Assembly: GCF_023169885.1 (NCBI RefSeq)
Contig: NZ_AP025516.1
Span: forward strand, 2,769,501 to 2,833,500
Direction of reading: 5' to 3'
Origin: Desulfofustis limnaeus
Lineage (GTDB): Bacteria > Desulfobacterota > Desulfobulbia > Desulfobulbales > Desulfocapsaceae
Length of the DNA: 64,000 bases
A model generated the notes under the pieces. It was not told the DNA's origin. It saw only the letters and a program-made list of their open reading frames with translations, and did no database searches. The position numbers and the translations under genes are program-made. Below are positions 1 to 64,000 of the stretch, piece after piece. Position 1 is the first letter of the stretch. Every line of letters begins with the position of its first letter.

Positions 1-608
1 TCACCGCCACCCAGATGCTCGAATCGATGATTACCAACCCGACCCCGACCCGCGCCGAAGCCAGCGACGTGACCAACGCCATCTTCGACGGCACCGATGC
101 GGTCATGCTCTCCGGGGAAACCGCCGTCGGGCGCCATCCCCTCGAAGCGGTCCGATTCCTGGCTCGCACGGCCATTATCAGCGAAGCGGCATTGGACTAT
201 GAAGCCATTCTGGCCGAAGGACTGCGCCACCGCCGACCGGTGGTGGCGGATGCCATCTCCTACGCCTCATGCGCCACTGCCGCCGATTTATCGGCGGCGG
301 CAATCATTTCGGCCACTACCTCCGGTTCCACCGCCTTGCGGGTGGCCCGTTATCGCCCACAAACGCCGATCATCGCCATCAGCCCGGAACCCGGCAGTCT
401 GAGAAAGATGCAATTGGTGCGAGGCGTGGTGCCGCTCTCCTGCGAGCGGGCCCAGACCATGGACCACCAGATCGAACTGGCCATACGGGTAGCGCGACAG
501 GAAGAGCTGGTCAGGCCCGGGGATCTGGTGATCATCACCGCCGGTTTTCCGCTCCACACCAGCGGCACCACCAACATGCTCAAGGTCCATCAGATCGGCG
601 AGGGATGA
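1..608 (+). CDS. pyk: Pyruvate kinase, C-terminal part (partial)
   Basis: Pyruvate kinase transfers the phosphate of phosphoenolpyruvate to ADP in the last step of glycolysis. The frame is open from base 3 and the window starts inside the gene, so the start and most of the catalytic barrel are missing; about 201 residues remain. The segment [18 protein letters not shown] followed by [14 protein letters not shown] is the conserved end of the A domain of this family. The rest is the C-terminal domain, ending [10 protein letters not shown], which is a normal end. The arfB start lies 18 bases downstream on the same strand, so the two may be cotranscribed. Identity is seen directly from the motifs; the missing part cannot be judged. 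Confidence 0.95.
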
Positions 609-626
609 CGCCCGCCTTTACCTGCC

Positions 627-1046
627 ATGCTGCGTATCAACGAAACCCTGGCCATTCCGCTAACCGAGATCGAGATCACCCAAATCCGGGCCGCCGGTCC
701 GGGCGGGCAGAACGTCAACAAAGTGGCCAACTCCATCCATCTGCGCTTTCCGATCGCTCCATCCTCCCTGCCGGAGAGCTGTAAAAAGCGGCTGTTGTCC
801 AGCGGTGACCGCCGGATCACCGGCGACGGCGTGCTGGTCATCAAAGCGCAGAGCTTTCGCAGCACCGAAAAGAATCGAGAGGACGCCCTGCACCGTTTGC
901 GACTGCTTGTGCTGGCGGCACTGAAAACGCCGAAGAAACGGGTGCCGACCGCCCCTTCCAAGGCGGCTCGCAAGCGACGAATCGAACAAAAACAACACCG
1001 CGGCTCAATCAAATCCATGCGCCGGAAGATGACGGCGGAGGAGTGA
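627..1046 (+). CDS. arfB: ArfB-type peptidyl-tRNA hydrolase (ribosome rescue)
   Basis: ArfB (YaeJ) releases the nascent chain from ribosomes stalled on broken mRNA by hydrolysing peptidyl-tRNA. The 139-residue length matches the family. The GGQ catalytic motif is at residues 26-28 within RAAGPGGQNVNKVANSIHLR, and there is no codon-recognition domain as in RF1/RF2. The C-terminus is rich in Lys and Arg (KAARKRRIEQKQHRGSIKS), as expected for the tail that enters the empty mRNA channel. The stop codon overlaps the GTG start of the next gene. Only the family's known role supports the function. Confidence 0.92.
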   Translation: MLRINETLAIPLTEIEITQIRAAGPGGQNVNKVANSIHLRFPIAPSSLPESCKKRLLSSGDRRITGDGVLVIKAQSFRSTEKNREDALHRLRLLVLAALKTPKKRVPTAPSKAARKRRIEQKQHRGSIKSMRRKMTAEE

Positions 1047-1885
1047 ACGAGCCAGCCATGCTGCCGCATACCTTCTGCCATCTGAGCGGCGTCGGGCCGG
1101 CCACCGAACGGCGCTGGTGGGCTAACGGCATCCAGTGTTGGGAAGAGGCCCTCAGCGCCGACCTGGCCGTGCCACGCAGCGGCCGGACTGTCGTGATGAG
1201 GGAATTGGAGGAATCAAGGCGGGCTCTGGCAGCCGATCCGCATTTTTTCACCGACCGGCTGCCCGGCCATCAAGCTTGGCGGATCTTTCCCCACTTTCGA
1301 GAACACACCGCCTACCTGGACATAGAGACCTGTCCGGCCGGCGACTTCTGTGACATCACCGCCATCACCCTCTACGACGGACACTCCGTTCGGGTCTATG
1401 TCAACGGACACAATCTCGACGATTTTCCCGGCGACCTCGAAGTGTTCTCGGTTCTCGTCAGCTACAACGGCAGAAGCTTCGATATCCCGGTAATCGAACG
1501 TTTTTTCCACCTCAGGGTCGAGCAGGCGCACATCGACCTGCGCCATGTGCTCGCAAGGCTCGGCTGTCGCGGCGGCCTCAAGGGCTGCGAAAAACAATTC
1601 GGCATTCACCGGGGCCTGCTGGACGGCGTCGACGGTTCCAGCGCCGTCGCGCTGTGGCGCCAGTACCAGCGATACGACGACCAGGCGGCGCTGCAGACGT
1701 TGCTCGCCTACAATGTGGAAGATACGGTTAATCTGGAACGATTGATGGTCGAGGCCTACAACCGTCACCGATTGTTGACCCCGTTTGGCGACACAGGGTT
1801 GATCTCGTACCCCGAACCGCCGCTGCTCCCCTATGATGCCGACGCGGAAACCGTCAGTCGGTTGCTGACGACGACACGACCCTGA
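1043..1885 (+). CDS. RNase H-like 3'-5' exonuclease (YprB-type)
   Basis: Predicted nuclease of the RNase H-like/DnaQ superfamily, 280 residues. An acidic pair typical of exonuclease motif I is seen at D93 and E95 (YLDIETCP). Further motifs are LVSYNGRSFDIPVIERFF, HIDLRHVLARLG and, near the C-terminus, AYNVEDTVNLERLM, which carry the remaining metal-binding acidic residues. The N-terminus (LSGVGPATERRWW) looks like a helix-hairpin-helix DNA-binding element. The GTG start at 1043 overlaps the arfB stop; an in-frame ATG at 1058 is an alternative. The stop codon directly abuts that of the convergent MBL gene (TGATCA), so no spacer exists there. The substrate is unknown. Confidence 0.8.
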   Translation: MNEPAMLPHTFCHLSGVGPATERRWWANGIQCWEEALSADLAVPRSGRTVVMRELEESRRALAADPHFFTDRLPGHQAWRIFPHFREHTAYLDIETCPAGDFCDITAITLYDGHSVRVYVNGHNLDDFPGDLEVFSVLVSYNGRSFDIPVIERFFHLRVEQAHIDLRHVLARLGCRGGLKGCEKQFGIHRGLLDGVDGSSAVALWRQYQRYDDQAALQTLLAYNVEDTVNLERLMVEAYNRHRLLTPFGDTGLISYPEPPLLPYDADAETVSRLLTTTRP

Positions 1886-2812
1886 TCACCGCGGACAGAG
1901 ATCGACCTCCAGTCCTTCTCTGGCAAAAAAAACTTCCATACTGCCGTAGGCCCCCGGCTGGCAATATTTCGCAGCCAGCGCATCGATCTGGTCGTCGGTT
2001 CGATCAGGGTCGTGATGAAAAAAGGCGAGCCGTTTCACCCCGGCCCGCTGGGCAGCAGCCAAGGCCTGCTCATAGGTGGAATGGCCCCAGCCGATCTTGC
2101 CGGCGTATTCTTGCTCGGTGTACTGAGCGTCGTGAATCAACAGATCGGCACCCGCAAAAAACTGTTCGATGGCCTCATTCTGTTCTTCAGCCACCACCTG
2201 ACCCTCGTAGGCCATGGCCTCATCATAGTCAGGATGGTCTGGATCGGTAATGAAGAGATTGCGAAACGGCTCGGTATCGTAACAGGTGCATAACACGGTG
2301 CCCTCGAACTCGAAACGGTAGCCAAGGGCCAGGATCGGATGATTGAGGATCTTGGTGGCCAGAGTCACGCCGCTGCCCAGGTCGATGGATGGATCCTCGC
2401 GGAGCCTGATGTAGTCTATATTGGAAGCCAGTTCGCCGACATTGACGGGAAAATAGCGATACTTCATCTGCCCTCCCACCACATCCTGCAACGGGTCGTC
2501 CTCGAAACTCACCGGACCGTAGACCCGCAGCCTGGTCGCGGGGATATAGATCGGGGTGAAATAGGGAAAACCCATGATGTGATCCCAGTGGGTATGGGAC
2601 AAAAAGAGATCGATATCCAACGGGCCCCGAGGCAGGTCGTGCTTCATCAGATGGTTGCCGAGTTCGCGGATACCGGTACCGGCATCGATGACGATGATCT
2701 TGCCGAGCCGATCGATCCTCAGTTCCAGGCAGGCACTGTTCCCGCCATATTTTACGGTCCGAGGCCCGGGACAGGGGAGCGAACCGCGCACCCCCCAGAA
2801 GCGTAATTTCAT
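1886..2812 (-). CDS. MBL-fold metallo-hydrolase
   Basis: A 308-residue protein of the metallo-beta-lactamase fold. The metal-binding motif is SHTHWDHIMGF, with further ligand candidates in HDAQYTEQEY, WGHSTYEQA and FHHDPDRTDDQ. The N-terminus MKLRFWGVRGSLPCPG is typical of the phosphodiesterase-like branch. I chose the ATG at 2812 and not the longer frame to 2839 because GGAGAG lies 6 bases before it and homology-like sequence starts there. It follows the HDOD gene by 23 bases on the same strand, suggesting an operon and perhaps a signalling role such as cyclic-nucleotide turnover. That role is inference; the substrate cannot be read from sequence. Confidence 0.85.
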   Translation of the reverse strand: MKLRFWGVRGSLPCPGPRTVKYGGNSACLELRIDRLGKIIVIDAGTGIRELGNHLMKHDLPRGPLDIDLFLSHTHWDHIMGFPYFTPIYIPATRLRVYGPVSFEDDPLQDVVGGQMKYRYFPVNVGELASNIDYIRLREDPSIDLGSGVTLATKILNHPILALGYRFEFEGTVLCTCYDTEPFRNLFITDPDHPDYDEAMAYEGQVVAEEQNEAIEQFFAGADLLIHDAQYTEQEYAGKIGWGHSTYEQALAAAQRAGVKRLAFFHHDPDRTDDQIDALAAKYCQPGAYGSMEVFFAREGLEVDLCPR

Positions 2813-2835
2813 GGGTTTCTCTCCACCTGAAGATT

Positions 2836-3696
2836 TCAAATCTGGAGGAAAATCTGCGCTTTTTCTATCTCTGCCTCAATATTGGTGCGGATGGTGACAA
2901 ATTCCTGCCAATCCAGGCCGGTCATGGCGAGCAGGTGATTCAGCGTCTGCTCGGCTGGGTAGATATCGCCGGCATAACCGATATCGTAGATATTGGAATA
3001 GATATTGCCAAGGGCGACAAAAGCGGTCTGTCGACGAACGGTATCCCGGGAGCTTTGCGGGTTGTGATGAAAACCGATGCATTGCGAGATGGCCTCGTTC
3101 AGTTTCCACTTGTCGGCGATCAGCAGCCCCACTTCCTGATGGTCGATCCCGAGCAACTCGCGTTCAACGTCTATCAGTGGCACCTGTTCCGCTCCGGCTA
3201 CTCGTATCACCTCGGCGTACTCGTCACCATACGGTATCTTGCCGAGATCGTGGAGCAGGCCGGCGATGAAGAACTCTTCCCGTTCCATGACCGGAATGTC
3301 TTTGCTCTGAGCGAGAAGTTTGGCGCTGACGCCGACGCTGATCGAATGGGCCCAAAAGTGGGAAACGGGCAGCACCCGCGACTTTTTGACGCCTGCGACG
3401 GTTTTGATGATCGCAGTCGACAGCGCCATGTTCTTGACGGTATTGAGGCCGAGCATGGTGATGGCCCGGGTCAACGAGGTCACTTTGTTGACCAGCGAGT
3501 AGTAAGCGGAATTGATCAGCTTGAGAACCTGACCGGTCAATACCGGGTCGAGGGATATGACCTTGTTCAACTCATTCGGCGAGGCATCGGCACGACTGCA
3601 GATCTCCATCACCTTGCCGACGGTCGTCGACAGGCTCGGCATCCGGCTGATGAACTTTTCAATCTGCTTGCGGTGCGCGACAGGGTCTACAGACAT
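2836..3696 (-). CDS. HDOD domain signalling protein
   Basis: A 286-residue HDOD-domain protein. The family is related to HD phosphohydrolases but usually lacks their full metal site and acts as an output or scaffold in bacterial signal transduction. Recognised segments are the N-terminal ISRMPSLSTTVGKVMEICS, then LDPVLTGQVLKLINSAYYS, ITMLGLNTVKNMALSTAI, FFIAGLLHDLGKIPYG and GIDHQEVGLLIADKW. The HD of LLHDLGK is kept. It stands alone, without fused receiver or GGDEF domain. The MBL gene follows by 23 bases. No transmembrane segment or signal peptide is visible, so it should be cytosolic. Confidence 0.85.
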   Translation of the reverse strand: MSVDPVAHRKQIEKFISRMPSLSTTVGKVMEICSRADASPNELNKVISLDPVLTGQVLKLINSAYYSLVNKVTSLTRAITMLGLNTVKNMALSTAIIKTVAGVKKSRVLPVSHFWAHSISVGVSAKLLAQSKDIPVMEREEFFIAGLLHDLGKIPYGDEYAEVIRVAGAEQVPLIDVERELLGIDHQEVGLLIADKWKLNEAISQCIGFHHNPQSSRDTVRRQTAFVALGNIYSNIYDIGYAGDIYPAEQTLNHLLAMTGLDWQEFVTIRTNIEAEIEKAQIFLQI

Positions 3697-3851
3697 TGGA
3701 CAACTCTCAAATCCCCTTGAGGATCAAATATTTACGACACCTAGGGGTAATTTTATCCAAATACCATGACCAGGTCAAGCCCGGAAGATTCTTTCCCCCA
3801 AAGAAAGAGACGTGCGACAAGGAACTTCCTCTGTCATCGTCGCTGTCGCGG

Positions 3852-5573
3852 TCAATGGCCGACCATGGCAGCATTGGGAAAACTGAGGAGCAACCAGAGA
3901 TAGACGGCAAGCAAGACCGCCACCCAGATGACCATGTGGCCGGTGGGACGGGTGACCGATCCGCGCCCTCCGGGATAGTGGAGCTGTGCCAGATAATTGA
4001 TCAGACCAGTGATCCGAGACAAGCACCACTCGCGAAAGTTCCGGTCGAGCTGCCAGACCCGACTGAACCCTGCTCCGATAAGGCGTGGAGCAAATCGTCG
4101 ATACAGCCATTCGGCATCGAGATTGACCGAGTGGAGCTCGGGGGGATACATTTTCTGCAGGTTCAACCAGACAAAAGCCAATGCCGAGAAGAACAGGAGT
4201 TGGGTCTGGGTCAACACGTGCGTTGCATCGTAGGGGTTATAGCCGGTATCAAAAGGCAGCAGTTGATACACCCATTGGGGATACACGCCGATGGCAACGC
4301 AGAGGACGGCGGCGATAGTCATGGCGGTGAGCATGTTGGTCGGCGGCTCGCTGGTACGTATCCCGGAATCATGGGCAAAGAAGGCAAAATACGGGATTTT
4401 GATACCGGCGTGATGAAAAACGCCAGCTGAGGCAAACAACAGCATCAGCCATACCCAATCATACCCTTCCTCCAGAGCTGCGGCCATTACCATCGATTTG
4501 CTGACAAAGCCGCTGAACAGCGGAAACGCCGAGATGGATGCCGCACCGACGATACACAGGAGGGCCGTCTTGGGCATGCTCTTGTAAAGACCGCCGAGAT
4601 CGGACCCGTTGATTCTCCCAGTCATATGCAGCACCGCCCCCATGGACATGAACAGCAAGCCCTTGAAGATGATGTCATTGAAGGCATGCGAGACGGCACC
4701 ATTGATCGACAGAGCCGTACCAATGCCGATACCGCAGACCATGAATCCGACCTGGTTGATCAGACTGTAGGCGAGAACCCGGCGCAGATCGTTTTCGATG
4801 ACGGCAAAAAAGATAGGAAAACAAGTCATCGCCGCTCCGATGAAGACCAGCAGTTCGGTACCGGGGAAACTACGGGCCAGCGCATAGACGGCAACTTTGG
4901 TGGTAAAGGCGCTGAGGAAAACGGTTCCGGTCGGGGTCGCTTCCGGATAGGCATCGGTCAGCCAGTTATGCAGCAACGGGAAGCAGGCCTTGATGCCAAA
5001 CGCAAGAAAGATCAGCCAGCTGCCAACACCGTCCAGGCCGATGTAGCCGAAGGCCAACGAACCGGTGGCAGAGCCATGGGCCAGCAGACCGGCCAGCAGG
5101 ATAACGCCGGACAATACCTGAATGATCAAATAGCGCAGGCCGGCCACATAGGAGCGTTCGGTACGCCGCGCCCAGATAAGAAAGACCGAAGAAACGGCGA
5201 GCAATTCCCAGAAAACAAACAGAGTCAGCAGATCTCCGGCAAAAACGGCACCCAGGGCGGCAGCGGCGTAGACCAGCGCCGCCACCTGCTGCAGCGTGTC
5301 CTTGACATGCAAAGCGAAGATCACACCGATAAGCGCAGCAATATGAAAGACGTAGCCAAACATCAGACTCAGCTTGTCGACCCGGTACGGCATCAGATCG
5401 TAGCCGAGAAAAGAGAGTTGCACGCTGGTCCCGGCCGGGACCTGGAGCAGAAGCAGACCGGAAACGACAATCACCGCCAGGGTCACAGCACCGCGCAGCC
5501 AGCCGCGGGTAATCAAGGCGAGCAGCGCACCGATCAGCAGCGGAACGAAAGCGGGAATCTCAGGACTCCACAT
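3852..5573 (-). CDS. Proton-conducting antiporter subunit, MrpD/NuoLMN-like (third copy)
   Basis: A 573-residue polytopic membrane protein of the family shared by Mrp antiporter subunits A/D and complex I subunits NuoL/M/N. Hydrophobic segments run through most of the length; WLTDAYPEATPTGTVFLSAFTTK and VSHAFNDIIFKGLLFMSMGAV are hallmark channel segments with conserved Lys and His. A soluble C-terminal stretch (about residues 455-530) precedes a last membrane helix. The start at ATG 5573 is preceded by GGAGG; a GTG at 5579 is possible. It overlaps the upstream 98-residue gene and ends the operon. It probably moves H+ or Na+ across the inner membrane. Direction and ion are not visible. Confidence 0.85.
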   Translation of the reverse strand: MWSPEIPAFVPLLIGALLALITRGWLRGAVTLAVIVVSGLLLLQVPAGTSVQLSFLGYDLMPYRVDKLSLMFGYVFHIAALIGVIFALHVKDTLQQVAALVYAAAALGAVFAGDLLTLFVFWELLAVSSVFLIWARRTERSYVAGLRYLIIQVLSGVILLAGLLAHGSATGSLAFGYIGLDGVGSWLIFLAFGIKACFPLLHNWLTDAYPEATPTGTVFLSAFTTKVAVYALARSFPGTELLVFIGAAMTCFPIFFAVIENDLRRVLAYSLINQVGFMVCGIGIGTALSINGAVSHAFNDIIFKGLLFMSMGAVLHMTGRINGSDLGGLYKSMPKTALLCIVGAASISAFPLFSGFVSKSMVMAAALEEGYDWVWLMLLFASAGVFHHAGIKIPYFAFFAHDSGIRTSEPPTNMLTAMTIAAVLCVAIGVYPQWVYQLLPFDTGYNPYDATHVLTQTQLLFFSALAFVWLNLQKMYPPELHSVNLDAEWLYRRFAPRLIGAGFSRVWQLDRNFREWCLSRITGLINYLAQLHYPGGRGSVTRPTGHMVIWVAVLLAVYLWLLLSFPNAAMVGH

Positions 5574-5856
5574 GATCACCTCCGTCGGCGCCGCTCTTCA
5601 TGACCAGTTCCTCACGATCGTAATAATCCTCGTCACGCATTAAAAAGGTTCTCATCCACTTGGCTATCAAGACCAGGACCACACAGCCGACGAATCCGTA
5701 CACCGCATAGAACCCTACCAGCCGCTCCCACGGATGCACGAGATGGCGGTGGATGACAAAGTCCAGAGCGAACAGAATGCCGCAACAGGTGTAAAGCAGG
5801 TACAGAACGCGTTTGACGTTTTTGGGGTCGTCGAAGATATGCTTTTTTTCCGCCAT
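5560..5856 (-). CDS. Small membrane protein in the Mrp-like operon
   Basis: A 98-residue protein with two hydrophobic segments, around LYLLYTCCGILFALDFVIH and GFYAVYGFVGCVVLVLIAKW, followed by a charged tail (RDEDYYDREELVMKSGADGG). It lies between two large MrpD-like genes, 14 bases after one and overlapping the next by about 14 bases, so it is translated with them. I do not recognise a named subunit. Its position suggests an accessory or linker subunit of the antiporter complex, which is inference. Confidence 0.7.
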   Translation of the reverse strand: MAEKKHIFDDPKNVKRVLYLLYTCCGILFALDFVIHRHLVHPWERLVGFYAVYGFVGCVVLVLIAKWMRTFLMRDEDYYDREELVMKSGADGGDHVES

Positions 5857-5870
5857 AACCGCTTCCGTCC

Positions 5871-7331
5871 TCAGGAAAGAATCGACGTCGCCAGCCGGTA
5901 CAGGGGATCGGCGAAGAAAAACAGAACGATACAGCCCAACGCCGTAACGCTCAGGGCGAGCAGTGACGGCAGTGGTGCCTCCTTCATCCCGACCGGTCGC
6001 TCCACACCATCATTGGGGAAAAATGCGCGCATGGGAATGGGGAGCAAGTAGGCGATATTGAGTAGGGAACTAATCATCAACACGGCCATGATTATACCCT
6101 GGCCGGCGTCGAAGGCGCCGATCATCAGGAACCACTTGCTCCATGACCCGCCCGCCGGAGGAAGCCCGATGATACTGAGGCTGCCAATAAAGAATGCAGC
6201 CATGGTGATCGGCATCTGTCGTCCAAGGCCCCGCATCTCACTGATTTCGGTTTTATGGGTAGCGACCATAATGGCGCCAGCACAAAAGAACAGCGTTATC
6301 TTGCCCAAGGCATGCATGGCAATATGCATGGCGCCGCCAACGATTCCGGCGCTGGTGGCAAGCAGGGCGCCAATGGTGATGTAGCTGAGTTGACTGACCG
6401 TCGAGTATGCCAGTCGCGCCTTCAGGTTGTCCTGTCGCATGGCCACCAGAGATGCCAGCAACACGGTGGCCGCCGCCAGGTAGAGAAGGTATTCGGTGGT
6501 CGGCAGTTGTTTCAGCGTGTCGATGCCAAAGACGTAGACACACACCTTGAGAACCGAGAACACACCGGCCTTGACCACGGCGACCGCGTGCAACAGGGCA
6601 CTGACTGGTGTCGGCGCCACCATGGCCGCCGGCAACCAGCGATGAAACGGCATGATGGCCGCCTTGCCGATCCCGAAGATATAGAGGGGCAGGAGCACGG
6701 CTGCAGCACCGAGCATGCTCTCATCGAACAGACCGCCCGGACGAAAGTCCAGAGTACCGGTCACATGCCAGGTAGCGATAATGGCGCATAACAGGAATAA
6801 TATCGAGGTAGTAAGCAGGATCCCCAAGTACGTACGCCCCCCCAATTTGGCCTTCTGCGTCCCCGAATGGGTGACCAACGGGTAGGTGGAGAGGGTAAGA
6901 ACTTCGTAGAAGATGAAGAGCGTAAACAGGTTGGCGGCAAAGGCTATTCCCATCACCGAAGAGATGGCAATGGCAAAACAGGCGAAGAACCTGGTCTGTT
7001 TTTCTTCTTTATGCCCCCGCATGTAACCGATTGAATAAACCGTCGTCACCAGCCATAAACCTCCGGCGACCAAGCCGAACAACATGCCGAGTGGTTCGAT
7101 GGCGAAGGCCACGCGCAGACCGGGGAAAAGTTCCGGACCGTCATAGGCGACCGGCACGCCGCTGGCGGTAAGCCGATACAGGCCGATTACCAGATTGAAC
7201 AGGATCAGGCCGGCGGCAATAGAGACACTTTCTCTAAGATTCGGCATCTTCCCGGTTAGAATGATGCCGAAAACGGCAACCGCCGGGACCAGGATCGTCA
7301 ACAACAACATATTTTCAGGTGAAGCCTGCAT
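5871..7331 (-). CDS. Proton-conducting antiporter subunit, MrpA/D-like (second copy)
   Basis: A 486-residue polytopic protein of the Mrp/NuoL/M/N family. It has FIFYEVLTLSTYPLVTHSG, FHRWLPAAMVAPTPVSALLH followed by AVAVVKAGVFSVLKV, and MHALGKITLFFCAGAIM; the H/K-rich segment ALLHAVAVVKAG is characteristic of MrpA/NuoL-type channels. It starts at 7331, sharing one base with the stop of the 495-residue MrpD gene. It should sit in the inner membrane and carry one of three ion pathways in this complex. Whether it functionally replaces the large MrpA N-terminal part, which is missing here, is inference. Confidence 0.87.
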   Translation of the reverse strand: MQASPENMLLLTILVPAVAVFGIILTGKMPNLRESVSIAAGLILFNLVIGLYRLTASGVPVAYDGPELFPGLRVAFAIEPLGMLFGLVAGGLWLVTTVYSIGYMRGHKEEKQTRFFACFAIAISSVMGIAFAANLFTLFIFYEVLTLSTYPLVTHSGTQKAKLGGRTYLGILLTTSILFLLCAIIATWHVTGTLDFRPGGLFDESMLGAAAVLLPLYIFGIGKAAIMPFHRWLPAAMVAPTPVSALLHAVAVVKAGVFSVLKVCVYVFGIDTLKQLPTTEYLLYLAAATVLLASLVAMRQDNLKARLAYSTVSQLSYITIGALLATSAGIVGGAMHIAMHALGKITLFFCAGAIMVATHKTEISEMRGLGRQMPITMAAFFIGSLSIIGLPPAGGSWSKWFLMIGAFDAGQGIIMAVLMISSLLNIAYLLPIPMRAFFPNDGVERPVGMKEAPLPSLLALSVTALGCIVLFFFADPLYRLATSILS

Positions 7332-8818
7332 CAGTGTCCCGCTCCCAGCAATCCGAACAGCGCCTCTGCCGCCAGCTTGCTGACGCCGACGGTGAGACTG
7401 GTATCAAGACCGAAGTAAATATTGGCCAGCACCAACAACCACACCGGAATCAACTGGCTCAGCGGTGCCTCCCGCACATCGTCCAGAATAATCCGCGGAG
7501 GGGTAAAATAGACCCATTCGACAATCCGCCACACATAGATCAAGGCCAGTAGCGAACTGAGCAACACCAGTACGGTAACGACCCACCATCCCTTTTCCAG
7601 CAAGGCCAGAACCAGATACCACTTGCTGACAAAACCGACCGTGAGCGGCACGCCCACCAGGCTCAACCCGCCAATGACGATGGCAGCCATCGTCCACGGC
7701 ATCTTTCTGCCAAGACCAGCCAGGTGATTGAGCTGCGAACTGTTGATCCGAAACACGATGCTGCCGATGGCCAGGAACAGAGCCCCCTTCATCAGAGCAT
7801 GGTTGAACATGTGGAGCAGCGTCGCGGCCAGACCGAGCTTGGTGCCGATGGCCAAACCGAGGATCATGTACCCAATCTGGGCCACACTGGAATAGGCGAA
7901 CAGTCTTTTGATATTGAGTTGGTAGATGGCCGACACGGAAGCAGCGAAGATACCCACCAACCCGAGCACCAGAAAAATTGCTTTCAACGGTAAGACGCTG
8001 TCGACGTAGTCAATGCCGAAGATCGAGAACACATACCGGATGAGGACGTAGACCGCTACTTTGGTAGAGGTTGCGGCCAAAAAAGCGGTGGCGATCGATG
8101 GGGCAAACGCATAGGCGTTGGGCAACCAGAGATGCAACGGGAACAAAGCCAGCTTCAAGCACACACCGACAATGAAAAACCCGAAAGCACTGAGCACGGT
8201 ACGCGAATGGTTGACTTCCGGCAGCCGTTCGGCGAGGTCATACATGTTGAGCGTCCCGGTCATCATGTACATCAATCCGACACCGATGATGATAAACGTG
8301 GCGCCGATGGTGCCCATGATCAGGTATTGATATGAGGCGGTCAACGCCCGTCGGTCCGTCCCAAGAGCGATCAGGGTGTATGATGAAAGAGCAGAAATCT
8401 CGAGGAAGACAAAAACGTTGAAGGCATCACCCGTAGCCAGGATGCCGAGCAATCCGGTCAGGCAGAGCAGGTAAGCCGAATAGAAATAGGTGTGGCGATT
8501 TTCCGGCAGCTCACGCTTGATGCTGCTCTGCGCCGCCACCAGGACGACGGTGCTTATGCCTGAGACGAGCAGCAACAAATAACTGTTGAGATAATCGATA
8601 CGGTACTCGATACCCCAGGGAGCCGCCCAGCCCCCCAGTTCATAAACGAGGACTCCGTTGGCAGCCACTTGGGAAAGCAGCCCGCAACTGATCAGAAAAG
8701 CGGCACCGCTGACCACTATGGCAAACAGACCGACCAGGCGCGGAATCTGCAGCAGGAGACAGAGCGGGGCGCCGATCAGCGGTATGATGACCTGGAGGAC
8801 AGGATAGTGGTAGCTCAC
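7331..8818 (-). CDS. mrpD: Antiporter subunit MrpD-like (first copy)
   Basis: A 495-residue polytopic protein with the best match to MrpD: FVFLEISALSSYTLIALG, LHLWLPNAYAFAPSIATAFL followed by AATSTKVAVYVLIRYVF, and LLHMFNHALMKGALFLAIGS carry the conserved Glu, Lys and His of the channel. It overlaps the MrpC-like gene by 4 bases (8815-8818) and is followed directly by another D-type subunit. In known Mrp complexes MrpC and MrpD form the core antiporter pair in the inner membrane. The gene symbol is by family, not by experiment. Confidence 0.88.
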   Translation of the reverse strand: MSYHYPVLQVIIPLIGAPLCLLLQIPRLVGLFAIVVSGAAFLISCGLLSQVAANGVLVYELGGWAAPWGIEYRIDYLNSYLLLLVSGISTVVLVAAQSSIKRELPENRHTYFYSAYLLCLTGLLGILATGDAFNVFVFLEISALSSYTLIALGTDRRALTASYQYLIMGTIGATFIIIGVGLMYMMTGTLNMYDLAERLPEVNHSRTVLSAFGFFIVGVCLKLALFPLHLWLPNAYAFAPSIATAFLAATSTKVAVYVLIRYVFSIFGIDYVDSVLPLKAIFLVLGLVGIFAASVSAIYQLNIKRLFAYSSVAQIGYMILGLAIGTKLGLAATLLHMFNHALMKGALFLAIGSIVFRINSSQLNHLAGLGRKMPWTMAAIVIGGLSLVGVPLTVGFVSKWYLVLALLEKGWWVVTVLVLLSSLLALIYVWRIVEWVYFTPPRIILDDVREAPLSQLIPVWLLVLANIYFGLDTSLTVGVSKLAAEALFGLLGAGH

Positions 8819-9243
8819 TCTTCTAGACTCTTGGGGCTGAGGATATGGTTCTTCTTAAACCCGTAGGCTTCCAATTGGCACTCCAACTGGTCTTGAGCGT
8901 TTTGCTGCTGAATCTCGTGCTCTTCGATGGAACCGTATGCTTCCTGAATCCGCACCACCAGAGCCAGACCCAGAGCGGTCGTGGCGATTCCCACGACAAT
9001 CGCCGTCAGAATCAGGACATGCGGCAGAGGATTGGAATAGAGCTGCCATTTGTCATCAAGGATCGGTGCCGTCCCCCCGGAGATTTTTCCCATGCTGATG
9101 TAGAGGTAGAAGACCGCCGTCTGGAATATGGTCAGACCAATCAGTTTTTTGATCAGGTTTTCATGGGCTATGACGATATAGAAGCCGATCCCCATCAAAA
9201 GACAGACAATCCAGTAATTGTATAACCCGATAAAGCTATCCAT
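8815..9243 (-). CDS. mrpC: Antiporter subunit MrpC-like (NuoK family)
   Basis: A 142-residue NuoK-like membrane protein with three hydrophobic helices in the first 100 residues (LYNYWIVCLLMGIGFYIVIA, LIGLTIFQTAVFYLYISMG, LPHVLILTAIVVGIATTALG). The charged 40-residue tail (ending KNHILSPKSLEE) is longer than usual for this family. It shares one base with the stop of the upstream gene and overlaps mrpD by 4 bases, which fits tight translational coupling. In Mrp complexes this subunit lies beside MrpD in the proton path. Confidence 0.87.
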   Translation of the reverse strand: MDSFIGLYNYWIVCLLMGIGFYIVIAHENLIKKLIGLTIFQTAVFYLYISMGKISGGTAPILDDKWQLYSNPLPHVLILTAIVVGIATTALGLALVVRIQEAYGSIEEHEIQQQNAQDQLECQLEAYGFKKNHILSPKSLEE

Positions 9244-10211
9244 CAGCTCAGATACTTGTGTTTGACTGTTCGCCAGGTGAACTTGAAAAAGATGGTGATC
9301 ATTACCGTGGCTACGGTAATGCCGACCCCCAATTCAACCAGCAGGATACCCAGATGCTGGCCGTGTACCGGATCATGCCGCAAGACGTTGTAATCGAGGA
9401 AGTTGCCGCCGAGCAGTATGCAGACGACACCGACACCGGCATAGATCAGTACCCCGACCGCGGTCAGCATCTGGAGGACCTGGCTCTTGAACACTCGGCG
9501 GGCCGTGCTCAACCCGAACAGCATGGTGTAGAGGATGATGCCGGCGGCGAAGATGACACCGGCCTGAAAACCGCCGCCCGGACCATAATCACCGTGAAAC
9601 TGTACATACAAGGCAAAGATCAGAATCAACGGCATCATCATCTTGGCAACGATTCGCAGGATGATCTGCTGCTGCATATCGGCCGGCACCTTCTGCTGCT
9701 CCTGTTCCTTGGTTTCCCGCGAAACGCGAAGCAAGGACATGACGCCGACTCCGGCGGTGAAGATGACCAGGGTTTCGCCGAGGGTATCATAGCCACGATA
9801 ACTGGCCAGCACCGAGGTGACGATATTGGGCACCCCGATTTCGGCCATAGAATCGTTGATGTATCGCGGTGCCACATGCTTGTGGATCGGCGCCTCGGCG
9901 GAGCCGAAATGCGGCATATCCAGCGTGCCATAAATCAGCAGCATGGTGGTTGCCCCCACTACGCCAAGGGCCAGCATCGGCTTGTAGCGGGTTTTTTCCT
10001 CATGGCGCCGCACCATTTTCAGACTGGCCAGCATCAGCAGTGTCGATATGCCGGCTCCCACCGAAGCCTCGGTGAAAGCCACGTCCACCGCGTCGAGATC
10101 GAGGAACAGTCCGGCCGAGAGCAGGCTGTAAATGCCGGACAACATGACCACGGCAAAAAGGTCGTTGAGCCTGGTGATGGCCAGGGCCGTCATGGCCAGA
10201 AAACTCAACAA
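9243..10211 (-). CDS. MrpA C-terminal/MrpB-like fused subunit (DUF4040 + MnhB)
   Basis: A membrane protein of at least 322 residues. The N-terminal third (LFAVVMLSGIYSLLSAG, DVAFTEASVGAGISTLLMLA) is the DUF4040 module that forms the C-terminal end of MrpA or a separate Mbh-type subunit. The second half (FHGDYGPGGGFQAGVIFAAG and following) is the MnhB domain. The start is unsettled: the first standard start in frame is TTG at 10211, but AAGGAG lies further upstream, 7 bases before an in-frame ATC at 10235, and the frame between them encodes IETLIDFV, as in relatives. The true N-terminus may therefore be about 8 residues longer. It lies directly after the MrpG-like gene. Confidence 0.82.
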   Translation of the reverse strand: MLSFLAMTALAITRLNDLFAVVMLSGIYSLLSAGLFLDLDAVDVAFTEASVGAGISTLLMLASLKMVRRHEEKTRYKPMLALGVVGATTMLLIYGTLDMPHFGSAEAPIHKHVAPRYINDSMAEIGVPNIVTSVLASYRGYDTLGETLVIFTAGVGVMSLLRVSRETKEQEQQKVPADMQQQIILRIVAKMMMPLILIFALYVQFHGDYGPGGGFQAGVIFAAGIILYTMLFGLSTARRVFKSQVLQMLTAVGVLIYAGVGVVCILLGGNFLDYNVLRHDPVHGQHLGILLVELGVGITVATVMITIFFKFTWRTVKHKYLS

Positions 10212-10222
10212 AACGAAATCGA

Positions 10223-10576
10223 TCAGCGTTTCGATGACGGTTCTCCTTCTATCGTCTGCCCTGCTGCATCATCATCGGCGATCCACGGTTTCAGACCGCT
10301 CTTCAACGACGCCTTGGACATGGCGTGGCTGGCCGTTGTTCCAGCCAGCAGAGAAAACAGCAGGATCAGAATCAGTTTAGCCAGCACCAGCCCCCACCCT
10401 GCCTGGAGCATTAATCCGGTAAGGATCAACCCAGCCCCCAGCGTGTCGGTAAGACTGGCCGCATGGATTCGCGTGAAGAAGTCGGGAAAGCGTAACAGGC
10501 CGATACCGCCGGTCAGACAGAAAAAGCTGCCCGAAACAAGAAGAATCCAGGAAAGAATGTCCAGCAAGATATCCAT
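10223..10576 (-). CDS. mrpG: Antiporter subunit MrpG-like
   Basis: A 117-residue protein with MrpG features: FCLTGGIGLLRFPDFFTRIH followed by AASLTDTLGAGLILTGLML is the family signature. Three hydrophobic helices are present and the tail is polar. The ATG at 10576 overlaps the TGA of mrpF (TGATG), so I used it and not the TTG at 10579. It is an inner-membrane accessory subunit of the cation/proton antiporter. Confidence 0.87.
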   Translation of the reverse strand: MDILLDILSWILLVSGSFFCLTGGIGLLRFPDFFTRIHAASLTDTLGAGLILTGLMLQAGWGLVLAKLILILLFSLLAGTTASHAMSKASLKSGLKPWIADDDAAGQTIEGEPSSKR

Positions 10577-10848
10577 CAATCCCCTTCCTCCGTCGGTTTC
10601 TTGGTGGAGTACTCAAAAAACCGTAATATTCCTATAACGCTGATAAAGTTTATCAGGGCATAGACGATGGCAATGTCGAGGAAATCAGGACGCCCACTGA
10701 GAAAACCGAGGACGGCGATCAACAACACCGTCTTGGTGCCGAAGTTGTTCACCGCCAGGATCCGATCGTATAAAGTCGGCCCCTTGAAGGCCCGCGTCAG
10801 TGCGAGCCCCATGACCACAAGAATTATCAACGCGGTCAATTCGTACAT
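10576..10848 (-). CDS. mrpF: Antiporter subunit MrpF-like
   Basis: A 90-residue protein with the MrpF signature: ALTRAFKGPTLYDRILAVNN followed by a three-helix pattern (TKTVLLIAVLGFLSG, IAIVYALINFISVIGILRFF). The ATG at 10848 overlaps the stop of mrpE (TAATG), which decides the start against the longer frame to 10866. It is an inner-membrane subunit, translated with its neighbours. Confidence 0.87.
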   Translation of the reverse strand: MYELTALIILVVMGLALTRAFKGPTLYDRILAVNNFGTKTVLLIAVLGFLSGRPDFLDIAIVYALINFISVIGILRFFEYSTKKPTEEGD

Positions 10849-11318
10849 TAGCGCTCCACGAGGCAAACACGCCGGTCCATGTCACCGGTGAGCAGGCCGG
10901 CCGCCGATTCCTTGGTCAGGGCATGGACCACGATTTTATCGCCTTCCAGATCGACGCTGACCGTACCCGGCGTCAACGTAATGGAGTTGGCGTAGATGAC
11001 CTTGCCGATATCGGTTTTCTGATTGGCGGTAATGGTGATCAAACGGGGGCTGATCGACTCGGTGCCCCGCCAGACATTGGCCGCCACGGCAAGATTGGAG
11101 ACCACCACTTCCTTGATCAGCCAGAGCCAATAGCCGGGGATGGAAAAGGTAAGATTGAGGGGCTGCGACTCTCCGTCCACCACGTCCAGTCGGTTGCAGA
11201 GACTGACCACGAGAGCGACGGAAACCACCATGAAAAACAGGATAAGAGGGGTATAATGACCGGAATTGATCAGCCAGAAGGCCGATAGGAGGGTCGATAA
11301 AGCCAATACGTGTCGCAT
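10848..11318 (-). CDS. mrpE: Antiporter subunit MrpE-like (first gene of operon)
   Basis: A 156-residue MrpE-like membrane protein. Two hydrophobic segments at the N-terminus (LALSTLLSAFWLINSGHYTP, LILFFMVVSVALVVSLCNR) are followed by YWLWLIKEVVVSNLAVAANV and a soluble part with YANSITLTPGTVSVDLEG, the conserved MrpE signature. The ATG at 11318 has GGGGGA 4 bases upstream; the frame can be extended to 11417 but without a ribosome site. The operon reads E-F-G-AB-C-D-D-small-D. The family name is secure; transported ions and coupling are not visible. Confidence 0.88.
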   Translation of the reverse strand: MRHVLALSTLLSAFWLINSGHYTPLILFFMVVSVALVVSLCNRLDVVDGESQPLNLTFSIPGYWLWLIKEVVVSNLAVAANVWRGTESISPRLITITANQKTDIGKVIYANSITLTPGTVSVDLEGDKIVVHALTKESAAGLLTGDMDRRVCLVER

Positions 11319-11427
11319 GATTCCCCCGGTGTGTACCCCGTCGATGTGCTTCCGACATGCGCGGAACAGACAGAAGACGGTACAGATCGGTACAAACGCC
11401 ATACCGTTCTCCAACACAACAGGAATC

Positions 11428-11457
11428 TTCCTACCACTTCAAAACTACTTGTGTCAA
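11428..11457 (-). promoter_or_regulatory. Candidate promoter of the Mrp-like operon
   Basis: On the minus strand TTGACA (11457-11452) is followed after 18 bases by TAGGAA (11433-11428), about 110 bases before the mrpE start. The -35 is perfect but the -10 is weak, so this is only a candidate. The surrounding 263 bases (11319-11581) hold no gene. Confidence 0.3.
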
Positions 11458-11581
11458 GCATTACCGAAAACGATGGAATGATTTTTTATGAATAATTCTG
11501 GGCGTTACAAACTGTTACTGCCGCCTCGACAGGTTCGGCCGAAGGGGGTAGCAGGGGGCGAAAAGCCGACGAACAGATCGA

Positions 11582-11776
11582 TTAGCAACCGTGCTTATGC
11601 AAGAAATCCTCAACCATTTCCTGCATGATAGCGAGTCGGGAGCGACCTGTTTCGTGGACCAGCAACCATGAACAGCGTTGCCAGGATCGGTACAGATGGG
11701 GAGGAACCAGCAGCTTGAGCTCGCACCATTGGGAGGCCGACGACGGATCGGTGTCCTGTTCGGGCCCGTCGTTCAT
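11582..11776 (-). CDS. Small hypothetical protein downstream of hisA
   Basis: A 64-residue protein not recognised as a known family. Its ATG overlaps the TGA of the HisA gene (ATGA), which supports translation. The sequence has a hydrophilic N-terminus (NDGPEQDTDPSSASQW) and then CELKLLVPPHLYRSWQRC and IMQEMVEDFLHKHGC, likely helical, with three cysteines. No membrane segment is present. Confidence 0.5.
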   Translation of the reverse strand: MNDGPEQDTDPSSASQWCELKLLVPPHLYRSWQRCSWLLVHETGRSRLAIMQEMVEDFLHKHGC

Positions 11777-12549
11777 GGGGACACCTGCAAGCGATGGTGA
11801 AAAGAGACGACATCGGCATAGGCGAGAGAGGTGCCGCCGAAGATGTCCAGGGCACTGCCGACGGTGGCGTCAAGTCGGCCGTCGGCCATATGCCGGATAA
11901 GCTCGAGATCCTCCAGGTTGCGGATGCCGCCGGCATAGGTGGTAACCAGTGGACTCGCTTCGGCCAGAATGCGCAGCAGGTTGGCATCGACCCCCTGGCA
12001 GCGGCCTTCCACATCGGCGGCATGAACCAGGAACTCGGCGCAATACCCGGCCAGTTCTTGCAGTTCTTCGGCGGTGATGCGAATGTCGGTAAAACGTTGC
12101 CAGCGATCGGTGACGATGTAATAGTCCTCCCCTCGCCGGCGACAGCTCAAATCGAGGACCAGTCGCTCCCGACCCACCGCCGCGCTGAGCCCGGCCAAAC
12201 GCTGCCGATCGAGTCGTCCCTGGGAAAAGACCCAGGAGGTCACAATCACATGGGAAGCCCCGCGCTCCAGCCAATCGGCTGCGTTTTCCACGGTGATCCC
12301 CCCGCCGATCTGCAATCCTCCCGGCCAGGCGGCAAGCGCTTCGGTCGCGGCCGCTTCATTGCCGGGACCGAGCATGATGACATGACCGCCGGCCAGACCG
12401 TCCCGACGATAGAGGTGAGCAAACCAGGAGGCGGGACGGTCGGCGACAAAATTGGTCTGCAGGTGGGCCGGATCGTCATCCCGCAGGGTAGAGCCGACAA
12501 TCTGCTTGACCACTCCATTGTGCAGGTCGATGCAGGGTCTGATCCTCAT
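11773..12549 (-). CDS. hisA: HisA, eukaryotic-type ProFAR isomerase
   Basis: Phosphoribosylformimino-5-aminoimidazole carboxamide ribotide isomerase catalyses the fourth step of histidine synthesis. The 258-residue sequence starts MRIRPCIDLHNGVVKQIVGS, which matches the eukaryotic (yeast HIS6-like) branch and not the common bacterial HisA with its IPAIDL start. Other landmarks are GLQIGGGITVENAADWLERG, the substrate phosphate site, and TTYAGGIRNLEDLELIRHM. It is not in a his operon here: it follows a RecA-like ATPase by 46 bases and precedes a 64-residue protein. The branch assignment comes from pattern recognition and would need a tree. Confidence 0.82.
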   Translation of the reverse strand: MRIRPCIDLHNGVVKQIVGSTLRDDDPAHLQTNFVADRPASWFAHLYRRDGLAGGHVIMLGPGNEAAATEALAAWPGGLQIGGGITVENAADWLERGASHVIVTSWVFSQGRLDRQRLAGLSAAVGRERLVLDLSCRRRGEDYYIVTDRWQRFTDIRITAEELQELAGYCAEFLVHAADVEGRCQGVDANLLRILAEASPLVTTYAGGIRNLEDLELIRHMADGRLDATVGSALDIFGGTSLAYADVVSFHHRLQVSP

Positions 12550-12595
12550 GAGGCGATCCGCAACTGCCGTTAAGCCATTACCAGCGCAGCGGCCA

Positions 12596-13291
12596 TCACC
12601 GTTTCTTGATCATCATGGTGGAAGGATCGAGGGTCAGCGTGGTGCCGGGCTCCACCTGGCAATAGGCGCAGCGCAGGATGTCCAGATGAATCGCCTCACC
12701 ATGCGGTTTGATCAGCAACACTACCTCGAACAGGTCGTCGATGGTATGGCAGGGGGCCGGAACGCCGTCGACACTGACCCGAGGATCGTCACGATGACAG
12801 ACCGCAGAAAACCAGATAACGGCGATACCGAGGTCGGCCATCAACGCTTTTAGTTCTTCCATCGCCTTGCGTCCGTTGCCGTCAAAATCGTAGCCATCGA
12901 TGATCAGACAGTCTGGACGGAAGATGTCCTGGTGAATCAAATCCTTCAATCGCTCCTCGAGCCTCGGGCGATTGAATACGCTTTCCTTGAAGGTCATGAT
13001 CATCCGTCGCCGCGCCACATCCGATCGAACCTCCTCCGATAAATCCTCGACCATCAGGGACAGGATATCGTCGTATCGATCGCGGGTCTTCTCGATGGAC
13101 TCACCGATGGCCACGTGCAAGACGCGGTTGCCGCGCAGCATCGAATCCAGAGCGATCTGCACCAGGATCGCCGTTTTACCCAGGCCCGCCCGGGCCATCA
13201 CCAGGCCGAGACTTTGCCGGCCTTCCTCCGCTTTTTTATCGAGCCCCAGCACCCGTAACGGATTGCTGGCGATCAAATCTTCCATTCGCAT
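12596..13291 (-). CDS. RecA/DnaB-like P-loop ATPase
   Basis: A 231-residue protein with a Walker A motif (MARAGLGKTAILVQIALDSM) and a Walker B strand ending in Asp (DCLIIDGYDFDG). The layout resembles the RecA/KaiC/DnaB ATPase core, but there are no added domains. The C-terminal CAYCQVEPGTTLTLDPSTMM contains two cysteines. The ATG at 13291 is preceded by GAGGAG; the frame can begin at TTG 13300. It lies 84 bases after fusA and 46 bases before hisA on the same strand. I do not know its function. Confidence 0.7.
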   Translation of the reverse strand: MRMEDLIASNPLRVLGLDKKAEEGRQSLGLVMARAGLGKTAILVQIALDSMLRGNRVLHVAIGESIEKTRDRYDDILSLMVEDLSEEVRSDVARRRMIMTFKESVFNRPRLEERLKDLIHQDIFRPDCLIIDGYDFDGNGRKAMEELKALMADLGIAVIWFSAVCHRDDPRVSVDGVPAPCHTIDDLFEVVLLIKPHGEAIHLDILRCAYCQVEPGTTLTLDPSTMMIKKR

Positions 13292-13375
13292 GGCAGTCAA
13301 CGCTCCTCACATGATAAACACGATAACGGCCGGTACCGGTTCCACGCACCAGCATACCAACCCGCTGCCGCAGAA

Positions 13376-15460
13376 TCAGCTGTTTTTCTTTTCCTGCTCG
13401 TACTTCTTCACCAACTCCTCGCTGATCCCTTTCGGCACCTGCTTGAAGGTGGCAAATTCCATGGTGAATTCCGCTTTACCCTGGGTCAGGGAGCGCAGCA
13501 CCGTAGAATAACCGAACATCTCAGATAGGGGCACCTCGGCCTCGACGACGGTATAGGTACCCTCTTCAACGGTACCGATGATCATGCCGCGACGCTGGTT
13601 CAGGCTGCCCATGACGGCACCCTGAAACTCGGTGGGACCCTCCACGGCCACTTTCATGATCGGTTCCATGATCACCGGCTGGGCCTTGCGGTACGCCTCC
13701 TTGAAAGCACCGATGGCGGCCAGCTGGAAGGCGATGTCCGAGGAGTCGACCGAATGGGCCGCACCATCGTTGATGGTCACCCGTACCCCGGTGATCGGAG
13801 CCCCGCAGAGGACGCCTTTTTCCAGGCTCTTCTGGAAACCCTTGTCGCAGGAGGGGATGTATTCCCGGGGAATGACACCGCCGACGATGGAATCGACAAA
13901 TTCGTACTCACCTTCCTCGAGCGGCTCGAGGAAACCGGCCACCCGACCGTACTGGCCGGAGCCGCCGGTCTGCTTCTTATGGATGTAATCGAAATCGGCG
14001 CGGGCGGTAATGGTCTCCCGATAGGCCACCTGAGGCGCTCCCGCCTTCACTTCCGCCTTGTACTCGCGCCTCATCCGTTCGATATAGACATCCAGATGCA
14101 GTTCGCCCATCCCGGAAATAATGGTCTCACCGGTCTCGTGATCCACATAGGTACGAAAGGTCGGGTCTTCTTTGGTAAAACGGTTGAGGGCCTTGGACAT
14201 ATTGGTCTGCGCTTTATTGTCCACGGGGATGATGGCCAGCGAGATAACCGGCTCGGGGATATGCATCGAACTCATCGACGCCTCGATCCCCTCGGCGGTA
14301 AAGGTGTCGCCGGAGGCGCAATCGATACCGAACAGCGCCACGATATCGCCCGGGCCGCACCCCTCGATCTCTTCCATCTCGTCGGCATGCATCCGCACCA
14401 ATCGGCCGATTTTCACCTTTTTTCCGGTCCGGCTATTGTAGACGGTATCCCCTTTGTTCAGGTTACCCTGGTAGGTCCGGACATAGGTCAATTGCCCGTA
14501 GCGGCCGTCTTCGAGTTTGAAGGCGAGCATGATGAGCGGGTCGTCGGTTTGGTTGGAAACGGCAAATTCCTGTTCGTTGTTGCGCAGGTCCAAGGCGAAG
14601 TTCTGCACATCGGTCGGACAGGGCAGATAGGCGGCCACCGCGTCGAGCAGCGGCTGGATGCCCTTGTTCTTATAGGCCGAGCCAACGAAGACCGGAGTGA
14701 ATTCAAGAGCGAGGGTCCCCTTGCGCACGGCATCATTGATCAGCTGCACGTCGACCTCTCCCCCTTCGAGCAGGGCCTCCATCAACTCGTCGGAAAACAT
14801 GGACAGCTCCTCGAGCAGTGCCTGCCGTTTGTTCTCCACCTCATCCAGCAGTTCGGCGGGGATCTCGGCCTCGCGCATCTGTTCGCCGCTCTTTCCTTCG
14901 AAATAGATCGCCTTCATGGTGACCAGATCGACCAAACCGGCAAAATCCGCCTCCAGTCCGATCGGCAGCTGCATCAGGTGCGCATTGAGCTCGAGTTTTT
15001 CGCGTAGCTGAGTGGCGACGCGCTCGGGATTGGCACCGGTCCGATCGCACTTGTTGACAAAAGCGATCCGTGGCACCCGATAGCGGGTCATCTGCCGATT
15101 GACCGTTATCGACTGGGACTGCACGCCGCCGACGGAACAGAGCACCAGGATGGCACCATCAAGTACCCGCAGGGCCCGCTCCACTTCGATGGTGAAGTCC
15201 ACGTGCCCGGGGGTATCGATGATATTGATGTCGACATCTTTCCAGGAAGCGTAGGTGGCGGCCGACTGAATGGTGATGCCGCGTTCCTTCTCCAGTTCCA
15301 TCGAGTCCATTTTGGCGCCGACGCCGTCCTTGCCGCGGACTTCGTGAACGGCATGGATCCGGTTGGTATAAAAGAGTATCCGCTCGGTCAGGGTGGTCTT
15401 GCCGGAATCGATATGAGCGCTGATACCGATATTGCGAACCTTTGATAAGTCTCTCGTCAT
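13376..15460 (-). CDS. fusA: Elongation factor G
   Basis: EF-G is the GTPase that drives ribosome translocation and, with RRF, recycling. The 694-residue length is standard. GTP-binding motifs are [17 protein letters not shown] (G1), [13 protein letters not shown] (G2 area), DTPGHVDF (G3) and [10 protein letters not shown] (G4). Domain IV has [20 protein letters not shown], with GQYG conserved. The ATG at 15460 follows AGAGGAAA; the frame is open upstream to 15628, but that stretch is the 3' end of a group II intron, so the extension is not coding. The gene is not in a str operon here: no rpsL, rpsG or tuf neighbours it. It may be a second EF-G copy. Confidence 0.95.
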
Positions 15461-15522
15461 GGTTGTTTTCCTCTGCCGTTTTGCCTGTGCAGCTCCTCTC
15501 GGCCTGCTGCCGGGAGTAAAGA

Positions 15523-17408
<1,886 letters not shown>

Positions 17409-17441
17409 AAAAAGAAAGGAGTTACAGGATGCTGTAACCCC
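17409..17441 (-). terminator. Terminator-like hairpin used as intron target
   Basis: Read on the minus strand: GTTACAG, a 4-base loop, CTGTAAC, then TCCTTTCTTTTT. The intron's first base follows this T-rich run directly. It lies between the SLC13 gene (stop 17618) and fusA, downstream of a good minus-strand promoter at 17543-17570, so it may be an attenuator in the fusA leader and not only the terminator of the permease gene. Confidence 0.75.
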
Positions 17442-17542
17442 TTGCCTAGCTCGGTTATCGTAACCCGCCGGGTGGCGACAATCGGGTGAATCCGCGTCAG
17501 AGAATGATGCCTAACCATCATTCTGTCAATAGGAAACCGCTA

Positions 17543-17570
17543 ATTATACAATTTTCAAATTGATAATCAA
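17543..17570 (-). promoter_or_regulatory. Candidate fusA promoter
   Basis: On the minus strand TTGATT (17570-17565), 16 bases, and TATAAT (17548-17543) form a good sigma-70-type promoter 47 bases after the SLC13 stop. Transcription would run through a perfect 9-bp hairpin (stem AGAATGATG), the terminator-like hairpin at 17409-17441 and the intron before reaching fusA. Confidence 0.55.
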
Positions 17571-17617
17571 GAAAAAAAACGAACACCACGTCTGGGTCTG
17601 GCTGGTTACTCCCCTGA

Positions 17618-19612
17618 TCACTGGTAGAACAGGGTAAGCATGGAAATCAACACCACCAGATAAATGATCGTCATGCCGGTACCGGCCCGGATATAATCGA
17701 CGGTCTGATAGCCGCCCGGCCGCATGACCAACGCATTGACCTGGTGGGTGGGCAGGACGAAGGTGTTCGAAGCGGCCAGCGCCACGACCATGGCCGCCAG
17801 GCGCGGATCGCTGCCCACCTCGACCGCCATGGCCATACACAACGGCACCAGCAGGACGGTGGCCCCGACGTTGGAGATCACCAGGGTGAAAAAAGAGGTC
17901 AAGATGCCGACGATCAACAGGAAGACCACCTGGGGAACCTGGCCGATGGCGTTGATGATAGTCACCGCCACCCACTCGGCGGCGCCGCTCTTTTGAAAGG
18001 CGAGCCCGAGCGGAATCAGGCCAGCCAGCAAAAAAACGGTCATCCAGTCGATGGAGCGGTAGGCCTCGTCAATGGTCAGGACCTTGGACAGGATCATGCC
18101 AAGCGCTCCGATCAGCAGGGAGATGGACAGGGACAATTTGATGGGCACCCCCAAGAAGGCGGTCACCGGCTCGAGCCAGAGAACCAGGGCGGCAGTGATA
18201 AGCAGCCAGGCAACGGCGCGGCCGGCCCGCTCCTGATGAATCTCTTCCCCCTTGATGGCATTGGTGAACACGAAGCAATTCCGTTTCTGCAGTTCCCGAA
18301 ATTTTTCCCAACGGCCGAACATCAGGATGGCATCGCCCGGTTTAATCACTTCCCGGGTGATCTGATTGAACTGGCAAGCGCCGTCCCGGCAGAGTACCAC
18401 CGGCACCACCCCGTTGGTCTTGCGAAACCTTCGTTCACGCATGGTATGCCCCGCCAGCAATGAGCGCGGGGTGACGATACCCTCTACGATTCCAGCGTTG
18501 TTCACCGAGAAGTCCTCGGCAAAGACATCCAGTTCCCCCTTGTACACCAGGCCCAGATCATCGGCGCATTGCCGGACATGCACCTCGTTACCGACGATGG
18601 CCAAGGTCTCTCCGGACCGAATCAGTTCATCGCGGGTCGGGGCATAATTCTTTTGTTTGGTATCCGGCATATAGACTCCGGCCACCGTCACATGATAGCG
18701 GTCCCGGAAATGCAGTTCTTCCAGCGTGAACGAGCCAAACACCGCTGGCACCCAGACCTCGTAAACTCCGGCCACCTCCCGGTAGGTGTCGACCAGCGAT
18801 GAGGGCATTAGCCTGCTGTCCTGATCATCGCCGTCCCGACGCGGCATGATCAGGTTACCAAAAACCAGGAAGTAGCCGATTGCGGCTGCCACCAGCGCAA
18901 GACCGATGGGGGTCTGAGTGAACAGACCAAGGGGTTCAACTTTTTCCGGCAGGATACCGAGACCGTTGGCCTGCATGATCAAGTCGTTGAGCAGGATGGT
19001 TGGACTGGCCCCGACCAGTGAAACGGTACCACCGATGATGGCGCAAAAGGCCATGGGCAGCAAAATCCGGGAGGGCGCGATGCCAGTCTGCCTGCCGATT
19101 CTGATGACCGCTGGCATGAACAAGGCGGCTGCGCCGATGTTTTGCATGAAACTGGAAATAACGGCAACCGTCGCCGAGATCAAGGCCTTGATTCGATTTT
19201 CCGATCTTCCTGCAATTTTCAGAAGATAACGGGCCAGAACATTCATGCAGCCGGTCTTGTCCAAGCCGCTGCCGATGATGACCACGGCAATGATCGCCAC
19301 CACGGCGTTGCTTGACAGTCCGCTGATCGCCTCCTGCGGCGTCACCAGGCCGAGCACTGGCAGAAGCACCATCATGATGAGGCCCACCACATCCACCCGT
19401 ACCCACTCAAAGATAAACAACAAGACGGCCACCAGCAGGACTCCGAACACCAAACCCATGTCCAGGGTAAAGGCAACGTCTTTGACCGGCTGGACGCCGC
19501 TGGCCAGAGCCGGACTCACCAGCAGCACGGCCAGCGGACCGGGGAAAATGGCTATTATGCTACGAATTGCCCACCTGCAATAAGATGTGTCCCTGTCACT
19601 TGCTGTCGCCAT
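17618..19612 (-). CDS. SLC13-family anion permease with RCK_C (TrkA-C) domains
   Basis: A 664-residue inner-membrane permease of the SLC13/DASS group, which imports sulfate or dicarboxylates with Na+ or H+. Two blocks of membrane helices (about residues 45-225 and 455-664) flank a soluble middle with two TrkA-C-like domains (FTLEELHFRDRYHVTVAGVY, then SGETLAIVGNEVHVRQCADD and a second repeat ending GDAILMFGRWEKF). SNP-like hairpin motifs appear as SNAVVAIIAVVIIGSG and ASNTFVLPTHQVNAL. The first 40 residues resemble a signal-like extension. In a sulfur-metabolising anaerobe sulfate is a plausible substrate, but this is inference. No regulator is adjacent. Confidence 0.85.
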   Translation of the reverse strand: MATASDRDTSYCRWAIRSIIAIFPGPLAVLLVSPALASGVQPVKDVAFTLDMGLVFGVLLVAVLLFIFEWVRVDVVGLIMMVLLPVLGLVTPQEAISGLSSNAVVAIIAVVIIGSGLDKTGCMNVLARYLLKIAGRSENRIKALISATVAVISSFMQNIGAAALFMPAVIRIGRQTGIAPSRILLPMAFCAIIGGTVSLVGASPTILLNDLIMQANGLGILPEKVEPLGLFTQTPIGLALVAAAIGYFLVFGNLIMPRRDGDDQDSRLMPSSLVDTYREVAGVYEVWVPAVFGSFTLEELHFRDRYHVTVAGVYMPDTKQKNYAPTRDELIRSGETLAIVGNEVHVRQCADDLGLVYKGELDVFAEDFSVNNAGIVEGIVTPRSLLAGHTMRERRFRKTNGVVPVVLCRDGACQFNQITREVIKPGDAILMFGRWEKFRELQKRNCFVFTNAIKGEEIHQERAGRAVAWLLITAALVLWLEPVTAFLGVPIKLSLSISLLIGALGMILSKVLTIDEAYRSIDWMTVFLLAGLIPLGLAFQKSGAAEWVAVTIINAIGQVPQVVFLLIVGILTSFFTLVISNVGATVLLVPLCMAMAVEVGSDPRLAAMVVALAASNTFVLPTHQVNALVMRPGGYQTVDYIRAGTGMTIIYLVVLISMLTLFYQ

Positions 19613-19958
19613 GATCTCGTCTCTTTCTTTTGGCTCTCATTCATTCCTCTGAGCGGTACCTATCGTCATCTTCGGGCCGGTTGCAACGCCATTCTCAGGC
19701 GCAAGACCATGAGCCGAAACAAGCGAAGCCAGCCCGAGAACGTGGACGAATTGCCTGCGACACTTTGGAAATTCAGTATATGGTTAAATAACTAAAGCCC
19801 ATTCCCTCCCCAAGTGCAACAGCAATCTCTCCAAAACAAGGCGGGGCCGGATATGCCAGCGTTGCTGAACAGATCCGGCCCCGGGTCTTGAGCATCCCCA
19901 CCTGAACCAGCGCCACCCGAAATATCGGGGGCTCTTGGCAATCGGTGGAAAAAGGAGA
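19613..19958. other. Intergenic region between SulP stop and SLC13 start
   Basis: 346 bases without a convincing gene. It holds the hairpin at 19842-19883 that can end SulP transcription and otherwise only the upstream region of the SLC13 gene; I saw no tRNA and no clear promoter. Confidence 0.5.
19842..19883 (-). terminator. Possible terminator after the carbonic anhydrase-SulP operon
   Basis: An 11-bp perfect inverted repeat (CGGGGCCGGAT and ATCCGGCCCCG) with a loop of about 20 bases, 75 bases downstream of the SulP stop. On the minus strand it is followed by CCTTGTTTTGG, a modest T-run, so termination is plausible but not certain. Confidence 0.5.
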
Positions 19959-22166
19959 TTATTTGCGTTTGCTGCGCGCTTTCTTGATGTTTTCCTGGTC
20001 TTCCAGCGGCAGGTATTTGGTAAGGGGACAATTGTCGCAACCGCCTTCCGGCAGATCGGTCCCACGATGAATTTTCTCTACGATATCGGCTGTCGCGGCG
20101 CGACTATCGGCATAGATGTGTTCCTTGCCGATCTCATCGTAAAGGCCGGTCCGCTCCATGACATCGATCACCTGCCCCTTCAGACCGCAGATGGCAAAAC
20201 CGAGGCCGGCGCTGCGCACCCGCTTGACCAGCATGGCCAGAGCCTCCTCTCCCGAGGCATCCATGTCGTTGATGCCGCGGGCGTCGAGCAGGATATAGCG
20301 CAGATCAGGACACTCGTTACGGAATTTCAATACCTGCTCGTCCAGATAGCTGGCATTGGCGAAGAACAGGGCCCCGTCGAAGCGTACCACCGAGATATGG
20401 CGACAGCCCTTGAGCCGATAATAATCTGCAGACTTCAACACCTTATCCTCGCTCATGGAGAGGCTGGCCACCACCGGACGCATGGACTTGTAGAGGAAGA
20501 TGATCATCGACAAGACCACCCCGACCATGATGCCCTTGTCCAGGTGCGGCGCGAAGTAGAGCGTGACGACAAAGGAGAGGATGGAGATGGCGCCGTCATA
20601 CCACTGGGCTTTCCAGGCATGAATGAAACCTTTGACGTTGAGCAGTCCGATAACCGCCATCATGATGACCGCCGCCAGAACCGCCTGCGGTAGGTGGTAA
20701 AGAAGCGGCGTCAAGAACAGCAGGGTGACGACCACCATCAACGATGTCACCACTGATGACACACCCGACACCGCACCGGCCTGCAGGTTGACGGCGGAAC
20801 GGGAGAACGAACCGGAAACCGCATAACTGGAGCCGATGGAACCGAGCATATTGGCCAACCCCTGCCCGATCAGCTCCTGGTTCGGGTCGAGCTTCTGACC
20901 GGTCTGGGCGGCCATGGCCTTGGCAATGGCGATGGCCTCCATGAAACCAAGCAGGGAGATGATGACCGCCATCGGCAGCAGTTTGAGAAAGATCTTGCCG
21001 TCGACCTCGGGAATCACAAACTTCGGTAATCCTTCCGGGATGGTGCCGACAATCGCCCCACCGCCAACCAGCTTCAGTTTCTCCACGTTCAACGGGTTAT
21101 TGCCCACCGATAGACGCCAGATCTTACCGTACGCCTCAGATCCAACAGGGAGTTCGCCCAGGCGGTAGAAGGCCACGTTACCTTTTTCACCAACGGCGGA
21201 GAACTTCATCGACCGCAGTTCCTGGCGTAACTGCCCAACCTTTTGCTTCGCCTCTTCCAGATGAATCCCGACAATTTCAATCTTGCTGCGCAATTCCACC
21301 TGCTCCACGGAAGGAACTCCGTGTCCATCGTGGCCGGCCTCCTTCTCCTGAGCGAGCAGCTCCTCCAGTTGGAGGCCTAGCTTGGCCCGCTCATCACCGT
21401 ACTGATTGATCGTCGCCACCGTCTGGTTGAACGCAGCGATCTTCTGCTGGGCCTCAGGCACCTGCACGGCCGGCAGCCCCACCAGCTCATCTTTATTGAA
21501 CCCGATCAGATAGGAGATGATGGTAGTTAAAGCGACCGCGATGAGGACGTTGGGAATACGCGGATTAATCTTGCGCAGGGTAACCATGATGGCCACCGCC
21601 GCAATTCCAAACAACAGGGTCGGCCAATGGGTATAATCCATGGCCGCTTGTGCGACCCTGATCATCGTTTCGTAATGATGTTCCGCATTATCGACATTGA
21701 CCCCGAAAAATTTGGAAAATTGGGAGGTTGCGATAATGATGGCGGCCGCATTGGTAAACCCGTTGACCACCGGATGGGATAAGAAATTGACCACCAGTCC
21801 GAGCCGCAGGACCCCAAGCAGAAACTGAAAAATGCCCACGGACAGGGCAAGCGCGATCGAATAGGCGATGAATTCCGCCGAACCAGCCGTCGCCAGAGGT
21901 GCAAGCGAGGCCGCCGACATCAACGACACTACCGCTACCGGGCCGGTGGCCAATTGGCGGCTGGAACCGAACAGGGACGCGATCATCGGCGGCAGAAATG
22001 CCGCATACAGGCCGTAATAGGCTGGCAAGCCGGCCAGCTGAGCATAGGCCATGGACTGCGGGATCAAGACCAGGGCAACGGTGATGCCGGCCAGCAGATC
22101 AATTCTGAACTTACCGACGGAGTAATCCTTGAACCACTCCAGGAAGGGTAATATTTTGTAGACCAT
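19959..22166 (-). CDS. SulP-family anion permease with STAS domain and large insertion
   Basis: A 735-residue inner-membrane SulP transporter (sulfate or bicarbonate class). The signature VALVLIPQSMAYAQLAGLPA followed by YYGLYAAFLPPMIASLFGSS is near the N-terminus, and PNQELIGQGLANMLGSIGSS is the conserved segment of the second half. A cytosolic STAS domain (about residues 575-690) contains YILLDARGINDMDASGEEAL. Unusual is an insertion of about 145 residues (roughly 225-370) predicted to be helical or coiled coil. The ATG at 22166 is preceded by AAAGG, 20 bases after the carbonic anhydrase stop. Pairing with carbonic anhydrase suggests bicarbonate uptake; sulfate cannot be excluded. Confidence 0.88.
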   Translation of the reverse strand: MVYKILPFLEWFKDYSVGKFRIDLLAGITVALVLIPQSMAYAQLAGLPAYYGLYAAFLPPMIASLFGSSRQLATGPVAVVSLMSAASLAPLATAGSAEFIAYSIALALSVGIFQFLLGVLRLGLVVNFLSHPVVNGFTNAAAIIIATSQFSKFFGVNVDNAEHHYETMIRVAQAAMDYTHWPTLLFGIAAVAIMVTLRKINPRIPNVLIAVALTTIISYLIGFNKDELVGLPAVQVPEAQQKIAAFNQTVATINQYGDERAKLGLQLEELLAQEKEAGHDGHGVPSVEQVELRSKIEIVGIHLEEAKQKVGQLRQELRSMKFSAVGEKGNVAFYRLGELPVGSEAYGKIWRLSVGNNPLNVEKLKLVGGGAIVGTIPEGLPKFVIPEVDGKIFLKLLPMAVIISLLGFMEAIAIAKAMAAQTGQKLDPNQELIGQGLANMLGSIGSSYAVSGSFSRSAVNLQAGAVSGVSSVVTSLMVVVTLLFLTPLLYHLPQAVLAAVIMMAVIGLLNVKGFIHAWKAQWYDGAISILSFVVTLYFAPHLDKGIMVGVVLSMIIFLYKSMRPVVASLSMSEDKVLKSADYYRLKGCRHISVVRFDGALFFANASYLDEQVLKFRNECPDLRYILLDARGINDMDASGEEALAMLVKRVRSAGLGFAICGLKGQVIDVMERTGLYDEIGKEHIYADSRAATADIVEKIHRGTDLPEGGCDNCPLTKYLPLEDQENIKKARSKRK

Positions 22167-22185
22167 AGTGAATACCTTTCGAGAC

Positions 22186-22797
22186 TCAGTTCGAGGATGA
22201 ATCATCCAACACCGTCACTGCACCGCTGCGAAGATCATAATACATGGCAATCACTTTCACCGACCCGTCCTTGACGTGATCGGCGATGATCGGCTCCGAT
22301 TCGGCAATGCGGCGGGCAATCAGTTTGGCCACTTCCCGGGAGGTGTTGTTGACCAGATCTCCCGTATTAGCCTGAACTTTCTTGGCGGCCGCCTGGATCG
22401 GCGGCGCCAGCGTGGCCATATGGCCGTTCAGCTTCTTGCCACCGATAACGGCAGATACAGCACCACAGGAGGCATGTCCCATGACCACCACCAAAGGCGT
22501 CTGGAGCATGGATACGGCATACTCGATGCTGCCCAGGGTATGATCACCGATGATGTTCCCGGCGACCCGGACCACAAACAGGTCCCCAATACCCTGATCG
22601 AAGATATCGACCGGCGGGACCCGGGAATCGGCACAGGTCAAAACGGTGGCGATCGGTTTCTGTCCGTCGACCACCAGCAGGCGGCTCTCCTGACAATGGT
22701 TCGGGTGTAACAGCTGCCCCGCCACAAACCTCTTGTTACCCTCCAGGAGGGTCTCCAGCACCTGGTCTGCGGTAGGCCGAGGTGAATCTTGATTCAT
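22186..22797 (-). CDS. can: Beta-class carbonic anhydrase
   Basis: Interconverts CO2 and bicarbonate. The 203-residue protein has the zinc ligands and dyad of the beta class: CADSRVPPVDIFDQGIGDLF (Cys, and the Asp-Arg pair) and GHASCGAVSAV (His and Cys). VVRVAGNIIGDHTLGSIEYA is the conserved link. AGGAG stands 8 bases before the ATG. It is the first gene of a two-gene operon with the SulP permease, 20 bases apart, which fits supply of bicarbonate for carboxylation or C1 metabolism. No signal peptide, so cytosolic. Confidence 0.93.
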   Translation of the reverse strand: MNQDSPRPTADQVLETLLEGNKRFVAGQLLHPNHCQESRLLVVDGQKPIATVLTCADSRVPPVDIFDQGIGDLFVVRVAGNIIGDHTLGSIEYAVSMLQTPLVVVMGHASCGAVSAVIGGKKLNGHMATLAPPIQAAAKKVQANTGDLVNNTSREVAKLIARRIAESEPIIADHVKDGSVKVIAMYYDLRSGAVTVLDDSSSN

Positions 22798-23133
22798 AAT
22801 TGCTTCTCCTGAAAACTGAAATTATCATATAAAGAATCTTGTTGATGCAGATTTCGTCGGGTCAATGAATCGCTATTCATCGTTTTCAACTGGCCTAATC
22901 AACGTTTTTTCAACGAAAAAGTCAAGTGTAAATCAAGCCGACAGCCCCTGTAAAGAAGGCCGACACCGTCATGCACACCTGTTGAGCCACGCTTTCGCTG
23001 GGGATGTTCTGCACCTTGACGCAAACCGAAACAGGTGATCGTATTGCCGGGCGCCAACCACGCCTTGTCTCCCTCCAGAGCTGGACTGACTGGACTGGCC
23101 AGCGTTAATCGATAACCACCGGAAGACCACGTT
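22798..23133. other. Divergent intergenic region upstream of carbonic anhydrase
   Basis: 336 bases without a supported gene. AT-rich sequence next to the carbonic anhydrase start (for example TATATGATAAT on the minus strand, about 28 bases before the ATG) probably contains its promoter, but no -35 at a good distance stands out. Confidence 0.4.
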
Positions 23134-23358
23134 ATGAAACGGATACGCAACTCCCGCAGCCTGTTCTTCCTGCTGGCTGTTTTGCTTCTATTAGCTTTCT
23201 TTCTGCCCGATCTGGTCGGCACCGTTCCCGGCATGATCGGCGGAGGTATCATCATCGTTCTGGCCTGGCTCGTCTACGCAAGCTGGAGCCAGGATCCACC
23301 CCCGGCATCCTCTTCATCCGCGCATTCCAGCGACCCAGCCGAGCATGGTAAACGGTAA
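23134..23358 (+). CDS. Small membrane protein
   Basis: A 74-residue protein with a basic N-terminus (MKRIRNSRS) and two hydrophobic helices (LFFLLAVLLLLAFFLPDLVG, MIGGGIIIVLAWLVYASW) and a Ser/Pro-rich tail. GGAAG stands 8 bases before the ATG. The shape is that of a two-helix inner-membrane protein; I do not recognise a family. It may be independent of the nitroreductase gene downstream. Confidence 0.5.
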   Translation: MKRIRNSRSLFFLLAVLLLLAFFLPDLVGTVPGMIGGGIIIVLAWLVYASWSQDPPPASSSSAHSSDPAEHGKR

Positions 23359-23481
23359 CCCGCGGATCGCCGTGGCTTGCGGCCTTGTCTTTGAGACGCC
23401 AATGCTTAGAGTCACACCCGTATCCATCAACTCGTGCGGCTGCCGCCGCTACGTTTCATGACCCTACGAAAGGAGTCGGCC

Positions 23482-24015
23482 ATGCTTATCGAATTGTTAC
23501 GCTCCCGCAGAAGTATTCGGCAATTTCAAAAGAAAGCCATCGAACCGGAGAAGATCGATATCCTCGTCGAAGCGGCCCTGCGGTCGCCCACTTCCCGCGG
23601 CCTGAACCCCTGGGAGTTCATCTTTGTCAGTCAACCGGACACCCTTGAACAACTGGCGCGCGCCAAGGCCCACGGCTCATCTTTCCTGAAGAACGCGGCC
23701 CTGGCAGTAGTCGTCTGTGCCCATCCCGACACGTCAGATGTGTGGATCGAGGATACCTCCATCGCCTCGATCATCCTCCATCTGACCGCCGCAGATCTCG
23801 GCCTGGGCAGTTGCTGGGTACAAATCCGCAAGCGAGAACACGACGCGGCCACAAGCGCCGAAGCATTCGTCCGCAAACTCCTGGGGATCGATCCCTCTCT
23901 GGCCGTGGAGGCGATCATCGGCATCGGCTATCCCGCCGAAAGCAAACCCGGTCATGATCGCACCAAGCTTCTGGACGAGCGGATATCGAAGGAACAATTT
24001 GGGGTGAAAGGGTAA
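23482..24015 (+). CDS. Nitroreductase-family protein
   Basis: A 177-residue flavin-dependent nitroreductase-like protein. MLIELLRSRRSIRQFQKKAI and VEAALRSPTSRGLNPWEFIF are the conserved FMN-binding N-terminal segments; DLGLGSCWVQIRKREHD and AIIGIGYPAES mark the second half. The start at ATG 23482 is set by AAAGGAG 6 bases upstream; the frame is open further upstream without a ribosome site. Such proteins reduce nitro groups, quinones or other electron acceptors with NAD(P)H. The physiological substrate is not readable. Confidence 0.85.
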   Translation: MLIELLRSRRSIRQFQKKAIEPEKIDILVEAALRSPTSRGLNPWEFIFVSQPDTLEQLARAKAHGSSFLKNAALAVVVCAHPDTSDVWIEDTSIASIILHLTAADLGLGSCWVQIRKREHDAATSAEAFVRKLLGIDPSLAVEAIIGIGYPAESKPGHDRTKLLDERISKEQFGVKG

Positions 24016-24023
24016 AAAAAGGC

Positions 24024-24893
24024 TCAGGGGGTTTTATCGAGCTGCTGCATATCCGATATGATTTCAGATATGTCCTTCTTCTTTTTCTGAAAGATCCGGG
24101 CCAGTTCATCGGCACTGGACGGCAGCTCTCCCTCGGTCTGGTATATTTCCAGCAGTTCGTTGTAGTATTTGTAGAAAAACAGGAACAGATCCTGGCTACA
24201 GGCCTCGGAAAATTGATTGGTCACCACCTTCTTCAGTTTACCGTCCTTGTCCATGACCATCTTGGTGATCTGGAACGGCTCGATGGCCCGCTGATAGAGT
24301 TTGGTGATACGTTCGACGTCGTTTGACCCCTGCAGGTCGAAAAATTCCTCCTGGAAGACCGCAATGGCGGAATAGGCAAAGCGGGTAATCTTGTTCTGGT
24401 CGAAGACCTTCTCCGCCTTGGTCAAGGCGCTCTCGAAAAATCCCCGGGCCGTCGTACTATCCTTAAGAATCTGGTCGCGCAGCTCGCTGATCCGCTTGCG
24501 GATAACCTTTTCGATATCCTGTTCCCGCTCGCGCAGAGAGGTCTCCCGCTTTTCCAGCTCCCGGATCTGGCGCAGTATGTCTTCGTTGAAATCACGAAGG
24601 GCCAGCTTCATGATGGTGATATCGAAGTAGCGCTGTAGCTCCTGCCCGATCCGGGCGATGGTCTTTATCTCTTCTGCCTGCTCCATGCCCAGTTCGGCAA
24701 TGAATTCGCCATCCAGATGATCGGTGACGTCGGAGACCCGGTCCCGATCGTTGATTAGGGCCTGCGCTGCCTGCTTGGCGGCGGCGGTGACGTTGTAGGC
24801 CACCATGCCGACGATCTTTTTGATCCGATCGTTTTCTGCGGCCAGATAGGCACTAACCGTCTCGGCACCGGGAAGTGTTTGGGGAGCATCCAT
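24024..24893 (-). CDS. Hypothetical helical/coiled-coil protein
   Basis: A 289-residue protein, not recognised. It is rich in charged residues and almost certainly helical; residues about 100-150 (EDILRQIRELEKRETSLRER onward) form a strong coiled-coil pattern. No signal peptide, membrane helix or catalytic motif is visible. It is convergent with the nitroreductase gene, 8 bases apart, and divergent from folD. A structural or scaffold role would be a guess. Confidence 0.6.
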   Translation of the reverse strand: MDAPQTLPGAETVSAYLAAENDRIKKIVGMVAYNVTAAAKQAAQALINDRDRVSDVTDHLDGEFIAELGMEQAEEIKTIARIGQELQRYFDITIMKLALRDFNEDILRQIRELEKRETSLREREQDIEKVIRKRISELRDQILKDSTTARGFFESALTKAEKVFDQNKITRFAYSAIAVFQEEFFDLQGSNDVERITKLYQRAIEPFQITKMVMDKDGKLKKVVTNQFSEACSQDLFLFFYKYYNELLEIYQTEGELPSSADELARIFQKKKKDISEIISDMQQLDKTP

Positions 24894-25359
24894 AGCGTTT
24901 CACAGAGATGGAAAAACGAACACTGACGTTTTCCGGGCGTCTTCAGGCTGCCGGTGCACCGGCAACGGCTGAGAGAAAAAGTCATTATGGGCAGATGATG
25001 TTCGATTAGCAGAGCTATGTCAAGACAATACAACCAGATACCCGGCCCATCGTCACCAGTGCCACCTCTCGCCATGGCTCGCCGCTGCTTTCATGTGAGG
25101 GAACCTTGCGTCCGTCCACCTTGATCAATCCAGCCCCGTGGGTCCGCCAGGAATCCTGGTGGGCTTTAACTCAACCGAAGGAACCACCGGGCCTTCTCCG
25201 CGGTACGGATGTGTCCGTTTTTCTATCGGTATTCCTTACTATTGGTTGACATATCGCTGTTGGTGTGAGAATTAATTGGGCATGATCGGATAGTTGACTC
25301 ATGCTCCAGGGACGTTTGCAGTATCTCTCTACTCACTTCTACATGGAGGAAACGGCACC
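24894..25359. other. Divergent intergenic region upstream of folD
   Basis: 466 bases with no supported gene. It contains a 9-bp imperfect hairpin at 25144-25162 (CCGCCAGGA/TCCTGGTGG) of unknown role and a candidate folD promoter at 25246-25274. I saw no tRNA or known riboswitch pattern. Confidence 0.45.
25246..25274 (+). promoter_or_regulatory. Candidate folD promoter
   Basis: TTGACA at 25246-25251 and, 17 bases later, GAATTA (25269-25274), which is a weak -10; ATTAAT two bases further is an alternative with 19-base spacing. It lies about 85 bases before the folD start. Confidence 0.4.
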
Positions 25360-26247
25360 ATGACTGCAGAAATCATCAGCGGAACCGAGATCAGCAAGGC
25401 CATTCTGGCGGAAATCAAACAGGAAGTGGCCGAGATGAAGGCAAAGACCGGCAAGGTGCCAGGCCTGGTCACCATTCTCGTGGGCGAGAATCCCGCCTCG
25501 GTCAGCTATGTCACCCTCAAGGTCAGAACGGCCCTGGATCTGGGCTTCAACGAAATCCAGGACAACCAGCCGGCCGATATCTCCGAAGCGGACCTGCTGG
25601 GATTGATCGACAGATACAACAAGGACCCGTCCATCCACGGAATCCTCGTTCAATTGCCGTTGCCGAAACATGTGGACGAAAAGAAGGTCCTCAATGCCAT
25701 CGACCCGGACAAGGACGTGGATGCCTTCCATCCGGTCAATGTGGGCCGCCTGATGATCGGCGGCGACGAGGTACGTTTTCTGCCCTGCACCCCTGCCGGC
25801 ATCCAGGAGTTGATCATCCGCAGCGGGACCGAGACGAAAGGCGCCGAGGTGGTGGTGGTCGGACGGTCCAATATCGTCGGCAAACCCATCGCCATGATGA
25901 TGGCTCAGAAGGGCGTCGGCGCCAACAGCACGGTGACCATCGTCCACACCGGCACCAAAGACCTGGCGAGCCATTGCCAACGGGCCGATATCCTGATTGT
26001 GGCGGCAGGCGTCCCCAACCTGGTCAAGCCCGAATGGATTAAACCGGGCGCCACCGTTATCGATGTGGGCGTCAACCGGGTCGGGAAAAATGAAAAAACC
26101 GGCAAGGCGATCCTGCGTGGCGATGTTGATTTCGACAAGGCCAAGGAGATTGCCGGCAAGATCACCCCGGTCCCGGGTGGCGTCGGACCAATGACCATCT
26201 GCATGTTGATGCGCAACACCCTTCGCTCCGCTCAAAAAAGCATCTAA
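25360..26247 (+). CDS. folD: FolD, methylene-THF dehydrogenase/cyclohydrolase
   Basis: FolD converts 5,10-methylene-THF to methenyl-THF with NAD(P)+ and then to 10-formyl-THF; run in reverse it serves the methyl branch of the Wood-Ljungdahl pathway. The 295-residue protein has the active-site area VSYVTLKVRTALDLGFNEIQ, with the catalytic Lys, then GILVQLPLPKHVDEKKVLNA and DVDAFHPVNVGRL, the nucleotide-binding VVVVGRSNIVGKPIAMMM and the C-terminal TPVPGGVGPMTICMLMRNT. The ATG at 25360 follows GGAGG; the longer frame from 25294 lacks this support. A hairpin lies just after the stop. Confidence 0.96.
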   Translation: MTAEIISGTEISKAILAEIKQEVAEMKAKTGKVPGLVTILVGENPASVSYVTLKVRTALDLGFNEIQDNQPADISEADLLGLIDRYNKDPSIHGILVQLPLPKHVDEKKVLNAIDPDKDVDAFHPVNVGRLMIGGDEVRFLPCTPAGIQELIIRSGTETKGAEVVVVGRSNIVGKPIAMMMAQKGVGANSTVTIVHTGTKDLASHCQRADILIVAAGVPNLVKPEWIKPGATVIDVGVNRVGKNEKTGKAILRGDVDFDKAKEIAGKITPVPGGVGPMTICMLMRNTLRSAQKSI

Positions 26248-26257
26248 CTCACCCTCC

Positions 26258-26291
26258 TGTCCGGCCGGTGTTCAACGGCACCGGCCGGACA
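26258..26291 (+). terminator. Hairpin after folD
   Basis: A perfect 13-bp stem (TGTCCGGCCGGTG and CACCGGCCGGACA) with an 8-base loop, 10 bases after the folD stop and 19 bases before the next start. There is no T-tract, so it may act as an RNA-stability or partial termination element. Confidence 0.45.
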
Positions 26292-26310
26292 GCCAACAGC
26301 CAGAGGCGGC

Positions 26311-27738
26311 ATGCGCATATTCACCAGCCTTTTTCTGGTCATCGTCCTGGTGGTCGTCTGTTTTCCGATCATTATCCTCTATTGCGCCTTCACACTGGCG
26401 CAAGGAATCGACCTCCCCACCCTGATCAGCCAACCGGAGACCATCTCCACCGCTCAGGTCATCTCCCTCGCCGCCGTTATTCTGCTGCCGCTTTCTTTGA
26501 TAGTGTTCATATCGCCGCTCTTTCAGCTGACCCCTCGTCGCCACCGGCTCGGCTCATTTTTGCGCGTGCTCCTGATGGTGCTGATGGTCACCGTTATCGG
26601 CTACCAGGTGATCGACGGACGGAAGATCTACCAGATGTACACCCAGAAGGATCTTGTGGTCAGGCACGGCGATTCCGGCAAGGCGACGTTTCTCCTTTCT
26701 TCGTTGCTCAACGGATCCTTGGGCCCCACGCCGACCGCCTTGCCGGTGGAGGATACGGATTTTATCGGCCAGTTGCTGAAGTACCGGCAGGAAATCGAAA
26801 GCGGCTGGGAGGCCATCACCCCCTACCGATGGGTCATCGAGCAATTGGCCGACCTCTCGGTCCTGCCGCAACCCCTGGATCTAACCCGATCCGGCACGCC
26901 GCCAGCGGCCGAGACGCTGCCGGCGGTCTGCAGCATCCACCTGGCCCATGCCGCTCTCCAGTTGGAACTGAACAACCATGAGCAAGGCATAGGTGAGCTG
27001 ACGACCCTTTATCAGGTCGCGGCCCGCGGCCTGGCCGGGGCTGTGCACATCGAGGAAAAGCGGACCTGGGCCACTACCCTGCGGCAAGCCATCAGGATGG
27101 GATACGGCCTTGCCATCGACATCAACACCCGTTACGACCAGCTTCGTCTCCTTGCCGCCGGCATGCCCCGTCTCATGACGGAACAGACAAACCTGCACCA
27201 CGTCTGGCTGGCGGAGTATGTCCTTGGCATCGAACGCTTGTCGTTGCCGCCCGCCGCCATCCTTGTCCACCGCTTTCCGCCTGGCGCCAGACGACCACTC
27301 CTGCTGCAGGCTCTCCCGCCGCAGGTATTCGCCTTCGGGTATGGTTTCTTGTTCCAGAAAAACAGGACCGCAGCCGAACTCAAGGCCTTTTGGGAGCCGG
27401 TCATCGAGGCCGCCTCAGGCAACGACACAGCGTTTCAACAGAGATGGCAGGACCGCTCCTTTTTCACCAGCGACCCGCCTCTTCGTAACCTGAGCGGTTG
27501 GTACTTCCATCAACCGACCGACCGAAGCGAGGACGAACAGCAGCTCGCCGACCTGTATCAGCTCAGTGAGCTATATACGGCTTTTCTACAGGGGAAACTG
27601 GAAGTGAACGACGATTTCGCCGCCTACCTCAGCACCCCGGGGCGGATCATCACCTCCGAGGGTGACCGCTTACGGGATGCAGGCCACGACGGCATAACGG
27701 GCACCGACGATGATATCGAACTCGCTCCGCTCTACTGA
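26311..27738 (+). CDS. Hypothetical membrane-anchored protein
   Basis: A 475-residue protein with three hydrophobic segments in the first 120 residues (SLFLVIVLVVVCFPIIILYC, VISLAAVILLPLSLIVFIS, RVLLMVLMVTVIGYQVIDG) and then about 350 soluble, mostly helical residues without a motif I know. The C-terminus ends GHDGITGTDDDIELAPLY, an acidic stretch that could bind calcium or follow a pseudopilin-like pattern. The start is the ATG that follows folD by 63 bases, so it may be read with folD. No function can be assigned. Confidence 0.6.
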   Translation: MRIFTSLFLVIVLVVVCFPIIILYCAFTLAQGIDLPTLISQPETISTAQVISLAAVILLPLSLIVFISPLFQLTPRRHRLGSFLRVLLMVLMVTVIGYQVIDGRKIYQMYTQKDLVVRHGDSGKATFLLSSLLNGSLGPTPTALPVEDTDFIGQLLKYRQEIESGWEAITPYRWVIEQLADLSVLPQPLDLTRSGTPPAAETLPAVCSIHLAHAALQLELNNHEQGIGELTTLYQVAARGLAGAVHIEEKRTWATTLRQAIRMGYGLAIDINTRYDQLRLLAAGMPRLMTEQTNLHHVWLAEYVLGIERLSLPPAAILVHRFPPGARRPLLLQALPPQVFAFGYGFLFQKNRTAAELKAFWEPVIEAASGNDTAFQQRWQDRSFFTSDPPLRNLSGWYFHQPTDRSEDEQQLADLYQLSELYTAFLQGKLEVNDDFAAYLSTPGRIITSEGDRLRDAGHDGITGTDDDIELAPLY

Positions 27739-27800
27739 AGCTGTCGGACGAACGGCATGATGGCCGGCGTAACCGGTAACGGCGGCTGATGTATGACCGA

Positions 27801-28595
27801 TCAATAGTAGGGATCGACGCGGATCTCCAGCGTACCGACCCCGTCAACCGATTCGGCCGCTTCGCTGATACGCTCCCTGATGACTCGCTCCTGTTCCTCG
27901 GGGGCTTTGACGTTGATGTACACGGTACCGTCCACCGCATTGACGCCAGCCTGTGGAAAATCGAACAGGGCGGCCCGCACCTCGGCGGCCAGAGCCAAGT
28001 CTCTCACCTTGGCAAGCGATTGTTCGGTGGGCTGATAACAAGGCAGCTGCGCGGCCCGGCAAATGAGCTGAGCGGCATCATCGACCCCGATCGAGCTGAC
28101 ATTGATCACCAGATCGTACAGGCTCGGATCAACGATATCGATACCATACAGAAAGAGTGCCCATTTCTGGCGCTCCTCGTCGTCGTGCTTCAACTGCAGA
28201 CGCGCCTGATCGACGCTGACGTTCTGCCGTACCGCCTCGCTGGCCACCCGATCATCCAGGTCGGCGATGATCCGTACTTTCAGAAGATGCTGGACATCGT
28301 AGAAGAAGAATTGGCCGGCGATACCGTGATAGACATGCCGGTCGTTTTTCAAATGGCGCAGAATGGCCGAAGAGATAAAGTTGACAAACCGCTCCCGGCC
28401 GAATGAGTACCGTTCCAGAATCCGCGTTGCATGCTGGATATTGCGCATCAATTTTATTTCCGGAATATCGAACTCTTCACTGGAAGCAAGCAGAGAATCG
28501 CGTGATATACACCCGTAGCCGAGGGTTTCAGCCACCTTATGGGCGACCTCCCGGCCCCGATAATAACTCCCCCGCGAAATACAGATGATCGACAT
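27801..28595 (-). CDS. Cytidylate kinase-like protein with C-terminal BON-like domain
   Basis: A 264-residue protein. The first about 190 residues resemble the cytidylate-kinase-like family: SIICISRGSYYRGREVAHKV in place of a classical P-loop, LGYGCISRDSLLASSEEF, and YHGIAGQFFFYDVQHLLKVR. The C-terminus (TVYINVKAPEEQERVIRERI followed by VDGVGTLEIRVDP) looks like a BON domain. The ATG at 28595 is preceded by AAAGGAG. Many anaerobes encode such CMK-like proteins next to stress or transport genes; its activity is unknown. It is convergent with the preceding gene. Confidence 0.72.
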   Translation of the reverse strand: MSIICISRGSYYRGREVAHKVAETLGYGCISRDSLLASSEEFDIPEIKLMRNIQHATRILERYSFGRERFVNFISSAILRHLKNDRHVYHGIAGQFFFYDVQHLLKVRIIADLDDRVASEAVRQNVSVDQARLQLKHDDEERQKWALFLYGIDIVDPSLYDLVINVSSIGVDDAAQLICRAAQLPCYQPTEQSLAKVRDLALAAEVRAALFDFPQAGVNAVDGTVYINVKAPEEQERVIRERISEAAESVDGVGTLEIRVDPYY

Positions 28596-28829
28596 GAAAC
28601 ACTCCTTTCGACAGTCAAAAGCCAGTTCCGCCACGAGCGGCCACGGGCCGCTCCCTTTTCCCTATCACAAAAGAGAAGGACAGGCAACTGCCATCTACCG
28701 ATGCCGATGAATTCCTGGGCTCTTTCAACTTTTTTCTGTTACCTCCGGCAATGATGTCTATTATAATGGCAGCGATAATCAGTTGTAACCAACACCACCG
28801 GTGGCCAGCCCACCCGGGGACACGGCACT

Positions 28830-29036
28830 ATGGGCTTCTGTAGGAATCATCCGGACCGCGAGACATCATACCACTGCTTGAAACACGGGTATTTCCTCTG
28901 TGAGCAGTGTCTGGCCTGCGGCGACCCGAAACTCTATTGTGCCCACCGGCCATCGTGTCTGATCCATTTTTTGACCAGGAAAATGAAAAAGCAGCCCGAG
29001 AACGGCGTCTCGCATGAATCGCCACCCACTACCTAA
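28830..29036 (+). CDS. Small B-box-like zinc-binding protein
   Basis: A 68-residue protein rich in Cys and His: CRNHPDRETSYHCLKHGYFL then CEQCLACGDPKLYC form a B-box-like zinc pattern, followed by a basic tail. It starts at ATG 28830 and lies 14 bases before another zinc-ribbon protein on the same strand, so the two are probably cotranscribed. No enzymatic motif is visible; a role in protein or RNA binding is inference. Confidence 0.6.
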   Translation: MGFCRNHPDRETSYHCLKHGYFLCEQCLACGDPKLYCAHRPSCLIHFLTRKMKKQPENGVSHESPPTT

Positions 29037-29050
29037 CGAAGGAGGTCATC

Positions 29051-29224
29051 ATGTCCAATCAGCATTGTCCCGGCTTCGAAAGCAACAAAACCCTCCAGGA
29101 AATCAAGGTCAAGTGCCCGAAATGCGGCCAGGAAAAAGAGCTCTTCTCCGACGAGCTCAACAAGCAGGTCACCTGCAGCGGTTGTGGCGCCACCTACGAT
29201 CCGGCAGCCAACAAAGTAGCCTAG
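29051..29224 (+). CDS. Small zinc-ribbon protein
   Basis: A 57-residue protein with two CxxC pairs, VKCPKCGQEKELF and VTCSGCGATYDP, a typical zinc ribbon. The start has a strong AAGGAGGT ribosome site 6 bases upstream. It follows the B-box-like gene and is followed by a strong hairpin. Function unknown; such proteins often bind nucleic acid or act as metal carriers. Confidence 0.7.
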   Translation: MSNQHCPGFESNKTLQEIKVKCPKCGQEKELFSDELNKQVTCSGCGATYDPAANKVA

Positions 29225-29244
29225 GCAACGCCCCCCAACAAAGA

Positions 29245-29281
29245 CAACAAGGGGAGCGGCCGGCGGCCGCTCCCCTTGTTG
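29245..29281. terminator. Perfect 18-bp inverted repeat, likely bidirectional terminator
   Basis: CAACAAGGGGAGCGGCCG, one base, and its exact complement. It sits between the zinc-ribbon gene (plus strand) and the His-rich gene (minus strand). The A/T-containing flanks give a weak U-run in each direction, which fits a shared terminator. Confidence 0.7.
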
Positions 29282-29314
29282 TTGGCAGCAATAAACCGAG
29301 ATCGTTGCTAACGA

Positions 29315-29575
29315 TCAGTGATGATGATGGTGATGGTGGAGGTGATGATGTGAACCATCGCCGTCGGCGGCGGGACCACCCAGCCGATCCAGCATATCCC
29401 TGAGGATATGACTGACTGCGTTCATCTGGTTGACGGCATTGTCGAGGTCCCCGGCCAGGTCCTGACGTTTTTCCTCGGCCATGATCGTCCGCCATTTCAG
29501 GAACTCAGCCACATGGCCACCGTTATGCTCAATCCAGTGTTGCAGGAGGATTCTCAATTTTTCCGTTTGTTCCAT
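29315..29575 (-). CDS. His-rich small protein, probable metal (nickel) handling
   Basis: An 86-residue protein: a helical body (LRILLQHWIEHNGGHVAEFL followed by KWRTIMAEEKRQDL) and a C-terminal tail GSHHHLHHHHHHH. The ATG at 29575 has GAGGGA 5 bases upstream; the frame is open upstream to 29896, but that part overlaps the CooT gene and is not coding. It follows the CooT-like gene by 35 bases on the same strand. A poly-His tail next to a nickel-binding protein suggests nickel storage or delivery, for example for CO dehydrogenase or hydrogenase, which is inference. Confidence 0.75.
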   Translation of the reverse strand: MEQTEKLRILLQHWIEHNGGHVAEFLKWRTIMAEEKRQDLAGDLDNAVNQMNAVSHILRDMLDRLGGPAADGDGSHHHLHHHHHHH

Positions 29576-29610
29576 GGATATCCCTCGTCTACGTGAGAAC
29601 AATTCACCAA

Positions 29611-29805
29611 TCAGCCGTTTTGCTGCAACCGAACCAGGCCGCCCATAAAATCGATCGAACGAATTGCCGCGTTCTTGACCTCGGCCGCCTCGGCAAACAG
29701 GGTCGAAATCTTGATCGTCGAGCCGTCTACCACCAGATTCGTCACATCTTCGTAGCGCTGCTGCTCGACCCCCTGTTTTTCCACAACCACTTTCATTTGA
29801 CACAT
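29611..29805 (-). CDS. CooT-family nickel-binding protein
   Basis: A 64-residue protein starting MCQMKVVVEKQGVEQQRYED, with the N-terminal Met-Cys typical of CooT, whose Cys2 takes part in nickel binding in the known dimer. The rest (VTNLVVDGSTIKISTLFAEA and IRSIDFMGGLVRLQ) follows the CooT fold. CooT helps insert nickel into CO dehydrogenase; here it precedes the His-rich protein by 35 bases. No cooS gene lies in the window. Confidence 0.8.
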   Translation of the reverse strand: MCQMKVVVEKQGVEQQRYEDVTNLVVDGSTIKISTLFAEAAEVKNAAIRSIDFMGGLVRLQQNG

Positions 29806-29913
29806 AAGCCACCCCTTTGTTTGGCAGCAAAACGCTGCACATCGTCGTTGCGGGAGTTATGGAGATGACCCTAACGCATCGGCACCGAGCCGACAACTTG
29901 TTTCTCAGACATC

Positions 29914-29998
29914 GGGGGAACTCGAAATATTCGAAATTTCATCCAGGACCAAAATACGAACGAACATTCCAAAGCATTTATGTGCTTATTATCATGAG
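29914..29998 (+). repeat. Decayed relative of the palindromic repeat
   Basis: The first about 36 bases (GGGGAACTCGAAATATTCGA onward) match the start of the 30005 repeat at about four of five positions, then similarity fades, with CGAACGAACATT and ATCATGAGGA still recognisable. It lies directly before the full copy and looks like a degenerate left half. Confidence 0.45.
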
Positions 29999-30004
29999 GA
30001 TATA

Positions 30005-30147
30005 GGGGAGCTTGAAAAATTCGAGATTTCGTTCAAGATCGAGGCGCGCAAGATCATTTTACCGCAGGCATATACATGATATTCCGAGGATAAAATGTGA
30101 TTGCGCAACGATGCGATTGAACGGAATGGCCCTTTTTCAAGGTTTCC
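30005..30147 (+). repeat. Palindromic dispersed repeat, copy A
   Basis: A 143-base element that shares most of its sequence with 44094-44235. It is an imperfect inverted repeat over its whole length: CTTGAAAAA at one end pairs with TTTTTCAAG at the other, GTTCAAGATCGAGGCGCGCAA with TTGCGCAACGATGCGATTGAAC, and CATTTTA with TAAAATG near the centre. It has no coding capacity. It may be a miniature inverted-repeat element or a structured RNA signal. It lies in the 484-base gap between cooT and the ferritin-like gene, which otherwise holds no gene. Confidence 0.8.
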
Positions 30148-30289
30148 ACCCGCCTTTCTCTGCCGGATTCGGCCATCGATGGTGGTCGTCGCATTTGATC
30201 ATGGAATCATGGAAAGAAATCGGCTACCATCCCACCAGGAAAGAAAATCGATCGCCGCTCACATCGTCAATTCAAATCGGAGAACCGGG

Positions 30290-30772
30290 ATGAACGTGCA
30301 GAAGATTTACGAGTACGCCCTGCAGCGAGAGGAGGAAGGGTTTCGTTTTTTCAGCGATCACGCCACCAACACTCGTCACGCCGTTATCAAAGAGATTTTC
30401 GAGAGGCTCGCCGACGAAGAGGCTGGCCACATCTCCTTCATCAAAAGACATCTGGCCGCCACCGACGACAGCCAGCCAGCAAACGAGCCCGATCTCGGCG
30501 GAAGCGGGTGGTTCGATCAGCGAGCCGCCGCCGAACAACTCGAGCAGTCGCTGTCGGAATCAATGCTTCCCGACGTTGCGGTGCTGCGCACCGCCTTTCT
30601 GATCGAACGCGACCTGGCCGAATTCTACGAGATGGCAGCAGATCGGGCTGAAGGGCAAAACCGGAAGGTTTTCCAGCAACTTGCCGCCTGGGAGCGAGGT
30701 CACGAAACCCTGTTCAAAGACCTGCACGACCGGATATTCAAACACTATACCGAGATGCCCTGGGGCGGCTGA
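30290..30772 (+). CDS. Ferritin-like/rubrerythrin-like protein
   Basis: A 160-residue four-helix protein. Metal-ligand patterns of the ferritin-like di-iron family are seen: YALQREEEGFRFFSDHA, FERLADEEAGHISFIKRHLA, RTAFLIERDLAEFYEMAADR and LAAWERGHETLFKDLHDR, i.e. two E...ExxH halves. There is no C-terminal rubredoxin domain. The ATG at 30290 has GGAG upstream; the frame reaches back to 30101, but that part overlaps the palindromic repeat. The family usually protects anaerobes against oxygen or peroxide or stores iron. Confidence 0.8.
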   Translation: MNVQKIYEYALQREEEGFRFFSDHATNTRHAVIKEIFERLADEEAGHISFIKRHLAATDDSQPANEPDLGGSGWFDQRAAAEQLEQSLSESMLPDVAVLRTAFLIERDLAEFYEMAADRAEGQNRKVFQQLAAWERGHETLFKDLHDRIFKHYTEMPWGG

Positions 30773-30965
30773 CATTTATTTTATTCCCGCACCGACGCTG
30801 CTGAATGTGCCGCCGCTTATTCCTCTCGCCCTGACGTTTCCTTGCCGGTTTGCGACCATCTCTTGGTGCAGAACCGCCCCGAGGTCTGGCACGCCATGGG
30901 CAAGATCGGTCTCGACCCTCTTCGGCACTGCCAGGTACCACAAAAGTCATCAAGATAAGTTATCG

Positions 30966-30983
30966 AAAACATGAACATGTTTT
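30966..30983. promoter_or_regulatory. Perfect palindrome, candidate operator
   Basis: AAAACATG, two bases, CATGTTTT: a perfect 8-bp inverted repeat, 33 bases upstream of the -35 box of the seleno-Hdr operon. Size and spacing suit a dimeric transcription factor acting as activator. No matching regulator is known from this window. Confidence 0.45.
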
Positions 30984-31016
30984 ATGAAATGGGGTATTTT
31001 TCTCCTGTTTCAGCTA

Positions 31017-31045
31017 TTGATAAAGCGTACGATATGGGCTAGTGT
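31017..31045 (+). promoter_or_regulatory. Candidate promoter of the seleno-Hdr/Fdh operon
   Basis: TTGATA (31017-31022), 17 bases, TAGTGT (31040-31045), about 120 bases before the first start codon. Both boxes deviate from consensus in two positions. Confidence 0.45.
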
Positions 31046-31167
31046 GAAAATCGGATTTGAGAGGGTCAGAGGGAAGAGAACAAGCGGGGAGCAACTCCCT
31101 AACAAACTATGGACCCTTTCGCCAACCGCACCGGTAACCCGGCACCTCTTCTCTGGAGGGATCGATT

Positions 31168-32484
31168 ATGGCCGAAGCAGTCGTGAAAATTGAAGGGAAG
31201 GCCAAGCACTCCCTTCTGGACGAGGTCAAGCACCTACTCCCCGACGGCAATCCCAGTCTCTGTCTCACCTGTGGTCTCTGTGCTTCAGGCTGCCCGGCCA
31301 CCGGGCTGGAAGACATGGACCCACGCAAATTCCTGCGTATGCTGGTGCTGGGTATGGATGACGAAATCCGCGCCTCCAATTGGCCGTGGATGTGCACCAT
31401 GTGTCAGCGTTGCGTCTATGTCTGCCCGATGAAAATCGACATCCCGCAGTTGGTCTTCAACATCCGTGCCAACCGCCCACGGGACGAACGTCCGAAAGGG
31501 ATACGCGGTTCCTGCGACGTGGCCGTGGCCAGCGAGACGCTGAGCGCCATGGGTACCCCGGTGGAGGACTTCAAGTTCGTGGTCAACGACGTGCTGGAGG
31601 AATACCGGGCGTCCCAGCCCGAATTCGCCGACATGCAGGCCCCCATCGACAAGGACGGCGCCGAGTTCTTCATCAATCAGAACTCCCGGGAACCCATGAC
31701 CGAACCGGACGAAATGGTGCCGCTCTGGAAGATCCTGCATCTGGCCGGGGTCGACTGGACCTACAGCAGCAAGGCCTGGGCGGCTGAGAACTACTGCCTG
31801 TTCCTGGCAGACAACGAAAACTGGGAACGTATCGTCCGCGCCAAGGCCGAAGCCGCCGACCGGCTCAGGTGCAAGACCTACCTCAACACCGAGTGAGGTC
31901 ACGTGACCTTTGCAGTCCGGGCCGGACTGAAAAAGTTCAACGTCAAGCACAACTTCGAGACCAAAAACATCTACGAATACTACGCCACATGGATTCGGGA
32001 GGGACGGCTGCAACCGAGCTCGGACTGGAACAAGGAACGGGGTGTCAAGTTTACCGTCCAGGACCCCTGCCAGATCGTACGCAAAAGCTTCGGCGACAAG
32101 ATTGCCGACGATTTTCGCTTTGCCATTGCTGCGGCGGTGGGCGAAGAAAATATCGTCGAGATGTGGCCGAACAAGTCGAACAATTACTGCTGTGGCGGTG
32201 GCGGAGGATTTCTTCAATCAGGATTCAAGGATCAGCGGCTGGCCTACGGCAAGATCAAGGACGACCAGATCAAGGCCACCGGCGCCCAGTATTGCATCGC
32301 CGGCTGCCACAACTGCCACAGTCAGATCCACGAGCTTTCGCACCACTACGGCGGACATTATCAGGTGGTCCATTTCTGGACCATCCTGGCGCTCGCCCTC
32401 GGCATCCTCGGGCCGAACGAGCGGGCGTACCTGGGTGACGACCTCCGGGAGGTCAACGTTTTCCACCCGGAGACGGCCTTGTGA
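31168..32484 (+). CDS. HdrD-like iron-sulfur protein, selenocysteine-containing (U243)
   Basis: A 438-residue electron-transfer protein with an in-frame UGA at 31894-31896 read as selenocysteine. The N-terminal HdrC-like part has two [4Fe-4S] motifs (C32, C35, C38, C42 in LCLTCGLCASGCP; C76, C79, C82, C86 in MCTMCQRCVYVCP). The second half is a CCG domain: the usual ECGH is E-U-GH here, followed by DPC (C301), NNYCCGGGGGF (C341-C342) and CIAGCHNC. That all downstream motifs are intact argues against a frameshift or pseudogene. A hairpin 16 bases after the UGA may be the SECIS. The gene opens the operon. It probably passes electrons to a thiol/disulfide or membrane partner. Confidence 0.88.
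31913..31929 (+). promoter_or_regulatory. SECIS-like hairpin after UGA 31894
   Basis: CAGTCCG, loop GGC, CGGACTG: perfect 7-bp stem starting 16 bases after the UGA. A second palindrome, AGGTCACGTGACCT, directly follows the UGA. Position fits a bacterial selenocysteine insertion element. Confidence 0.55.
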
Positions 32485-32621
32485 TTCGCCACGGCAGGGA
32501 GCGGAGTACCAGGAGCTTGATCGGCATGACACCCGCCGCCCACATCCAGGGCAGCTGCAACGGGTGGCAACAAACCGTGCGGTCTTGGGCAACTGACAGA
32601 CAAACAGCCTCAGGTTAGATT

Positions 32622-33734
32622 ATGCAGCTCACCAAACAGCAGGTCGATTATTGCATGGAGTGCGGGGTTTGCACCGGCAGCTGCCCCATCAGCTATGAAC
32701 GGCAGGGATTCTCGCCACGGCAGATGATCAAGCGAACCCTGGTGGACCCCGACGAACACCTCATGCAATCGAGTGATCTCTGGGCCTGCCTGAGTTGTTC
32801 GCGCTGCAGCGATCGTTGCCCGGTGGGTATCGACTTCCCCGAGTTCATCCGGTTACTGCGGGAAAAGGCGCTGACCACCGGCAATGCGCCGCGGCTCAGT
32901 CATCACGGAATCTTCCAGACCATCACCACCCTTCAGTCAGGCACCCTGCAGCAAAAGCGGACCGCCTGGGCGGCTTCCGTCGGCAAATTCCGCGACCAGG
33001 GCGACTATTTTTATTTTGTCGGTTGCGCCCCGTACCACCAGACCGTTTTTCGCTACCTTGACCTGGAGATGCTCAATACCGCCAAATCGATCCTGAGGCT
33101 GCTCAACAAAGTCGGGATCGAGCCGGTGCTCAGCGATGATGAGCGTTGCTGCGGCCACGATGCCTTCTGGAGCGGAGAGCGGGAGCTTTTTGCCACCCTG
33201 GCCCGGAAAAACGTCGAGACTATCGTCCGTTCCGGAGCCAAGACCGTGATCTTCGGATGTCCGGAGGGCTATGCGACGTTTCGCGAGCATTATCCGGCCG
33301 TGGTTGGGGACCTGCCCTTCACCATCGTCCACGCCACTGAGTTTCTCCTCGCCCGGCTCAAGGAAGCAGGTACCATTTTTACCGCAGCGAACGACGGTCC
33401 CGTCACCTTTCATGACCCGTGCCGTCTCGGTCGACGGATGGGCATGTACGAACAGCCACGGCAGCTTCTCTCCCTGGTCCCCGATTGCGACCTCAGGGAG
33501 ATGGAAAACAACCGGGAAAATGCTGTCTGTTGCGGCACCACCGCTTGGATGGAGTGTTCGTCATGTTCGAAGACCATGCAGATCAACCGCCTCCACGAGG
33601 CGCAGCGGACCGGTGCCGAAACGATGATAACCGCCTGCCCGAAATGTCAGATTCACCTGAGTTGCGCCAAATCGAGCACCGACCTTAACCTGCAGATCAC
33701 CGATCTGTATCAGTACCTGTCGGAGCGACTGTAA
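32622..33734 (+). CDS. Fused HdrC-HdrB-like protein (two CCG domains)
   Basis: A 370-residue protein combining HdrC and HdrB. The N-terminus has two [4Fe-4S] motifs ([13 protein letters not shown] and [13 protein letters not shown]). Two CCG domains follow: [30 protein letters not shown]; then [27 protein letters not shown] and [10 protein letters not shown]. In methanogen HdrB these bind the noncubane clusters that split a disulfide. All cysteines are standard here. It starts 137 bases after the HdrD-like selenoprotein and 53 bases before HdrA. A disulfide or other two-electron acceptor is likely; which one is not visible. Confidence 0.87.
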
Positions 33735-33787
33735 TCCATGCGAAACCCTGTGAATACTTCACTACTTCTGTCAACCGGAGTCATTTC

Positions 33788-36700
33788 ATGAAAGCTCAAC
33801 AAGCGCCAACCGTTCAGGGCTCGGTGATGGTTGTCGGCAGCGGCATTGCCGGTATGCAGGCCGCACTCGACCTTGCCGATTCCGGTTTTTACGTCTATCT
33901 GGTGGAAAAGGCCGCTTCCATCGGCGGGGTCATGGCCCAGTTGGACAAGACCTTTCCCACCAATGACTGTGCGATGTGAGTCATCTCACCGAAACTGGTC
34001 GAGGTCGGCCGGCACCTGAACATCGAACTAAAAACTCTGTGTGAAGTTAAGTCCATCGGCGGCAGCGCCGGGAACTTCGAAGTGGAGTTGCTGCAGCACC
34101 CACGCTTTGTCGACATGGACAAGTGCATCGCCTGCGGCGCCTGTGCCGAGAAATGCCCGAAAAAGGTGAGCGACGCCTTCAATGCCGGACTGGACAAGCG
34201 GAAAGCCATCTACGTGGAATATGCCCAGGCTGTACCGCTCAAATATGCCATCGACAAGGAAAACTGCCTCTACTTCACGAAGAATGGGAAATGCGGCTTC
34301 TGCAAGAAGGTCTGTCCCGCCGACGCTGTTGATTTCGACCAGCGCGAGCAAACCGTCACCCTCAACGTGGGGTCGGTAATTGTCGCCCCGGGTTTCACCA
34401 CCTACGATCCCACCGGTCTGGACACCTATCAGTACGGTCGCTTCGCCAACGTGGTCACGTCGCTGGAGATGGAGCGCCTGCTCAGCGCCACCGGTCCCTT
34501 CCAGGGTCACCTGATCCGGCCGTCCGACCACCGGGAGCCGAAGAAGATTGCCTGGCTCCAATGTATCGGCTCGCGTGATATCAACAAATGCGGACACGGG
34601 TACTGCTCGTCGGTCTGCTGCATGTACGCCGTCAAGGAGGCGGTGATCGCCAAGGAACACGCCGGCGCGGAGTTGGATACCGCCATCTTTTTCATGGATA
34701 TGCGCACCTACGGCAAAGAGTTCGAGAGCTACTACGAGCGTGCCAAAAATGAGAAGGGGGTCAGGTTCATCCGCTCGCGGGTCCACTCCATCGTCGAGGA
34801 CCGGGAGACCAAAGACCTGTCGCTGCGCTACGTGGATGAGGCGGGAAACGTCCTGGATGAGCGCTTTGACCTGGTGGTATTGTCGGTCGGCATGGAATCG
34901 TCACCGCAACTGGTGGAACTGGCCGAACGCGTGGGCATCGAACTCAACGACGACCGCTTCGCCGCTACCCGCACCTTCTCCCCGGTGCAGACCTCGCGCG
35001 ACGGCATCTATGTCTGTGGGGCCTTCCAGGAACCGAAAGACATCCCCTATTCGGTCATGGAGGCCAGCGCTGCCGCCTGCGGCGCCGAGGCGACCCTGGC
35101 CCGGGCCCGTGGGACCCTGACCCGGAGCAAGACCTATCCGCAGGAGCAGGCGACGACCGGCGAGGAGACACGCATTGGCGTCTTTGTCTGCAATTGCGGC
35201 ACCAACATCGGTGGCATCGTCGATGTCCCAGGGGTAGCGGCAATGGCCCGCACCTTGCCCGGCGTCGCTTACGTGGAGGAAAACCTGTTCACCTGCAGCC
35301 AGGACAGCCAGGACCGGATCCGCGACACCATCAAGAAGGAGAAGCTCAACCGGGTTGTCGTCGCCGCCTGCACACCACGCACGCACGAAGACCTCTTCCA
35401 GGAGACCCTGCGCGACGCCGGGCTGAACAAATACCTTTTTGAGATGGCCAATATCCGCAACCAGTGTTCCTGGGTTCACTCCGGAGACAAGGGGGCGGCC
35501 ACCGACAAGGCCAAGGGCCTGGTACGCATGGCCGTGGCTCGAGCCCGGCTGATCACGCCGTTACCGCAACCCTCCATCGGCGTGACCAAGAGCGCCCTGG
35601 TGGTCGGCGGCGGCATCGCCGGCATGACCGCGGCCCTAGGGTTGGCCGAGCAGGGATTCCCCGTCCATCTGGTGGAACGAAGCGATGTCCTGGGCGGCAA
35701 CGCCCGCCATTTGATCGCCACCTGGGAAGGCGAGTCGGTGGCCGACAATCTGGCCTCGCTGACCGAATCGGTCCAGAATCACCACCTGATTCAGGTCCAT
35801 CGCCAATCCCAGGTGCAACACGCCAGCGGCTTCATCGGCAATTTCGAGACCACCATCGCCGCAACCGACGATCCGACTAAGACCTTCACCGTCCGCCATG
35901 GAGCGGTGATCGTCGCCACCGGCGCCCGGGAGTACGTGCCGACCGAATACCGCTACGGCACCGACGACCGCGTCCTGACCCATCTCGACTACGACCGGGC
36001 TAGCCAAGCCGGGGATAAACGAATCACCGGCGCCGAGTCCATCGCCTTCATCCAGTGTGTCGGCTCGCGGGAACCGCAACGCCCCTATTGCTCCAAGGTC
36101 TGCTGCACCCATACCATCAAAGCGGCCTTGGCCTGCAAGAAGCGCAACCCGGAGATGAATGTCTTCGTCTATTACCGCGACATCCGCACCTACGGTCGCC
36201 GTGAATCCTTGTACAAGGAGGCCCGGGAGCTGGGTGTCATCTTCATCCGCTACGACCGTGAGCACAAGCCGCAGGTCCACAGCGAGGCCGACGGCCTCTA
36301 TATCACCGCCCGGGATCATGTCCTGGGCATGGATCTGGAGCTGCGGGTCGACCTGCTGGTCCTGGCCGCCGCCATTGTCGCTGGTGACAACGAAGCCCTG
36401 GCCAAACTGTTCAAACTGTCATCCAGCAACGACCATTTCTCCAACGAGGCGCACGCCAAGCTGCGTCCGGTGGAATTCGCCACCGCCGGAATTTTCCTGG
36501 CCGGCATGGCCCATTACCCCAAACCAATCGAAGAGAGCATCACCCAGGCCAGTGCCGCAGCCTCCCGGGCAGCGGTGACGCTGGCCCAGGATTCGATCAC
36601 CGTCGACGGCGTGGTATCACAGGTCGACCATTTCATGTGTCGCGGTTGCGGCGAATGCGAGCGGGCCTGCCCGTTCAACGCCATCGCCGTGGAAACCGCC

Positions 36701-36847
36701 AGCGACGGCAGCAGGGTGGCTGCCGTCAAGGAGGCTCTGTGCAAAGGCTGCGGCATGTGTGCCGTCGCCTGCCCGACCGGAGCGGCCAGCGTCCGCCACT
36801 ATCACGACCAAGAGGTGCTGACCATGGTGGAGGCCGCCTTTGACTGA
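33788..36847 (+). CDS. hdrA: HdrA-like flavoprotein, double module, selenocysteine U64
   Basis: A 1019-residue flavin- and iron-sulfur protein. The UGA at 33977-33979 replaces a conserved Cys in [20 protein letters not shown]. Selenocysteine at this site is known in HdrA of Methanococcales. Module 1 has a Rossmann motif ([19 protein letters not shown]) and ferredoxin motifs near residues 110 and 167. Module 2, from about residue 365 ([14 protein letters not shown]), repeats the HdrA fold with [19 protein letters not shown] near 605, and the C-terminus has two [4Fe-4S] motifs ([26 protein letters not shown]). HdrA is the FAD subunit that performs electron bifurcation. MvhD follows by 91 bases. 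Confidence 0.9.
33989..34008 (+). promoter_or_regulatory. Possible SECIS after UGA 33977
   Basis: CCGA and TCGG (33989-33992, 34005-34008) enclose a 12-base apical part containing GGTC, the loop motif of known bacterial SECIS. The stem is short, so support is weaker than for the other UGA codons. Confidence 0.35.
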
Positions 36848-36938
36848 GGGCCGGGGGATGGTACCGGCACGGCTGCAAGCGATCCCGGCCACCCCAAGCA
36901 GAAGAGAACACGAACCGGAAACCCACAAGGGAAAAGAC

Positions 36939-37358
36939 ATGTCCGCAGCATTCGAACCGAAAATCATTGCCTTTGCCTGCAATTGGTGCGCCTACTCCGC
37001 CGCCGACCTGGCCGGTGTCAGCAGGTTCCAGTATCCACCGAACCTGCGGATCATCAGGATCATGTGTTCGGGCCGCATCAATCCGAACTTCCTGCTCAAG
37101 GGCTTTGAAAACGGTGCCGACGGCGTACTCGTCGCCGGCTGACATATTGGTGACTGCCATTACCTGGACGGTAATGCCAAAGCAGAAAAGGTCTTCGCGG
37201 CCGCCCGCGAGGTGGCGGAGACGCTTGGTATCGAACCGGGCCGGCTCCGTCTGGAATGGATATCCTCAGCGGAAGGAACGAAGTTTGCCGAGGTAGCCGC
37301 TGATTTCACCCGGCAGATCAAGGCGCTCGGTCCACTGCGGATCGGCACACCGGCCTGA
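36939..37358 (+). CDS. mvhD: MvhD/FrhD-like [2Fe-2S] protein, selenocysteine U68
   Basis: A 139-residue protein that connects HdrA with a hydrogenase or formate dehydrogenase in known complexes (MvhD/VhuD). [19 protein letters not shown] carries the first Cys pair, IRIMCSGRI the next, and the UGA at 37140-37142 stands at [18 protein letters not shown], where relatives have Cys or Sec. The protein continues for 71 residues in the same frame to a TGA at 37356. The ATG at 36939 lies 91 bases after HdrA. A perfect 7-bp hairpin 15 bases after the UGA is a good SECIS. Confidence 0.92.
37158..37176 (+). promoter_or_regulatory. SECIS-like hairpin after UGA 37140
   Basis: CATTACC, loop TGGAC, GGTAATG: perfect 7-bp stem beginning 15 bases after the UGA. 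The same design recurs at 40897 and 46112 in the other MvhD genes. Confidence 0.7.
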
Positions 37359-37393
37359 ATTCGATGTCGTAACTGCCTGAACGGAGGTTGATT

Positions 37394-38926
37394 GTGTATA
37401 AGGACATGCTCGTCATCGGCGGTGGTATCGCCGGCATCCAGTCCTCGCTGGATCTGGCCGAAATGGGGTTCAAGGTACATCTGGTCGAACGGCTGCCGAG
37501 CATCGGCGGCAAGATGGCCCAGTTGGACAAGACCTTCCCGACCAACGACTGCGCCATCTGAATCCTGTCGCCGAAGATGCTGGATGTCGGTCGACATCCC
37601 CATATCGAATTACTGGCGTACAGCGAAGTGGAAGCGGTGGAGGGGAGTGCCGGCTGTTTCACCGCCACCATCCGCAAAAAGGCCCGTTACGTGGATTCCG
37701 CTAAATGCACTGGTTGTGCAGCCTGCACCGAGGTCTGTCCGACGATCGTGGCGGACCGGTACAACGAAAATCACTCCACCCGCAAGGCCATTTACAGCTG
37801 GTTCGCCCAAGGCATCCCGTCCACCCATACCATCGACACCGATCATTGTCGTGTCTTCCAGGGGAAAAAATGCGGGGCCTGCCAGAAGAAGTGCGAAGCG
37901 GGTGCCATCGATTTCGAACAACGTGACCAGGTGATCAAACTGGAGGTGGGCGCCGTCATCGTGGCCAACGGCTACCAGGTGTTCGACCCAAGCCGGATCC
38001 CGGAATATCGTTATCGGGATCTGCCCAACGTGGTGACGGCCATGGAGTTTGAGCGGTTTCTCAGCGCCAGCGGACCCACCCATGGCCACGTCTACCGCCC
38101 CTCGGACCTGGCCGTGCGCAACGAGATCGCCGCCCTGGAAAAACAAGAAGCGCGGGCCCGGCGCGGCCTGGCCCGCTTTGAGGAGAAACACGGGCAGAGC
38201 TCGGAAGCCTTCTACCAGCAACAGCGCAGCGGCGGCCAACCGGCCGAAGCGGACCTGCAGCAATGGCTGGAGAAATACGAGGAATACCTGCCGCTGAAGA
38301 CCCGGCTCGACGCCCTGCAGGAACAGGCAAAGACCATCCGTACCGCAAAGAAACTGGCCTTCATCCAGTGTGTCGGCTCGCGAGATCTGCGATTTTACCC
38401 GTTTTGCTCCGGATTCTGCTGCATGCACTCGATCAAAGAGGCGATCATTGCCCACGAGCATGACAACGATACCACCTCGGTGATCTTCGGCATGGATATT
38501 CGCGCGGTTAGCAAAGGGTTCGAGGAGTACAAGGTGCGCGGCGGCAACAAATCCAACATCAACTATCGGCGTAGCCGGGTTGCCGAGATCGTCAGCGACG
38601 CCAACCACAATCCGGTGCTCGTCTATGAGGACACGAAAGAGCAGCGGGTCAAACGGGAGACCTTCGACCTGGTCATCCTGGCCACCGCCTGCCAGCCGGC
38701 CGACGGCATGGCCGACTTGGCCGGGGTCCTCGGCATCGACCTGAACCAGTTCGGCTTTTTTGCCACCAGTCCGGAAAACCCCGTCGACACCTCCCGGGAA
38801 GGTATCTTCGTCTGCGGCTGCGCCCACAGCCCCATGGACATTCCCGAATCGGTGGCCCAGGCCAGCAGCGCCGCATCCCGGGCGGTACAGGCGGTAACCC
38901 AGGCGAATCTACTCACGGTCGTGTAA
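37394..38926 (+). CDS. HdrA-like flavoprotein, first half of a split HdrA (QmoA-like), U56
   Basis: A 510-residue protein equal to module 1 of the double HdrA. GGAGG precedes the GTG start at 37394 (an ATG at 37406 is also in frame). The UGA at 37559-37561 lies in [20 protein letters not shown]. Rossmann motif [19 protein letters not shown] is near the N-terminus, and ferredoxin motifs ([28 protein letters not shown]) near 103 and 158. Residues about 245-312 ([20 protein letters not shown] and on) form a helical insertion absent from the other HdrA proteins here. The second half is the next gene, 11 bases on. QmoA is the closest named relative; a role in FAD-based bifurcation or quinone-linked electron transfer is inferred. 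Confidence 0.87.
37582..37599 (+). promoter_or_regulatory. SECIS-like hairpin after UGA 37559
   Basis: GGATGTC, loop GGTC, GACATCC: perfect 7-bp stem with the classic GGTC in the loop, beginning 20 bases after the UGA. Confidence 0.55.
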
Positions 38927-38937
38927 AGGTGTCGAGT

Positions 38938-40608
38938 ATGAAAAAGGAGCAACGCAAAGACGAGGACCTGCGCATCGGCGTCTTCATCTGTGACTGCGGT
39001 TCAAACATCGCCGGACATCTGGACTGTTCGTCGGTCACCGATTACGCCGCCACCCTGCCCGGTGTCGTCTATACCAAGGAAAATCTCTATACCTGCTCGG
39101 AGTCGGGTATCCACGAGATCCAGGACGCCATCAAGAAGCACAACCTCAACCGGGTGGTGGTCGCCTCCTGCTCGCCGCGCACCCATTTTCCGCTCTTTTC
39201 CAGTTCCTGCGCCCAGGCAGGCATGAACCCCTACCTGTTCGAGATGGTCAACATCCGCGATCAATGTTCGTGGGTGCATATGGGCCAACGGGGCATCGCC
39301 ACCGCCAAGGCCAAAGATCTGGTGCGTATGGGCGTGGCCAAGAGTGCCGGCCTCGAACCGCAGCAGGAGATCGAATCGTCGCTGATCCGCAAGATCCTGG
39401 TAATCGGCGGCGGCATCGCCGGCTTGTCTGCAGCACAAGCCTTGCGCGGCATGGGTTTGGAAGTGTTGCTGGTCGAGCAGGAGAACGAACTGGGCGGTCT
39501 GCTGCGCCAGCTCAACGTGCTTGACGACGGTTCATCCGCGGCCGATCAGGTGGCCGCTCTGGCGGCGCGGGTCTGTGCCGCCGACGGCATCACCGTCCGG
39601 ACCGGGGCCACGGTAGCCGCAATCAACGGCTACATCGGCAATTTCACCGCCACCATCGAACACGAAGGCCAGCAACACGAGGAAACGGTCGGCTGCATCG
39701 TCGTCGCCACCGGCGCCATTCCGCTCTTGGAGGCAGGCCTGCTCGGCCACAACGGCACCTCGGTGATCACCCAGATGGAGTTGGAGCAGCGGCTCAAACA
39801 AGGTCCCTTGCAGGCGTCGCGGATCGTCATGATCCAATGCGCCGGCTCGCGTAACGAAGAACGGGAATACTGTTCCCGGATCTGCTGCGCCACGGCGGTG
39901 AAAAACGCTATGTTGATCAAGCGCGCCATGCCGCTGGCTAACGTCCGGATTCTCTACCGCGACATGCAGATGTACGGCGACGTCAAAGAAAAGATGCTGT
40001 GGGACGCCCGGGGGCTCGGAGTCGGGTTCGAGGTCTACGACGCCGACAAAGAGATCCAGGTCAGGGACGGCTCGGTCGTCTTCCACCAGGCGGTACTCGG
40101 TGAAACCAAGGAGTTGCCCTGCGACCTGGTGGTGCTTGCCACGCCTTTGGTCCCACGACCCGAGAGCGCGACGGTGGCCGGCTTGATGCGGGTGCCCACG
40201 GACAAAAACGGCTTTTTCCTGGAAGCCCACGCCAAGCTGCGTCCGCTCGATTTTGCCGCCGACGGCATCTTCGTCTGCGGCAGCGCCCGCTTCCCCGCCA
40301 CCTCCGTGGAAGCGCGGACCCAAGGCATCGGCGTTGCGGCACGGGTAGCCGCCATCCTGTTCAAGGACAAGCTGATCAAAAGCGCCATCGTCGCCCAAGT
40401 TGACGAGACATCCTGCGTCGGCTGCATGGGCTGCCTCAACGTCTGCCCCTACGAGGCAATCAAGTACGACAGCAAAAAACGAGTCTGCGTGGTCCAGGAG
40501 ATCCTCTGCAAAGGGTGCGGCAACTGCGCCGCCACCTGCCCGTCGCACAGCATCATCCTCAGGGGCTACCGGCCCGAACAGTTATTGGCCCAGATCCGGG
40601 CGTTGTAA
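38938..40608 (+). CDS. HdrA-like flavoprotein, second half of a split HdrA (QmoB-like)
   Basis: A 556-residue protein equal to module 2 of the double HdrA. It begins IGVFICDCGSNIAGHLDCSS, then NRVVVASCSPRTHFPLFSSS, RDQCSWVHMGQRGIATAKAK, the Rossmann motif [19 protein letters not shown] near residue 154, and ends with two [4Fe-4S] motifs (SCVGCMGCLNVCP, LCKGCGNCAATCP). I chose ATG 38938, with AAGGTG 6 bases before it; GTG 38929 is possible. All cysteines are standard. With the upstream gene it rebuilds one HdrA. QmoB is the nearest named relative, but the MvhD part fused to QmoB is a separate gene here. Confidence 0.87.
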   Translation: MKKEQRKDEDLRIGVFICDCGSNIAGHLDCSSVTDYAATLPGVVYTKENLYTCSESGIHEIQDAIKKHNLNRVVVASCSPRTHFPLFSSSCAQAGMNPYLFEMVNIRDQCSWVHMGQRGIATAKAKDLVRMGVAKSAGLEPQQEIESSLIRKILVIGGGIAGLSAAQALRGMGLEVLLVEQENELGGLLRQLNVLDDGSSAADQVAALAARVCAADGITVRTGATVAAINGYIGNFTATIEHEGQQHEETVGCIVVATGAIPLLEAGLLGHNGTSVITQMELEQRLKQGPLQASRIVMIQCAGSRNEEREYCSRICCATAVKNAMLIKRAMPLANVRILYRDMQMYGDVKEKMLWDARGLGVGFEVYDADKEIQVRDGSVVFHQAVLGETKELPCDLVVLATPLVPRPESATVAGLMRVPTDKNGFFLEAHAKLRPLDFAADGIFVCGSARFPATSVEARTQGIGVAARVAAILFKDKLIKSAIVAQVDETSCVGCMGCLNVCPYEAIKYDSKKRVCVVQEILCKGCGNCAATCPSHSIILRGYRPEQLLAQIRAL

Positions 40609-40674
40609 CAGGAGCCGGCCCATAACCGGAGTAACGTCAGACCAATCATTTAACCAACCACAGGAACGCAACCC

Positions 40675-41112
40675 ATGACCAACGACACCTTTGAACCGAA
40701 AATCGTCTGCTTCCTCTGCACCTGGTGAGCGTACGCCGCTGCTGACCTGGCTGGGGTCAGTCGTTTGCAGTACCCGGCGAATGTTCGCACCGTCCGGGTA
40801 ATGTGCAGTGGTAGTGTGTCGCCGCATCATGTCCTGCTCGCCTTTCAGCAGGGGGTCGACGGGGTGTTTGTCGGCGGCTGACATCTGGGCGAATGCAATT
40901 ACCTGTATGGTAATTATTCGGCCAAAAAACGCATCACCGTCCTCCGGGAGCTCCTGTCTTTCAGCGGTATCGACAAAGCGCGGCTGCGGGCCGGCTGGGT
41001 GTCGTCGGCCGAGGCGCCCGAACTGGTTCAGGAGTTCAACTCCTTTATCGAAGAACTGCGCGCGCTCGGACCGTCGCCGCTGAAGCAAGATTACCGCAAG
41101 GAACTGGTATAA
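40675..41112 (+). CDS. mvhD: MvhD/FrhD-like [2Fe-2S] protein with two selenocysteines (U18, U69)
   Basis: A 145-residue MvhD with two in-frame UGA codons. The first (40726-40728) lies in KIVCFLCTW-U-AYAAADLAG, where the other MvhD proteins here have Cys; the second (40879-40881) in VFVGG-U-HLGECNYLYGN, the position that is Sec in all three. Both fit cluster-ligand cysteines. The frame runs to TAA 41110. The ATG follows CAGGAA. Each UGA is followed by a hairpin. Without recoding no long frame exists here, so it is easily missed by gene callers. It probably links the split HdrA with the formate dehydrogenase encoded next. Confidence 0.9.
40742..40760 (+). promoter_or_regulatory. SECIS-like hairpin after UGA 40726
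   Basis: CTGACC, loop TGGCTGG, GGTCAG: 6-bp stem beginning 13 bases after the UGA. Confidence 0.5.
40897..40915 (+). promoter_or_regulatory. SECIS-like hairpin after UGA 40879
   Basis: AATTACC, loop TGTAT, GGTAATT: perfect 7-bp stem beginning 15 bases after the UGA, the same layout as at 37158. Confidence 0.7.
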
Positions 41113-41142
41113 ACCATACGTCCTCACTCCCATGGTGCCCCA

Positions 41143-41949
41143 ATGATTGACGCAATCCGCAACCGGGTGACTGAACTCCTGGAATCGGGCAAGATTGATG
41201 GTTTTCTCGGCCTGGCCCTGCAGCACGGTCACGTCGCCCCGCACCTCTACCAGCGCGGTGACGACCTTGCCGAGCTGATGCTCGGTGACCGGGAGCGTCC
41301 CGGCGATGCCCGCTACCCGCTCAACAAGTATCTGATCAACCTGGCCCGGGCTTACCCCGACAAGACGTTCGGCGTCCTGGTCCGGGGCTGCGACGACCGT
41401 GGTCTGAAAACGCTCTACACCTGGAACCAGCTCAGCCCGAACAAGGTGGTGCCGGTGGGGATCGCCTGTCCCCAGGAACTTGCCGACCGCTGTCAATGCT
41501 CGGCCCCCTACCCGGACGAGATTGTCGCCGGCGAAAAGGCCGAACCGGTGGCGTTCGCTTCGGTGACGGCAGTGGAAGAGCTCGAGCTGTCCGATCGTTT
41601 TTTCTTCTGGATGAAGGAGTTCGTCAAATGCATCAAATGCTACGGGTGCAGCAACATCTGCCCGATGTGTTTCTGTAACGAATGCAGCCTCACATGCGAC
41701 GATCTGATCAAGCGGGGAGAGATCCCTCCGGAGATTCCGGTCTTCCACCACACCCGGGCGATGCATATGGTCGGCCGCTGCATCGATTGCGGACTCTGTG
41801 AAGAGGCCTGCCCATCGGATATCCCGCTGCGTACCCTGTACAAGAAGGTAAACAGCATCCTGGCCGACTCGTTCGACTACACCACCGGGCTGCGCCGCGG
41901 CCAGCGTTCGCCGCTGAACATCCTGGATCCCTTCGACGCCAAGTCATAG
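41143..41949 (+). CDS. FdhB/FrhB-like iron-sulfur protein
   Basis: A 268-residue protein. The N-terminal half resembles the FrhB/FdhB beta-subunit family (NLARAYPDKTFGVLVRGCDD followed by RGLKTLYTWNQL), and the second half has two cluster motifs: KCIKCYGCSNICPMCFCNEC near residue 162 and RCIDCGLCEEACPSDIPLRT near 213. It lies 30 bases after mvhD and 13 bases before fdhA, the place of an electron-wiring subunit between formate dehydrogenase and MvhD/HdrA. Whether it binds flavin is not clear from the sequence. Confidence 0.8.
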   Translation: MIDAIRNRVTELLESGKIDGFLGLALQHGHVAPHLYQRGDDLAELMLGDRERPGDARYPLNKYLINLARAYPDKTFGVLVRGCDDRGLKTLYTWNQLSPNKVVPVGIACPQELADRCQCSAPYPDEIVAGEKAEPVAFASVTAVEELELSDRFFFWMKEFVKCIKCYGCSNICPMCFCNECSLTCDDLIKRGEIPPEIPVFHHTRAMHMVGRCIDCGLCEEACPSDIPLRTLYKKVNSILADSFDYTTGLRRGQRSPLNILDPFDAKS

Positions 41950-41962
41950 GAAAACAACGATC

Positions 41963-44002
41963 ATGGATTATCGGACCGTACTCACCACCTGTACCTATTG
42001 CGGCTGCGGCTGCAACTTCTTCATCGAAGTCCTGGACGGCGAGCCGATCGGCACCATCCCGTGCAAGACCAGTCCGGTGAACGAGGGTAAGCTGTGCATC
42101 AAGGGCTGGAACGTACATGAATTCATTCGTAACGAGAAACGGCTGAAGCGGCCGCTGCTGCGTAAGAACGGCGTGCTCGAAGAAGTCTCGTGGGACGAAG
42201 CCCTCGCCTTCACCGCCAAGAGATTGCATGAGATCAAGGCGCAGAACGGTCCCGACGCCATCGGCTTCCTGACTTCTGCCAAGGTGACCAACGAGGAGAA
42301 CTACCTGCTGCAGAAATTCGCCCGGGCAGCGGTGGGAACCAACAACATCGACCATTGCGCCCGGCTCTGACACAGCTCGACTGTGGCAGGTCTTGCCGCA
42401 TCGTTTGGCAGCGGAGCGATGACCAACTCCATCGCGGAGATGGAAGAGGCCGATTGCATCTTCATCATCGGCTCCAACACCACCGTGGCCCACCCGCTCA
42501 TCGCCACCCGCATCTTTCGCGCCAAGAAGAACGGGGCGAAGATCATCGTCGCCGACCCGCGCAAGATTCATATCTCGGAGATCGCCGATCTGCGCATCAA
42601 CCACCGGATGGGTACCGACGTCGCGCTGCTTAACGGCATCATGCACGTGATTCTGCACAACGGTTGGCACGACCAGGCCTATATCGACGAGCAGACCGAG
42701 GAGTTCGCCGCGTTTGCCAAGATCATCGAGCCGTTCACCCCGGAGATGGCGGCCGAGATCTGCGGCATACCGGCGGCCCAGATACGAGCGGCCGCTGAAC
42801 TCTACGGCCGGGCCGACAAGGGCTCCATCGTCTACTGCATGGGGATCACCCAGCACACCACCGGGGTGGACAATGTCAAGACCCTGGCCAACTTGGCCAT
42901 GCTCACCGGCAATCTGGGTCGGGAGTCCGCCGGGGTCAACCCCCTGCGCGGCCAGAACAACGTGCAGGGGGCCTGCGACATGGGCGGCCTGCCCAACGTC
43001 TTCACCGCCTACCAGGCGGTGACCAGCCCCAAGGCCGCCGAGACCTTCGCCGCCGCCTGGGGCGTCGACTCCCTTTCCCAGCAGATCGGCCTGACCATCC
43101 CCGGCATGCTCGACGGTCTGGACGGCGGCACGGTCAAGGCCCTCTACATCATGGGCGAAAACCCCGTGGTCTCCGACCCGGACGTCAACCATGTCAAGAA
43201 ATCACTGAAAAATGCCGAGTTCCTCGCGGTGCAGGATATCTTTTTGACCGAGACCGCCGAACTGGCGGATGTGGTACTGCCCGGCGTCTGCTTTGCCGAA
43301 AAGGATGGAACCTTCTCCAACACCGAGCGGCGCGTCAGCCGGGTCCGCCAGGCCGTGCAACCGTTAGGAGAGGCTCGCCAGGACTGGCAGATCATCCAGG
43401 AGGTGGCGACCCGTTTCGGTTATCCAATGAACTATTCCGGACCGGAGGAGATCTTCCGGGAAATCGCCTCACTGACCCCATCGTACGGCGGCATGTCCTA
43501 CGAGCGACTCGAAGGGGACGGTCTGCAGTGGCCCTGCCCGACAGCCGATCATCCCGGCACCCGCTACCTGCACAAGGGCAAGATCGCACGCGGCAAAGGG
43601 CTGTTCCACACCATCGCCTTCCTGCCGCCGGCCGAGCCGGTGGACGAGGAGTTCCCGTTCTGGTTTTCCACCGGGCGGGTCTTCGCCCATTACCATACCG
43701 GCACCATGACCAGGAACTCACCGAGCCTGGATGCGGAGATCGAGGAAGGCTTCATCGAGATCAGCGGCGACGACGCCCGGCGTCTGGAGATCAACCACGG
43801 TGACACGGTGACCATATCGTCACGCCGCGGCTCGGTCGACGTCAAGGCCCTGGTCACCGGCAGGATCGATCCGGGATCGGTGTTCATGCCCTTCCACTTC
43901 GTCGAGAGTTGCGCCAACATCCTGACCAATACCGCTCACGACCCCATCTGCAAGATCCCCGAACTCAAGGTCTGCGCGGTCAATATCAAAAAAGCCGCCT
44001 GA
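41963..44002 (+). CDS. fdhA: Formate dehydrogenase alpha subunit, selenocysteine U136
   Basis: A 679-residue molybdenum- or tungsten-dependent formate dehydrogenase. The N-terminal [4Fe-4S] motif is TTCTYCGCGCNFF with a later CIKG. The active-site UGA (42368-42370) lies in NIDHCARL-U-HSSTVAGLAA, the standard position of the Sec that binds Mo/W, next to His. ADLRINHRMGTDVALLNGIM, KTLANLAMLTGNLGRESAGV and the C-terminal molybdopterin domain (WFSTGRVFAHYHTGTMTRNS) are typical. No Tat signal is present, so it is cytosolic, unlike respiratory FDHs. The ATG has AGGAAA upstream, 13 bases after the FdhB-like gene. It ends the operon before a strong terminator. It may oxidise formate or reduce CO2 with low-potential electrons. 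Confidence 0.95.
42383..42399 (+). promoter_or_regulatory. SECIS hairpin of fdhA
   Basis: GTGGCA, loop GGTCT, TGCCGC (one G-U pair), beginning 12 bases after the UGA. The GGTCT loop and its position closely resemble the well-studied E. coli fdhF element. Confidence 0.75.
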
Positions 44003-44028
44003 TCCCCGATATCAGGGCAAAAAAAACA

Positions 44029-44064
44029 ACGGGGCAGCCGCCACAGCTGTGGCGGCTGCCCCGT
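44029..44064. terminator. Perfect 18-bp hairpin between convergent operons
   Basis: ACGGGGCAGCCGCCACAG and its exact complement, without spacer, 26 bases after the fdhA stop. On the minus strand the hairpin is followed by GTTGTTTTTTTTGCCC, a strong U-tract, so it can stop transcription from the metF side and probably also the fdhA transcript. Confidence 0.8.
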
Positions 44065-44093
44065 CACCGTCTAGCCCGGCGGTTGCGCCTTCA

Positions 44094-44235
44094 GGGGAGC
44101 TTGAAAAATTCGAAATTCCGTTCAAGGTCGAGGCGCGCACGAACATTTTATCTCAGGCATATACATGATATTCCGAGAATAAAATGTTACTGCGCAACGA
44201 TGAGACTGAGCGAAATGGCAATTTTTCACGGTTCC
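44094..44235 (+). repeat. Palindromic dispersed repeat, copy B
   Basis: A 142-base copy of the element at 30005, in the same orientation relative to the window. Inner palindrome CATTTTATCTC...GAGAATAAAATG and outer arms TTGAAAAATT...AATTTTTCA are kept although individual bases differ, which suggests that the fold matters. It lies between the metF stop (44239) and the terminator at 44029-44064, so it would be in the metF 3' untranslated RNA. Confidence 0.8.
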
Positions 44236-44238
44236 CTT

Positions 44239-45174
44239 TCAGTCGATCTGAGGCCGTGGATAGAGGCCTGAACGCTCGACGATTTCCGGCACCTTCTCTT
44301 CCCACTCGATGGCCATCACATGAAACCCGGCCACGCCTTTGCACTCCTTGAGGCGCTGGATGGTCTCCACGGCAATGGTGATCCCTTCATCGGCCTGTTT
44401 GCTCTTTTCCACCCCTTTCATCCGCTCGATCAACTCGTCCGGCACATCCATGCCCGGCACATTCTTCTGCAGATAACGGGCCATACCAACGGAACGCAAG
44501 GGGGTGATACCGGCCAGGATATAGACTTTCTCATGAAGACTGCGCTCCCGGACGCCTTCCATCCATTTCTCAAACTTGTCCAGGTTATAGATGCACTGGG
44601 TCTGAATGAATTCGGCACCGCAGGCCACCTTCTTAGCCAAGCGCGGCACCCGGATCTTGAACGGATCGCCAAACGGGTTGGCGGCGGCGCCGACGAACAT
44701 CGACGGCGGCTGCTTGATCTCGTCGCCACTGAGGAATTTTCCTTCATCGCGCATGTGGCGAACCGTTTGCACCAGCTGCATGGAATCCAGATCGAAGACG
44801 TTCTGTGCCTGGGGATGGTCACCGAAGCGCTGGTGGTCTCCGGAGAGGCAAAGCACGTTCTGGATGCCGAACGAGGCGGCGCCGAGGATATCGGACTGCA
44901 GGGCGATCCGATTGCGGTCGCGCACCACCATCTGCAGGACCGGATCGAGCCCCTGGAGTTTCAGATGAACGCAAGCCGCCAGACTGCAGAGCCGGGTCAC
45001 CGAGGTCTGGTTGTCGGTGACATTGATGGCATCGACGTGGTCCTTGATCAAATGTCCCTTCTTGATGATGTGCGAGGCATCGGCCGACCGGGGCGGCCCA
45101 CACTCGCTGGTGACCGCCTGGTGGCCGCTTTTAAGGACCTTCTCCAACCTGCTGCCGGTGATCGTCTCAACCAT
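44239..45174 (-). CDS. metF: Methylene-tetrahydrofolate reductase
   Basis: Reduces 5,10-methylene-THF to 5-methyl-THF, the last reductive step of the methyl branch of the Wood-Ljungdahl pathway, and also supplies methionine synthesis. The 311-residue barrel has KSGHQAVTSECGPPRSADAS at the N-terminus, DHVDAINVTDNQTSVTRLCS, NVLCLSGDHQRFGDHPQAQN (FAD site region) and the C-terminal GVAGFHVMAIEWEEKVPEIV. The ATG at 45174 overlaps the metV stop (TAATG) and follows GGAGG. With MetV, MvhD and HdrA upstream it matches the acetogen-type MetFV/Hdr/MvhD arrangement in which methylene-THF reduction is linked to electron bifurcation. That coupling is inference here. Confidence 0.93.
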   Translation of the reverse strand: MVETITGSRLEKVLKSGHQAVTSECGPPRSADASHIIKKGHLIKDHVDAINVTDNQTSVTRLCSLAACVHLKLQGLDPVLQMVVRDRNRIALQSDILGAASFGIQNVLCLSGDHQRFGDHPQAQNVFDLDSMQLVQTVRHMRDEGKFLSGDEIKQPPSMFVGAAANPFGDPFKIRVPRLAKKVACGAEFIQTQCIYNLDKFEKWMEGVRERSLHEKVYILAGITPLRSVGMARYLQKNVPGMDVPDELIERMKGVEKSKQADEGITIAVETIQRLKECKGVAGFHVMAIEWEEKVPEIVERSGLYPRPQID

Positions 45175-45836
45175 TAGAAGTCCTCCAATCTGAATGCCCG
45201 CGGGCCGCCCGCCCGATCCTTCGACCAATCTTTGATCGGCATCACCTTCTCGTAATCACCAAGGCGGCCAAGTGCCTCCAGCCGGTCGACGACCAGTTGC
45301 CAGGCACACTCGGTTTCCTTGGAGATCTCACATTTACCGTTGGTCGAACCGCCGCAGGGGCCGTTGAGCAGCCGTTTGGCGCAGCGGCTCACCGGACAGA
45401 CGCCACCGGTTACCCCGAGCACGCAGTCGCCGCAGGCCTGGCATTTTTCGCGAAACAACCCGACTTCCGGGACATCGCCGAGAAACGTCGTGTTGAGCGC
45501 CGGGTAGACGGGAATCTTCGGATATCGTTCAGCCATGAACTGGACGCCGATCCCACAGGCCAGGCTCAAGACTGCTTCCGAACCACGAATCAGCTCGTCG
45601 GTGCGCTCGAAGAACTCGTGCTCGCACTGACGCTCGACACCGCTGTCCACAATCTCCCTGGCCAAGTCCTCCTGGGTGGCTCGCATCCGCAGTTGCGAAG
45701 CGAGGATGCCGGCCTCCTTGTTGCCGCCCTGGTGGCAAACGGCCACACAGGTATTGCAGCCGAACACGGTCAGCTGCCGATGGTCCTTGACCATCTGCCA
45801 GATTTCTTCAAACGGTTTCTGTTGTCCGACGATCAT
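45174..45836 (-). CDS. metV: MetV-like zinc-binding partner of MetF
   Basis: A 220-residue protein of the family that accompanies MetF in acetogens. It begins MIVGQQKPFEEIWQMVKDHR and TVFGCNTCVAVCHQGGNKEA, and has a C-terminal cysteine-rich segment (CQACGDCVLGVTGGVCPVSR then CAKRLLNGPCGGSTNGKCE), the MTHFR C-terminal zinc/iron-sulfur domain. It overlaps metF by one base. In the Moorella system MetV is needed for MetF activity and links it to Hdr proteins. The mvhD stop lies 44 bases upstream. Confidence 0.87.
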   Translation of the reverse strand: MIVGQQKPFEEIWQMVKDHRQLTVFGCNTCVAVCHQGGNKEAGILASQLRMRATQEDLAREIVDSGVERQCEHEFFERTDELIRGSEAVLSLACGIGVQFMAERYPKIPVYPALNTTFLGDVPEVGLFREKCQACGDCVLGVTGGVCPVSRCAKRLLNGPCGGSTNGKCEISKETECAWQLVVDRLEALGRLGDYEKVMPIKDWSKDRAGGPRAFRLEDF

Positions 45837-45880
45837 AACGTTAGGCTCCTTTGTTGGCGGGACTCCGATACGTCGAATGG

Positions 45881-46408
45881 TTATGGGATCGTTTCGGCCG
45901 CAGGCGTGGCAACCTCATCCTGATGACGCTTCAGGGCGAGCCAGATGGGCGACGGCCCCAATTCCTTGATCCGCTCGGTGAACTCGGTGCAGATCTCCGC
46001 CCATCTCGGTCCCTGGGCGGCCGAGAGGTTATAGAACTGCACCCGCTCCGGGTTGATTCCGACCGTGGTCAGCAGTTTTTTCACCCGTTGGATCCGTTTG
46101 GCGGCGTTGGTATTTCCTTCCAGGAAATGGCATTGACCGGGAAGTCAGCCGGCCACGAAGACGCCGTCGATTCCCCGTTCAAAGGCATGTAGCACGTAGA
46201 TCTGATCGAGCTTGCCGGTGCAGGGCAAGCGGACGATCTTGACGTTGGGCTGGTAGGACAGCCGCATCACGCCGGCCAGATCAGCGGCGGCAAAGGCGCA
46301 GTAATGGCAGGCAAAGGCGATGATGTTGGCCTGCCAGCCGGCCGGTATCTGCTCGGGTCTTATTTCCGGATTCACAGGCTCCTTGGAGACGTCTTCACCA
46401 ATGGTCAT
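45881..46408 (-). CDS. mvhD: MvhD-like [2Fe-2S] protein, selenocysteine U88
   Basis: A 175-residue MvhD. After a 28-residue N-terminal extension, IIAFACHYCAFAAADLAGVM and IVRLPCTGKL give the cysteine ligands. The UGA at 46147-46145 lies in VFVAG-U-LPGQCHFLEGNT, the site that is Sec in all three MvhD proteins in this window; the common His after Sec is Leu here. The frame continues for 87 residues to the stop at 45881. It starts 27 bases after hdrA and is 44 bases before metV, so it should connect HdrA with MetVF. A hairpin follows the UGA. Confidence 0.9.
46112..46128 (-). promoter_or_regulatory. SECIS-like hairpin after UGA 46147
   Basis: On the minus strand: ATTTCC, loop TGGAA, GGAAAT: perfect 6-bp stem, 16 bases after the UGA, matching the layout at 37158 and 40897. 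Confidence 0.65.
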
Positions 46409-46435
46409 GCTCTTGTTACCCTCCCATGGCCGGGG

Positions 46436-49400
46436 TTAATGAAGTTCGGTCACCGAATCGATCATGGCGATAATCTGGTCATCCCTGAAGAAGTTGACCT
46501 GAAAGGCCTTGGCCGGGCAGATGCCGGCGCAGATACCGCAGCCGGTACATTTCACCTCGTTGTGGCTGACCCGCCCATCCTCGTCGATGAACGGCGAGCC
46601 GAACGGGCAGGCTCGGAAACAGGCCAGACAGGACATGCAGATGTCCCGGTTATGCTTGGAGATGATGCCCGAGACCTTCAGGTTCTCCTTGGACAACAGC
46701 GCCCCGGCCCGACCGGCGGCAGCCAGCGACTGGCTGATGGTCTCCTCGAGATTTTTCGGGGCATGGGCCAGCCCGGCCAGGAAAAAGCCCTCGCTGGGAA
46801 AATCCACCGGCCGCAGTTTCACATGGGCCTCCATGAAGAACTCGTCGATATTGCAGGTGAGCTTGTACCGTTTGGCCAGCTCCGCTGCATCGGGGCGAGG
46901 GCGCAACCCGGTGGAAAGCACCACGTAATCGGCATCGATGTTCATCTCCTTGCCCAATACCTTGTCCGGGAAGCTGACCCGGCAACGCTCGCCTTCGGTC
47001 TCCACCCGCGGCTTTTCGTCCGGCGTGAAGAGGAAGAACAGGACACCGAGGTCACGGGCCTTTTTGTAATAATCTTCCTTCAGACCGTAGGCACGCATAT
47101 CGCGGTAGAGGACAGCCACCGTGGCCTGCGGCGCCCGTTCCTTGATGGCGATGCTGTTCTTCAGGGCATCCTGGCAGCAGATGCGTGAACAATAGTTGGC
47201 CGGTTCCTCGCGGGAACCGACACATTGGATCATCATGTAGGTCTCACCGGCGACCGGCTCGCGGCCAGCCAGCAGATCCTCGAGCTGGCGCTGGGTGATG
47301 ACCCGCTCGGAGTCGCCGTACCCGTACTCCTGCGGCGGGTACTCGACACCGCCGGAGGCAATGAGTACCGCCCCATGTTCGATGACGGCGCCGTCCTGCA
47401 GCGAGGTCTTGAAGTTACCGACAAAACCATCGGTGTGATCGACGGCCGTGCCCAGATGGACCTCGATGGCCGGATGCTGCTCCACCCGATCGATGGTCTC
47501 GCCCAGGAAGGCCTGCACATCATCGCCTTCAAGGTTACGCCGCAGCCGCCGCAGCAGGCCGCCCAGCTGTGCTTCCCGCTCCACCAAATGCACCTTGAAC
47601 CCTTGCGCGGCCAGCGAAAGAGAGGCGTTCATGCCGGCAATGCCGCCACCGATGACCAGTGCGGCGTGGGTCACACCCACCGAGTTCTGGGCCACCGGCT
47701 CCAGCAGCCGTCCTTTGGCGATGTTCATGTTGGTGATCTCGATGGCCTTGCGGGTGGCGGCCTCTCGGTCGTCCTTGTGGACCCAGGAGCATTGTTCCCG
47801 GATATCGGCCAGCTCGAACAGGAATTTGTTGAGGCCCACCTCACGGATGGTATCCTGGAACAGCGGCGAGTGGGTGCGCGGCGTACAGGAGGCGATGATC
47901 ACCCGGTTGAGTCCCTTCTCCTTGATGGTCTCCTTGACCTTCTCCTGGCCGTCCGGCGCACAGGCGTAAATCACCGTCTCGGCATGGGCCACGCCCGGCT
48001 GGGCAGCGGCGGCCTCGGCCACCTTCTGCACATCGACGGTGCCGGCGATGTTGATGCCGCAATGGCAGACAAAGACGCCGATCCGCGGCTCTTCGCCGGT
48101 GATGTCTCTCTCCGGTGGCAGTACCACCGCCTCGATCTCGGTGCCGCGCCGCTCGCCCAGCAGCGACATGGCGGACGCCGCGGCGCCGCTGGCCTGGGTT
48201 ACCGTCTCCGGAATATCCTTGGGTCCCTGGTAGATGCCGGCCACGTAAATGCCGGGCCGACTCGTTTCCACCGGACGCAGCTTCGAGGTAGCGGCAAACC
48301 CATAGCCGTCGGCCTCGATGCCGAAGGTCTCGGCAAAGGCCCGGGCCTGCAGGTGCGGCTCAAAACCGATGGAGAGGATGACCAGGTCGAACTCCTCGTT
48401 GATCCGCCGCCCCGAATCGTCCACGTAATGGATGATCACGTTGGAGGTCGCGGGATCCTCGATCACCTCGGAGACCATGGCCCGCCGATAAATGGCACCG
48501 CTCTCGTTCTTCGCCTTGTCGATGTACTTGTCGAAGTCCTTGCCGAAGGCGCGCAGCTCCATGTAGAAGACGGTGGCCTGCACCTCGGCATCGTGCTCCT
48601 TGGCGATGATCGCCTGCTTGGCGGCGTACATGCAGCAGACCGACGAGCACCAGGGATTGGCATTGTGGCTGTTGCGCGAGCCGACACACTGGATCCAGGC
48701 CAGCCGCTTCGGGTGGGCCTGGTCGGAGGGACGGGCCACGGTGCCGCCGCACGGCCCCGAGGCCGAGAGCAGCCGCTCGAACTGCAGGGAGGTGACCACG
48801 TTCTTGATCTTCCCGTAGCCAAACTCCCGGCGGATGGCCGGATCGTAAGTCTTCAGGCCGGGGGTGAGGACGATCGAACCGACGTGGAGGTCATAGACCC
48901 GGTCCTGGTCAGCGAAGTTGATGGCCTTGGCGTCGCAGGCCTTCTCACACTTGCGGCAGACGTCCTTGGTCAGATAGAGACAGAAGCGCTTGTCGATCGC
49001 CCGGGTGTTGGGCACCGCCTGCGGAAACAGGGAGAAGATCGCCTTGCGGTTGTCCAGGCCGAGGTTGAATTCGTTGGGGACCCGCACCGGGCAACCCGGC
49101 TCGCAGGCGCCACAGCCGGTGCAGCGGTCCGGATCGACATACCGGGCCGGCTGTTCGATGGTGACGGTGAAATCGCCTTCCCGGCCGGCCACCGACTTGA
49201 CCGTGGCCAGGGTATGCATCTTGATGTTGGGATGCCGGCTCGACTCCACCATGCGCGGCGAGATCATGCACATGGCGCAGTCGCCGGTGGGAAACGTCTT
49301 ATCGAGTCGGGCCATGGTGCCGCCGATCGACGACTCGTCGCCGATCATGTGCACCAGCAGGCCGCTGTCCGCCATGTCGAGGGCGGCCTGCATACCGCCG

Positions 49401-49471
49401 ACCCCGGAGCCGACCACCAGTACCGACCCAACCTTGCTGCGATTTTCTTTCCCAAGGGCGTCAAGCGTCAC
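46436..49471 (-). CDS. hdrA: HdrA-like flavoprotein, double module (cysteine form)
   Basis: A 1011-residue double HdrA. The GTG start at 49471 has AAGGAGG 5 bases upstream; the frame is open to 49630, but that part contains the promoter. KTFPTGDCAMCMISPRMVES keeps Cys (C68) where the other two HdrA proteins have Sec. Module 1 has VVGSGVGGMQAALDMADSG and ferredoxin motifs (RCTGCGACEPGCP, CRKCEKACDAKAINF); module 2 starts near IGVFVCHCGINIAG and has [19 protein letters not shown]; the C-terminus has CMSCLACFRACP and CTGCGICAGICP. It heads the operon hdrA-mvhD-metV-metF. It probably supplies the FAD that lets methylene-THF reduction be coupled to ferredoxin reduction. No hdrB or hdrC is next to it. 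Confidence 0.9.
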   Translation of the reverse strand: MTLDALGKENRSKVGSVLVVGSGVGGMQAALDMADSGLLVHMIGDESSIGGTMARLDKTFPTGDCAMCMISPRMVESSRHPNIKMHTLATVKSVAGREGDFTVTIEQPARYVDPDRCTGCGACEPGCPVRVPNEFNLGLDNRKAIFSLFPQAVPNTRAIDKRFCLYLTKDVCRKCEKACDAKAINFADQDRVYDLHVGSIVLTPGLKTYDPAIRREFGYGKIKNVVTSLQFERLLSASGPCGGTVARPSDQAHPKRLAWIQCVGSRNSHNANPWCSSVCCMYAAKQAIIAKEHDAEVQATVFYMELRAFGKDFDKYIDKAKNESGAIYRRAMVSEVIEDPATSNVIIHYVDDSGRRINEEFDLVILSIGFEPHLQARAFAETFGIEADGYGFAATSKLRPVETSRPGIYVAGIYQGPKDIPETVTQASGAAASAMSLLGERRGTEIEAVVLPPERDITGEEPRIGVFVCHCGINIAGTVDVQKVAEAAAAQPGVAHAETVIYACAPDGQEKVKETIKEKGLNRVIIASCTPRTHSPLFQDTIREVGLNKFLFELADIREQCSWVHKDDREAATRKAIEITNMNIAKGRLLEPVAQNSVGVTHAALVIGGGIAGMNASLSLAAQGFKVHLVEREAQLGGLLRRLRRNLEGDDVQAFLGETIDRVEQHPAIEVHLGTAVDHTDGFVGNFKTSLQDGAVIEHGAVLIASGGVEYPPQEYGYGDSERVITQRQLEDLLAGREPVAGETYMMIQCVGSREEPANYCSRICCQDALKNSIAIKERAPQATVAVLYRDMRAYGLKEDYYKKARDLGVLFFLFTPDEKPRVETEGERCRVSFPDKVLGKEMNIDADYVVLSTGLRPRPDAAELAKRYKLTCNIDEFFMEAHVKLRPVDFPSEGFFLAGLAHAPKNLEETISQSLAAAGRAGALLSKENLKVSGIISKHNRDICMSCLACFRACPFGSPFIDEDGRVSHNEVKCTGCGICAGICPAKAFQVNFFRDDQIIAMIDSVTELH

Positions 49472-49601
49472 GGCAACCTCCTTCGGATCAGGCCCTGATC
49501 GCCACCCAACCGAATCCGCATGCTCTTCCGGTTGCGGCTGCGGGCACTGACCGGCTTGGTTCGAATGGACTGTCGTGCCAGCGGCACGGTTCAGCCCTGG
49601 T

Positions 49602-49630
49602 ATTATCATGGAATTTTTTCGGTAAGACAA
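49602..49630 (-). promoter_or_regulatory. Promoter of the hdrA-mvhD-metV-metF operon
   Basis: On the minus strand TTGTCT (49630-49625), 17 bases, GATAAT (49607-49602), about 130 bases before the GTG start. Spacing is ideal and the -10 differs from consensus in one base. Its place inside the longer open frame supports the downstream start. Confidence 0.65.
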
Positions 49631-49679
49631 TCACTTTTTTGAGGGGCGGACAGGTATCGCCGTCGATTGTTCTGCCACA

Positions 49680-49716
49680 AAGCGGTACCGGCCCCGATCA
49701 GCGGCCGGTTCCGCTT
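49680..49716. terminator. Hairpin over the radical SAM stop codon
   Basis: AAGCGGTACCGGCC and GGCCGGTTCCGCTT (one mismatch) enclose the stop of the radical SAM gene at 49698-49700. A T-run follows on the plus strand (CTTTTTCTGTTT); on the minus strand the U-run is weak. Confidence 0.45.
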
Positions 49717-51296
49717 TTTCTGTTTGTGATTCCACCTGGTTCTCGGCTGTCGCGCTCCATCCATCGGCCATTCATGACCAACAGGGGGGCGTGGTTCGAG
49801 GTGAACAGGGGCGGATCGCGCCGCAGGATTGCAGCAAGCGGTGGTTGACGCTTGAATTCACGATCGAGAAAGCGGCGCACCTGCCGCCGGTCCCAGCCCT
49901 GCGGGTGACGAAAATCGGTGTACAGGGCCAGATCGTCGTCGGAAAACGGCATCGTCTCCACCGTCGCCGCCTCCGGGCTGTCGATCGGCATGTTGAAGAT
50001 TGCCAGATTGAGAAAGGTGATGGCCCGGTGATGATCGCCGACAAAGCTCATCGTTCGCCGGGCATCCTCCTCGGTCTCCGCCGGCGTTCCAAACAACAGG
50101 TAGACATAGGTGGCGATCCCGGCCCGGCGCAGGTTTGCCAACGCCTGTGCGGCGGTATCCAGGTCGATGCCCTTGTCCAGCGTATCGAGCACCCGTTGGG
50201 AGCCAGACTCCAAGCCAAGCTTCAGCATCACGCAGCCGGACGCCTTGAGTCGGCGGCAGAAATCCGCGTCCGCCAACCGTTTGTCGATCCTGGCAAATCC
50301 GTACCAGGGCACGCCCGGATAACCGGCAGTGAAGCTGTCCAGCACCGCCGGCGGCACACCGTTGTCGAGCAGGTGGAGCAATCCCGGCCGGTAGCGCTGA
50401 GTGAGGCCGGTCAACTCGGCATGCACCTCTGCCGGCGATTTCATGACAAACCGATTGCCTTCGGCCCGCTCCGGGCAAAAGCTGCACCGATTCCAGTAAC
50501 AGCCGCTCGAACAGCTGTAGGGCACTATGAAACCCGGCGCCACATAGTCATCCAGCATCAATCCGTCAAAATCAAGGCCACCCGACCGGCCGCCCTCACC
50601 CACCGCACCATCTGAGCGCCCCAGCAACGCAAGCAGCGGTGCTTCTCCCGGCCCCGCGACGCAGTGGTCGATCAGCCCCGCGAACGGCTCCGCCCAGCGT
50701 GGGCTGCGCATCCATGAAGTCATCAGCCCGCCGCCGACGATCACCCTGGTCGCCGGTGCCAATCGCCGCACCAACCCGATCAAGGTGAAGCCGCTCAACG
50801 CCTGGCTGAGATAATTGAGGGAAACCCCGACCCAACCGTCCCCCTGATCGTTCAACAGTTCCGGCAACCGTCGCCGCAACAGGGCAAAAAACGGACTACG
50901 TTCCGGTTCCACGACCATCCGCAGCAGATCGGCGCTGCGCGTCGGTGTCAGCTCATGGTCTTGGTAGTTGGCCAGTCCCACCCTGACCCCACCACCGCCG
51001 GCCGACTCGACCACCCGGTTCAGCTCCAGCACCGCCTTGCGATAGCGTGACACGTTACCGTAGGTACCGGGCTCGCGCAGGGCGCGAAGGTTCGCCTCCC
51101 GGTTTTTCCAGGCCCGCCGCCCCCAACGATCCCCCGCCGGCGGCACCCCCGCCCCATCAAGCAGATGAACCATTCCCTCCAGCCCCAGGTCGGCCACCCG
51201 ACACACCACCCCGGCCCGGCGCACAACTCCTGCCAGCGAAGCGATCCCCGCCGGCGGTTCACAGGGCTTGGCAACTGGCGGGTAGAGCAAAAGCAT
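49698..51296 (-). CDS. B12-binding-like radical SAM protein
   Basis: A 532-residue radical SAM enzyme. The [4Fe-4S]-SAM motif is SSGCYWNRCSFCPERAEGN. The N-terminal 240 residues begin MLLLYPPVAKPCEPPAGIAS and include VGVSLNYLSQALSGFTLIGL and RVIVGGGLMTSWM, as in cobalamin-binding-domain radical SAM proteins, although the DxHxxG motif of true B12 ligands is not seen. GCVMLKLGLESGSQRVLDTL and ATYVYLLFGTPAETEEDARR are conserved barrel segments. No partner gene points to a substrate. Confidence 0.8.
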   Translation of the reverse strand: MLLLYPPVAKPCEPPAGIASLAGVVRRAGVVCRVADLGLEGMVHLLDGAGVPPAGDRWGRRAWKNREANLRALREPGTYGNVSRYRKAVLELNRVVESAGGGGVRVGLANYQDHELTPTRSADLLRMVVEPERSPFFALLRRRLPELLNDQGDGWVGVSLNYLSQALSGFTLIGLVRRLAPATRVIVGGGLMTSWMRSPRWAEPFAGLIDHCVAGPGEAPLLALLGRSDGAVGEGGRSGGLDFDGLMLDDYVAPGFIVPYSCSSGCYWNRCSFCPERAEGNRFVMKSPAEVHAELTGLTQRYRPGLLHLLDNGVPPAVLDSFTAGYPGVPWYGFARIDKRLADADFCRRLKASGCVMLKLGLESGSQRVLDTLDKGIDLDTAAQALANLRRAGIATYVYLLFGTPAETEEDARRTMSFVGDHHRAITFLNLAIFNMPIDSPEAATVETMPFSDDDLALYTDFRHPQGWDRRQVRRFLDREFKRQPPLAAILRRDPPLFTSNHAPLLVMNGRWMERDSREPGGITNRKSGTGR

Positions 51297-51839
51297 AAAG
51301 ATGTTCCCCTTGTAAAACAGTCATACTCATCAGGTTACTTCTACGTTTCTCCATTTTGCGCATGCCTGCGGCGCGACACTACCGTACCATACGCAGAGAC
51401 CACAAAGAAGACTCGGTACCAATCCCCCTGTCAACGATCAGATGGTGAAACACCTCTGTGAACACATGCTGAACCAAGCCTGACTCCATGGTGACCTACG
51501 CTGGGATACGTCCAGCTTGTCTGCGTTAATCTCAAACGGCTTACCTGACCAACCAAGTATCTTTGCCATTTATACGAACTTCGCCTAAGCAGTTATTTTG
51601 TAATTGTTTCCTGGTTGCCTTTTGCCACATTTTTATTGCCAACATCCTAACAGTGCATTAATCTTCATTTTTACGTCGGAAATCTCGATATATAGCCGAT
51701 TCTTTTGGGAACGTTTCAGATTATCATCACAGGGAACATATTCTCCTCAACTGAGCATTCTCAAGTTAAGCAGGGAGCAAAATCGAAAAATAAGTACTAA
51801 CCGCGAATTCGCCCAATTAACGTTAGCGATTAAAATGAC
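51297..51839. other. AT-rich junction region before the cassette array
   Basis: 543 bases, clearly more AT-rich than the flanking chromosome toward the right. I found no convincing gene: the open frame 51604-51843 has no ribosome site and no family features. CTAACCGCGAATTCGC and GTTAGCG near 51790-51820 recall an integron core site but do not pair properly. Confidence 0.4.
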
Positions 51840-52319
51840 ATGAAATTAATTAAGTGGTTATCTAAGGCATGGCCATTTATAATCGTTACCTTTTTTGGTA
51901 CTTTACACTACAATGTCATAAAATTTGTTCCTAATGACAATATCGAGTTTACAAATAACGTAATTGCTTCTTTCACCCAAGTGGCTGGAGGGTTAATTGT
52001 ACTCTCAACTATTAACTCCAATTTAGGGTTATTTAGACAAATAAGCCTCTTCAGTATTTTTCAAAATTGGGTGAAGTCATTTCCATATTTCCGTAAAATA
52101 GAAATGATTACAGGTTCGGCACGCTGTGAAATGCCCTGTTTCACAATGTCAGCAGAAGGTAATACAAGCAAACCTTGCAACACTCTAGAAGAAAAAATAG
52201 AAGAGGCTCAACGTCAAATCAAAGAATTGAGAGATTTACTCTATAGGAAAGAGCATGAGTTATTAAGCAGAATTTCCCAAATTGATAACAATCTAAAAAG
52301 TGAAATCTACAAAAGGGCA

Positions 52320-53643
52320 CCTTGAATAATGCCATTTTCAATAAACGCGTTGTTGCGCCGTAAAAATCTGCACTCATGAACACCGTTTTTCGTCAAACTA
52401 TGACGGCCATGAGACGATTTTCTGCTCTCTTGATCTCACGTATCGCTCTTTCAGGAGCCGGTGAGCGCCTTCTACGTTCTGAAGGCGCACGTCTGCTGTT
52501 AAGCGGTGGCCAGCAGTGCAAAACGGCTCACATTGTAAGCCAAATTGCGCAAGCCGATCTTGGCCCTGATTCTGACCATGCCAATCCCGCGCATCAGTGT
52601 ACTGCCGGTACGCATGGCCATCACCCCGAAGACATGTTCGACACGGCTACGGATCTTCGATCTGGTCCGATTCGCCTGGCGCTCTTCGTCGGTCAGCTTT
52701 CGGTGCCGGTTGCCCTTGAGCTGCAGGTGTTCTTGAAACCCTTGTTGTGCCAACTCCTGCAACGATTCTTCGGAACGGTACGCAGAATCGGCCCAGACGT
52801 CATTACTGGTATTTTCCGGGTCAAGCAGCTCGGTAAACACTTGACTGTCATGGACACTGGCGTCGGTGACCTCATAGCTGCGAATGAACTTGTGACCGAC
52901 GTCGATACTGACATGGTTCTTGTAGCCAAAGAACGCTTTGCCGTTCTTCTTGGTCCAGCGGGCATCGGTATCTTTTTGCCGGCGTTTCGGTTCGTCCCAT
53001 GAGGTGATGGGTGTGCCGGCTTTGATATCTTCGTTTTCTTCCCGGCTGTTGCGCTGAGTGGGAACGCGGATAATGGAGGCATCGACAATCTGGCCCTTTT
53101 GCGCACGAAAGCCATGCTCACGGAGGAACTGATCGAACTGGGTAAACAGCAGCTCCACCACGCCGGCTTTGGCCAGTTCATCCCGGAAGCGGAAGATGGT
53201 GGTGGCATCGGGCACCTTGGAACCTTCACGAATACCAAGGAACCGGGAAAACGAATAGCGATCAAGGATCTGATACTCCATGGCCTCGTCGGAGAGATTG
53301 TACAAAGACTGGAGAATCAGGATCTTGAACAGCAGGATTGGGTCGTAGCCCTTGGCACCGGCTGGAGATTTACGCGGTTTCTCAAGTGCACGGTTGATGA
53401 GGACACGGAACTGTTCCCAATCAACCACCTTATTGAGTTCGATCAGGGGATCACCGGCTTTATCGATCCGGGAGAGTCGCTTGTGATAATCGAAGAGGCC
53501 GAATTGTGTCATGGCGCTATCTCTGAAAAGGGGGAATGAAATGGTGATATCATAACCAACGTGTTGATATTAATATATTTTCAGAGATTTTTCGCTGATT
53601 TTTTTGAATAATTTGCCAGATTTTTAGCCCCTATTTTTCAAGG
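52320..53643 (-). mobile_element. IS5-family insertion sequence
   Basis: About 1.32 kb. The ends carry short inverted repeats: CCTTGAATAAT on the left and, reversed, CCTTGAAAAAT on the right, with TAAAAATCTG repeated a little further in at both ends. One transposase gene fills the middle. I could not identify a clear target duplication (AAGG occurs at both junctions but does not fit the repeat ends), so exact borders are uncertain by some bases. Confidence 0.75.
52499..53512 (-). CDS. IS5-family transposase
   Basis: A 337-residue DDE transposase. MTQFGLFDYHKRLSRIDKAG and the DUF772-like N-terminal domain (ILQSLYNLSDEAMEYQILDR, FSRFLGIREGSKVPDATTIF) precede the catalytic part: GQIVDASIIRVPTQRN (first Asp), DVWADSAYRSEESLQEL (second Asp) and RSKIRSRVEHVFGVMAMRTG (Glu). 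Length and motifs agree with the IS5 group, and the frame is intact, so it may be active. It inserted into a cassette gene. Confidence 0.9.
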   Translation of the reverse strand: MTQFGLFDYHKRLSRIDKAGDPLIELNKVVDWEQFRVLINRALEKPRKSPAGAKGYDPILLFKILILQSLYNLSDEAMEYQILDRYSFSRFLGIREGSKVPDATTIFRFRDELAKAGVVELLFTQFDQFLREHGFRAQKGQIVDASIIRVPTQRNSREENEDIKAGTPITSWDEPKRRQKDTDARWTKKNGKAFFGYKNHVSIDVGHKFIRSYEVTDASVHDSQVFTELLDPENTSNDVWADSAYRSEESLQELAQQGFQEHLQLKGNRHRKLTDEERQANRTRSKIRSRVEHVFGVMAMRTGSTLMRGIGMVRIRAKIGLRNLAYNVSRFALLATA

Positions 53644-53789
53644 AACCCAAAAATCAAAACGACATCAAAAAATTGAACGATCTAGTCAGCAAATCAACAA
53701 CAGGTGGAATTAACACTCAAATATTTGGTATCCTTCTTGTTGTATACGGAGCAATTATTCCTGTAGTAGCATGAAAATATATGATATTT

Positions 53790-53854
53790 CGCTAACCACC
53801 GACTCCACTCGGACCCCGCAAACAGCGCGGGTCCGGTGAGCCGGAACGTTGGGC
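53790..53854 (+). other. Integron attC site 1
   Basis: A 65-base imperfect inverted repeat. It ends in the core site GTTGGGC (GTTRRRY) and begins with CGCTAAC as the opposite simple site. CCGaCTC pairs with GAGcCGG, and CGGACCCCGC with GCGCGGGTCCG around the loop. It follows the IS-split gene by 15 bases and precedes the next cassette gene. Confidence 0.7.
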
Positions 53855-53880
53855 ACCAAGAGCATGTATGTATTCAATGG

Positions 53881-54498
53881 ATGGAAATCGCGATGAAAAA
53901 AGGGGCAGACAATCAGCTTGAACGGCCAATTTCGTTGAAACAGTTAGCAGAAGAATTGGGTTTTCATACCTCATCAGTTCGAAAAGCAGTTGCTCGTAGA
54001 GGTTTCGTACCGTTTACTTTGTCAGAGGGCAAGAACAAGCCCCTTTTCCTAAACCCAGAAGACGCTGAATCATTTAAAAAGCAAATAGAAAATGAACGTA
54101 ACAATTCCATAATTGCAAACGTCGGTATTTCTCCATCGAGAATCAGTGGGGTATATTTTATTGAAGTTCCAACATACGAAGGGGAAAATAGGATTAAAAT
54201 CGGATGGAGTGATAATATTTCTGATCGTATTTCCACCTATCGCACAATCGTCCCGGACCTTCATATAAAAGCCTTTTGGCCAACCACCGATGCATGGTGC
54301 GAACGAGCTGCACTTAAATGCGCTGAAAGGTTGGGCAAGCGTGTTCATCAGGAACTATTTGAATTTGATGACATTGATGTTGTTCTATCCGAGCTTTCTG
54401 ATCTATTTTTAAAAATGGGTATCGAGAATAAACATCAACTAATAGACAGCGACGCCCAACCATCGCTTCCAGCCGACGCTCGTACCTCGCGCGGCTGA
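53881..54498 (+). CDS. Cassette gene: HTH plus GIY-YIG/T5orf172-like protein
   Basis: A 205-residue protein if the ATG at 53881 is used (ATG 53893 is equally possible). The N-terminal part (ISLKQLAEELGFHTSSVRKA) is a helix-turn-helix. Residues about 95-160 (GVYFIEVPTYEGENRIKIGW, then ISDRISTYRTIVPDLHIKAF) have the pattern of the T5orf172/MUG113 branch of the GIY-YIG superfamily, a nuclease or DNA-binding fold. The C-terminus reads into the attC site, as is common for cassette genes. Base composition is AT-rich. The role, possibly in DNA processing or phage defence, is inference. Confidence 0.65.
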   Translation: MEIAMKKGADNQLERPISLKQLAEELGFHTSSVRKAVARRGFVPFTLSEGKNKPLFLNPEDAESFKKQIENERNNSIIANVGISPSRISGVYFIEVPTYEGENRIKIGWSDNISDRISTYRTIVPDLHIKAFWPTTDAWCERAALKCAERLGKRVHQELFEFDDIDVVLSELSDLFLKMGIENKHQLIDSDAQPSLPADARTSRG

Positions 54499-54512
54499 AG
54501 CGCACGTTAAAT
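54454..54512 (+). other. Integron attC site 2
   Basis: A 59-base site with all classical parts: R'' GCCCAAC, L'' CGCTTCCAGCCG, a variable loop, L' CGGCTGAAGCG and R' GTTAAAT. L'' and L' pair perfectly except for one unpaired C, the extrahelical base that integron integrase uses for strand choice. Confidence 0.88.
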
Positions 54513-54533
54513 GCTCTAGGAGTTCAACCCGAG

Positions 54534-55244
54534 ATGGACGAATTGAAACAGAAAATCGCATTGTTCATCGATGCCGATAATGCCCCTGCGAATAAGTTCG
54601 AAGATGTTTTGAGCGAGGTAGCCAAATATGGCGTGGTAACCATACGGAAGGCGTATGGGAACTGGAAATCGCCCACGTTAAAGCAATGGGAAGATCTCCT
54701 GCACGAATATGCGATCCAGCCAATTCAGCAGTATGATCTCACCAAGGGCAAAAACGCTTCGGATATTGCACTCGTTATTGACGCGATGGATGTGATGTAC
54801 ACCAAGGATATTGATGTGATGTGCTTTGTTTCATCGGACTGTGATTTCACCCCGATGGTCACCCGTGCGCTTGCCGAAGGCAAGGTCGTGCTTGGCTTTG
54901 GTGAACGCAAGACCCCGGCTCCATTTGTGAATGCATGTTCAAAGTTTCTGTTTTTGGATCAGGAACCAAAGCAGAACGGAGCGGGACAGACAAAGGCAAA
55001 AAACATCAAATCCGACACCAAACTGATAAATTTATTGCGTCAGGCCGTCGAGGCAACGGAGGACGAAAGCGGGTGGGCAGCTCTTGGTCCGGTGGGATCG
55101 CATATTTCGAACAAAACCTCTTTTGACACCAGGAACTACGGTTACAAAAATCTGAGCAGCCTCTTCAAGGCCATCGACCTCTTTGAACTCAAGCGCGGAC
55201 CGGGCAATTCCTATCTGGTCAGGGATGCACGGAAAAATAAATGA
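54534..55244 (+). CDS. NYN-domain (LabA/DUF88-like) protein with OST-HTH-like C-terminus
   Basis: A 236-residue protein. KQKIALFIDADNAPANKFED, KGKNASDIALVIDAMDVMYT and DVMCFVSSDCDFTPMVTRAL are the three acidic motifs of the NYN/PIN-like RNase fold (LabA family). The C-terminal 70 residues (SGWAALGPVGSHISNKTSFD and YGYKNLSSLFKAIDLFELKR) look like an OST-HTH/LOTUS RNA-binding domain. It starts 22 bases after attC site 2, so it lies in cassette position, although no attC follows it. A nuclease acting on RNA is likely by family. Confidence 0.8.
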   Translation: MDELKQKIALFIDADNAPANKFEDVLSEVAKYGVVTIRKAYGNWKSPTLKQWEDLLHEYAIQPIQQYDLTKGKNASDIALVIDAMDVMYTKDIDVMCFVSSDCDFTPMVTRALAEGKVVLGFGERKTPAPFVNACSKFLFLDQEPKQNGAGQTKAKNIKSDTKLINLLRQAVEATEDESGWAALGPVGSHISNKTSFDTRNYGYKNLSSLFKAIDLFELKRGPGNSYLVRDARKNK

Positions 55245-55321
55245 GACTGACCACGGTTCGCTCCTGCCGACTCTGCTGCACGTCAGAGTACGTAAAGGCC
55301 GTCGTTTTCTGAGGAGACACC

Positions 55322-55738
55322 ATGAAGCCAAGAATCAGCATGATCACTCTGGGCGTCAGAGACCTGGAGCGCTCGATCGAATTCTATGAAAACGGGCTCG
55401 GCCTGCCGCGGATGGACGCTCCTCCGGAGGTGGCCTTTTTCACCCTGAACGGCACCTGGTTGTGCCTGTACGGGCGTGACGCCCTGGCCGAAGATGCGTC
55501 GGTGAGCGGAGCCGGAACGGGGTTTGCCGGATTCAGCCTGGCGCACAATGTGAGATCTGAGTTGGAGGTAGACCAGGTGATGGCCCAGGCCGCATCAGTT
55601 GGCGCCGTAGTGACAAAACCTCCCCGGAAAACCGAGTGGGGCGGCTATGCCGGCTACTTCGCCGACCCCGACGGCTATCTTTGGGAAATCGCGCACAATC
55701 CACTATTCTGGGTCGGACCTGCGGATGACCCCGCATGA
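55322..55738 (+). CDS. VOC-family (glyoxalase/dioxygenase-like) protein
   Basis: A 138-residue single-domain VOC protein. ISMITLGVRDLERSIEFYEN and GLGLPRMDAPPEVAFFTLNG form the first beta-alpha-beta-beta unit and GYAGYFADPDGYLWEIAHNP the second, with a metal-ligand Glu in WEIAHN. GAGGAG precedes the ATG. An SDR gene follows by 26 bases, so they may form a small operon. The substrate is unknown. Confidence 0.85.
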   Translation: MKPRISMITLGVRDLERSIEFYENGLGLPRMDAPPEVAFFTLNGTWLCLYGRDALAEDASVSGAGTGFAGFSLAHNVRSELEVDQVMAQAASVGAVVTKPPRKTEWGGYAGYFADPDGYLWEIAHNPLFWVGPADDPA

Positions 55739-55764
55739 CCCTCTGTCCTTAGGGAGATTCTCAC

Positions 55765-56502
55765 ATGAGCACGATTACAAAAGTTGCCCTGGTCACCGGG
55801 GCATCACGTGGTATCGGCCGCGCCGTTGCGCTTCGGCTGGCCGATGACGGCTTTATCGTGGTGGTAAGCTTTGCCGGTAATGCCCAAAAAGCCGCCGAGG
55901 TGGTAAACGACATCAAACAGGCTGGCGGAACGGCGATTGCGCTTCAAGCCGATGTTGCCAACACTGCCGATGTGGAGCAGCTTTTCCAGCAAGCTCTGAG
56001 CACCTTCGGCAGGATTGATGTGGTGGTCAACAGCGCCGGGATCATGTCGCTGTCGCCGATCGCCGCCGGAGACCTTGCCCAGTTTGACCAGATCATTGCG
56101 ACCAACCTCCGGGGAACGTATATCGTGCTGGCACAGGCGGCACGGCACGTTGCGGACGGGGGACGGATCATCGTGCTGTCAAGCACGGCCATCGCCAAGG
56201 CCTTCCCCACCTACGGCGCCTACATTGCCTCCAAGGCGGGTGTCGAAGGTCTGGTCCCCGTGCTGGCCAATGAGCTGCGGGGCCGCAGCATTACCGTAAA
56301 CGCCGTTGCCCCGGGTCCGGTTGCCACGGAGCTGTTCTTTAACGGCAAGAGCGAAGCGCTGGTCGAGCAGATGAGCAAAGCGCCCCCGTTGGAGCGGCTG
56401 GGTCAACCCGAGGATATCGCCAGGGTGGTCTCGTTTCTTGCCGGTCCCGACGGCGGCTGGGTCAACGCCCAGGTCCTGCGCGCCAACGGCGGCTTGGCCT
56501 GA
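55765..56502 (+). CDS. SDR-family oxidoreductase
   Basis: A 245-residue short-chain dehydrogenase/reductase. The NAD(P) motif is LVTGASRGIGRAVALRLADD, NSAG follows (VVVNSAGIMSLSPIAAGDLA), and the catalytic triad lies in IIVLSSTAIAKAFPTYGAYI followed by ASKAGVEGL (Ser, YxxxK). The C-terminal VNAVAPGPVATELFFNGKSE and GWVNAQVLRANGGLA are typical of FabG-like members. A hairpin lies just after the stop. Substrate not readable. Confidence 0.9.
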   Translation: MSTITKVALVTGASRGIGRAVALRLADDGFIVVVSFAGNAQKAAEVVNDIKQAGGTAIALQADVANTADVEQLFQQALSTFGRIDVVVNSAGIMSLSPIAAGDLAQFDQIIATNLRGTYIVLAQAARHVADGGRIIVLSSTAIAKAFPTYGAYIASKAGVEGLVPVLANELRGRSITVNAVAPGPVATELFFNGKSEALVEQMSKAPPLERLGQPEDIARVVSFLAGPDGGWVNAQVLRANGGLA

Positions 56503-56503
56503 G

Positions 56504-56526
56504 GATCACCTGCACTTGAGGTGATC
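56504..56526. terminator. Hairpin between convergent genes
   Basis: GATCACCT, 7-base loop, AGGTGATC: an 8-bp stem directly after the SDR stop and 38 bases before the end of the acyl-CoA synthetase gene. No T-run follows; a weak terminator at most. Confidence 0.35.
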
Positions 56527-56563
56527 AGCTCAGCTGGTTCCCGCCCGGGCAGACACGGCTCGA

Positions 56564-58672
56564 TCAGCTTCCCGCCTCGATTCTGGCACGGCCATCAAGG
56601 GCCAGCACAGCGGAGCCGTCCTCCAGGAGCCGCACCGGATTCAGGTCGAGTTCCTTGATCTGCGGGAAATCGGCCAGCAGACAGGAGACCCGGACGACCA
56701 GGTCGGCATAGGCCTTGCTGTCGGCGGCCTTCTTTCCCCGCATGCCCTGCAGTATCCGGTTGCACTTCAACCTTTCCAGCTTGTGGGTGATCTCGGCGGC
56801 GGTTGCCGGACACAGCGCCCGTTCGATGTCGTTGAAGACCTCCACGTAGATCCCGCCGTAGCCGAAAAAGACGATCGGGCCGAACGATTCGTCATGGCTG
56901 CCGCCGACAAACAGGTCATACCCCGGCCCGGCCATGGCCGCGATGCGGACACCGTCGAAACGGGCCTGCGCCTGATGGTCCGCAAGATTCTTTCGGATCT
57001 CGCCAAAAGCTGCGGCAACCCCGGCATCGCTGCTCAACCCGAGACGCACCCCGCCGACATCGGATTTGTGCAGCGCGTCGGGGGAAACCACTTTCATCGC
57101 CACCGGATAGCCGATATCAGTGGCGGCTGCGATCGCACCCTCGACATCGTCAGCCTGCCTCGACCTCACCGTCTTGATGCCGTACAGCTCCAGCAATTCG
57201 AGAACCTCCTCCCCACGCACCCCCTGATGCGAACCGATCCAGTCGGCGGCCCGCTCCCGGTCGATGCCGGCTGGTCGGGCAGGCGCCTCGGGAGAACGGT
57301 TCTTCCTGGCGTAATACTCCTGCTGCACCTTGAGGGCCCTGATCATCTCCTCCGGGGTGTCAAAGATCGGGATGCTCAGGTTGTTTTTGATCTTGGTGAT
57401 CGTCTTGGATGGCCCGAAAAGGCAGACGGCCAAAGGCTTTCCGGCGGAACGTATGGCCCCCATGGTCTCCAGGGACAAATCGGTATGAAACATCCTGCTG
57501 AAGATGTCGTCACCCACCGGCATACGCGGCCATTGGTTGACATACACCGCTCCATCCACCTGCTCATTGTGGAGAACGGCATGAAAGATATCGACGACCG
57601 CTCGGGGATCGTAGATATCACCCATGTCGAGGGGGTTCGAGACATCAATGATGCCGGCATTGCCGTAGGTGGCCACCTCCTCGTAGAACTCCCGGCCCGG
57701 GTCGGCAAACGTGAAACCCTCCCTGGTGCACAGGTCGGCCATGATCACCGAGAAGCCGCCGGCCGGACTCATGGCCATGATGCGTTTCCCCTTCATGGGC
57801 GGCAACCGGAAGGCCTTGGTGACCGAGATGAATTCGCTCAGGGTCTCGATGCGGATGATCCCGGCCCGCTCCAGGGCGGCATCGAGGATATCGTCGTCGT
57901 TATGTATGGCGGCGGTATGGCTCATGGCTGCCCGGCTGCCGGCGCCGGTCGTGTTCGCTTTGTAGAGAACCACCGGCTTGTCGCAGGCTGTCGCCGCTTC
58001 GATCAGTGCCGTGCCGTTGGCCAGGCTCTCCATGTAGAGGCAGATGATCTCGGTCTCCGGATCACGGGCGAAGTAGTTGAGGAAGGCCACCTCGTCGAGG
58101 TCGAGCTTGTTGCCGATGCTGGCGAATTTTGCCAGCCCGAGGTGTTCGTCGGCGATCAGATTCCACAATGAGAGCCCCAAGCCGCCGCTCTGGGTGATGA
58201 CCGACATCCCGCCCTGCGGCGGCCGGTACAGGGGCGTGAACGGCAGACAGAGCCCGTTGGCGGTGTTGGCAATCGTCAGCCCGTTCGGGCCGACAAACCG
58301 GACGCCGAAGTCGGCCGCGGCCCGCAGCAGCTCTCCGGTCAGCTGCTCACCTTTGGCGCCGGTTTCGTTGAAACCGCCCGAAGGGATCGCCATGCGGCGG
58401 ATACCGAATGAACCACAGGCCCGTACCGTATCGGGTATGAACCGTGCCGGCAGGAGCGCCACGGCCAGGTCCGGGACGATCGGCAATTGGTCGATCTCCC
58501 GATACATCCTGACGCCATCCACCTGCCGCTCCGAGCCACGGGCATTGACCCCGAAAATCCGGCCGCTGTAACCCCACCTGATAAGGTTGGCAAGGATGAG
58601 CCGGGACACGTTGTTCTCTCGGGAAGAAAGCCCGAGAATGGCGATCGAATCCGGGTAAAAGAATTTCTCCAT
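56564..58672 (-). CDS. ADP-forming acetyl/acyl-CoA synthetase, fused subunits
   Basis: A 702-residue enzyme of the ADP-forming acyl-CoA synthetase family, which converts acyl-CoA, ADP and phosphate to acid, CoA and ATP, or the reverse. Order of domains: CoA-binding (FYPDSIAILGLSSRENNVSR), ligase-CoA with the phospho-His region (SRAAMSHTAAIHNDDDILDA), then an ATP-grasp beta part (DRERAADWIGSHQGVRGEEV, YPVAMKVVSPDALHKSDVGG, ELDLNPVRLLEDGSAVLALD). The ATG at 58672 is preceded by GGGAG; the frame is open to 58882 without support. It may gain ATP from acetyl-CoA, fitting a Wood-Ljungdahl-type metabolism, but the acyl specificity is unknown. Confidence 0.9.
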   Translation of the reverse strand: MEKFFYPDSIAILGLSSRENNVSRLILANLIRWGYSGRIFGVNARGSERQVDGVRMYREIDQLPIVPDLAVALLPARFIPDTVRACGSFGIRRMAIPSGGFNETGAKGEQLTGELLRAAADFGVRFVGPNGLTIANTANGLCLPFTPLYRPPQGGMSVITQSGGLGLSLWNLIADEHLGLAKFASIGNKLDLDEVAFLNYFARDPETEIICLYMESLANGTALIEAATACDKPVVLYKANTTGAGSRAAMSHTAAIHNDDDILDAALERAGIIRIETLSEFISVTKAFRLPPMKGKRIMAMSPAGGFSVIMADLCTREGFTFADPGREFYEEVATYGNAGIIDVSNPLDMGDIYDPRAVVDIFHAVLHNEQVDGAVYVNQWPRMPVGDDIFSRMFHTDLSLETMGAIRSAGKPLAVCLFGPSKTITKIKNNLSIPIFDTPEEMIRALKVQQEYYARKNRSPEAPARPAGIDRERAADWIGSHQGVRGEEVLELLELYGIKTVRSRQADDVEGAIAAATDIGYPVAMKVVSPDALHKSDVGGVRLGLSSDAGVAAAFGEIRKNLADHQAQARFDGVRIAAMAGPGYDLFVGGSHDESFGPIVFFGYGGIYVEVFNDIERALCPATAAEITHKLERLKCNRILQGMRGKKAADSKAYADLVVRVSCLLADFPQIKELDLNPVRLLEDGSAVLALDGRARIEAGS

Positions 58673-58946
58673 GGCAAACTCCCACGAGGCTCGTTCTGTG
58701 AAGCAAAGCGGTCCGGCCAAATAACCAGTAAAATCAGGCTGCACCAAACCAGAGTTGACTGACCCCGAGAGATTTTTACCGCATATGATACTATCTTTCC
58801 AGAGATTGTTGCTGGTCTTCATACCGCTTCGCCTGATCAACCGGCGGAAGAGCATCATCAAAATCCTTGCTATCCGTACCATGCGAGGTAAATACCATAC
58901 CTATGCTCCCCGCTCCTTGTTGCCAGCGTATCTATCGCCACGCTTC

Positions 58947-59282
58947 ATGACCGCATCACCTCCTGACATAGGTAAGGGATTGACCGCTATCAGAAGATTG
59001 CGTCGGGTCTTTCTTTTCATCCTTTTTTCGTTCGTCCCCCTTGTCGTGGTGACCATGGCAGGTATCGAGCGGTTCGACACCTGGTGGCCGATCCTGCTGC
59101 CCGCCTTGTTCTTTTTGTTCGGAATGATGGTCCAGAACCGGCTGCATCGCCAGAAATGCCCTCGATGTCATGCGTTCTTCTTTGTCCAGAGCATCTCCAA
59201 GGACGCCTACATCCCGGCCAGCAGCATCAGTTTTCCCCCGCAAAAGAGGTGCCAGAACTGCGGGCTTGTCCTGTACCGGTAA
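58947..59282 (+). CDS. Small membrane protein with zinc ribbon
   Basis: A 111-residue protein. Two hydrophobic helices (VFLFILFSFVPLVVVTMAG, WWPILLPALFFLFGMMVQN) are followed by a cytosolic zinc-ribbon with CPRCHAFF and CQNCGLVLY. I used the ATG at 58947; the frame runs from 58755 but that part overlaps the upstream region of the acyl-CoA synthetase gene. It ends 8 bases before the radical SAM gene and is probably cotranscribed with it. Confidence 0.6.
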   Translation: MTASPPDIGKGLTAIRRLRRVFLFILFSFVPLVVVTMAGIERFDTWWPILLPALFFLFGMMVQNRLHRQKCPRCHAFFFVQSISKDAYIPASSISFPPQKRCQNCGLVLYR

Positions 59283-59290
59283 GGAGGCCT

Positions 59291-60529
59291 ATGGCTCTGT
59301 CGCTTGCCATTCGGGGCTCGGACCACTTCGTCAAAGCCAGCTACCCGGTTCGGGCCGGGGTATACAGCGAAGTGGAGACCGACTCCTGTATCCTCCATTT
59401 CAACCTCAACCAGGAGATCATCCGGGCTCAAGGAAAAGGGGATGGCTGGCCGCATCCGCAGGAATGGCTGCAGCGGACCATCGGCAATGACTGGGTCTAC
59501 TACTCCACCGGCGGCTATGCCGGGGTTTTCGAAGCCACCGGCGAATACTACCTGCCCAATCTCCCCTATCGTACCAACAACATCCTCGGCGGCAACCCGC
59601 TGCAGATCGCCCCGGTGGCCGCCTTGCTCGAGACCTGGCACCAGCGGCTGTGCGAGATAGCCGCACACCATTCCGGCAACGCAGCCGAGGACGCCTTCCT
59701 GCAGGCGGCCCGGAGAAACGGCCCGACTCGGTTGGAGCAGCGGGCCCAGGAGCTGTTTGCCATCATCGGCGGCCGCCCTTCCGTCCTGCCGCCGGATACC
59801 AGGCATGTGGATTATCGGGTCGTACCGCTTACCGTGCATCGCGGCTGTCTCTACAAATGCAGTTTCTGCCGGGTCAAGAACAAGGCCGCCCCGTCGCCCT
59901 TGTCCGCTGCCGACATCGATCGTCAAATCGATCGATTGGCCTGCTTTTTCGGCGACGACCTGGCCAACCACAACTCGCTTTTCCTGGGCGAGCATGACGC
60001 CCTGCTGGCCGACCCGGAGCTGCTCTGTTACGCCATCGAACAGGCGCAACGGCGGCTCGGCTTGACCTCATCGAACCTGGCCGGCAGCAATGTCTTCCTT
60101 TTTGGCTCGGTGGGCTCCCTGCGCCGGGCCCCACGGCGGTTGTTCGACGAGCTGGAGCGGCTGCCCGGCCGGGTCTACCTTAATATCGGCCTGGAATCAT
60201 TCGATCAGGCAACGCTCGATCAGCTCGGCAAACCACTCACCAGCGCGGAGGTCGGCGAGGCCTTCGCCACGATGCTCGAAATCAACGCCCGCTTTTCTTC
60301 CATCGAGGTCACCGCCAATCTCGTCATCGATGACCGGTTGAACGAGGACCACCACCAATCCCTGATCACCCTGATCAGGGACCGGGTCGGCAAGACCACC
60401 AGCAAAGGCGCCATCTATCTCTCGCCACTGAGTTTCGGCAATCCGTCCCGGGCCCGGCTGTTTTCCTTCTACCACCTGAAACGATTGAGTCGTTTACCGC
60501 TGTATCTCTACACCATCCAACGGCTATGA
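59291..60529 (+). CDS. Radical SAM protein of unknown function
   Basis: A 412-residue radical SAM enzyme. The motif VHRGCLYKCSFCRVKNKAAP lies at about residue 183; the first 170 residues form a separate N-terminal domain (FNLNQEIIRAQGKGDGWPHP, EYYLPNLPYRTNNILGGNPL) I cannot name. LERLPGRVYLNIGLESFDQA is the conserved barrel segment. AAGGAGG stands 5 bases before the ATG, and the stop overlaps the start of the formyl-THF cyclo-ligase gene. The neighbourhood hints at folate or C1 metabolism, without proof. Confidence 0.8.
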   Translation: MALSLAIRGSDHFVKASYPVRAGVYSEVETDSCILHFNLNQEIIRAQGKGDGWPHPQEWLQRTIGNDWVYYSTGGYAGVFEATGEYYLPNLPYRTNNILGGNPLQIAPVAALLETWHQRLCEIAAHHSGNAAEDAFLQAARRNGPTRLEQRAQELFAIIGGRPSVLPPDTRHVDYRVVPLTVHRGCLYKCSFCRVKNKAAPSPLSAADIDRQIDRLACFFGDDLANHNSLFLGEHDALLADPELLCYAIEQAQRRLGLTSSNLAGSNVFLFGSVGSLRRAPRRLFDELERLPGRVYLNIGLESFDQATLDQLGKPLTSAEVGEAFATMLEINARFSSIEVTANLVIDDRLNEDHHQSLITLIRDRVGKTTSKGAIYLSPLSFGNPSRARLFSFYHLKRLSRLPLYLYTIQRL

Positions 60530-61155
60530 CCGCCGATGCAAACACGTTCACCACAAGAGACCCCATGACCGACGGACACCACCTGAGAAAAACCATCCTC
60601 GCCGCCCGCGACCGGCTCACCGAGGCCGAGATCGCCGCCAGGAGCGAAGCTATCGCCCACCGGCTGCTGGCCCTGCCCGAACTGGAACGCAGCGGGACCA
60701 TCTGCATCTACGTCAGTTTTCGCAGCGAGGTCCGGACCCTGCCGCTCATCCGCACCCTGCTGGCGCGAGAAAAGCGGGTGGTCGTGCCGCTGACCCGTAT
60801 CAAGGAAAAACGACTCGACCTGGTCACCCTCTCTGACCCAGACCAGGACCTGGTTCCCGGCTACTGCAACATACCCGAGCCGCGCCGGGAACTGCTGCCG
60901 CAACGGCTGGTCGAGCCGGAACAACTCGACCTGGTGGTCCTGCCCGGTTCGGTCTTTGATGAGCGGGGCGGCCGCTTCGGTTACGGCGGCGGCTATTACG
61001 ATCGGCTGCTGGCGGGCATCCCCCGGGCGACCAGGGTCGCTCTCGCCTTCGAAATGCAGATGGTTGCCGCACTGCCGTTGGCCGAACACGATCAACTCCT
61101 GGATCGAATCGTAACCGAAAAAAGGGTGATCCACGGTACCAGACAGCCACGGTAA
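60526..61155 (+). CDS. 5-formyltetrahydrofolate cyclo-ligase
   Basis: Converts 5-formyl-THF to 5,10-methenyl-THF with ATP, returning a side product to the active folate pool. The 209-residue protein has the N-terminal KTILAARDRLTEAEIAARSE, the middle ICIYVSFRSEVRTLPLIRTL and the diagnostic GGRFGYGGGYYDRLLAGIPR. Its start overlaps the radical SAM stop (ATGA); an ATG at 60565 (MTDGHHLRK) is an alternative start. Together with FolD and MetF it shows active C1-folate metabolism in this organism. Confidence 0.92.
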   Translation: MTADANTFTTRDPMTDGHHLRKTILAARDRLTEAEIAARSEAIAHRLLALPELERSGTICIYVSFRSEVRTLPLIRTLLAREKRVVVPLTRIKEKRLDLVTLSDPDQDLVPGYCNIPEPRRELLPQRLVEPEQLDLVVLPGSVFDERGGRFGYGGGYYDRLLAGIPRATRVALAFEMQMVAALPLAEHDQLLDRIVTEKRVIHGTRQPR

Positions 61156-61542
61156 CCGGGCTCATTTTCCTGAGGCTCTGCGGCCCCGGGAGAGGCATCA
61201 ATGGAGACGATGTCGTAAGGGAATTGACTTTTCCTAAACGCACCGGTAGATTCGATGGTGTTCCCGACATCTCTTCGCCCGGAAGCGGTGCAGATGCGGC
61301 CACGTTCCGGATTTTCCGGCTCGATCAACGCACAGCAGCAACCCACTCCCAGGAGGTACCATGACCTGACCTGTACCAATCTGCCCGGTCTGCCGCTGAC
61401 CCGCCGCCACCATGCCGGCGGGGCCGGTCCCTGCCCGGTACGACGCAATCCCCCGAACGTACGATGCCGGCGCCGCCGCCATCAGGATTAACCCCCTGCC
61501 CGGGATGGCGCCTTGATGCAACCATATCTTGCGGGAATTCAC
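61156..61542. other. Intergenic region upstream of the membrane Hdr-like operon
   Basis: 387 bases without a supported gene. A strong ribosome-site sequence, AGGAGG, precedes ATG at 61361, but the frame ends after two codons at TGA. No clear promoter stands out. Confidence 0.4.
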
Positions 61543-63267
61543 ATGAAGATCCTTCTTGCCATATCCTTACTGGTATTTCTGGCCGGGCTTCTTTACCGCT
61601 GGCGTGGCTGGTTTTCTCAAGGCATACAAGCTTCCGGAGAGACTGTTTCGTTTTCCACCAGGCTCGCCGCTGCCGGTCGTGGCCTTCTGCGCACCCTGAG
61701 TGGAGCAAGCCTTATCCCCCTGATCAAAAGTCTCGGCGCCGACGTCATCCTGCAAAAGCGGCTGCTGGCCAAGAGTTTCCGCCGCTGGCTGGCCCATGGA
61801 CTGATTCTGGTCGGCTTTCTTGCCCTGCTGCTGATGCACGGCCTCGGCACCGGGGTCAGCGAGTTCTTCTTCAGCGGCTACTATTCGGCCCTGCAACCGT
61901 TCCTTTCCCTACGTAACCTGTTTGGTCTGCTGGTCCTGCTCGGCCTCGCCCTCGCTCTGCACCGCCGCCTCACCGATCGACCGCTGCGGGTCAAGAGCCT
62001 GCCCAGCGATTGGCTGGCCATCGGCGTGGTGGCCGCCATCATCGGCAGCGGCTTTCTGCTGGAAAGCGTCAAGATCTCCTCGTACGACGCCTACCGGGCG
62101 ATGGTTGACGATTACGGCGACGTGGCCGATGACGCCGAAGAGCTGGCGCTGGAAACCTACTGGGCCGCCGAGCAAGGCCTGGTGCCGCGCCAAGCCATCA
62201 AACCGTACGACCCGGAACTGGTCGAACAAGGACGGGAGATCAGCTCGCGCAGCTGCGTCGAATGTCACGCCCCGGCCACCGGAGCCTTCGTCAGCTTTCC
62301 CCTGGCCAAGGCGTTTGGCCCGCTCGCCTCGGCGCTCGGCGACAAGGGGGTAACCGCCGGGCTGTTTTACCTGCACCTGCTCAGCTGTCTGGCCTTGCTC
62401 GCCTGGCTGCCGTTCAGCAAGATGTTCCACGTGATCGCCGTGCCGGTCTCGCTGCTGATCAACGGTGTGCTCGGGTTCAAGAAGGATCCGGCCGAGGCGG
62501 CCAACACCCTCAATCGGCAGAGCATCGGGTTGTCGGCCTGCACCCACTGCGGCGCCTGCAGCGAACTCTGCTCGTCGCTGATGTTCTACGAATCGTTCCA
62601 GAACGATTTCATCCTGCCCTCGGAAAAAGTCCAATTGCTCAAGCAGGTGGCGGCAGGGCGACCGATCGATCAGGCCACCTTGAACCACCTGCAACGCGGC
62701 CTGTATATCTGTACCAGCTGCGATCGTTGCTCCACGGTCTGCCCGTCCGGCATCAATCTCCGCGAACTCTTCGTCAGCGCCCGCTATCACCTGCTCGGTC
62801 GCGGCATCCCCGAAACCTCACTGCTGAGCCATTTCAGCTTCCCGCTGGCCATCGCCCGCCGTTTTGTAAACGAACACCTGCAGGCCCTGAAACGGTTGGA
62901 AGCAATGTTTAGCCAGCATTTTCGCAAGCTGGCCGACCTGGGGACGTTGCAGCTGGCCGCAGCCCCTGCCGAGGTGGGCACCGAGAGTTACCGCAGCTGC
63001 TATACCTGCCAGCGCTGCACCAATATCTGTCCGGTGGTCCGGCTCTACGACGATCCGGTGCAGCACCTCGATCTGCTGCCGCACCAGATTATCTACAGTC
63101 TCGGTATCGGCAACAAGGAACTGGCCATGGGCGCCCGGATGATCTGGAGTTGCTCGACCTGTTACCTCTGCCAGGAACACTGCCCCAACCAGGTGCAGCT
63201 GACCGATATCTTCTATCGCCTGAAAAACGCAGCAGTCACCACTATCGAATCGGGAGGCAGAGCATGA
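61543..63267 (+). CDS. Membrane cytochrome/HdrC-like iron-sulfur protein
   Basis: A 574-residue protein with several parts. Membrane helices at the N-terminus (ILLAISLLVFLAGLLYRW, WLAHGLILVGFLALLLMHG, SLRNLFGLLVLLGLALALH, WLAIGVVAAIIGSGFLLES) and again near residue 290 resemble a NarI/DsrM-type cytochrome b. Between them lies one c-type heme motif (SRSCVECHAPATGAF). The C-terminal half has [4Fe-4S] motifs SACTHCGACSELC, ICTSCDRCSTVCP, SCYTCQRCTNICP and SCSTCYLCQEHCP. The ATG at 61543 opens a hydrophobic N-terminus. It overlaps hdrB by 4 bases. It probably exchanges electrons between the menaquinone pool and the HdrB active site. Confidence 0.83.
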   Translation: MKILLAISLLVFLAGLLYRWRGWFSQGIQASGETVSFSTRLAAAGRGLLRTLSGASLIPLIKSLGADVILQKRLLAKSFRRWLAHGLILVGFLALLLMHGLGTGVSEFFFSGYYSALQPFLSLRNLFGLLVLLGLALALHRRLTDRPLRVKSLPSDWLAIGVVAAIIGSGFLLESVKISSYDAYRAMVDDYGDVADDAEELALETYWAAEQGLVPRQAIKPYDPELVEQGREISSRSCVECHAPATGAFVSFPLAKAFGPLASALGDKGVTAGLFYLHLLSCLALLAWLPFSKMFHVIAVPVSLLINGVLGFKKDPAEAANTLNRQSIGLSACTHCGACSELCSSLMFYESFQNDFILPSEKVQLLKQVAAGRPIDQATLNHLQRGLYICTSCDRCSTVCPSGINLRELFVSARYHLLGRGIPETSLLSHFSFPLAIARRFVNEHLQALKRLEAMFSQHFRKLADLGTLQLAAAPAEVGTESYRSCYTCQRCTNICPVVRLYDDPVQHLDLLPHQIIYSLGIGNKELAMGARMIWSCSTCYLCQEHCPNQVQLTDIFYRLKNAAVTTIESGGRA

Positions 63268-64000
63268 AACTGGCATTTTTCCAGGGGTGCAATATTCCGG
63301 TACGCATCGAGCACTATGCCGTCTCGGCAGAAGCCGTCCTGCGACGATTCGGCGTCGAGTTGGAGATCGTGCCCGAGTTCACCTGCTGCGGCTACCCGGT
63401 CCGCAACCTCGACGAGAAATCCTACTTCCTGCCGTCGGTCCGCAACCTGGCCATTGCCGAGAAACGGGGTCTGGATGTGATGGCCATCTGCAACTGCTGC
63501 TTTGCCAGTCTGCAGAAGGCCAAGAACGTGCTGGCGGAAAACCGGCAGCTGGCCGACGAGATCAACGAGCTGCTGGCCAAAGAGGGCCTGCATTACCACG
63601 GTACCACCACCGTCAAACACTTGCTTACCGTCCTGCACGACGACATCGGCTGCGATACCATCAAAAAGCAGCTGACCGGCGCCTTTTCCGGGCTCAATCT
63701 GGCCGTCCTGCTCGGCTGCCACATCCTTCGTCCCCGCGAGGTGACCCGGTTCGACGACTCCTTCGTGCCGCAGATCGCCGATAACCTGGTCGGGCTGACC
63801 GGCGCCACGGCGCTGGAATGGACGGGTCGCCTGGAATGCTGTGGCGCCGCCTTGGCCGGTTTGAACGACGGGGTCGCCGACGCGCTGCTCAACGAAAAGG
63901 TTAACGGTGCCCGCGCTGCGGGGGCCGATTTCATTACCCCGATTTGCGCTTATTGCTATCTCCAGCTCGATACCAGTCAGCCGCAGGTGCGTGCCGCCGG
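63264..64000 (+). CDS. hdrB: HdrB-like protein (partial, runs off the window)
   Basis: At least 245 residues; no stop before the window ends. Two CCG domains are seen: FFQGCNIPVRIEHYAV, FTCCGYPVRNLDEKSY and AICNCCFASLQKAKNV; then VLLGCHILRPREVTRF, LECCGAALAGLNDGV and ITPICAYCYLQLDTSQ. These bind the two noncubane [4Fe-4S] clusters of heterodisulfide reductase subunit B. The ATG overlaps the stop of the membrane protein (ATGA), so the pair forms a membrane-bound Hdr-like unit. The natural substrate may be a thiol/disulfide or fumarate/succinate-type acceptor; this cannot be decided. Confidence 0.9.
   Translation, partial: MKLAFFQGCNIPVRIEHYAVSAEAVLRRFGVELEIVPEFTCCGYPVRNLDEKSYFLPSVRNLAIAEKRGLDVMAICNCCFASLQKAKNVLAENRQLADEINELLAKEGLHYHGTTTVKHLLTVLHDDIGCDTIKKQLTGAFSGLNLAVLLGCHILRPREVTRFDDSFVPQIADNLVGLTGATALEWTGRLECCGAALAGLNDGVADALLNEKVNGARAAGADFITPICAYCYLQLDTSQPQVRAA

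Follow-up and report, generated by a model that had tools for sequence, protein, structure and literature searches.

Selenoproteins of the Fe-S oxidoreductase-like (GlpC) type, which carry the motif UGH, form a published family; the accessible part of a 2026 review describes it and considers the functions of such families largely uncharacterised (PMC13188914), and the family is also found in the accessible parts of PMC9312934, PMC5029168 and PMC8318568. One GlpC protein is attributed to Desulfovibrio vulgaris in the available text of Zhang et al. According to the sections of PMC1794560, PMC9312934 and PMC13188914 at hand, members of the family (PTHR43551) combine UGH at the TGA codon with a bacterial SECIS-like hairpin and, in Deltaproteobacteria, are encoded in an operon with selenocysteine (Sec)-containing HdrA and FrhD/MvhD; in these sections the operon also holds the hydrogenase genes frhG-frhA. 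HdrD4 of Desulfobacterium autotrophicum HRM2 is named a selenoprotein in the accessible part of PMC2702500.

Here we describe a GlpC-type gene of Desulfofustis limnaeus. Its product is a genuine selenoprotein that joins HdrC- and HdrB-type parts. We propose, with a probability of about 0.5 for the explanation as a whole, that it would hold two ferredoxin clusters and a single noncubane [4Fe-4S] site and be linked to HdrA, MvhD and formate dehydrogenase, and that Sec243 would act as a redox-active selenolate placed in a vacated first cluster site and facing the noncubane cluster.

Results

An HdrD-like selenoprotein gene in D. limnaeus

The window analysed is a stretch of 64,000 nucleotides of the D. 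limnaeus genome (one contig, 4.23 Mb, 97.83% complete). The gene, delimited by its open reading frame, Pfam matches and alignment, lies on the plus strand at 31168..32484, with an ATG at 31168 and a stop TGA at 32482-32484, and encodes 438 residues including Sec243. The Sec codon, assigned from the reading frame and from homologue comparison, is the TGA at 31894..31896 on the same strand (codon 243, context YLNTEUGHVTF). A preliminary description of this DNA had read EUGH (242-245) at this place, followed in frame by DPC (299-301), CCG (341-343) and C376xxxC380xxC383; this reading was confirmed, with the qualification that C376 is variable, being Cys in 30 of the 90 distinct homologues. Two Pfam domains score above their cut-offs, a dicluster Fer4_8 at residues 31-90 and a single CCG at 296-387. 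The description of the protein as HdrD/DsrK-like was right. The genome contains three Sec copies of the gene family, at 2800668 on the plus strand and at 2903808 and 3202413 on the minus strand. A plasmid search yielded one partial match.

Judged from motif, domains and gene order, the gene belongs, as an ordinary member, to the Fe-S oxidoreductase-like selenoproteins of the published GlpC (UGH) type: the TGA is followed by GH in a Fer4 plus CCG protein, a SECIS-like hairpin with G in the loop lies just past the TGA, and Sec-containing hdrA and frhD/mvhD genes are adjacent. Sec is usual at the E-U-G-H site within this family, whose UGH motif is already in print (PMC13188914). HdrD4 of strain HRM2, as described in the accessible part of PMC2702500, is alike in having HdrC and HdrB domains, in being a selenoprotein and in belonging to a sulfate reducer with many Hdr genes.

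Sec/Cys exchange at residue 243

A search of 395 genomes of the phylum, D. limnaeus included, gave some match in 382 of them, and 52 of the 69 matches listed at 52% identity or more contain an internal TGA. For closer comparison, 90 loci were assembled, 60 of them hand-picked with Cys copies favoured, which gave 91 proteins and, after one exact duplicate was dropped, 90 distinct ones. Residue 243 is Sec in 68 of these and Cys in 22 (20 TGC and 2 TGT) with no other residue, although 68:22 is not a population ratio as 60 of the loci were picked, partly for the absence of TGA. The preliminary description had stated that its reading would fall if no homologue had Cys at this site or if 31894-31896 were a sequence error; the 22 Cys homologues dispose of the first objection, and the TGA at exactly the same site in the 68 others disposes of the second. 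Throughout the HdrD-like family the proteins can be aligned past the TGA to near their ends.

Among named GTDB loci, EUGH was found in all 80 that were compared (the 80 top matches among at least 562 relatives), with titles that point to Desulfo- or deltaproteobacterial organisms such as Desulfospira, Desulfocicer, Desulfobacter and Desulfofustis. A further search for relatives gave, besides the window gene, 29 loci that overlap in part with the earlier homologue loci: 25 have EUGH, 3 have ECGH and one, in a shorter subfamily (L315, G396:C2), has ESGH in the context PESGHSYY. With this Ser copy, the exchange of Sec and Cys has one genuine exception, which counts against our explanation.

On a tree of 135 rows thinned from 185 and built with the site masked (one TmcB-like protein, L274, was left out, and long-branch warnings apply), the Sec/Cys state changes at least 16 times and Sec rows fall in four separate parts. 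Repeated Sec/Cys exchange at one residue is the strongest indication of its functional role. Frequent exchange would also suit a Sec243 that is mainly protective, resisting irreversible oxidation and allowing faster reactivation after oxygen while keeping the catalytic role that Cys would have, and so would the Cys paralogues that stand alongside Sec copies in several genomes, since Cys is then enough in some settings. Sequence cannot separate protection from a catalytic advantage. The hosts come from anaerobe groups, in which the need for protection is lowered if not removed, and we regard a mainly protective role as decidedly improbable.

SECIS-like hairpin and Sec machinery

A SECIS-like hairpin was found on the plus strand at 31913..31929, with a 7-bp stem and a GGC loop (31920-31922) that starts 24 nt past the TGA. 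Two hairpins form when the 47 nt from the TGA onwards are folded (-17.6 kcal/mol, z -2.64), and a hairpin with a 3-nt loop starting 24 nt past the TGA recurs among the Sec genes. When a hairpin was scored as at least 4 pairs with the loop start 14-30 nt past the TGA and G in the first two loop bases, it was present in 60 of 68 Sec genes as compared to 5 of 22 Cys genes, and the mean folding z was -1.33 in the former and 0.18 in the latter. At the fixed stem, 86.6% of cells are paired in Sec genes against 48.9% in Cys genes; sliding one arm lowers the pairing of Sec genes to 21-52%. Two-sided changes, counted as cells, that is, as sequences and not as events, amount to 84 at the fixed stem against 2-51 when slid, the -1 slide still giving 51. 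The first loop base is G in 68/68 Sec genes and in 14/22 Cys genes. The Rfam SECIS models gave no match, a point against our explanation, and the two chance-level Rfam matches obtained are neither of them a SECIS.

A tRNA-Sec (72.5 bits, Rfam cut-off 47) and SelB (364.7 bits, cut-off 242.25) are encoded in the genome; of 14 control genomes, 5 have a tRNA-Sec and 2 a SelB above cut-off. No SelA was detected in the genome by TIGR00474, and PF03841 matched only below its cut-off. A SelA match was obtained in 20 of 23 other genomes searched, above cut-off in 18; it is missing from G399, G403 and G405, the last two of which still carry TGA copies of the HdrD-like gene. We take the absence of SelA as gaps or as a real puzzle, and as no evidence against Sec synthesis. 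It is the one point that would favour termination at the TGA, a sequencing error or a pseudogene. Against this stand the TGA at the same site in the 68 homologues and the 80 named loci, the covarying hairpin in Sec genes, the frame conserved past the TGA and the three Sec copies of the genome. A stop or an error is refuted by the homologue comparison, and this explanation is hardly credible.

Sec243 lies in a degenerate repeat of the HdrB-like fold

An AlphaFold model was obtained with a 42-row alignment (pLDDT 88.9). Its best solved structural match is EtfD of Mycobacterium smegmatis (9ojn; Z 26.5 over 368 residues, 2.6 A). The next matches are HdrB chains (Z 21.0-21.9), which cover residues 164-430 and hence place EUGH inside the HdrB-like fold. 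In the model, the succession strand 237-240, EUGH and helix 244-256 mirrors strand 375-378, C380xxC383 and helix 381-394. A profile HMM of the C-terminal half and three MAFFT runs, in which the L187 row was disregarded for its wrong reading frame, place U243 at EtfD Cys581 and H245 at His583; it should be noted that the HMMER posterior confidence around EUGH is moderate only, which counts against our explanation.

According to the accessible part of the EtfD study (EMBO J 2026, PMC13083937), Cys503, 538, 581 and 584 ligate a linear [3Fe-4S] cluster, and Cys637, 672, 673, 709 and 712 together with His583 ligate a noncubane cluster termed non-catalytic. The mycobacterial protein is alike in fold and in the spacing of its C-x-H, which aligns with U-G-H; it differs by a membrane part and by the four Cys of its linear cluster, of which the D. 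limnaeus protein keeps only the position of Cys581, as Sec. Among the 90 homologues no first-site Cys is conserved besides U/C243, so that Sec243 would be the sole surviving position of a vacated cluster site. H245, two residues past Sec243, aligns with His583 and, like E242, is invariant in 42/42 aligned rows; it is probably a His ligand of the intact noncubane cluster.

EUGH had been described as the first Cys motif of the CCG fold, and a first ligand of the intact CCG repeat was considered here as well. This placement was abandoned, as EUGH precedes the sole Pfam CCG (296-387) and both alignment and model put it elsewhere, namely at the first Cys of a CxxC in what is read as a degenerate N-terminal CCG-like repeat whose other ligands have been lost. 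Eight ferredoxin Cys and the CCG-repeat Cys 301, 341, 342, 380 and 383 are invariant in 90/90 homologues. The five usual noncubane ligands being always Cys, Sec243 replaces none of them. The D. limnaeus protein thus shares with HdrB and HdrD the Fer4 pair and the CCG fold with five Cys per noncubane cluster, and differs from them in having one intact CCG ligand set and a lone Sec/Cys in the first site. Identity with HdrD of HdrDE was rejected: the Fer4 pair and the HdrB-like domain are present, whereas two intact CCG sets and, among the nine operon proteins, an HdrE cytochrome b were not found.

Of the suggestion that Sec is a ligand or a redox residue, the presence of Sec at this site was borne out, and a place among the five usual ligands of the noncubane cluster was not. 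A direct bond between Se and Fe is possible. In such an arrangement Sec243 would be a true ligand, its selenolate bound to the noncubane cluster or to a small first-site cluster and tuning the potential, as might be suggested by the aligned EtfD Cys581, which ligates a cluster, and by the residue at +2, which ligates the neighbouring noncubane cluster. However, the first site lacks any other conserved Cys and the noncubane cluster is already served by five Cys, perhaps with His245. Moreover, among known cases Sec more often takes the place of redox thiols than of Fe-S ligands. We consider a ligand role of Sec243 unlikely.

It is also a point against the explanation that we prefer that EtfD, to which the fold is closest, relays electrons and performs no disulfide chemistry, according to the accessible part of PMC13083937. 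The D. limnaeus protein might likewise be a relay only, with no disulfide substrate, in which Sec243 would gate or tune the one-electron exchange of the noncubane cluster with a partner protein. Why a relay would need a free thiol or selenol is not obvious, and the D1 and D2 clusters of EtfD are fully ligated in the same account (PMC13083937). A relay role is in our view rather unlikely, and we retain a redox-active Sec243.

Sec in DsrK-, HmcF- and TmcB-like proteins

The D. limnaeus protein does not belong to DsrK (NF045796, 97.7 bits against a cut-off of 400), TmcB (NF045724, 175.1 against 735) or HmcF (NF045711, 154.5 against 750), all of which carry ECGH at the aligned place. The genome has a canonical DsrK elsewhere (2633655-2635067, 743.2 bits). 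Canonical DsrK was searched in 118 genomes, 61 of which had a match, and ECGH is present in all of the 30 best-scoring loci. EUGH was found in three DsrK-like proteins, L220, L219 and L218, which score 523.8, 532.7 and 536.3 bits with a DsrK cut-off of 400. In L219 (stretch 1-12451), the DsrK-like Sec protein is encoded beside a NarI-type protein whose DsrM match is below cut-off (188.9 of 300 bits), then come genes for a Rieske protein, a cytochrome b with c, and the flavoprotein, membrane and Fe-S subunits of a succinate dehydrogenase/fumarate reductase, with a fumarase gene upstream. In L220 a NarI-type protein and cytochrome b are encoded together with the Fe-S and flavoprotein subunits. 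L218, whose contig measures no more than 3.4 kb, likewise has a NarI/DsrM-like protein next to the Sec-containing one. These three stretches are short, and DsrJ, O or P could not be recognised in any of them. The NCBI DsrK model passes the Sec-containing DsrK-like protein though no DsrJOP is recognised nearby.

Among loci retrieved with HmcF, 3/30 have EUGH and 27/30 ECGH; among those retrieved with TmcB, 1/30 has EUGH, 28/30 have ECGH and one, L274, keeps the Cys and has lost GH. The two sets share four genes (L238, L239, L245 and L248 of the first are L282, L281, L279 and L280 of the second), and their Sec copies score below both family cut-offs. Stems follow the TGA in DsrK-, HmcF- and TmcB-like Sec genes, and some of their Cys sisters fold too. 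As Sec occurs at the same site in these three further subfamilies, our explanation of Sec243 is supported, while L274 counts against it. In another HmcF-type protein (L235, G091:C192; 853 bits, cut-off 750), an in-frame TGA lies within a ferredoxin Cys motif, LEICAHUAICAE; it is either an error or a Sec that replaces a cluster Cys.

A sequence search of the PDB for a DsrK structure returned only EtfD (E 0.0054), and a literature search over titles and the starts of abstracts found, among the 15 papers listed of 128, none reporting a DsrMKJOP structure. No paper was found on ECGH with heterodisulfide reductase or on DsrK with selenoprotein. In the accessible text of the open-licence literature, outside which most subscription papers fall, no report naming a DsrK-, TmcB- or HmcF-like protein as containing Sec was found, nor one that maps UGH on EtfD or HdrB, and where TmcB and selenocysteine occur in the same paper, TmcB is not named a selenoprotein in the available passages. 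Since COG0247, the published GlpC family, is a broad one, the HmcF- and TmcB-like Sec proteins, and the DsrK-like ones too, may already be counted within it.

The gene heads an HdrA, MvhD and formate dehydrogenase operon

All genes of the operon are on the plus strand. Downstream of the HdrD-like gene, 32622..33734 encodes a Cys-only protein with Fer4 and two CCG repeats and no Sec. Among 140 loci, a strong counterpart at the same place was found only in L099, the best-matching named locus; L144 has a weak match elsewhere. There follow a long HdrA-like gene at 33788..36847 (Sec codon 33977, NDCAMU), an MvhD/VhuD-like gene at 36939..37358 (Sec codon 37140, GUHIGDC), an HdrA-like gene in two parts, the first at 37394..38926 (Sec codon 37559, NDCAIU) and the second, without Sec, at 38938..40608, and another MvhD/VhuD-like gene at 40675..41112 with two in-frame TGA codons (40726, CTWUAYAA; 40879, GGUHLGEC). 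Between the latter and fdhA, 41143..41949 encodes a 4Fe-4S protein with weak Fer4 matches only, probably an electron-transfer subunit. The last gene, at 41963..44002, encodes a formate dehydrogenase alpha subunit (Sec codon 42368, ARLUHSS; TIGR01591, 857.7 bits, cut-off 666.25). With the codon at 31894, seven in-frame TGA are thus distributed over nine genes. No model match to a cytochrome b (HdrE) was obtained among the nine operon proteins. As a working model, the operon would encode a formate-linked HdrA complex in which the HdrD-like protein takes the role of HdrBC.

After the operon, the minus strand at 44239-45836 encodes MetF (MTHFR) and a protein with DUF5981, the MTHFR C-terminal domain. 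The operon as a whole lies between two copies of a 144-bp direct repeat that are 88% identical (30004-30147 and 44093-44236). The repeat is a dispersed one: of 121 first-look candidates over the genome, 40 were scored as copies, at 88-100% identity.

Compared by description with the published GlpC operon, that of D. limnaeus has a Sec-containing formate dehydrogenase instead of the hydrogenase genes, and the gene for the second two-CCG protein is an insertion. Strain HRM2 likewise has HdrA/MvhD selenoproteins and, at some of its Hdr loci, genes for formate dehydrogenase, according to the accessible part of PMC2702500.

Of 140 loci carrying the HdrD-like protein, HdrA-like genes are present at 87 and MvhD at 79. 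When only loci of at least 12 kb are considered, HdrA is found in 70 of 104 and not in the other 34, the latter counting against our explanation. The order hdrD-hdrA-mvhD, seen in many members of the family, recalls bamDEF of benzoyl-CoA reductase, in which the HdrD-like BamD is encoded ahead of the HdrA-like BamE and the MvhD-like BamF, a likeness in gene order; no other bam-like gene was recognised in the D. limnaeus operon. We know of no disulfide substrate for bamDEF, and the bamDEF-like order is a point against a disulfide mechanism.

Discussion

What we infer, from cluster occupancy, His ligation and complex formation to substrate and mechanism, would run as follows. Electrons would leave formate dehydrogenase, travel by way of MvhD and HdrA, and reach first the two ferredoxin clusters and then the noncubane cluster, ligated by Cys301, 341, 342, 380 and 383 and probably by His245. 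The sister cluster of the N-terminal CCG-like repeat would have been lost, leaving Sec243 as the one remaining ligand position. Sec243 would attack a disulfide or trisulfide substrate, possibly a DsrC-like protein or a small thiol, with Glu242 as proton donor, and the resulting selenosulfide would be reduced by the noncubane cluster in one-electron steps. Such a cluster-driven one-electron reduction of a disulfide is comparable to that carried out by ferredoxin:thioredoxin reductase.

Sec is usually the mark of a redox-active residue. By tentative extension, which we hold as somewhat doubtful, the Cys of ECGH, replaced by Sec in HdrD-, HmcF-, TmcB- and DsrK-like proteins, might be the redox-active residue in all proteins of the DsrK class, located in the site of a lost sister cluster and forming a cluster-plus-selenolate or cluster-plus-thiolate centre. 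If this is true, it would be the ECGH Cys of the DsrMKJOP subunit DsrK that attacks the DsrC trisulfide, and the Sec-containing DsrMK-like pair encoded in L219 and L220 together with a cytochrome b and a succinate dehydrogenase/fumarate reductase would be a new natural variant. The recurrence of Sec at one position of the DsrK class singles out the residue to mutate or label in sulfur-respiration and Hdr-type proteins.
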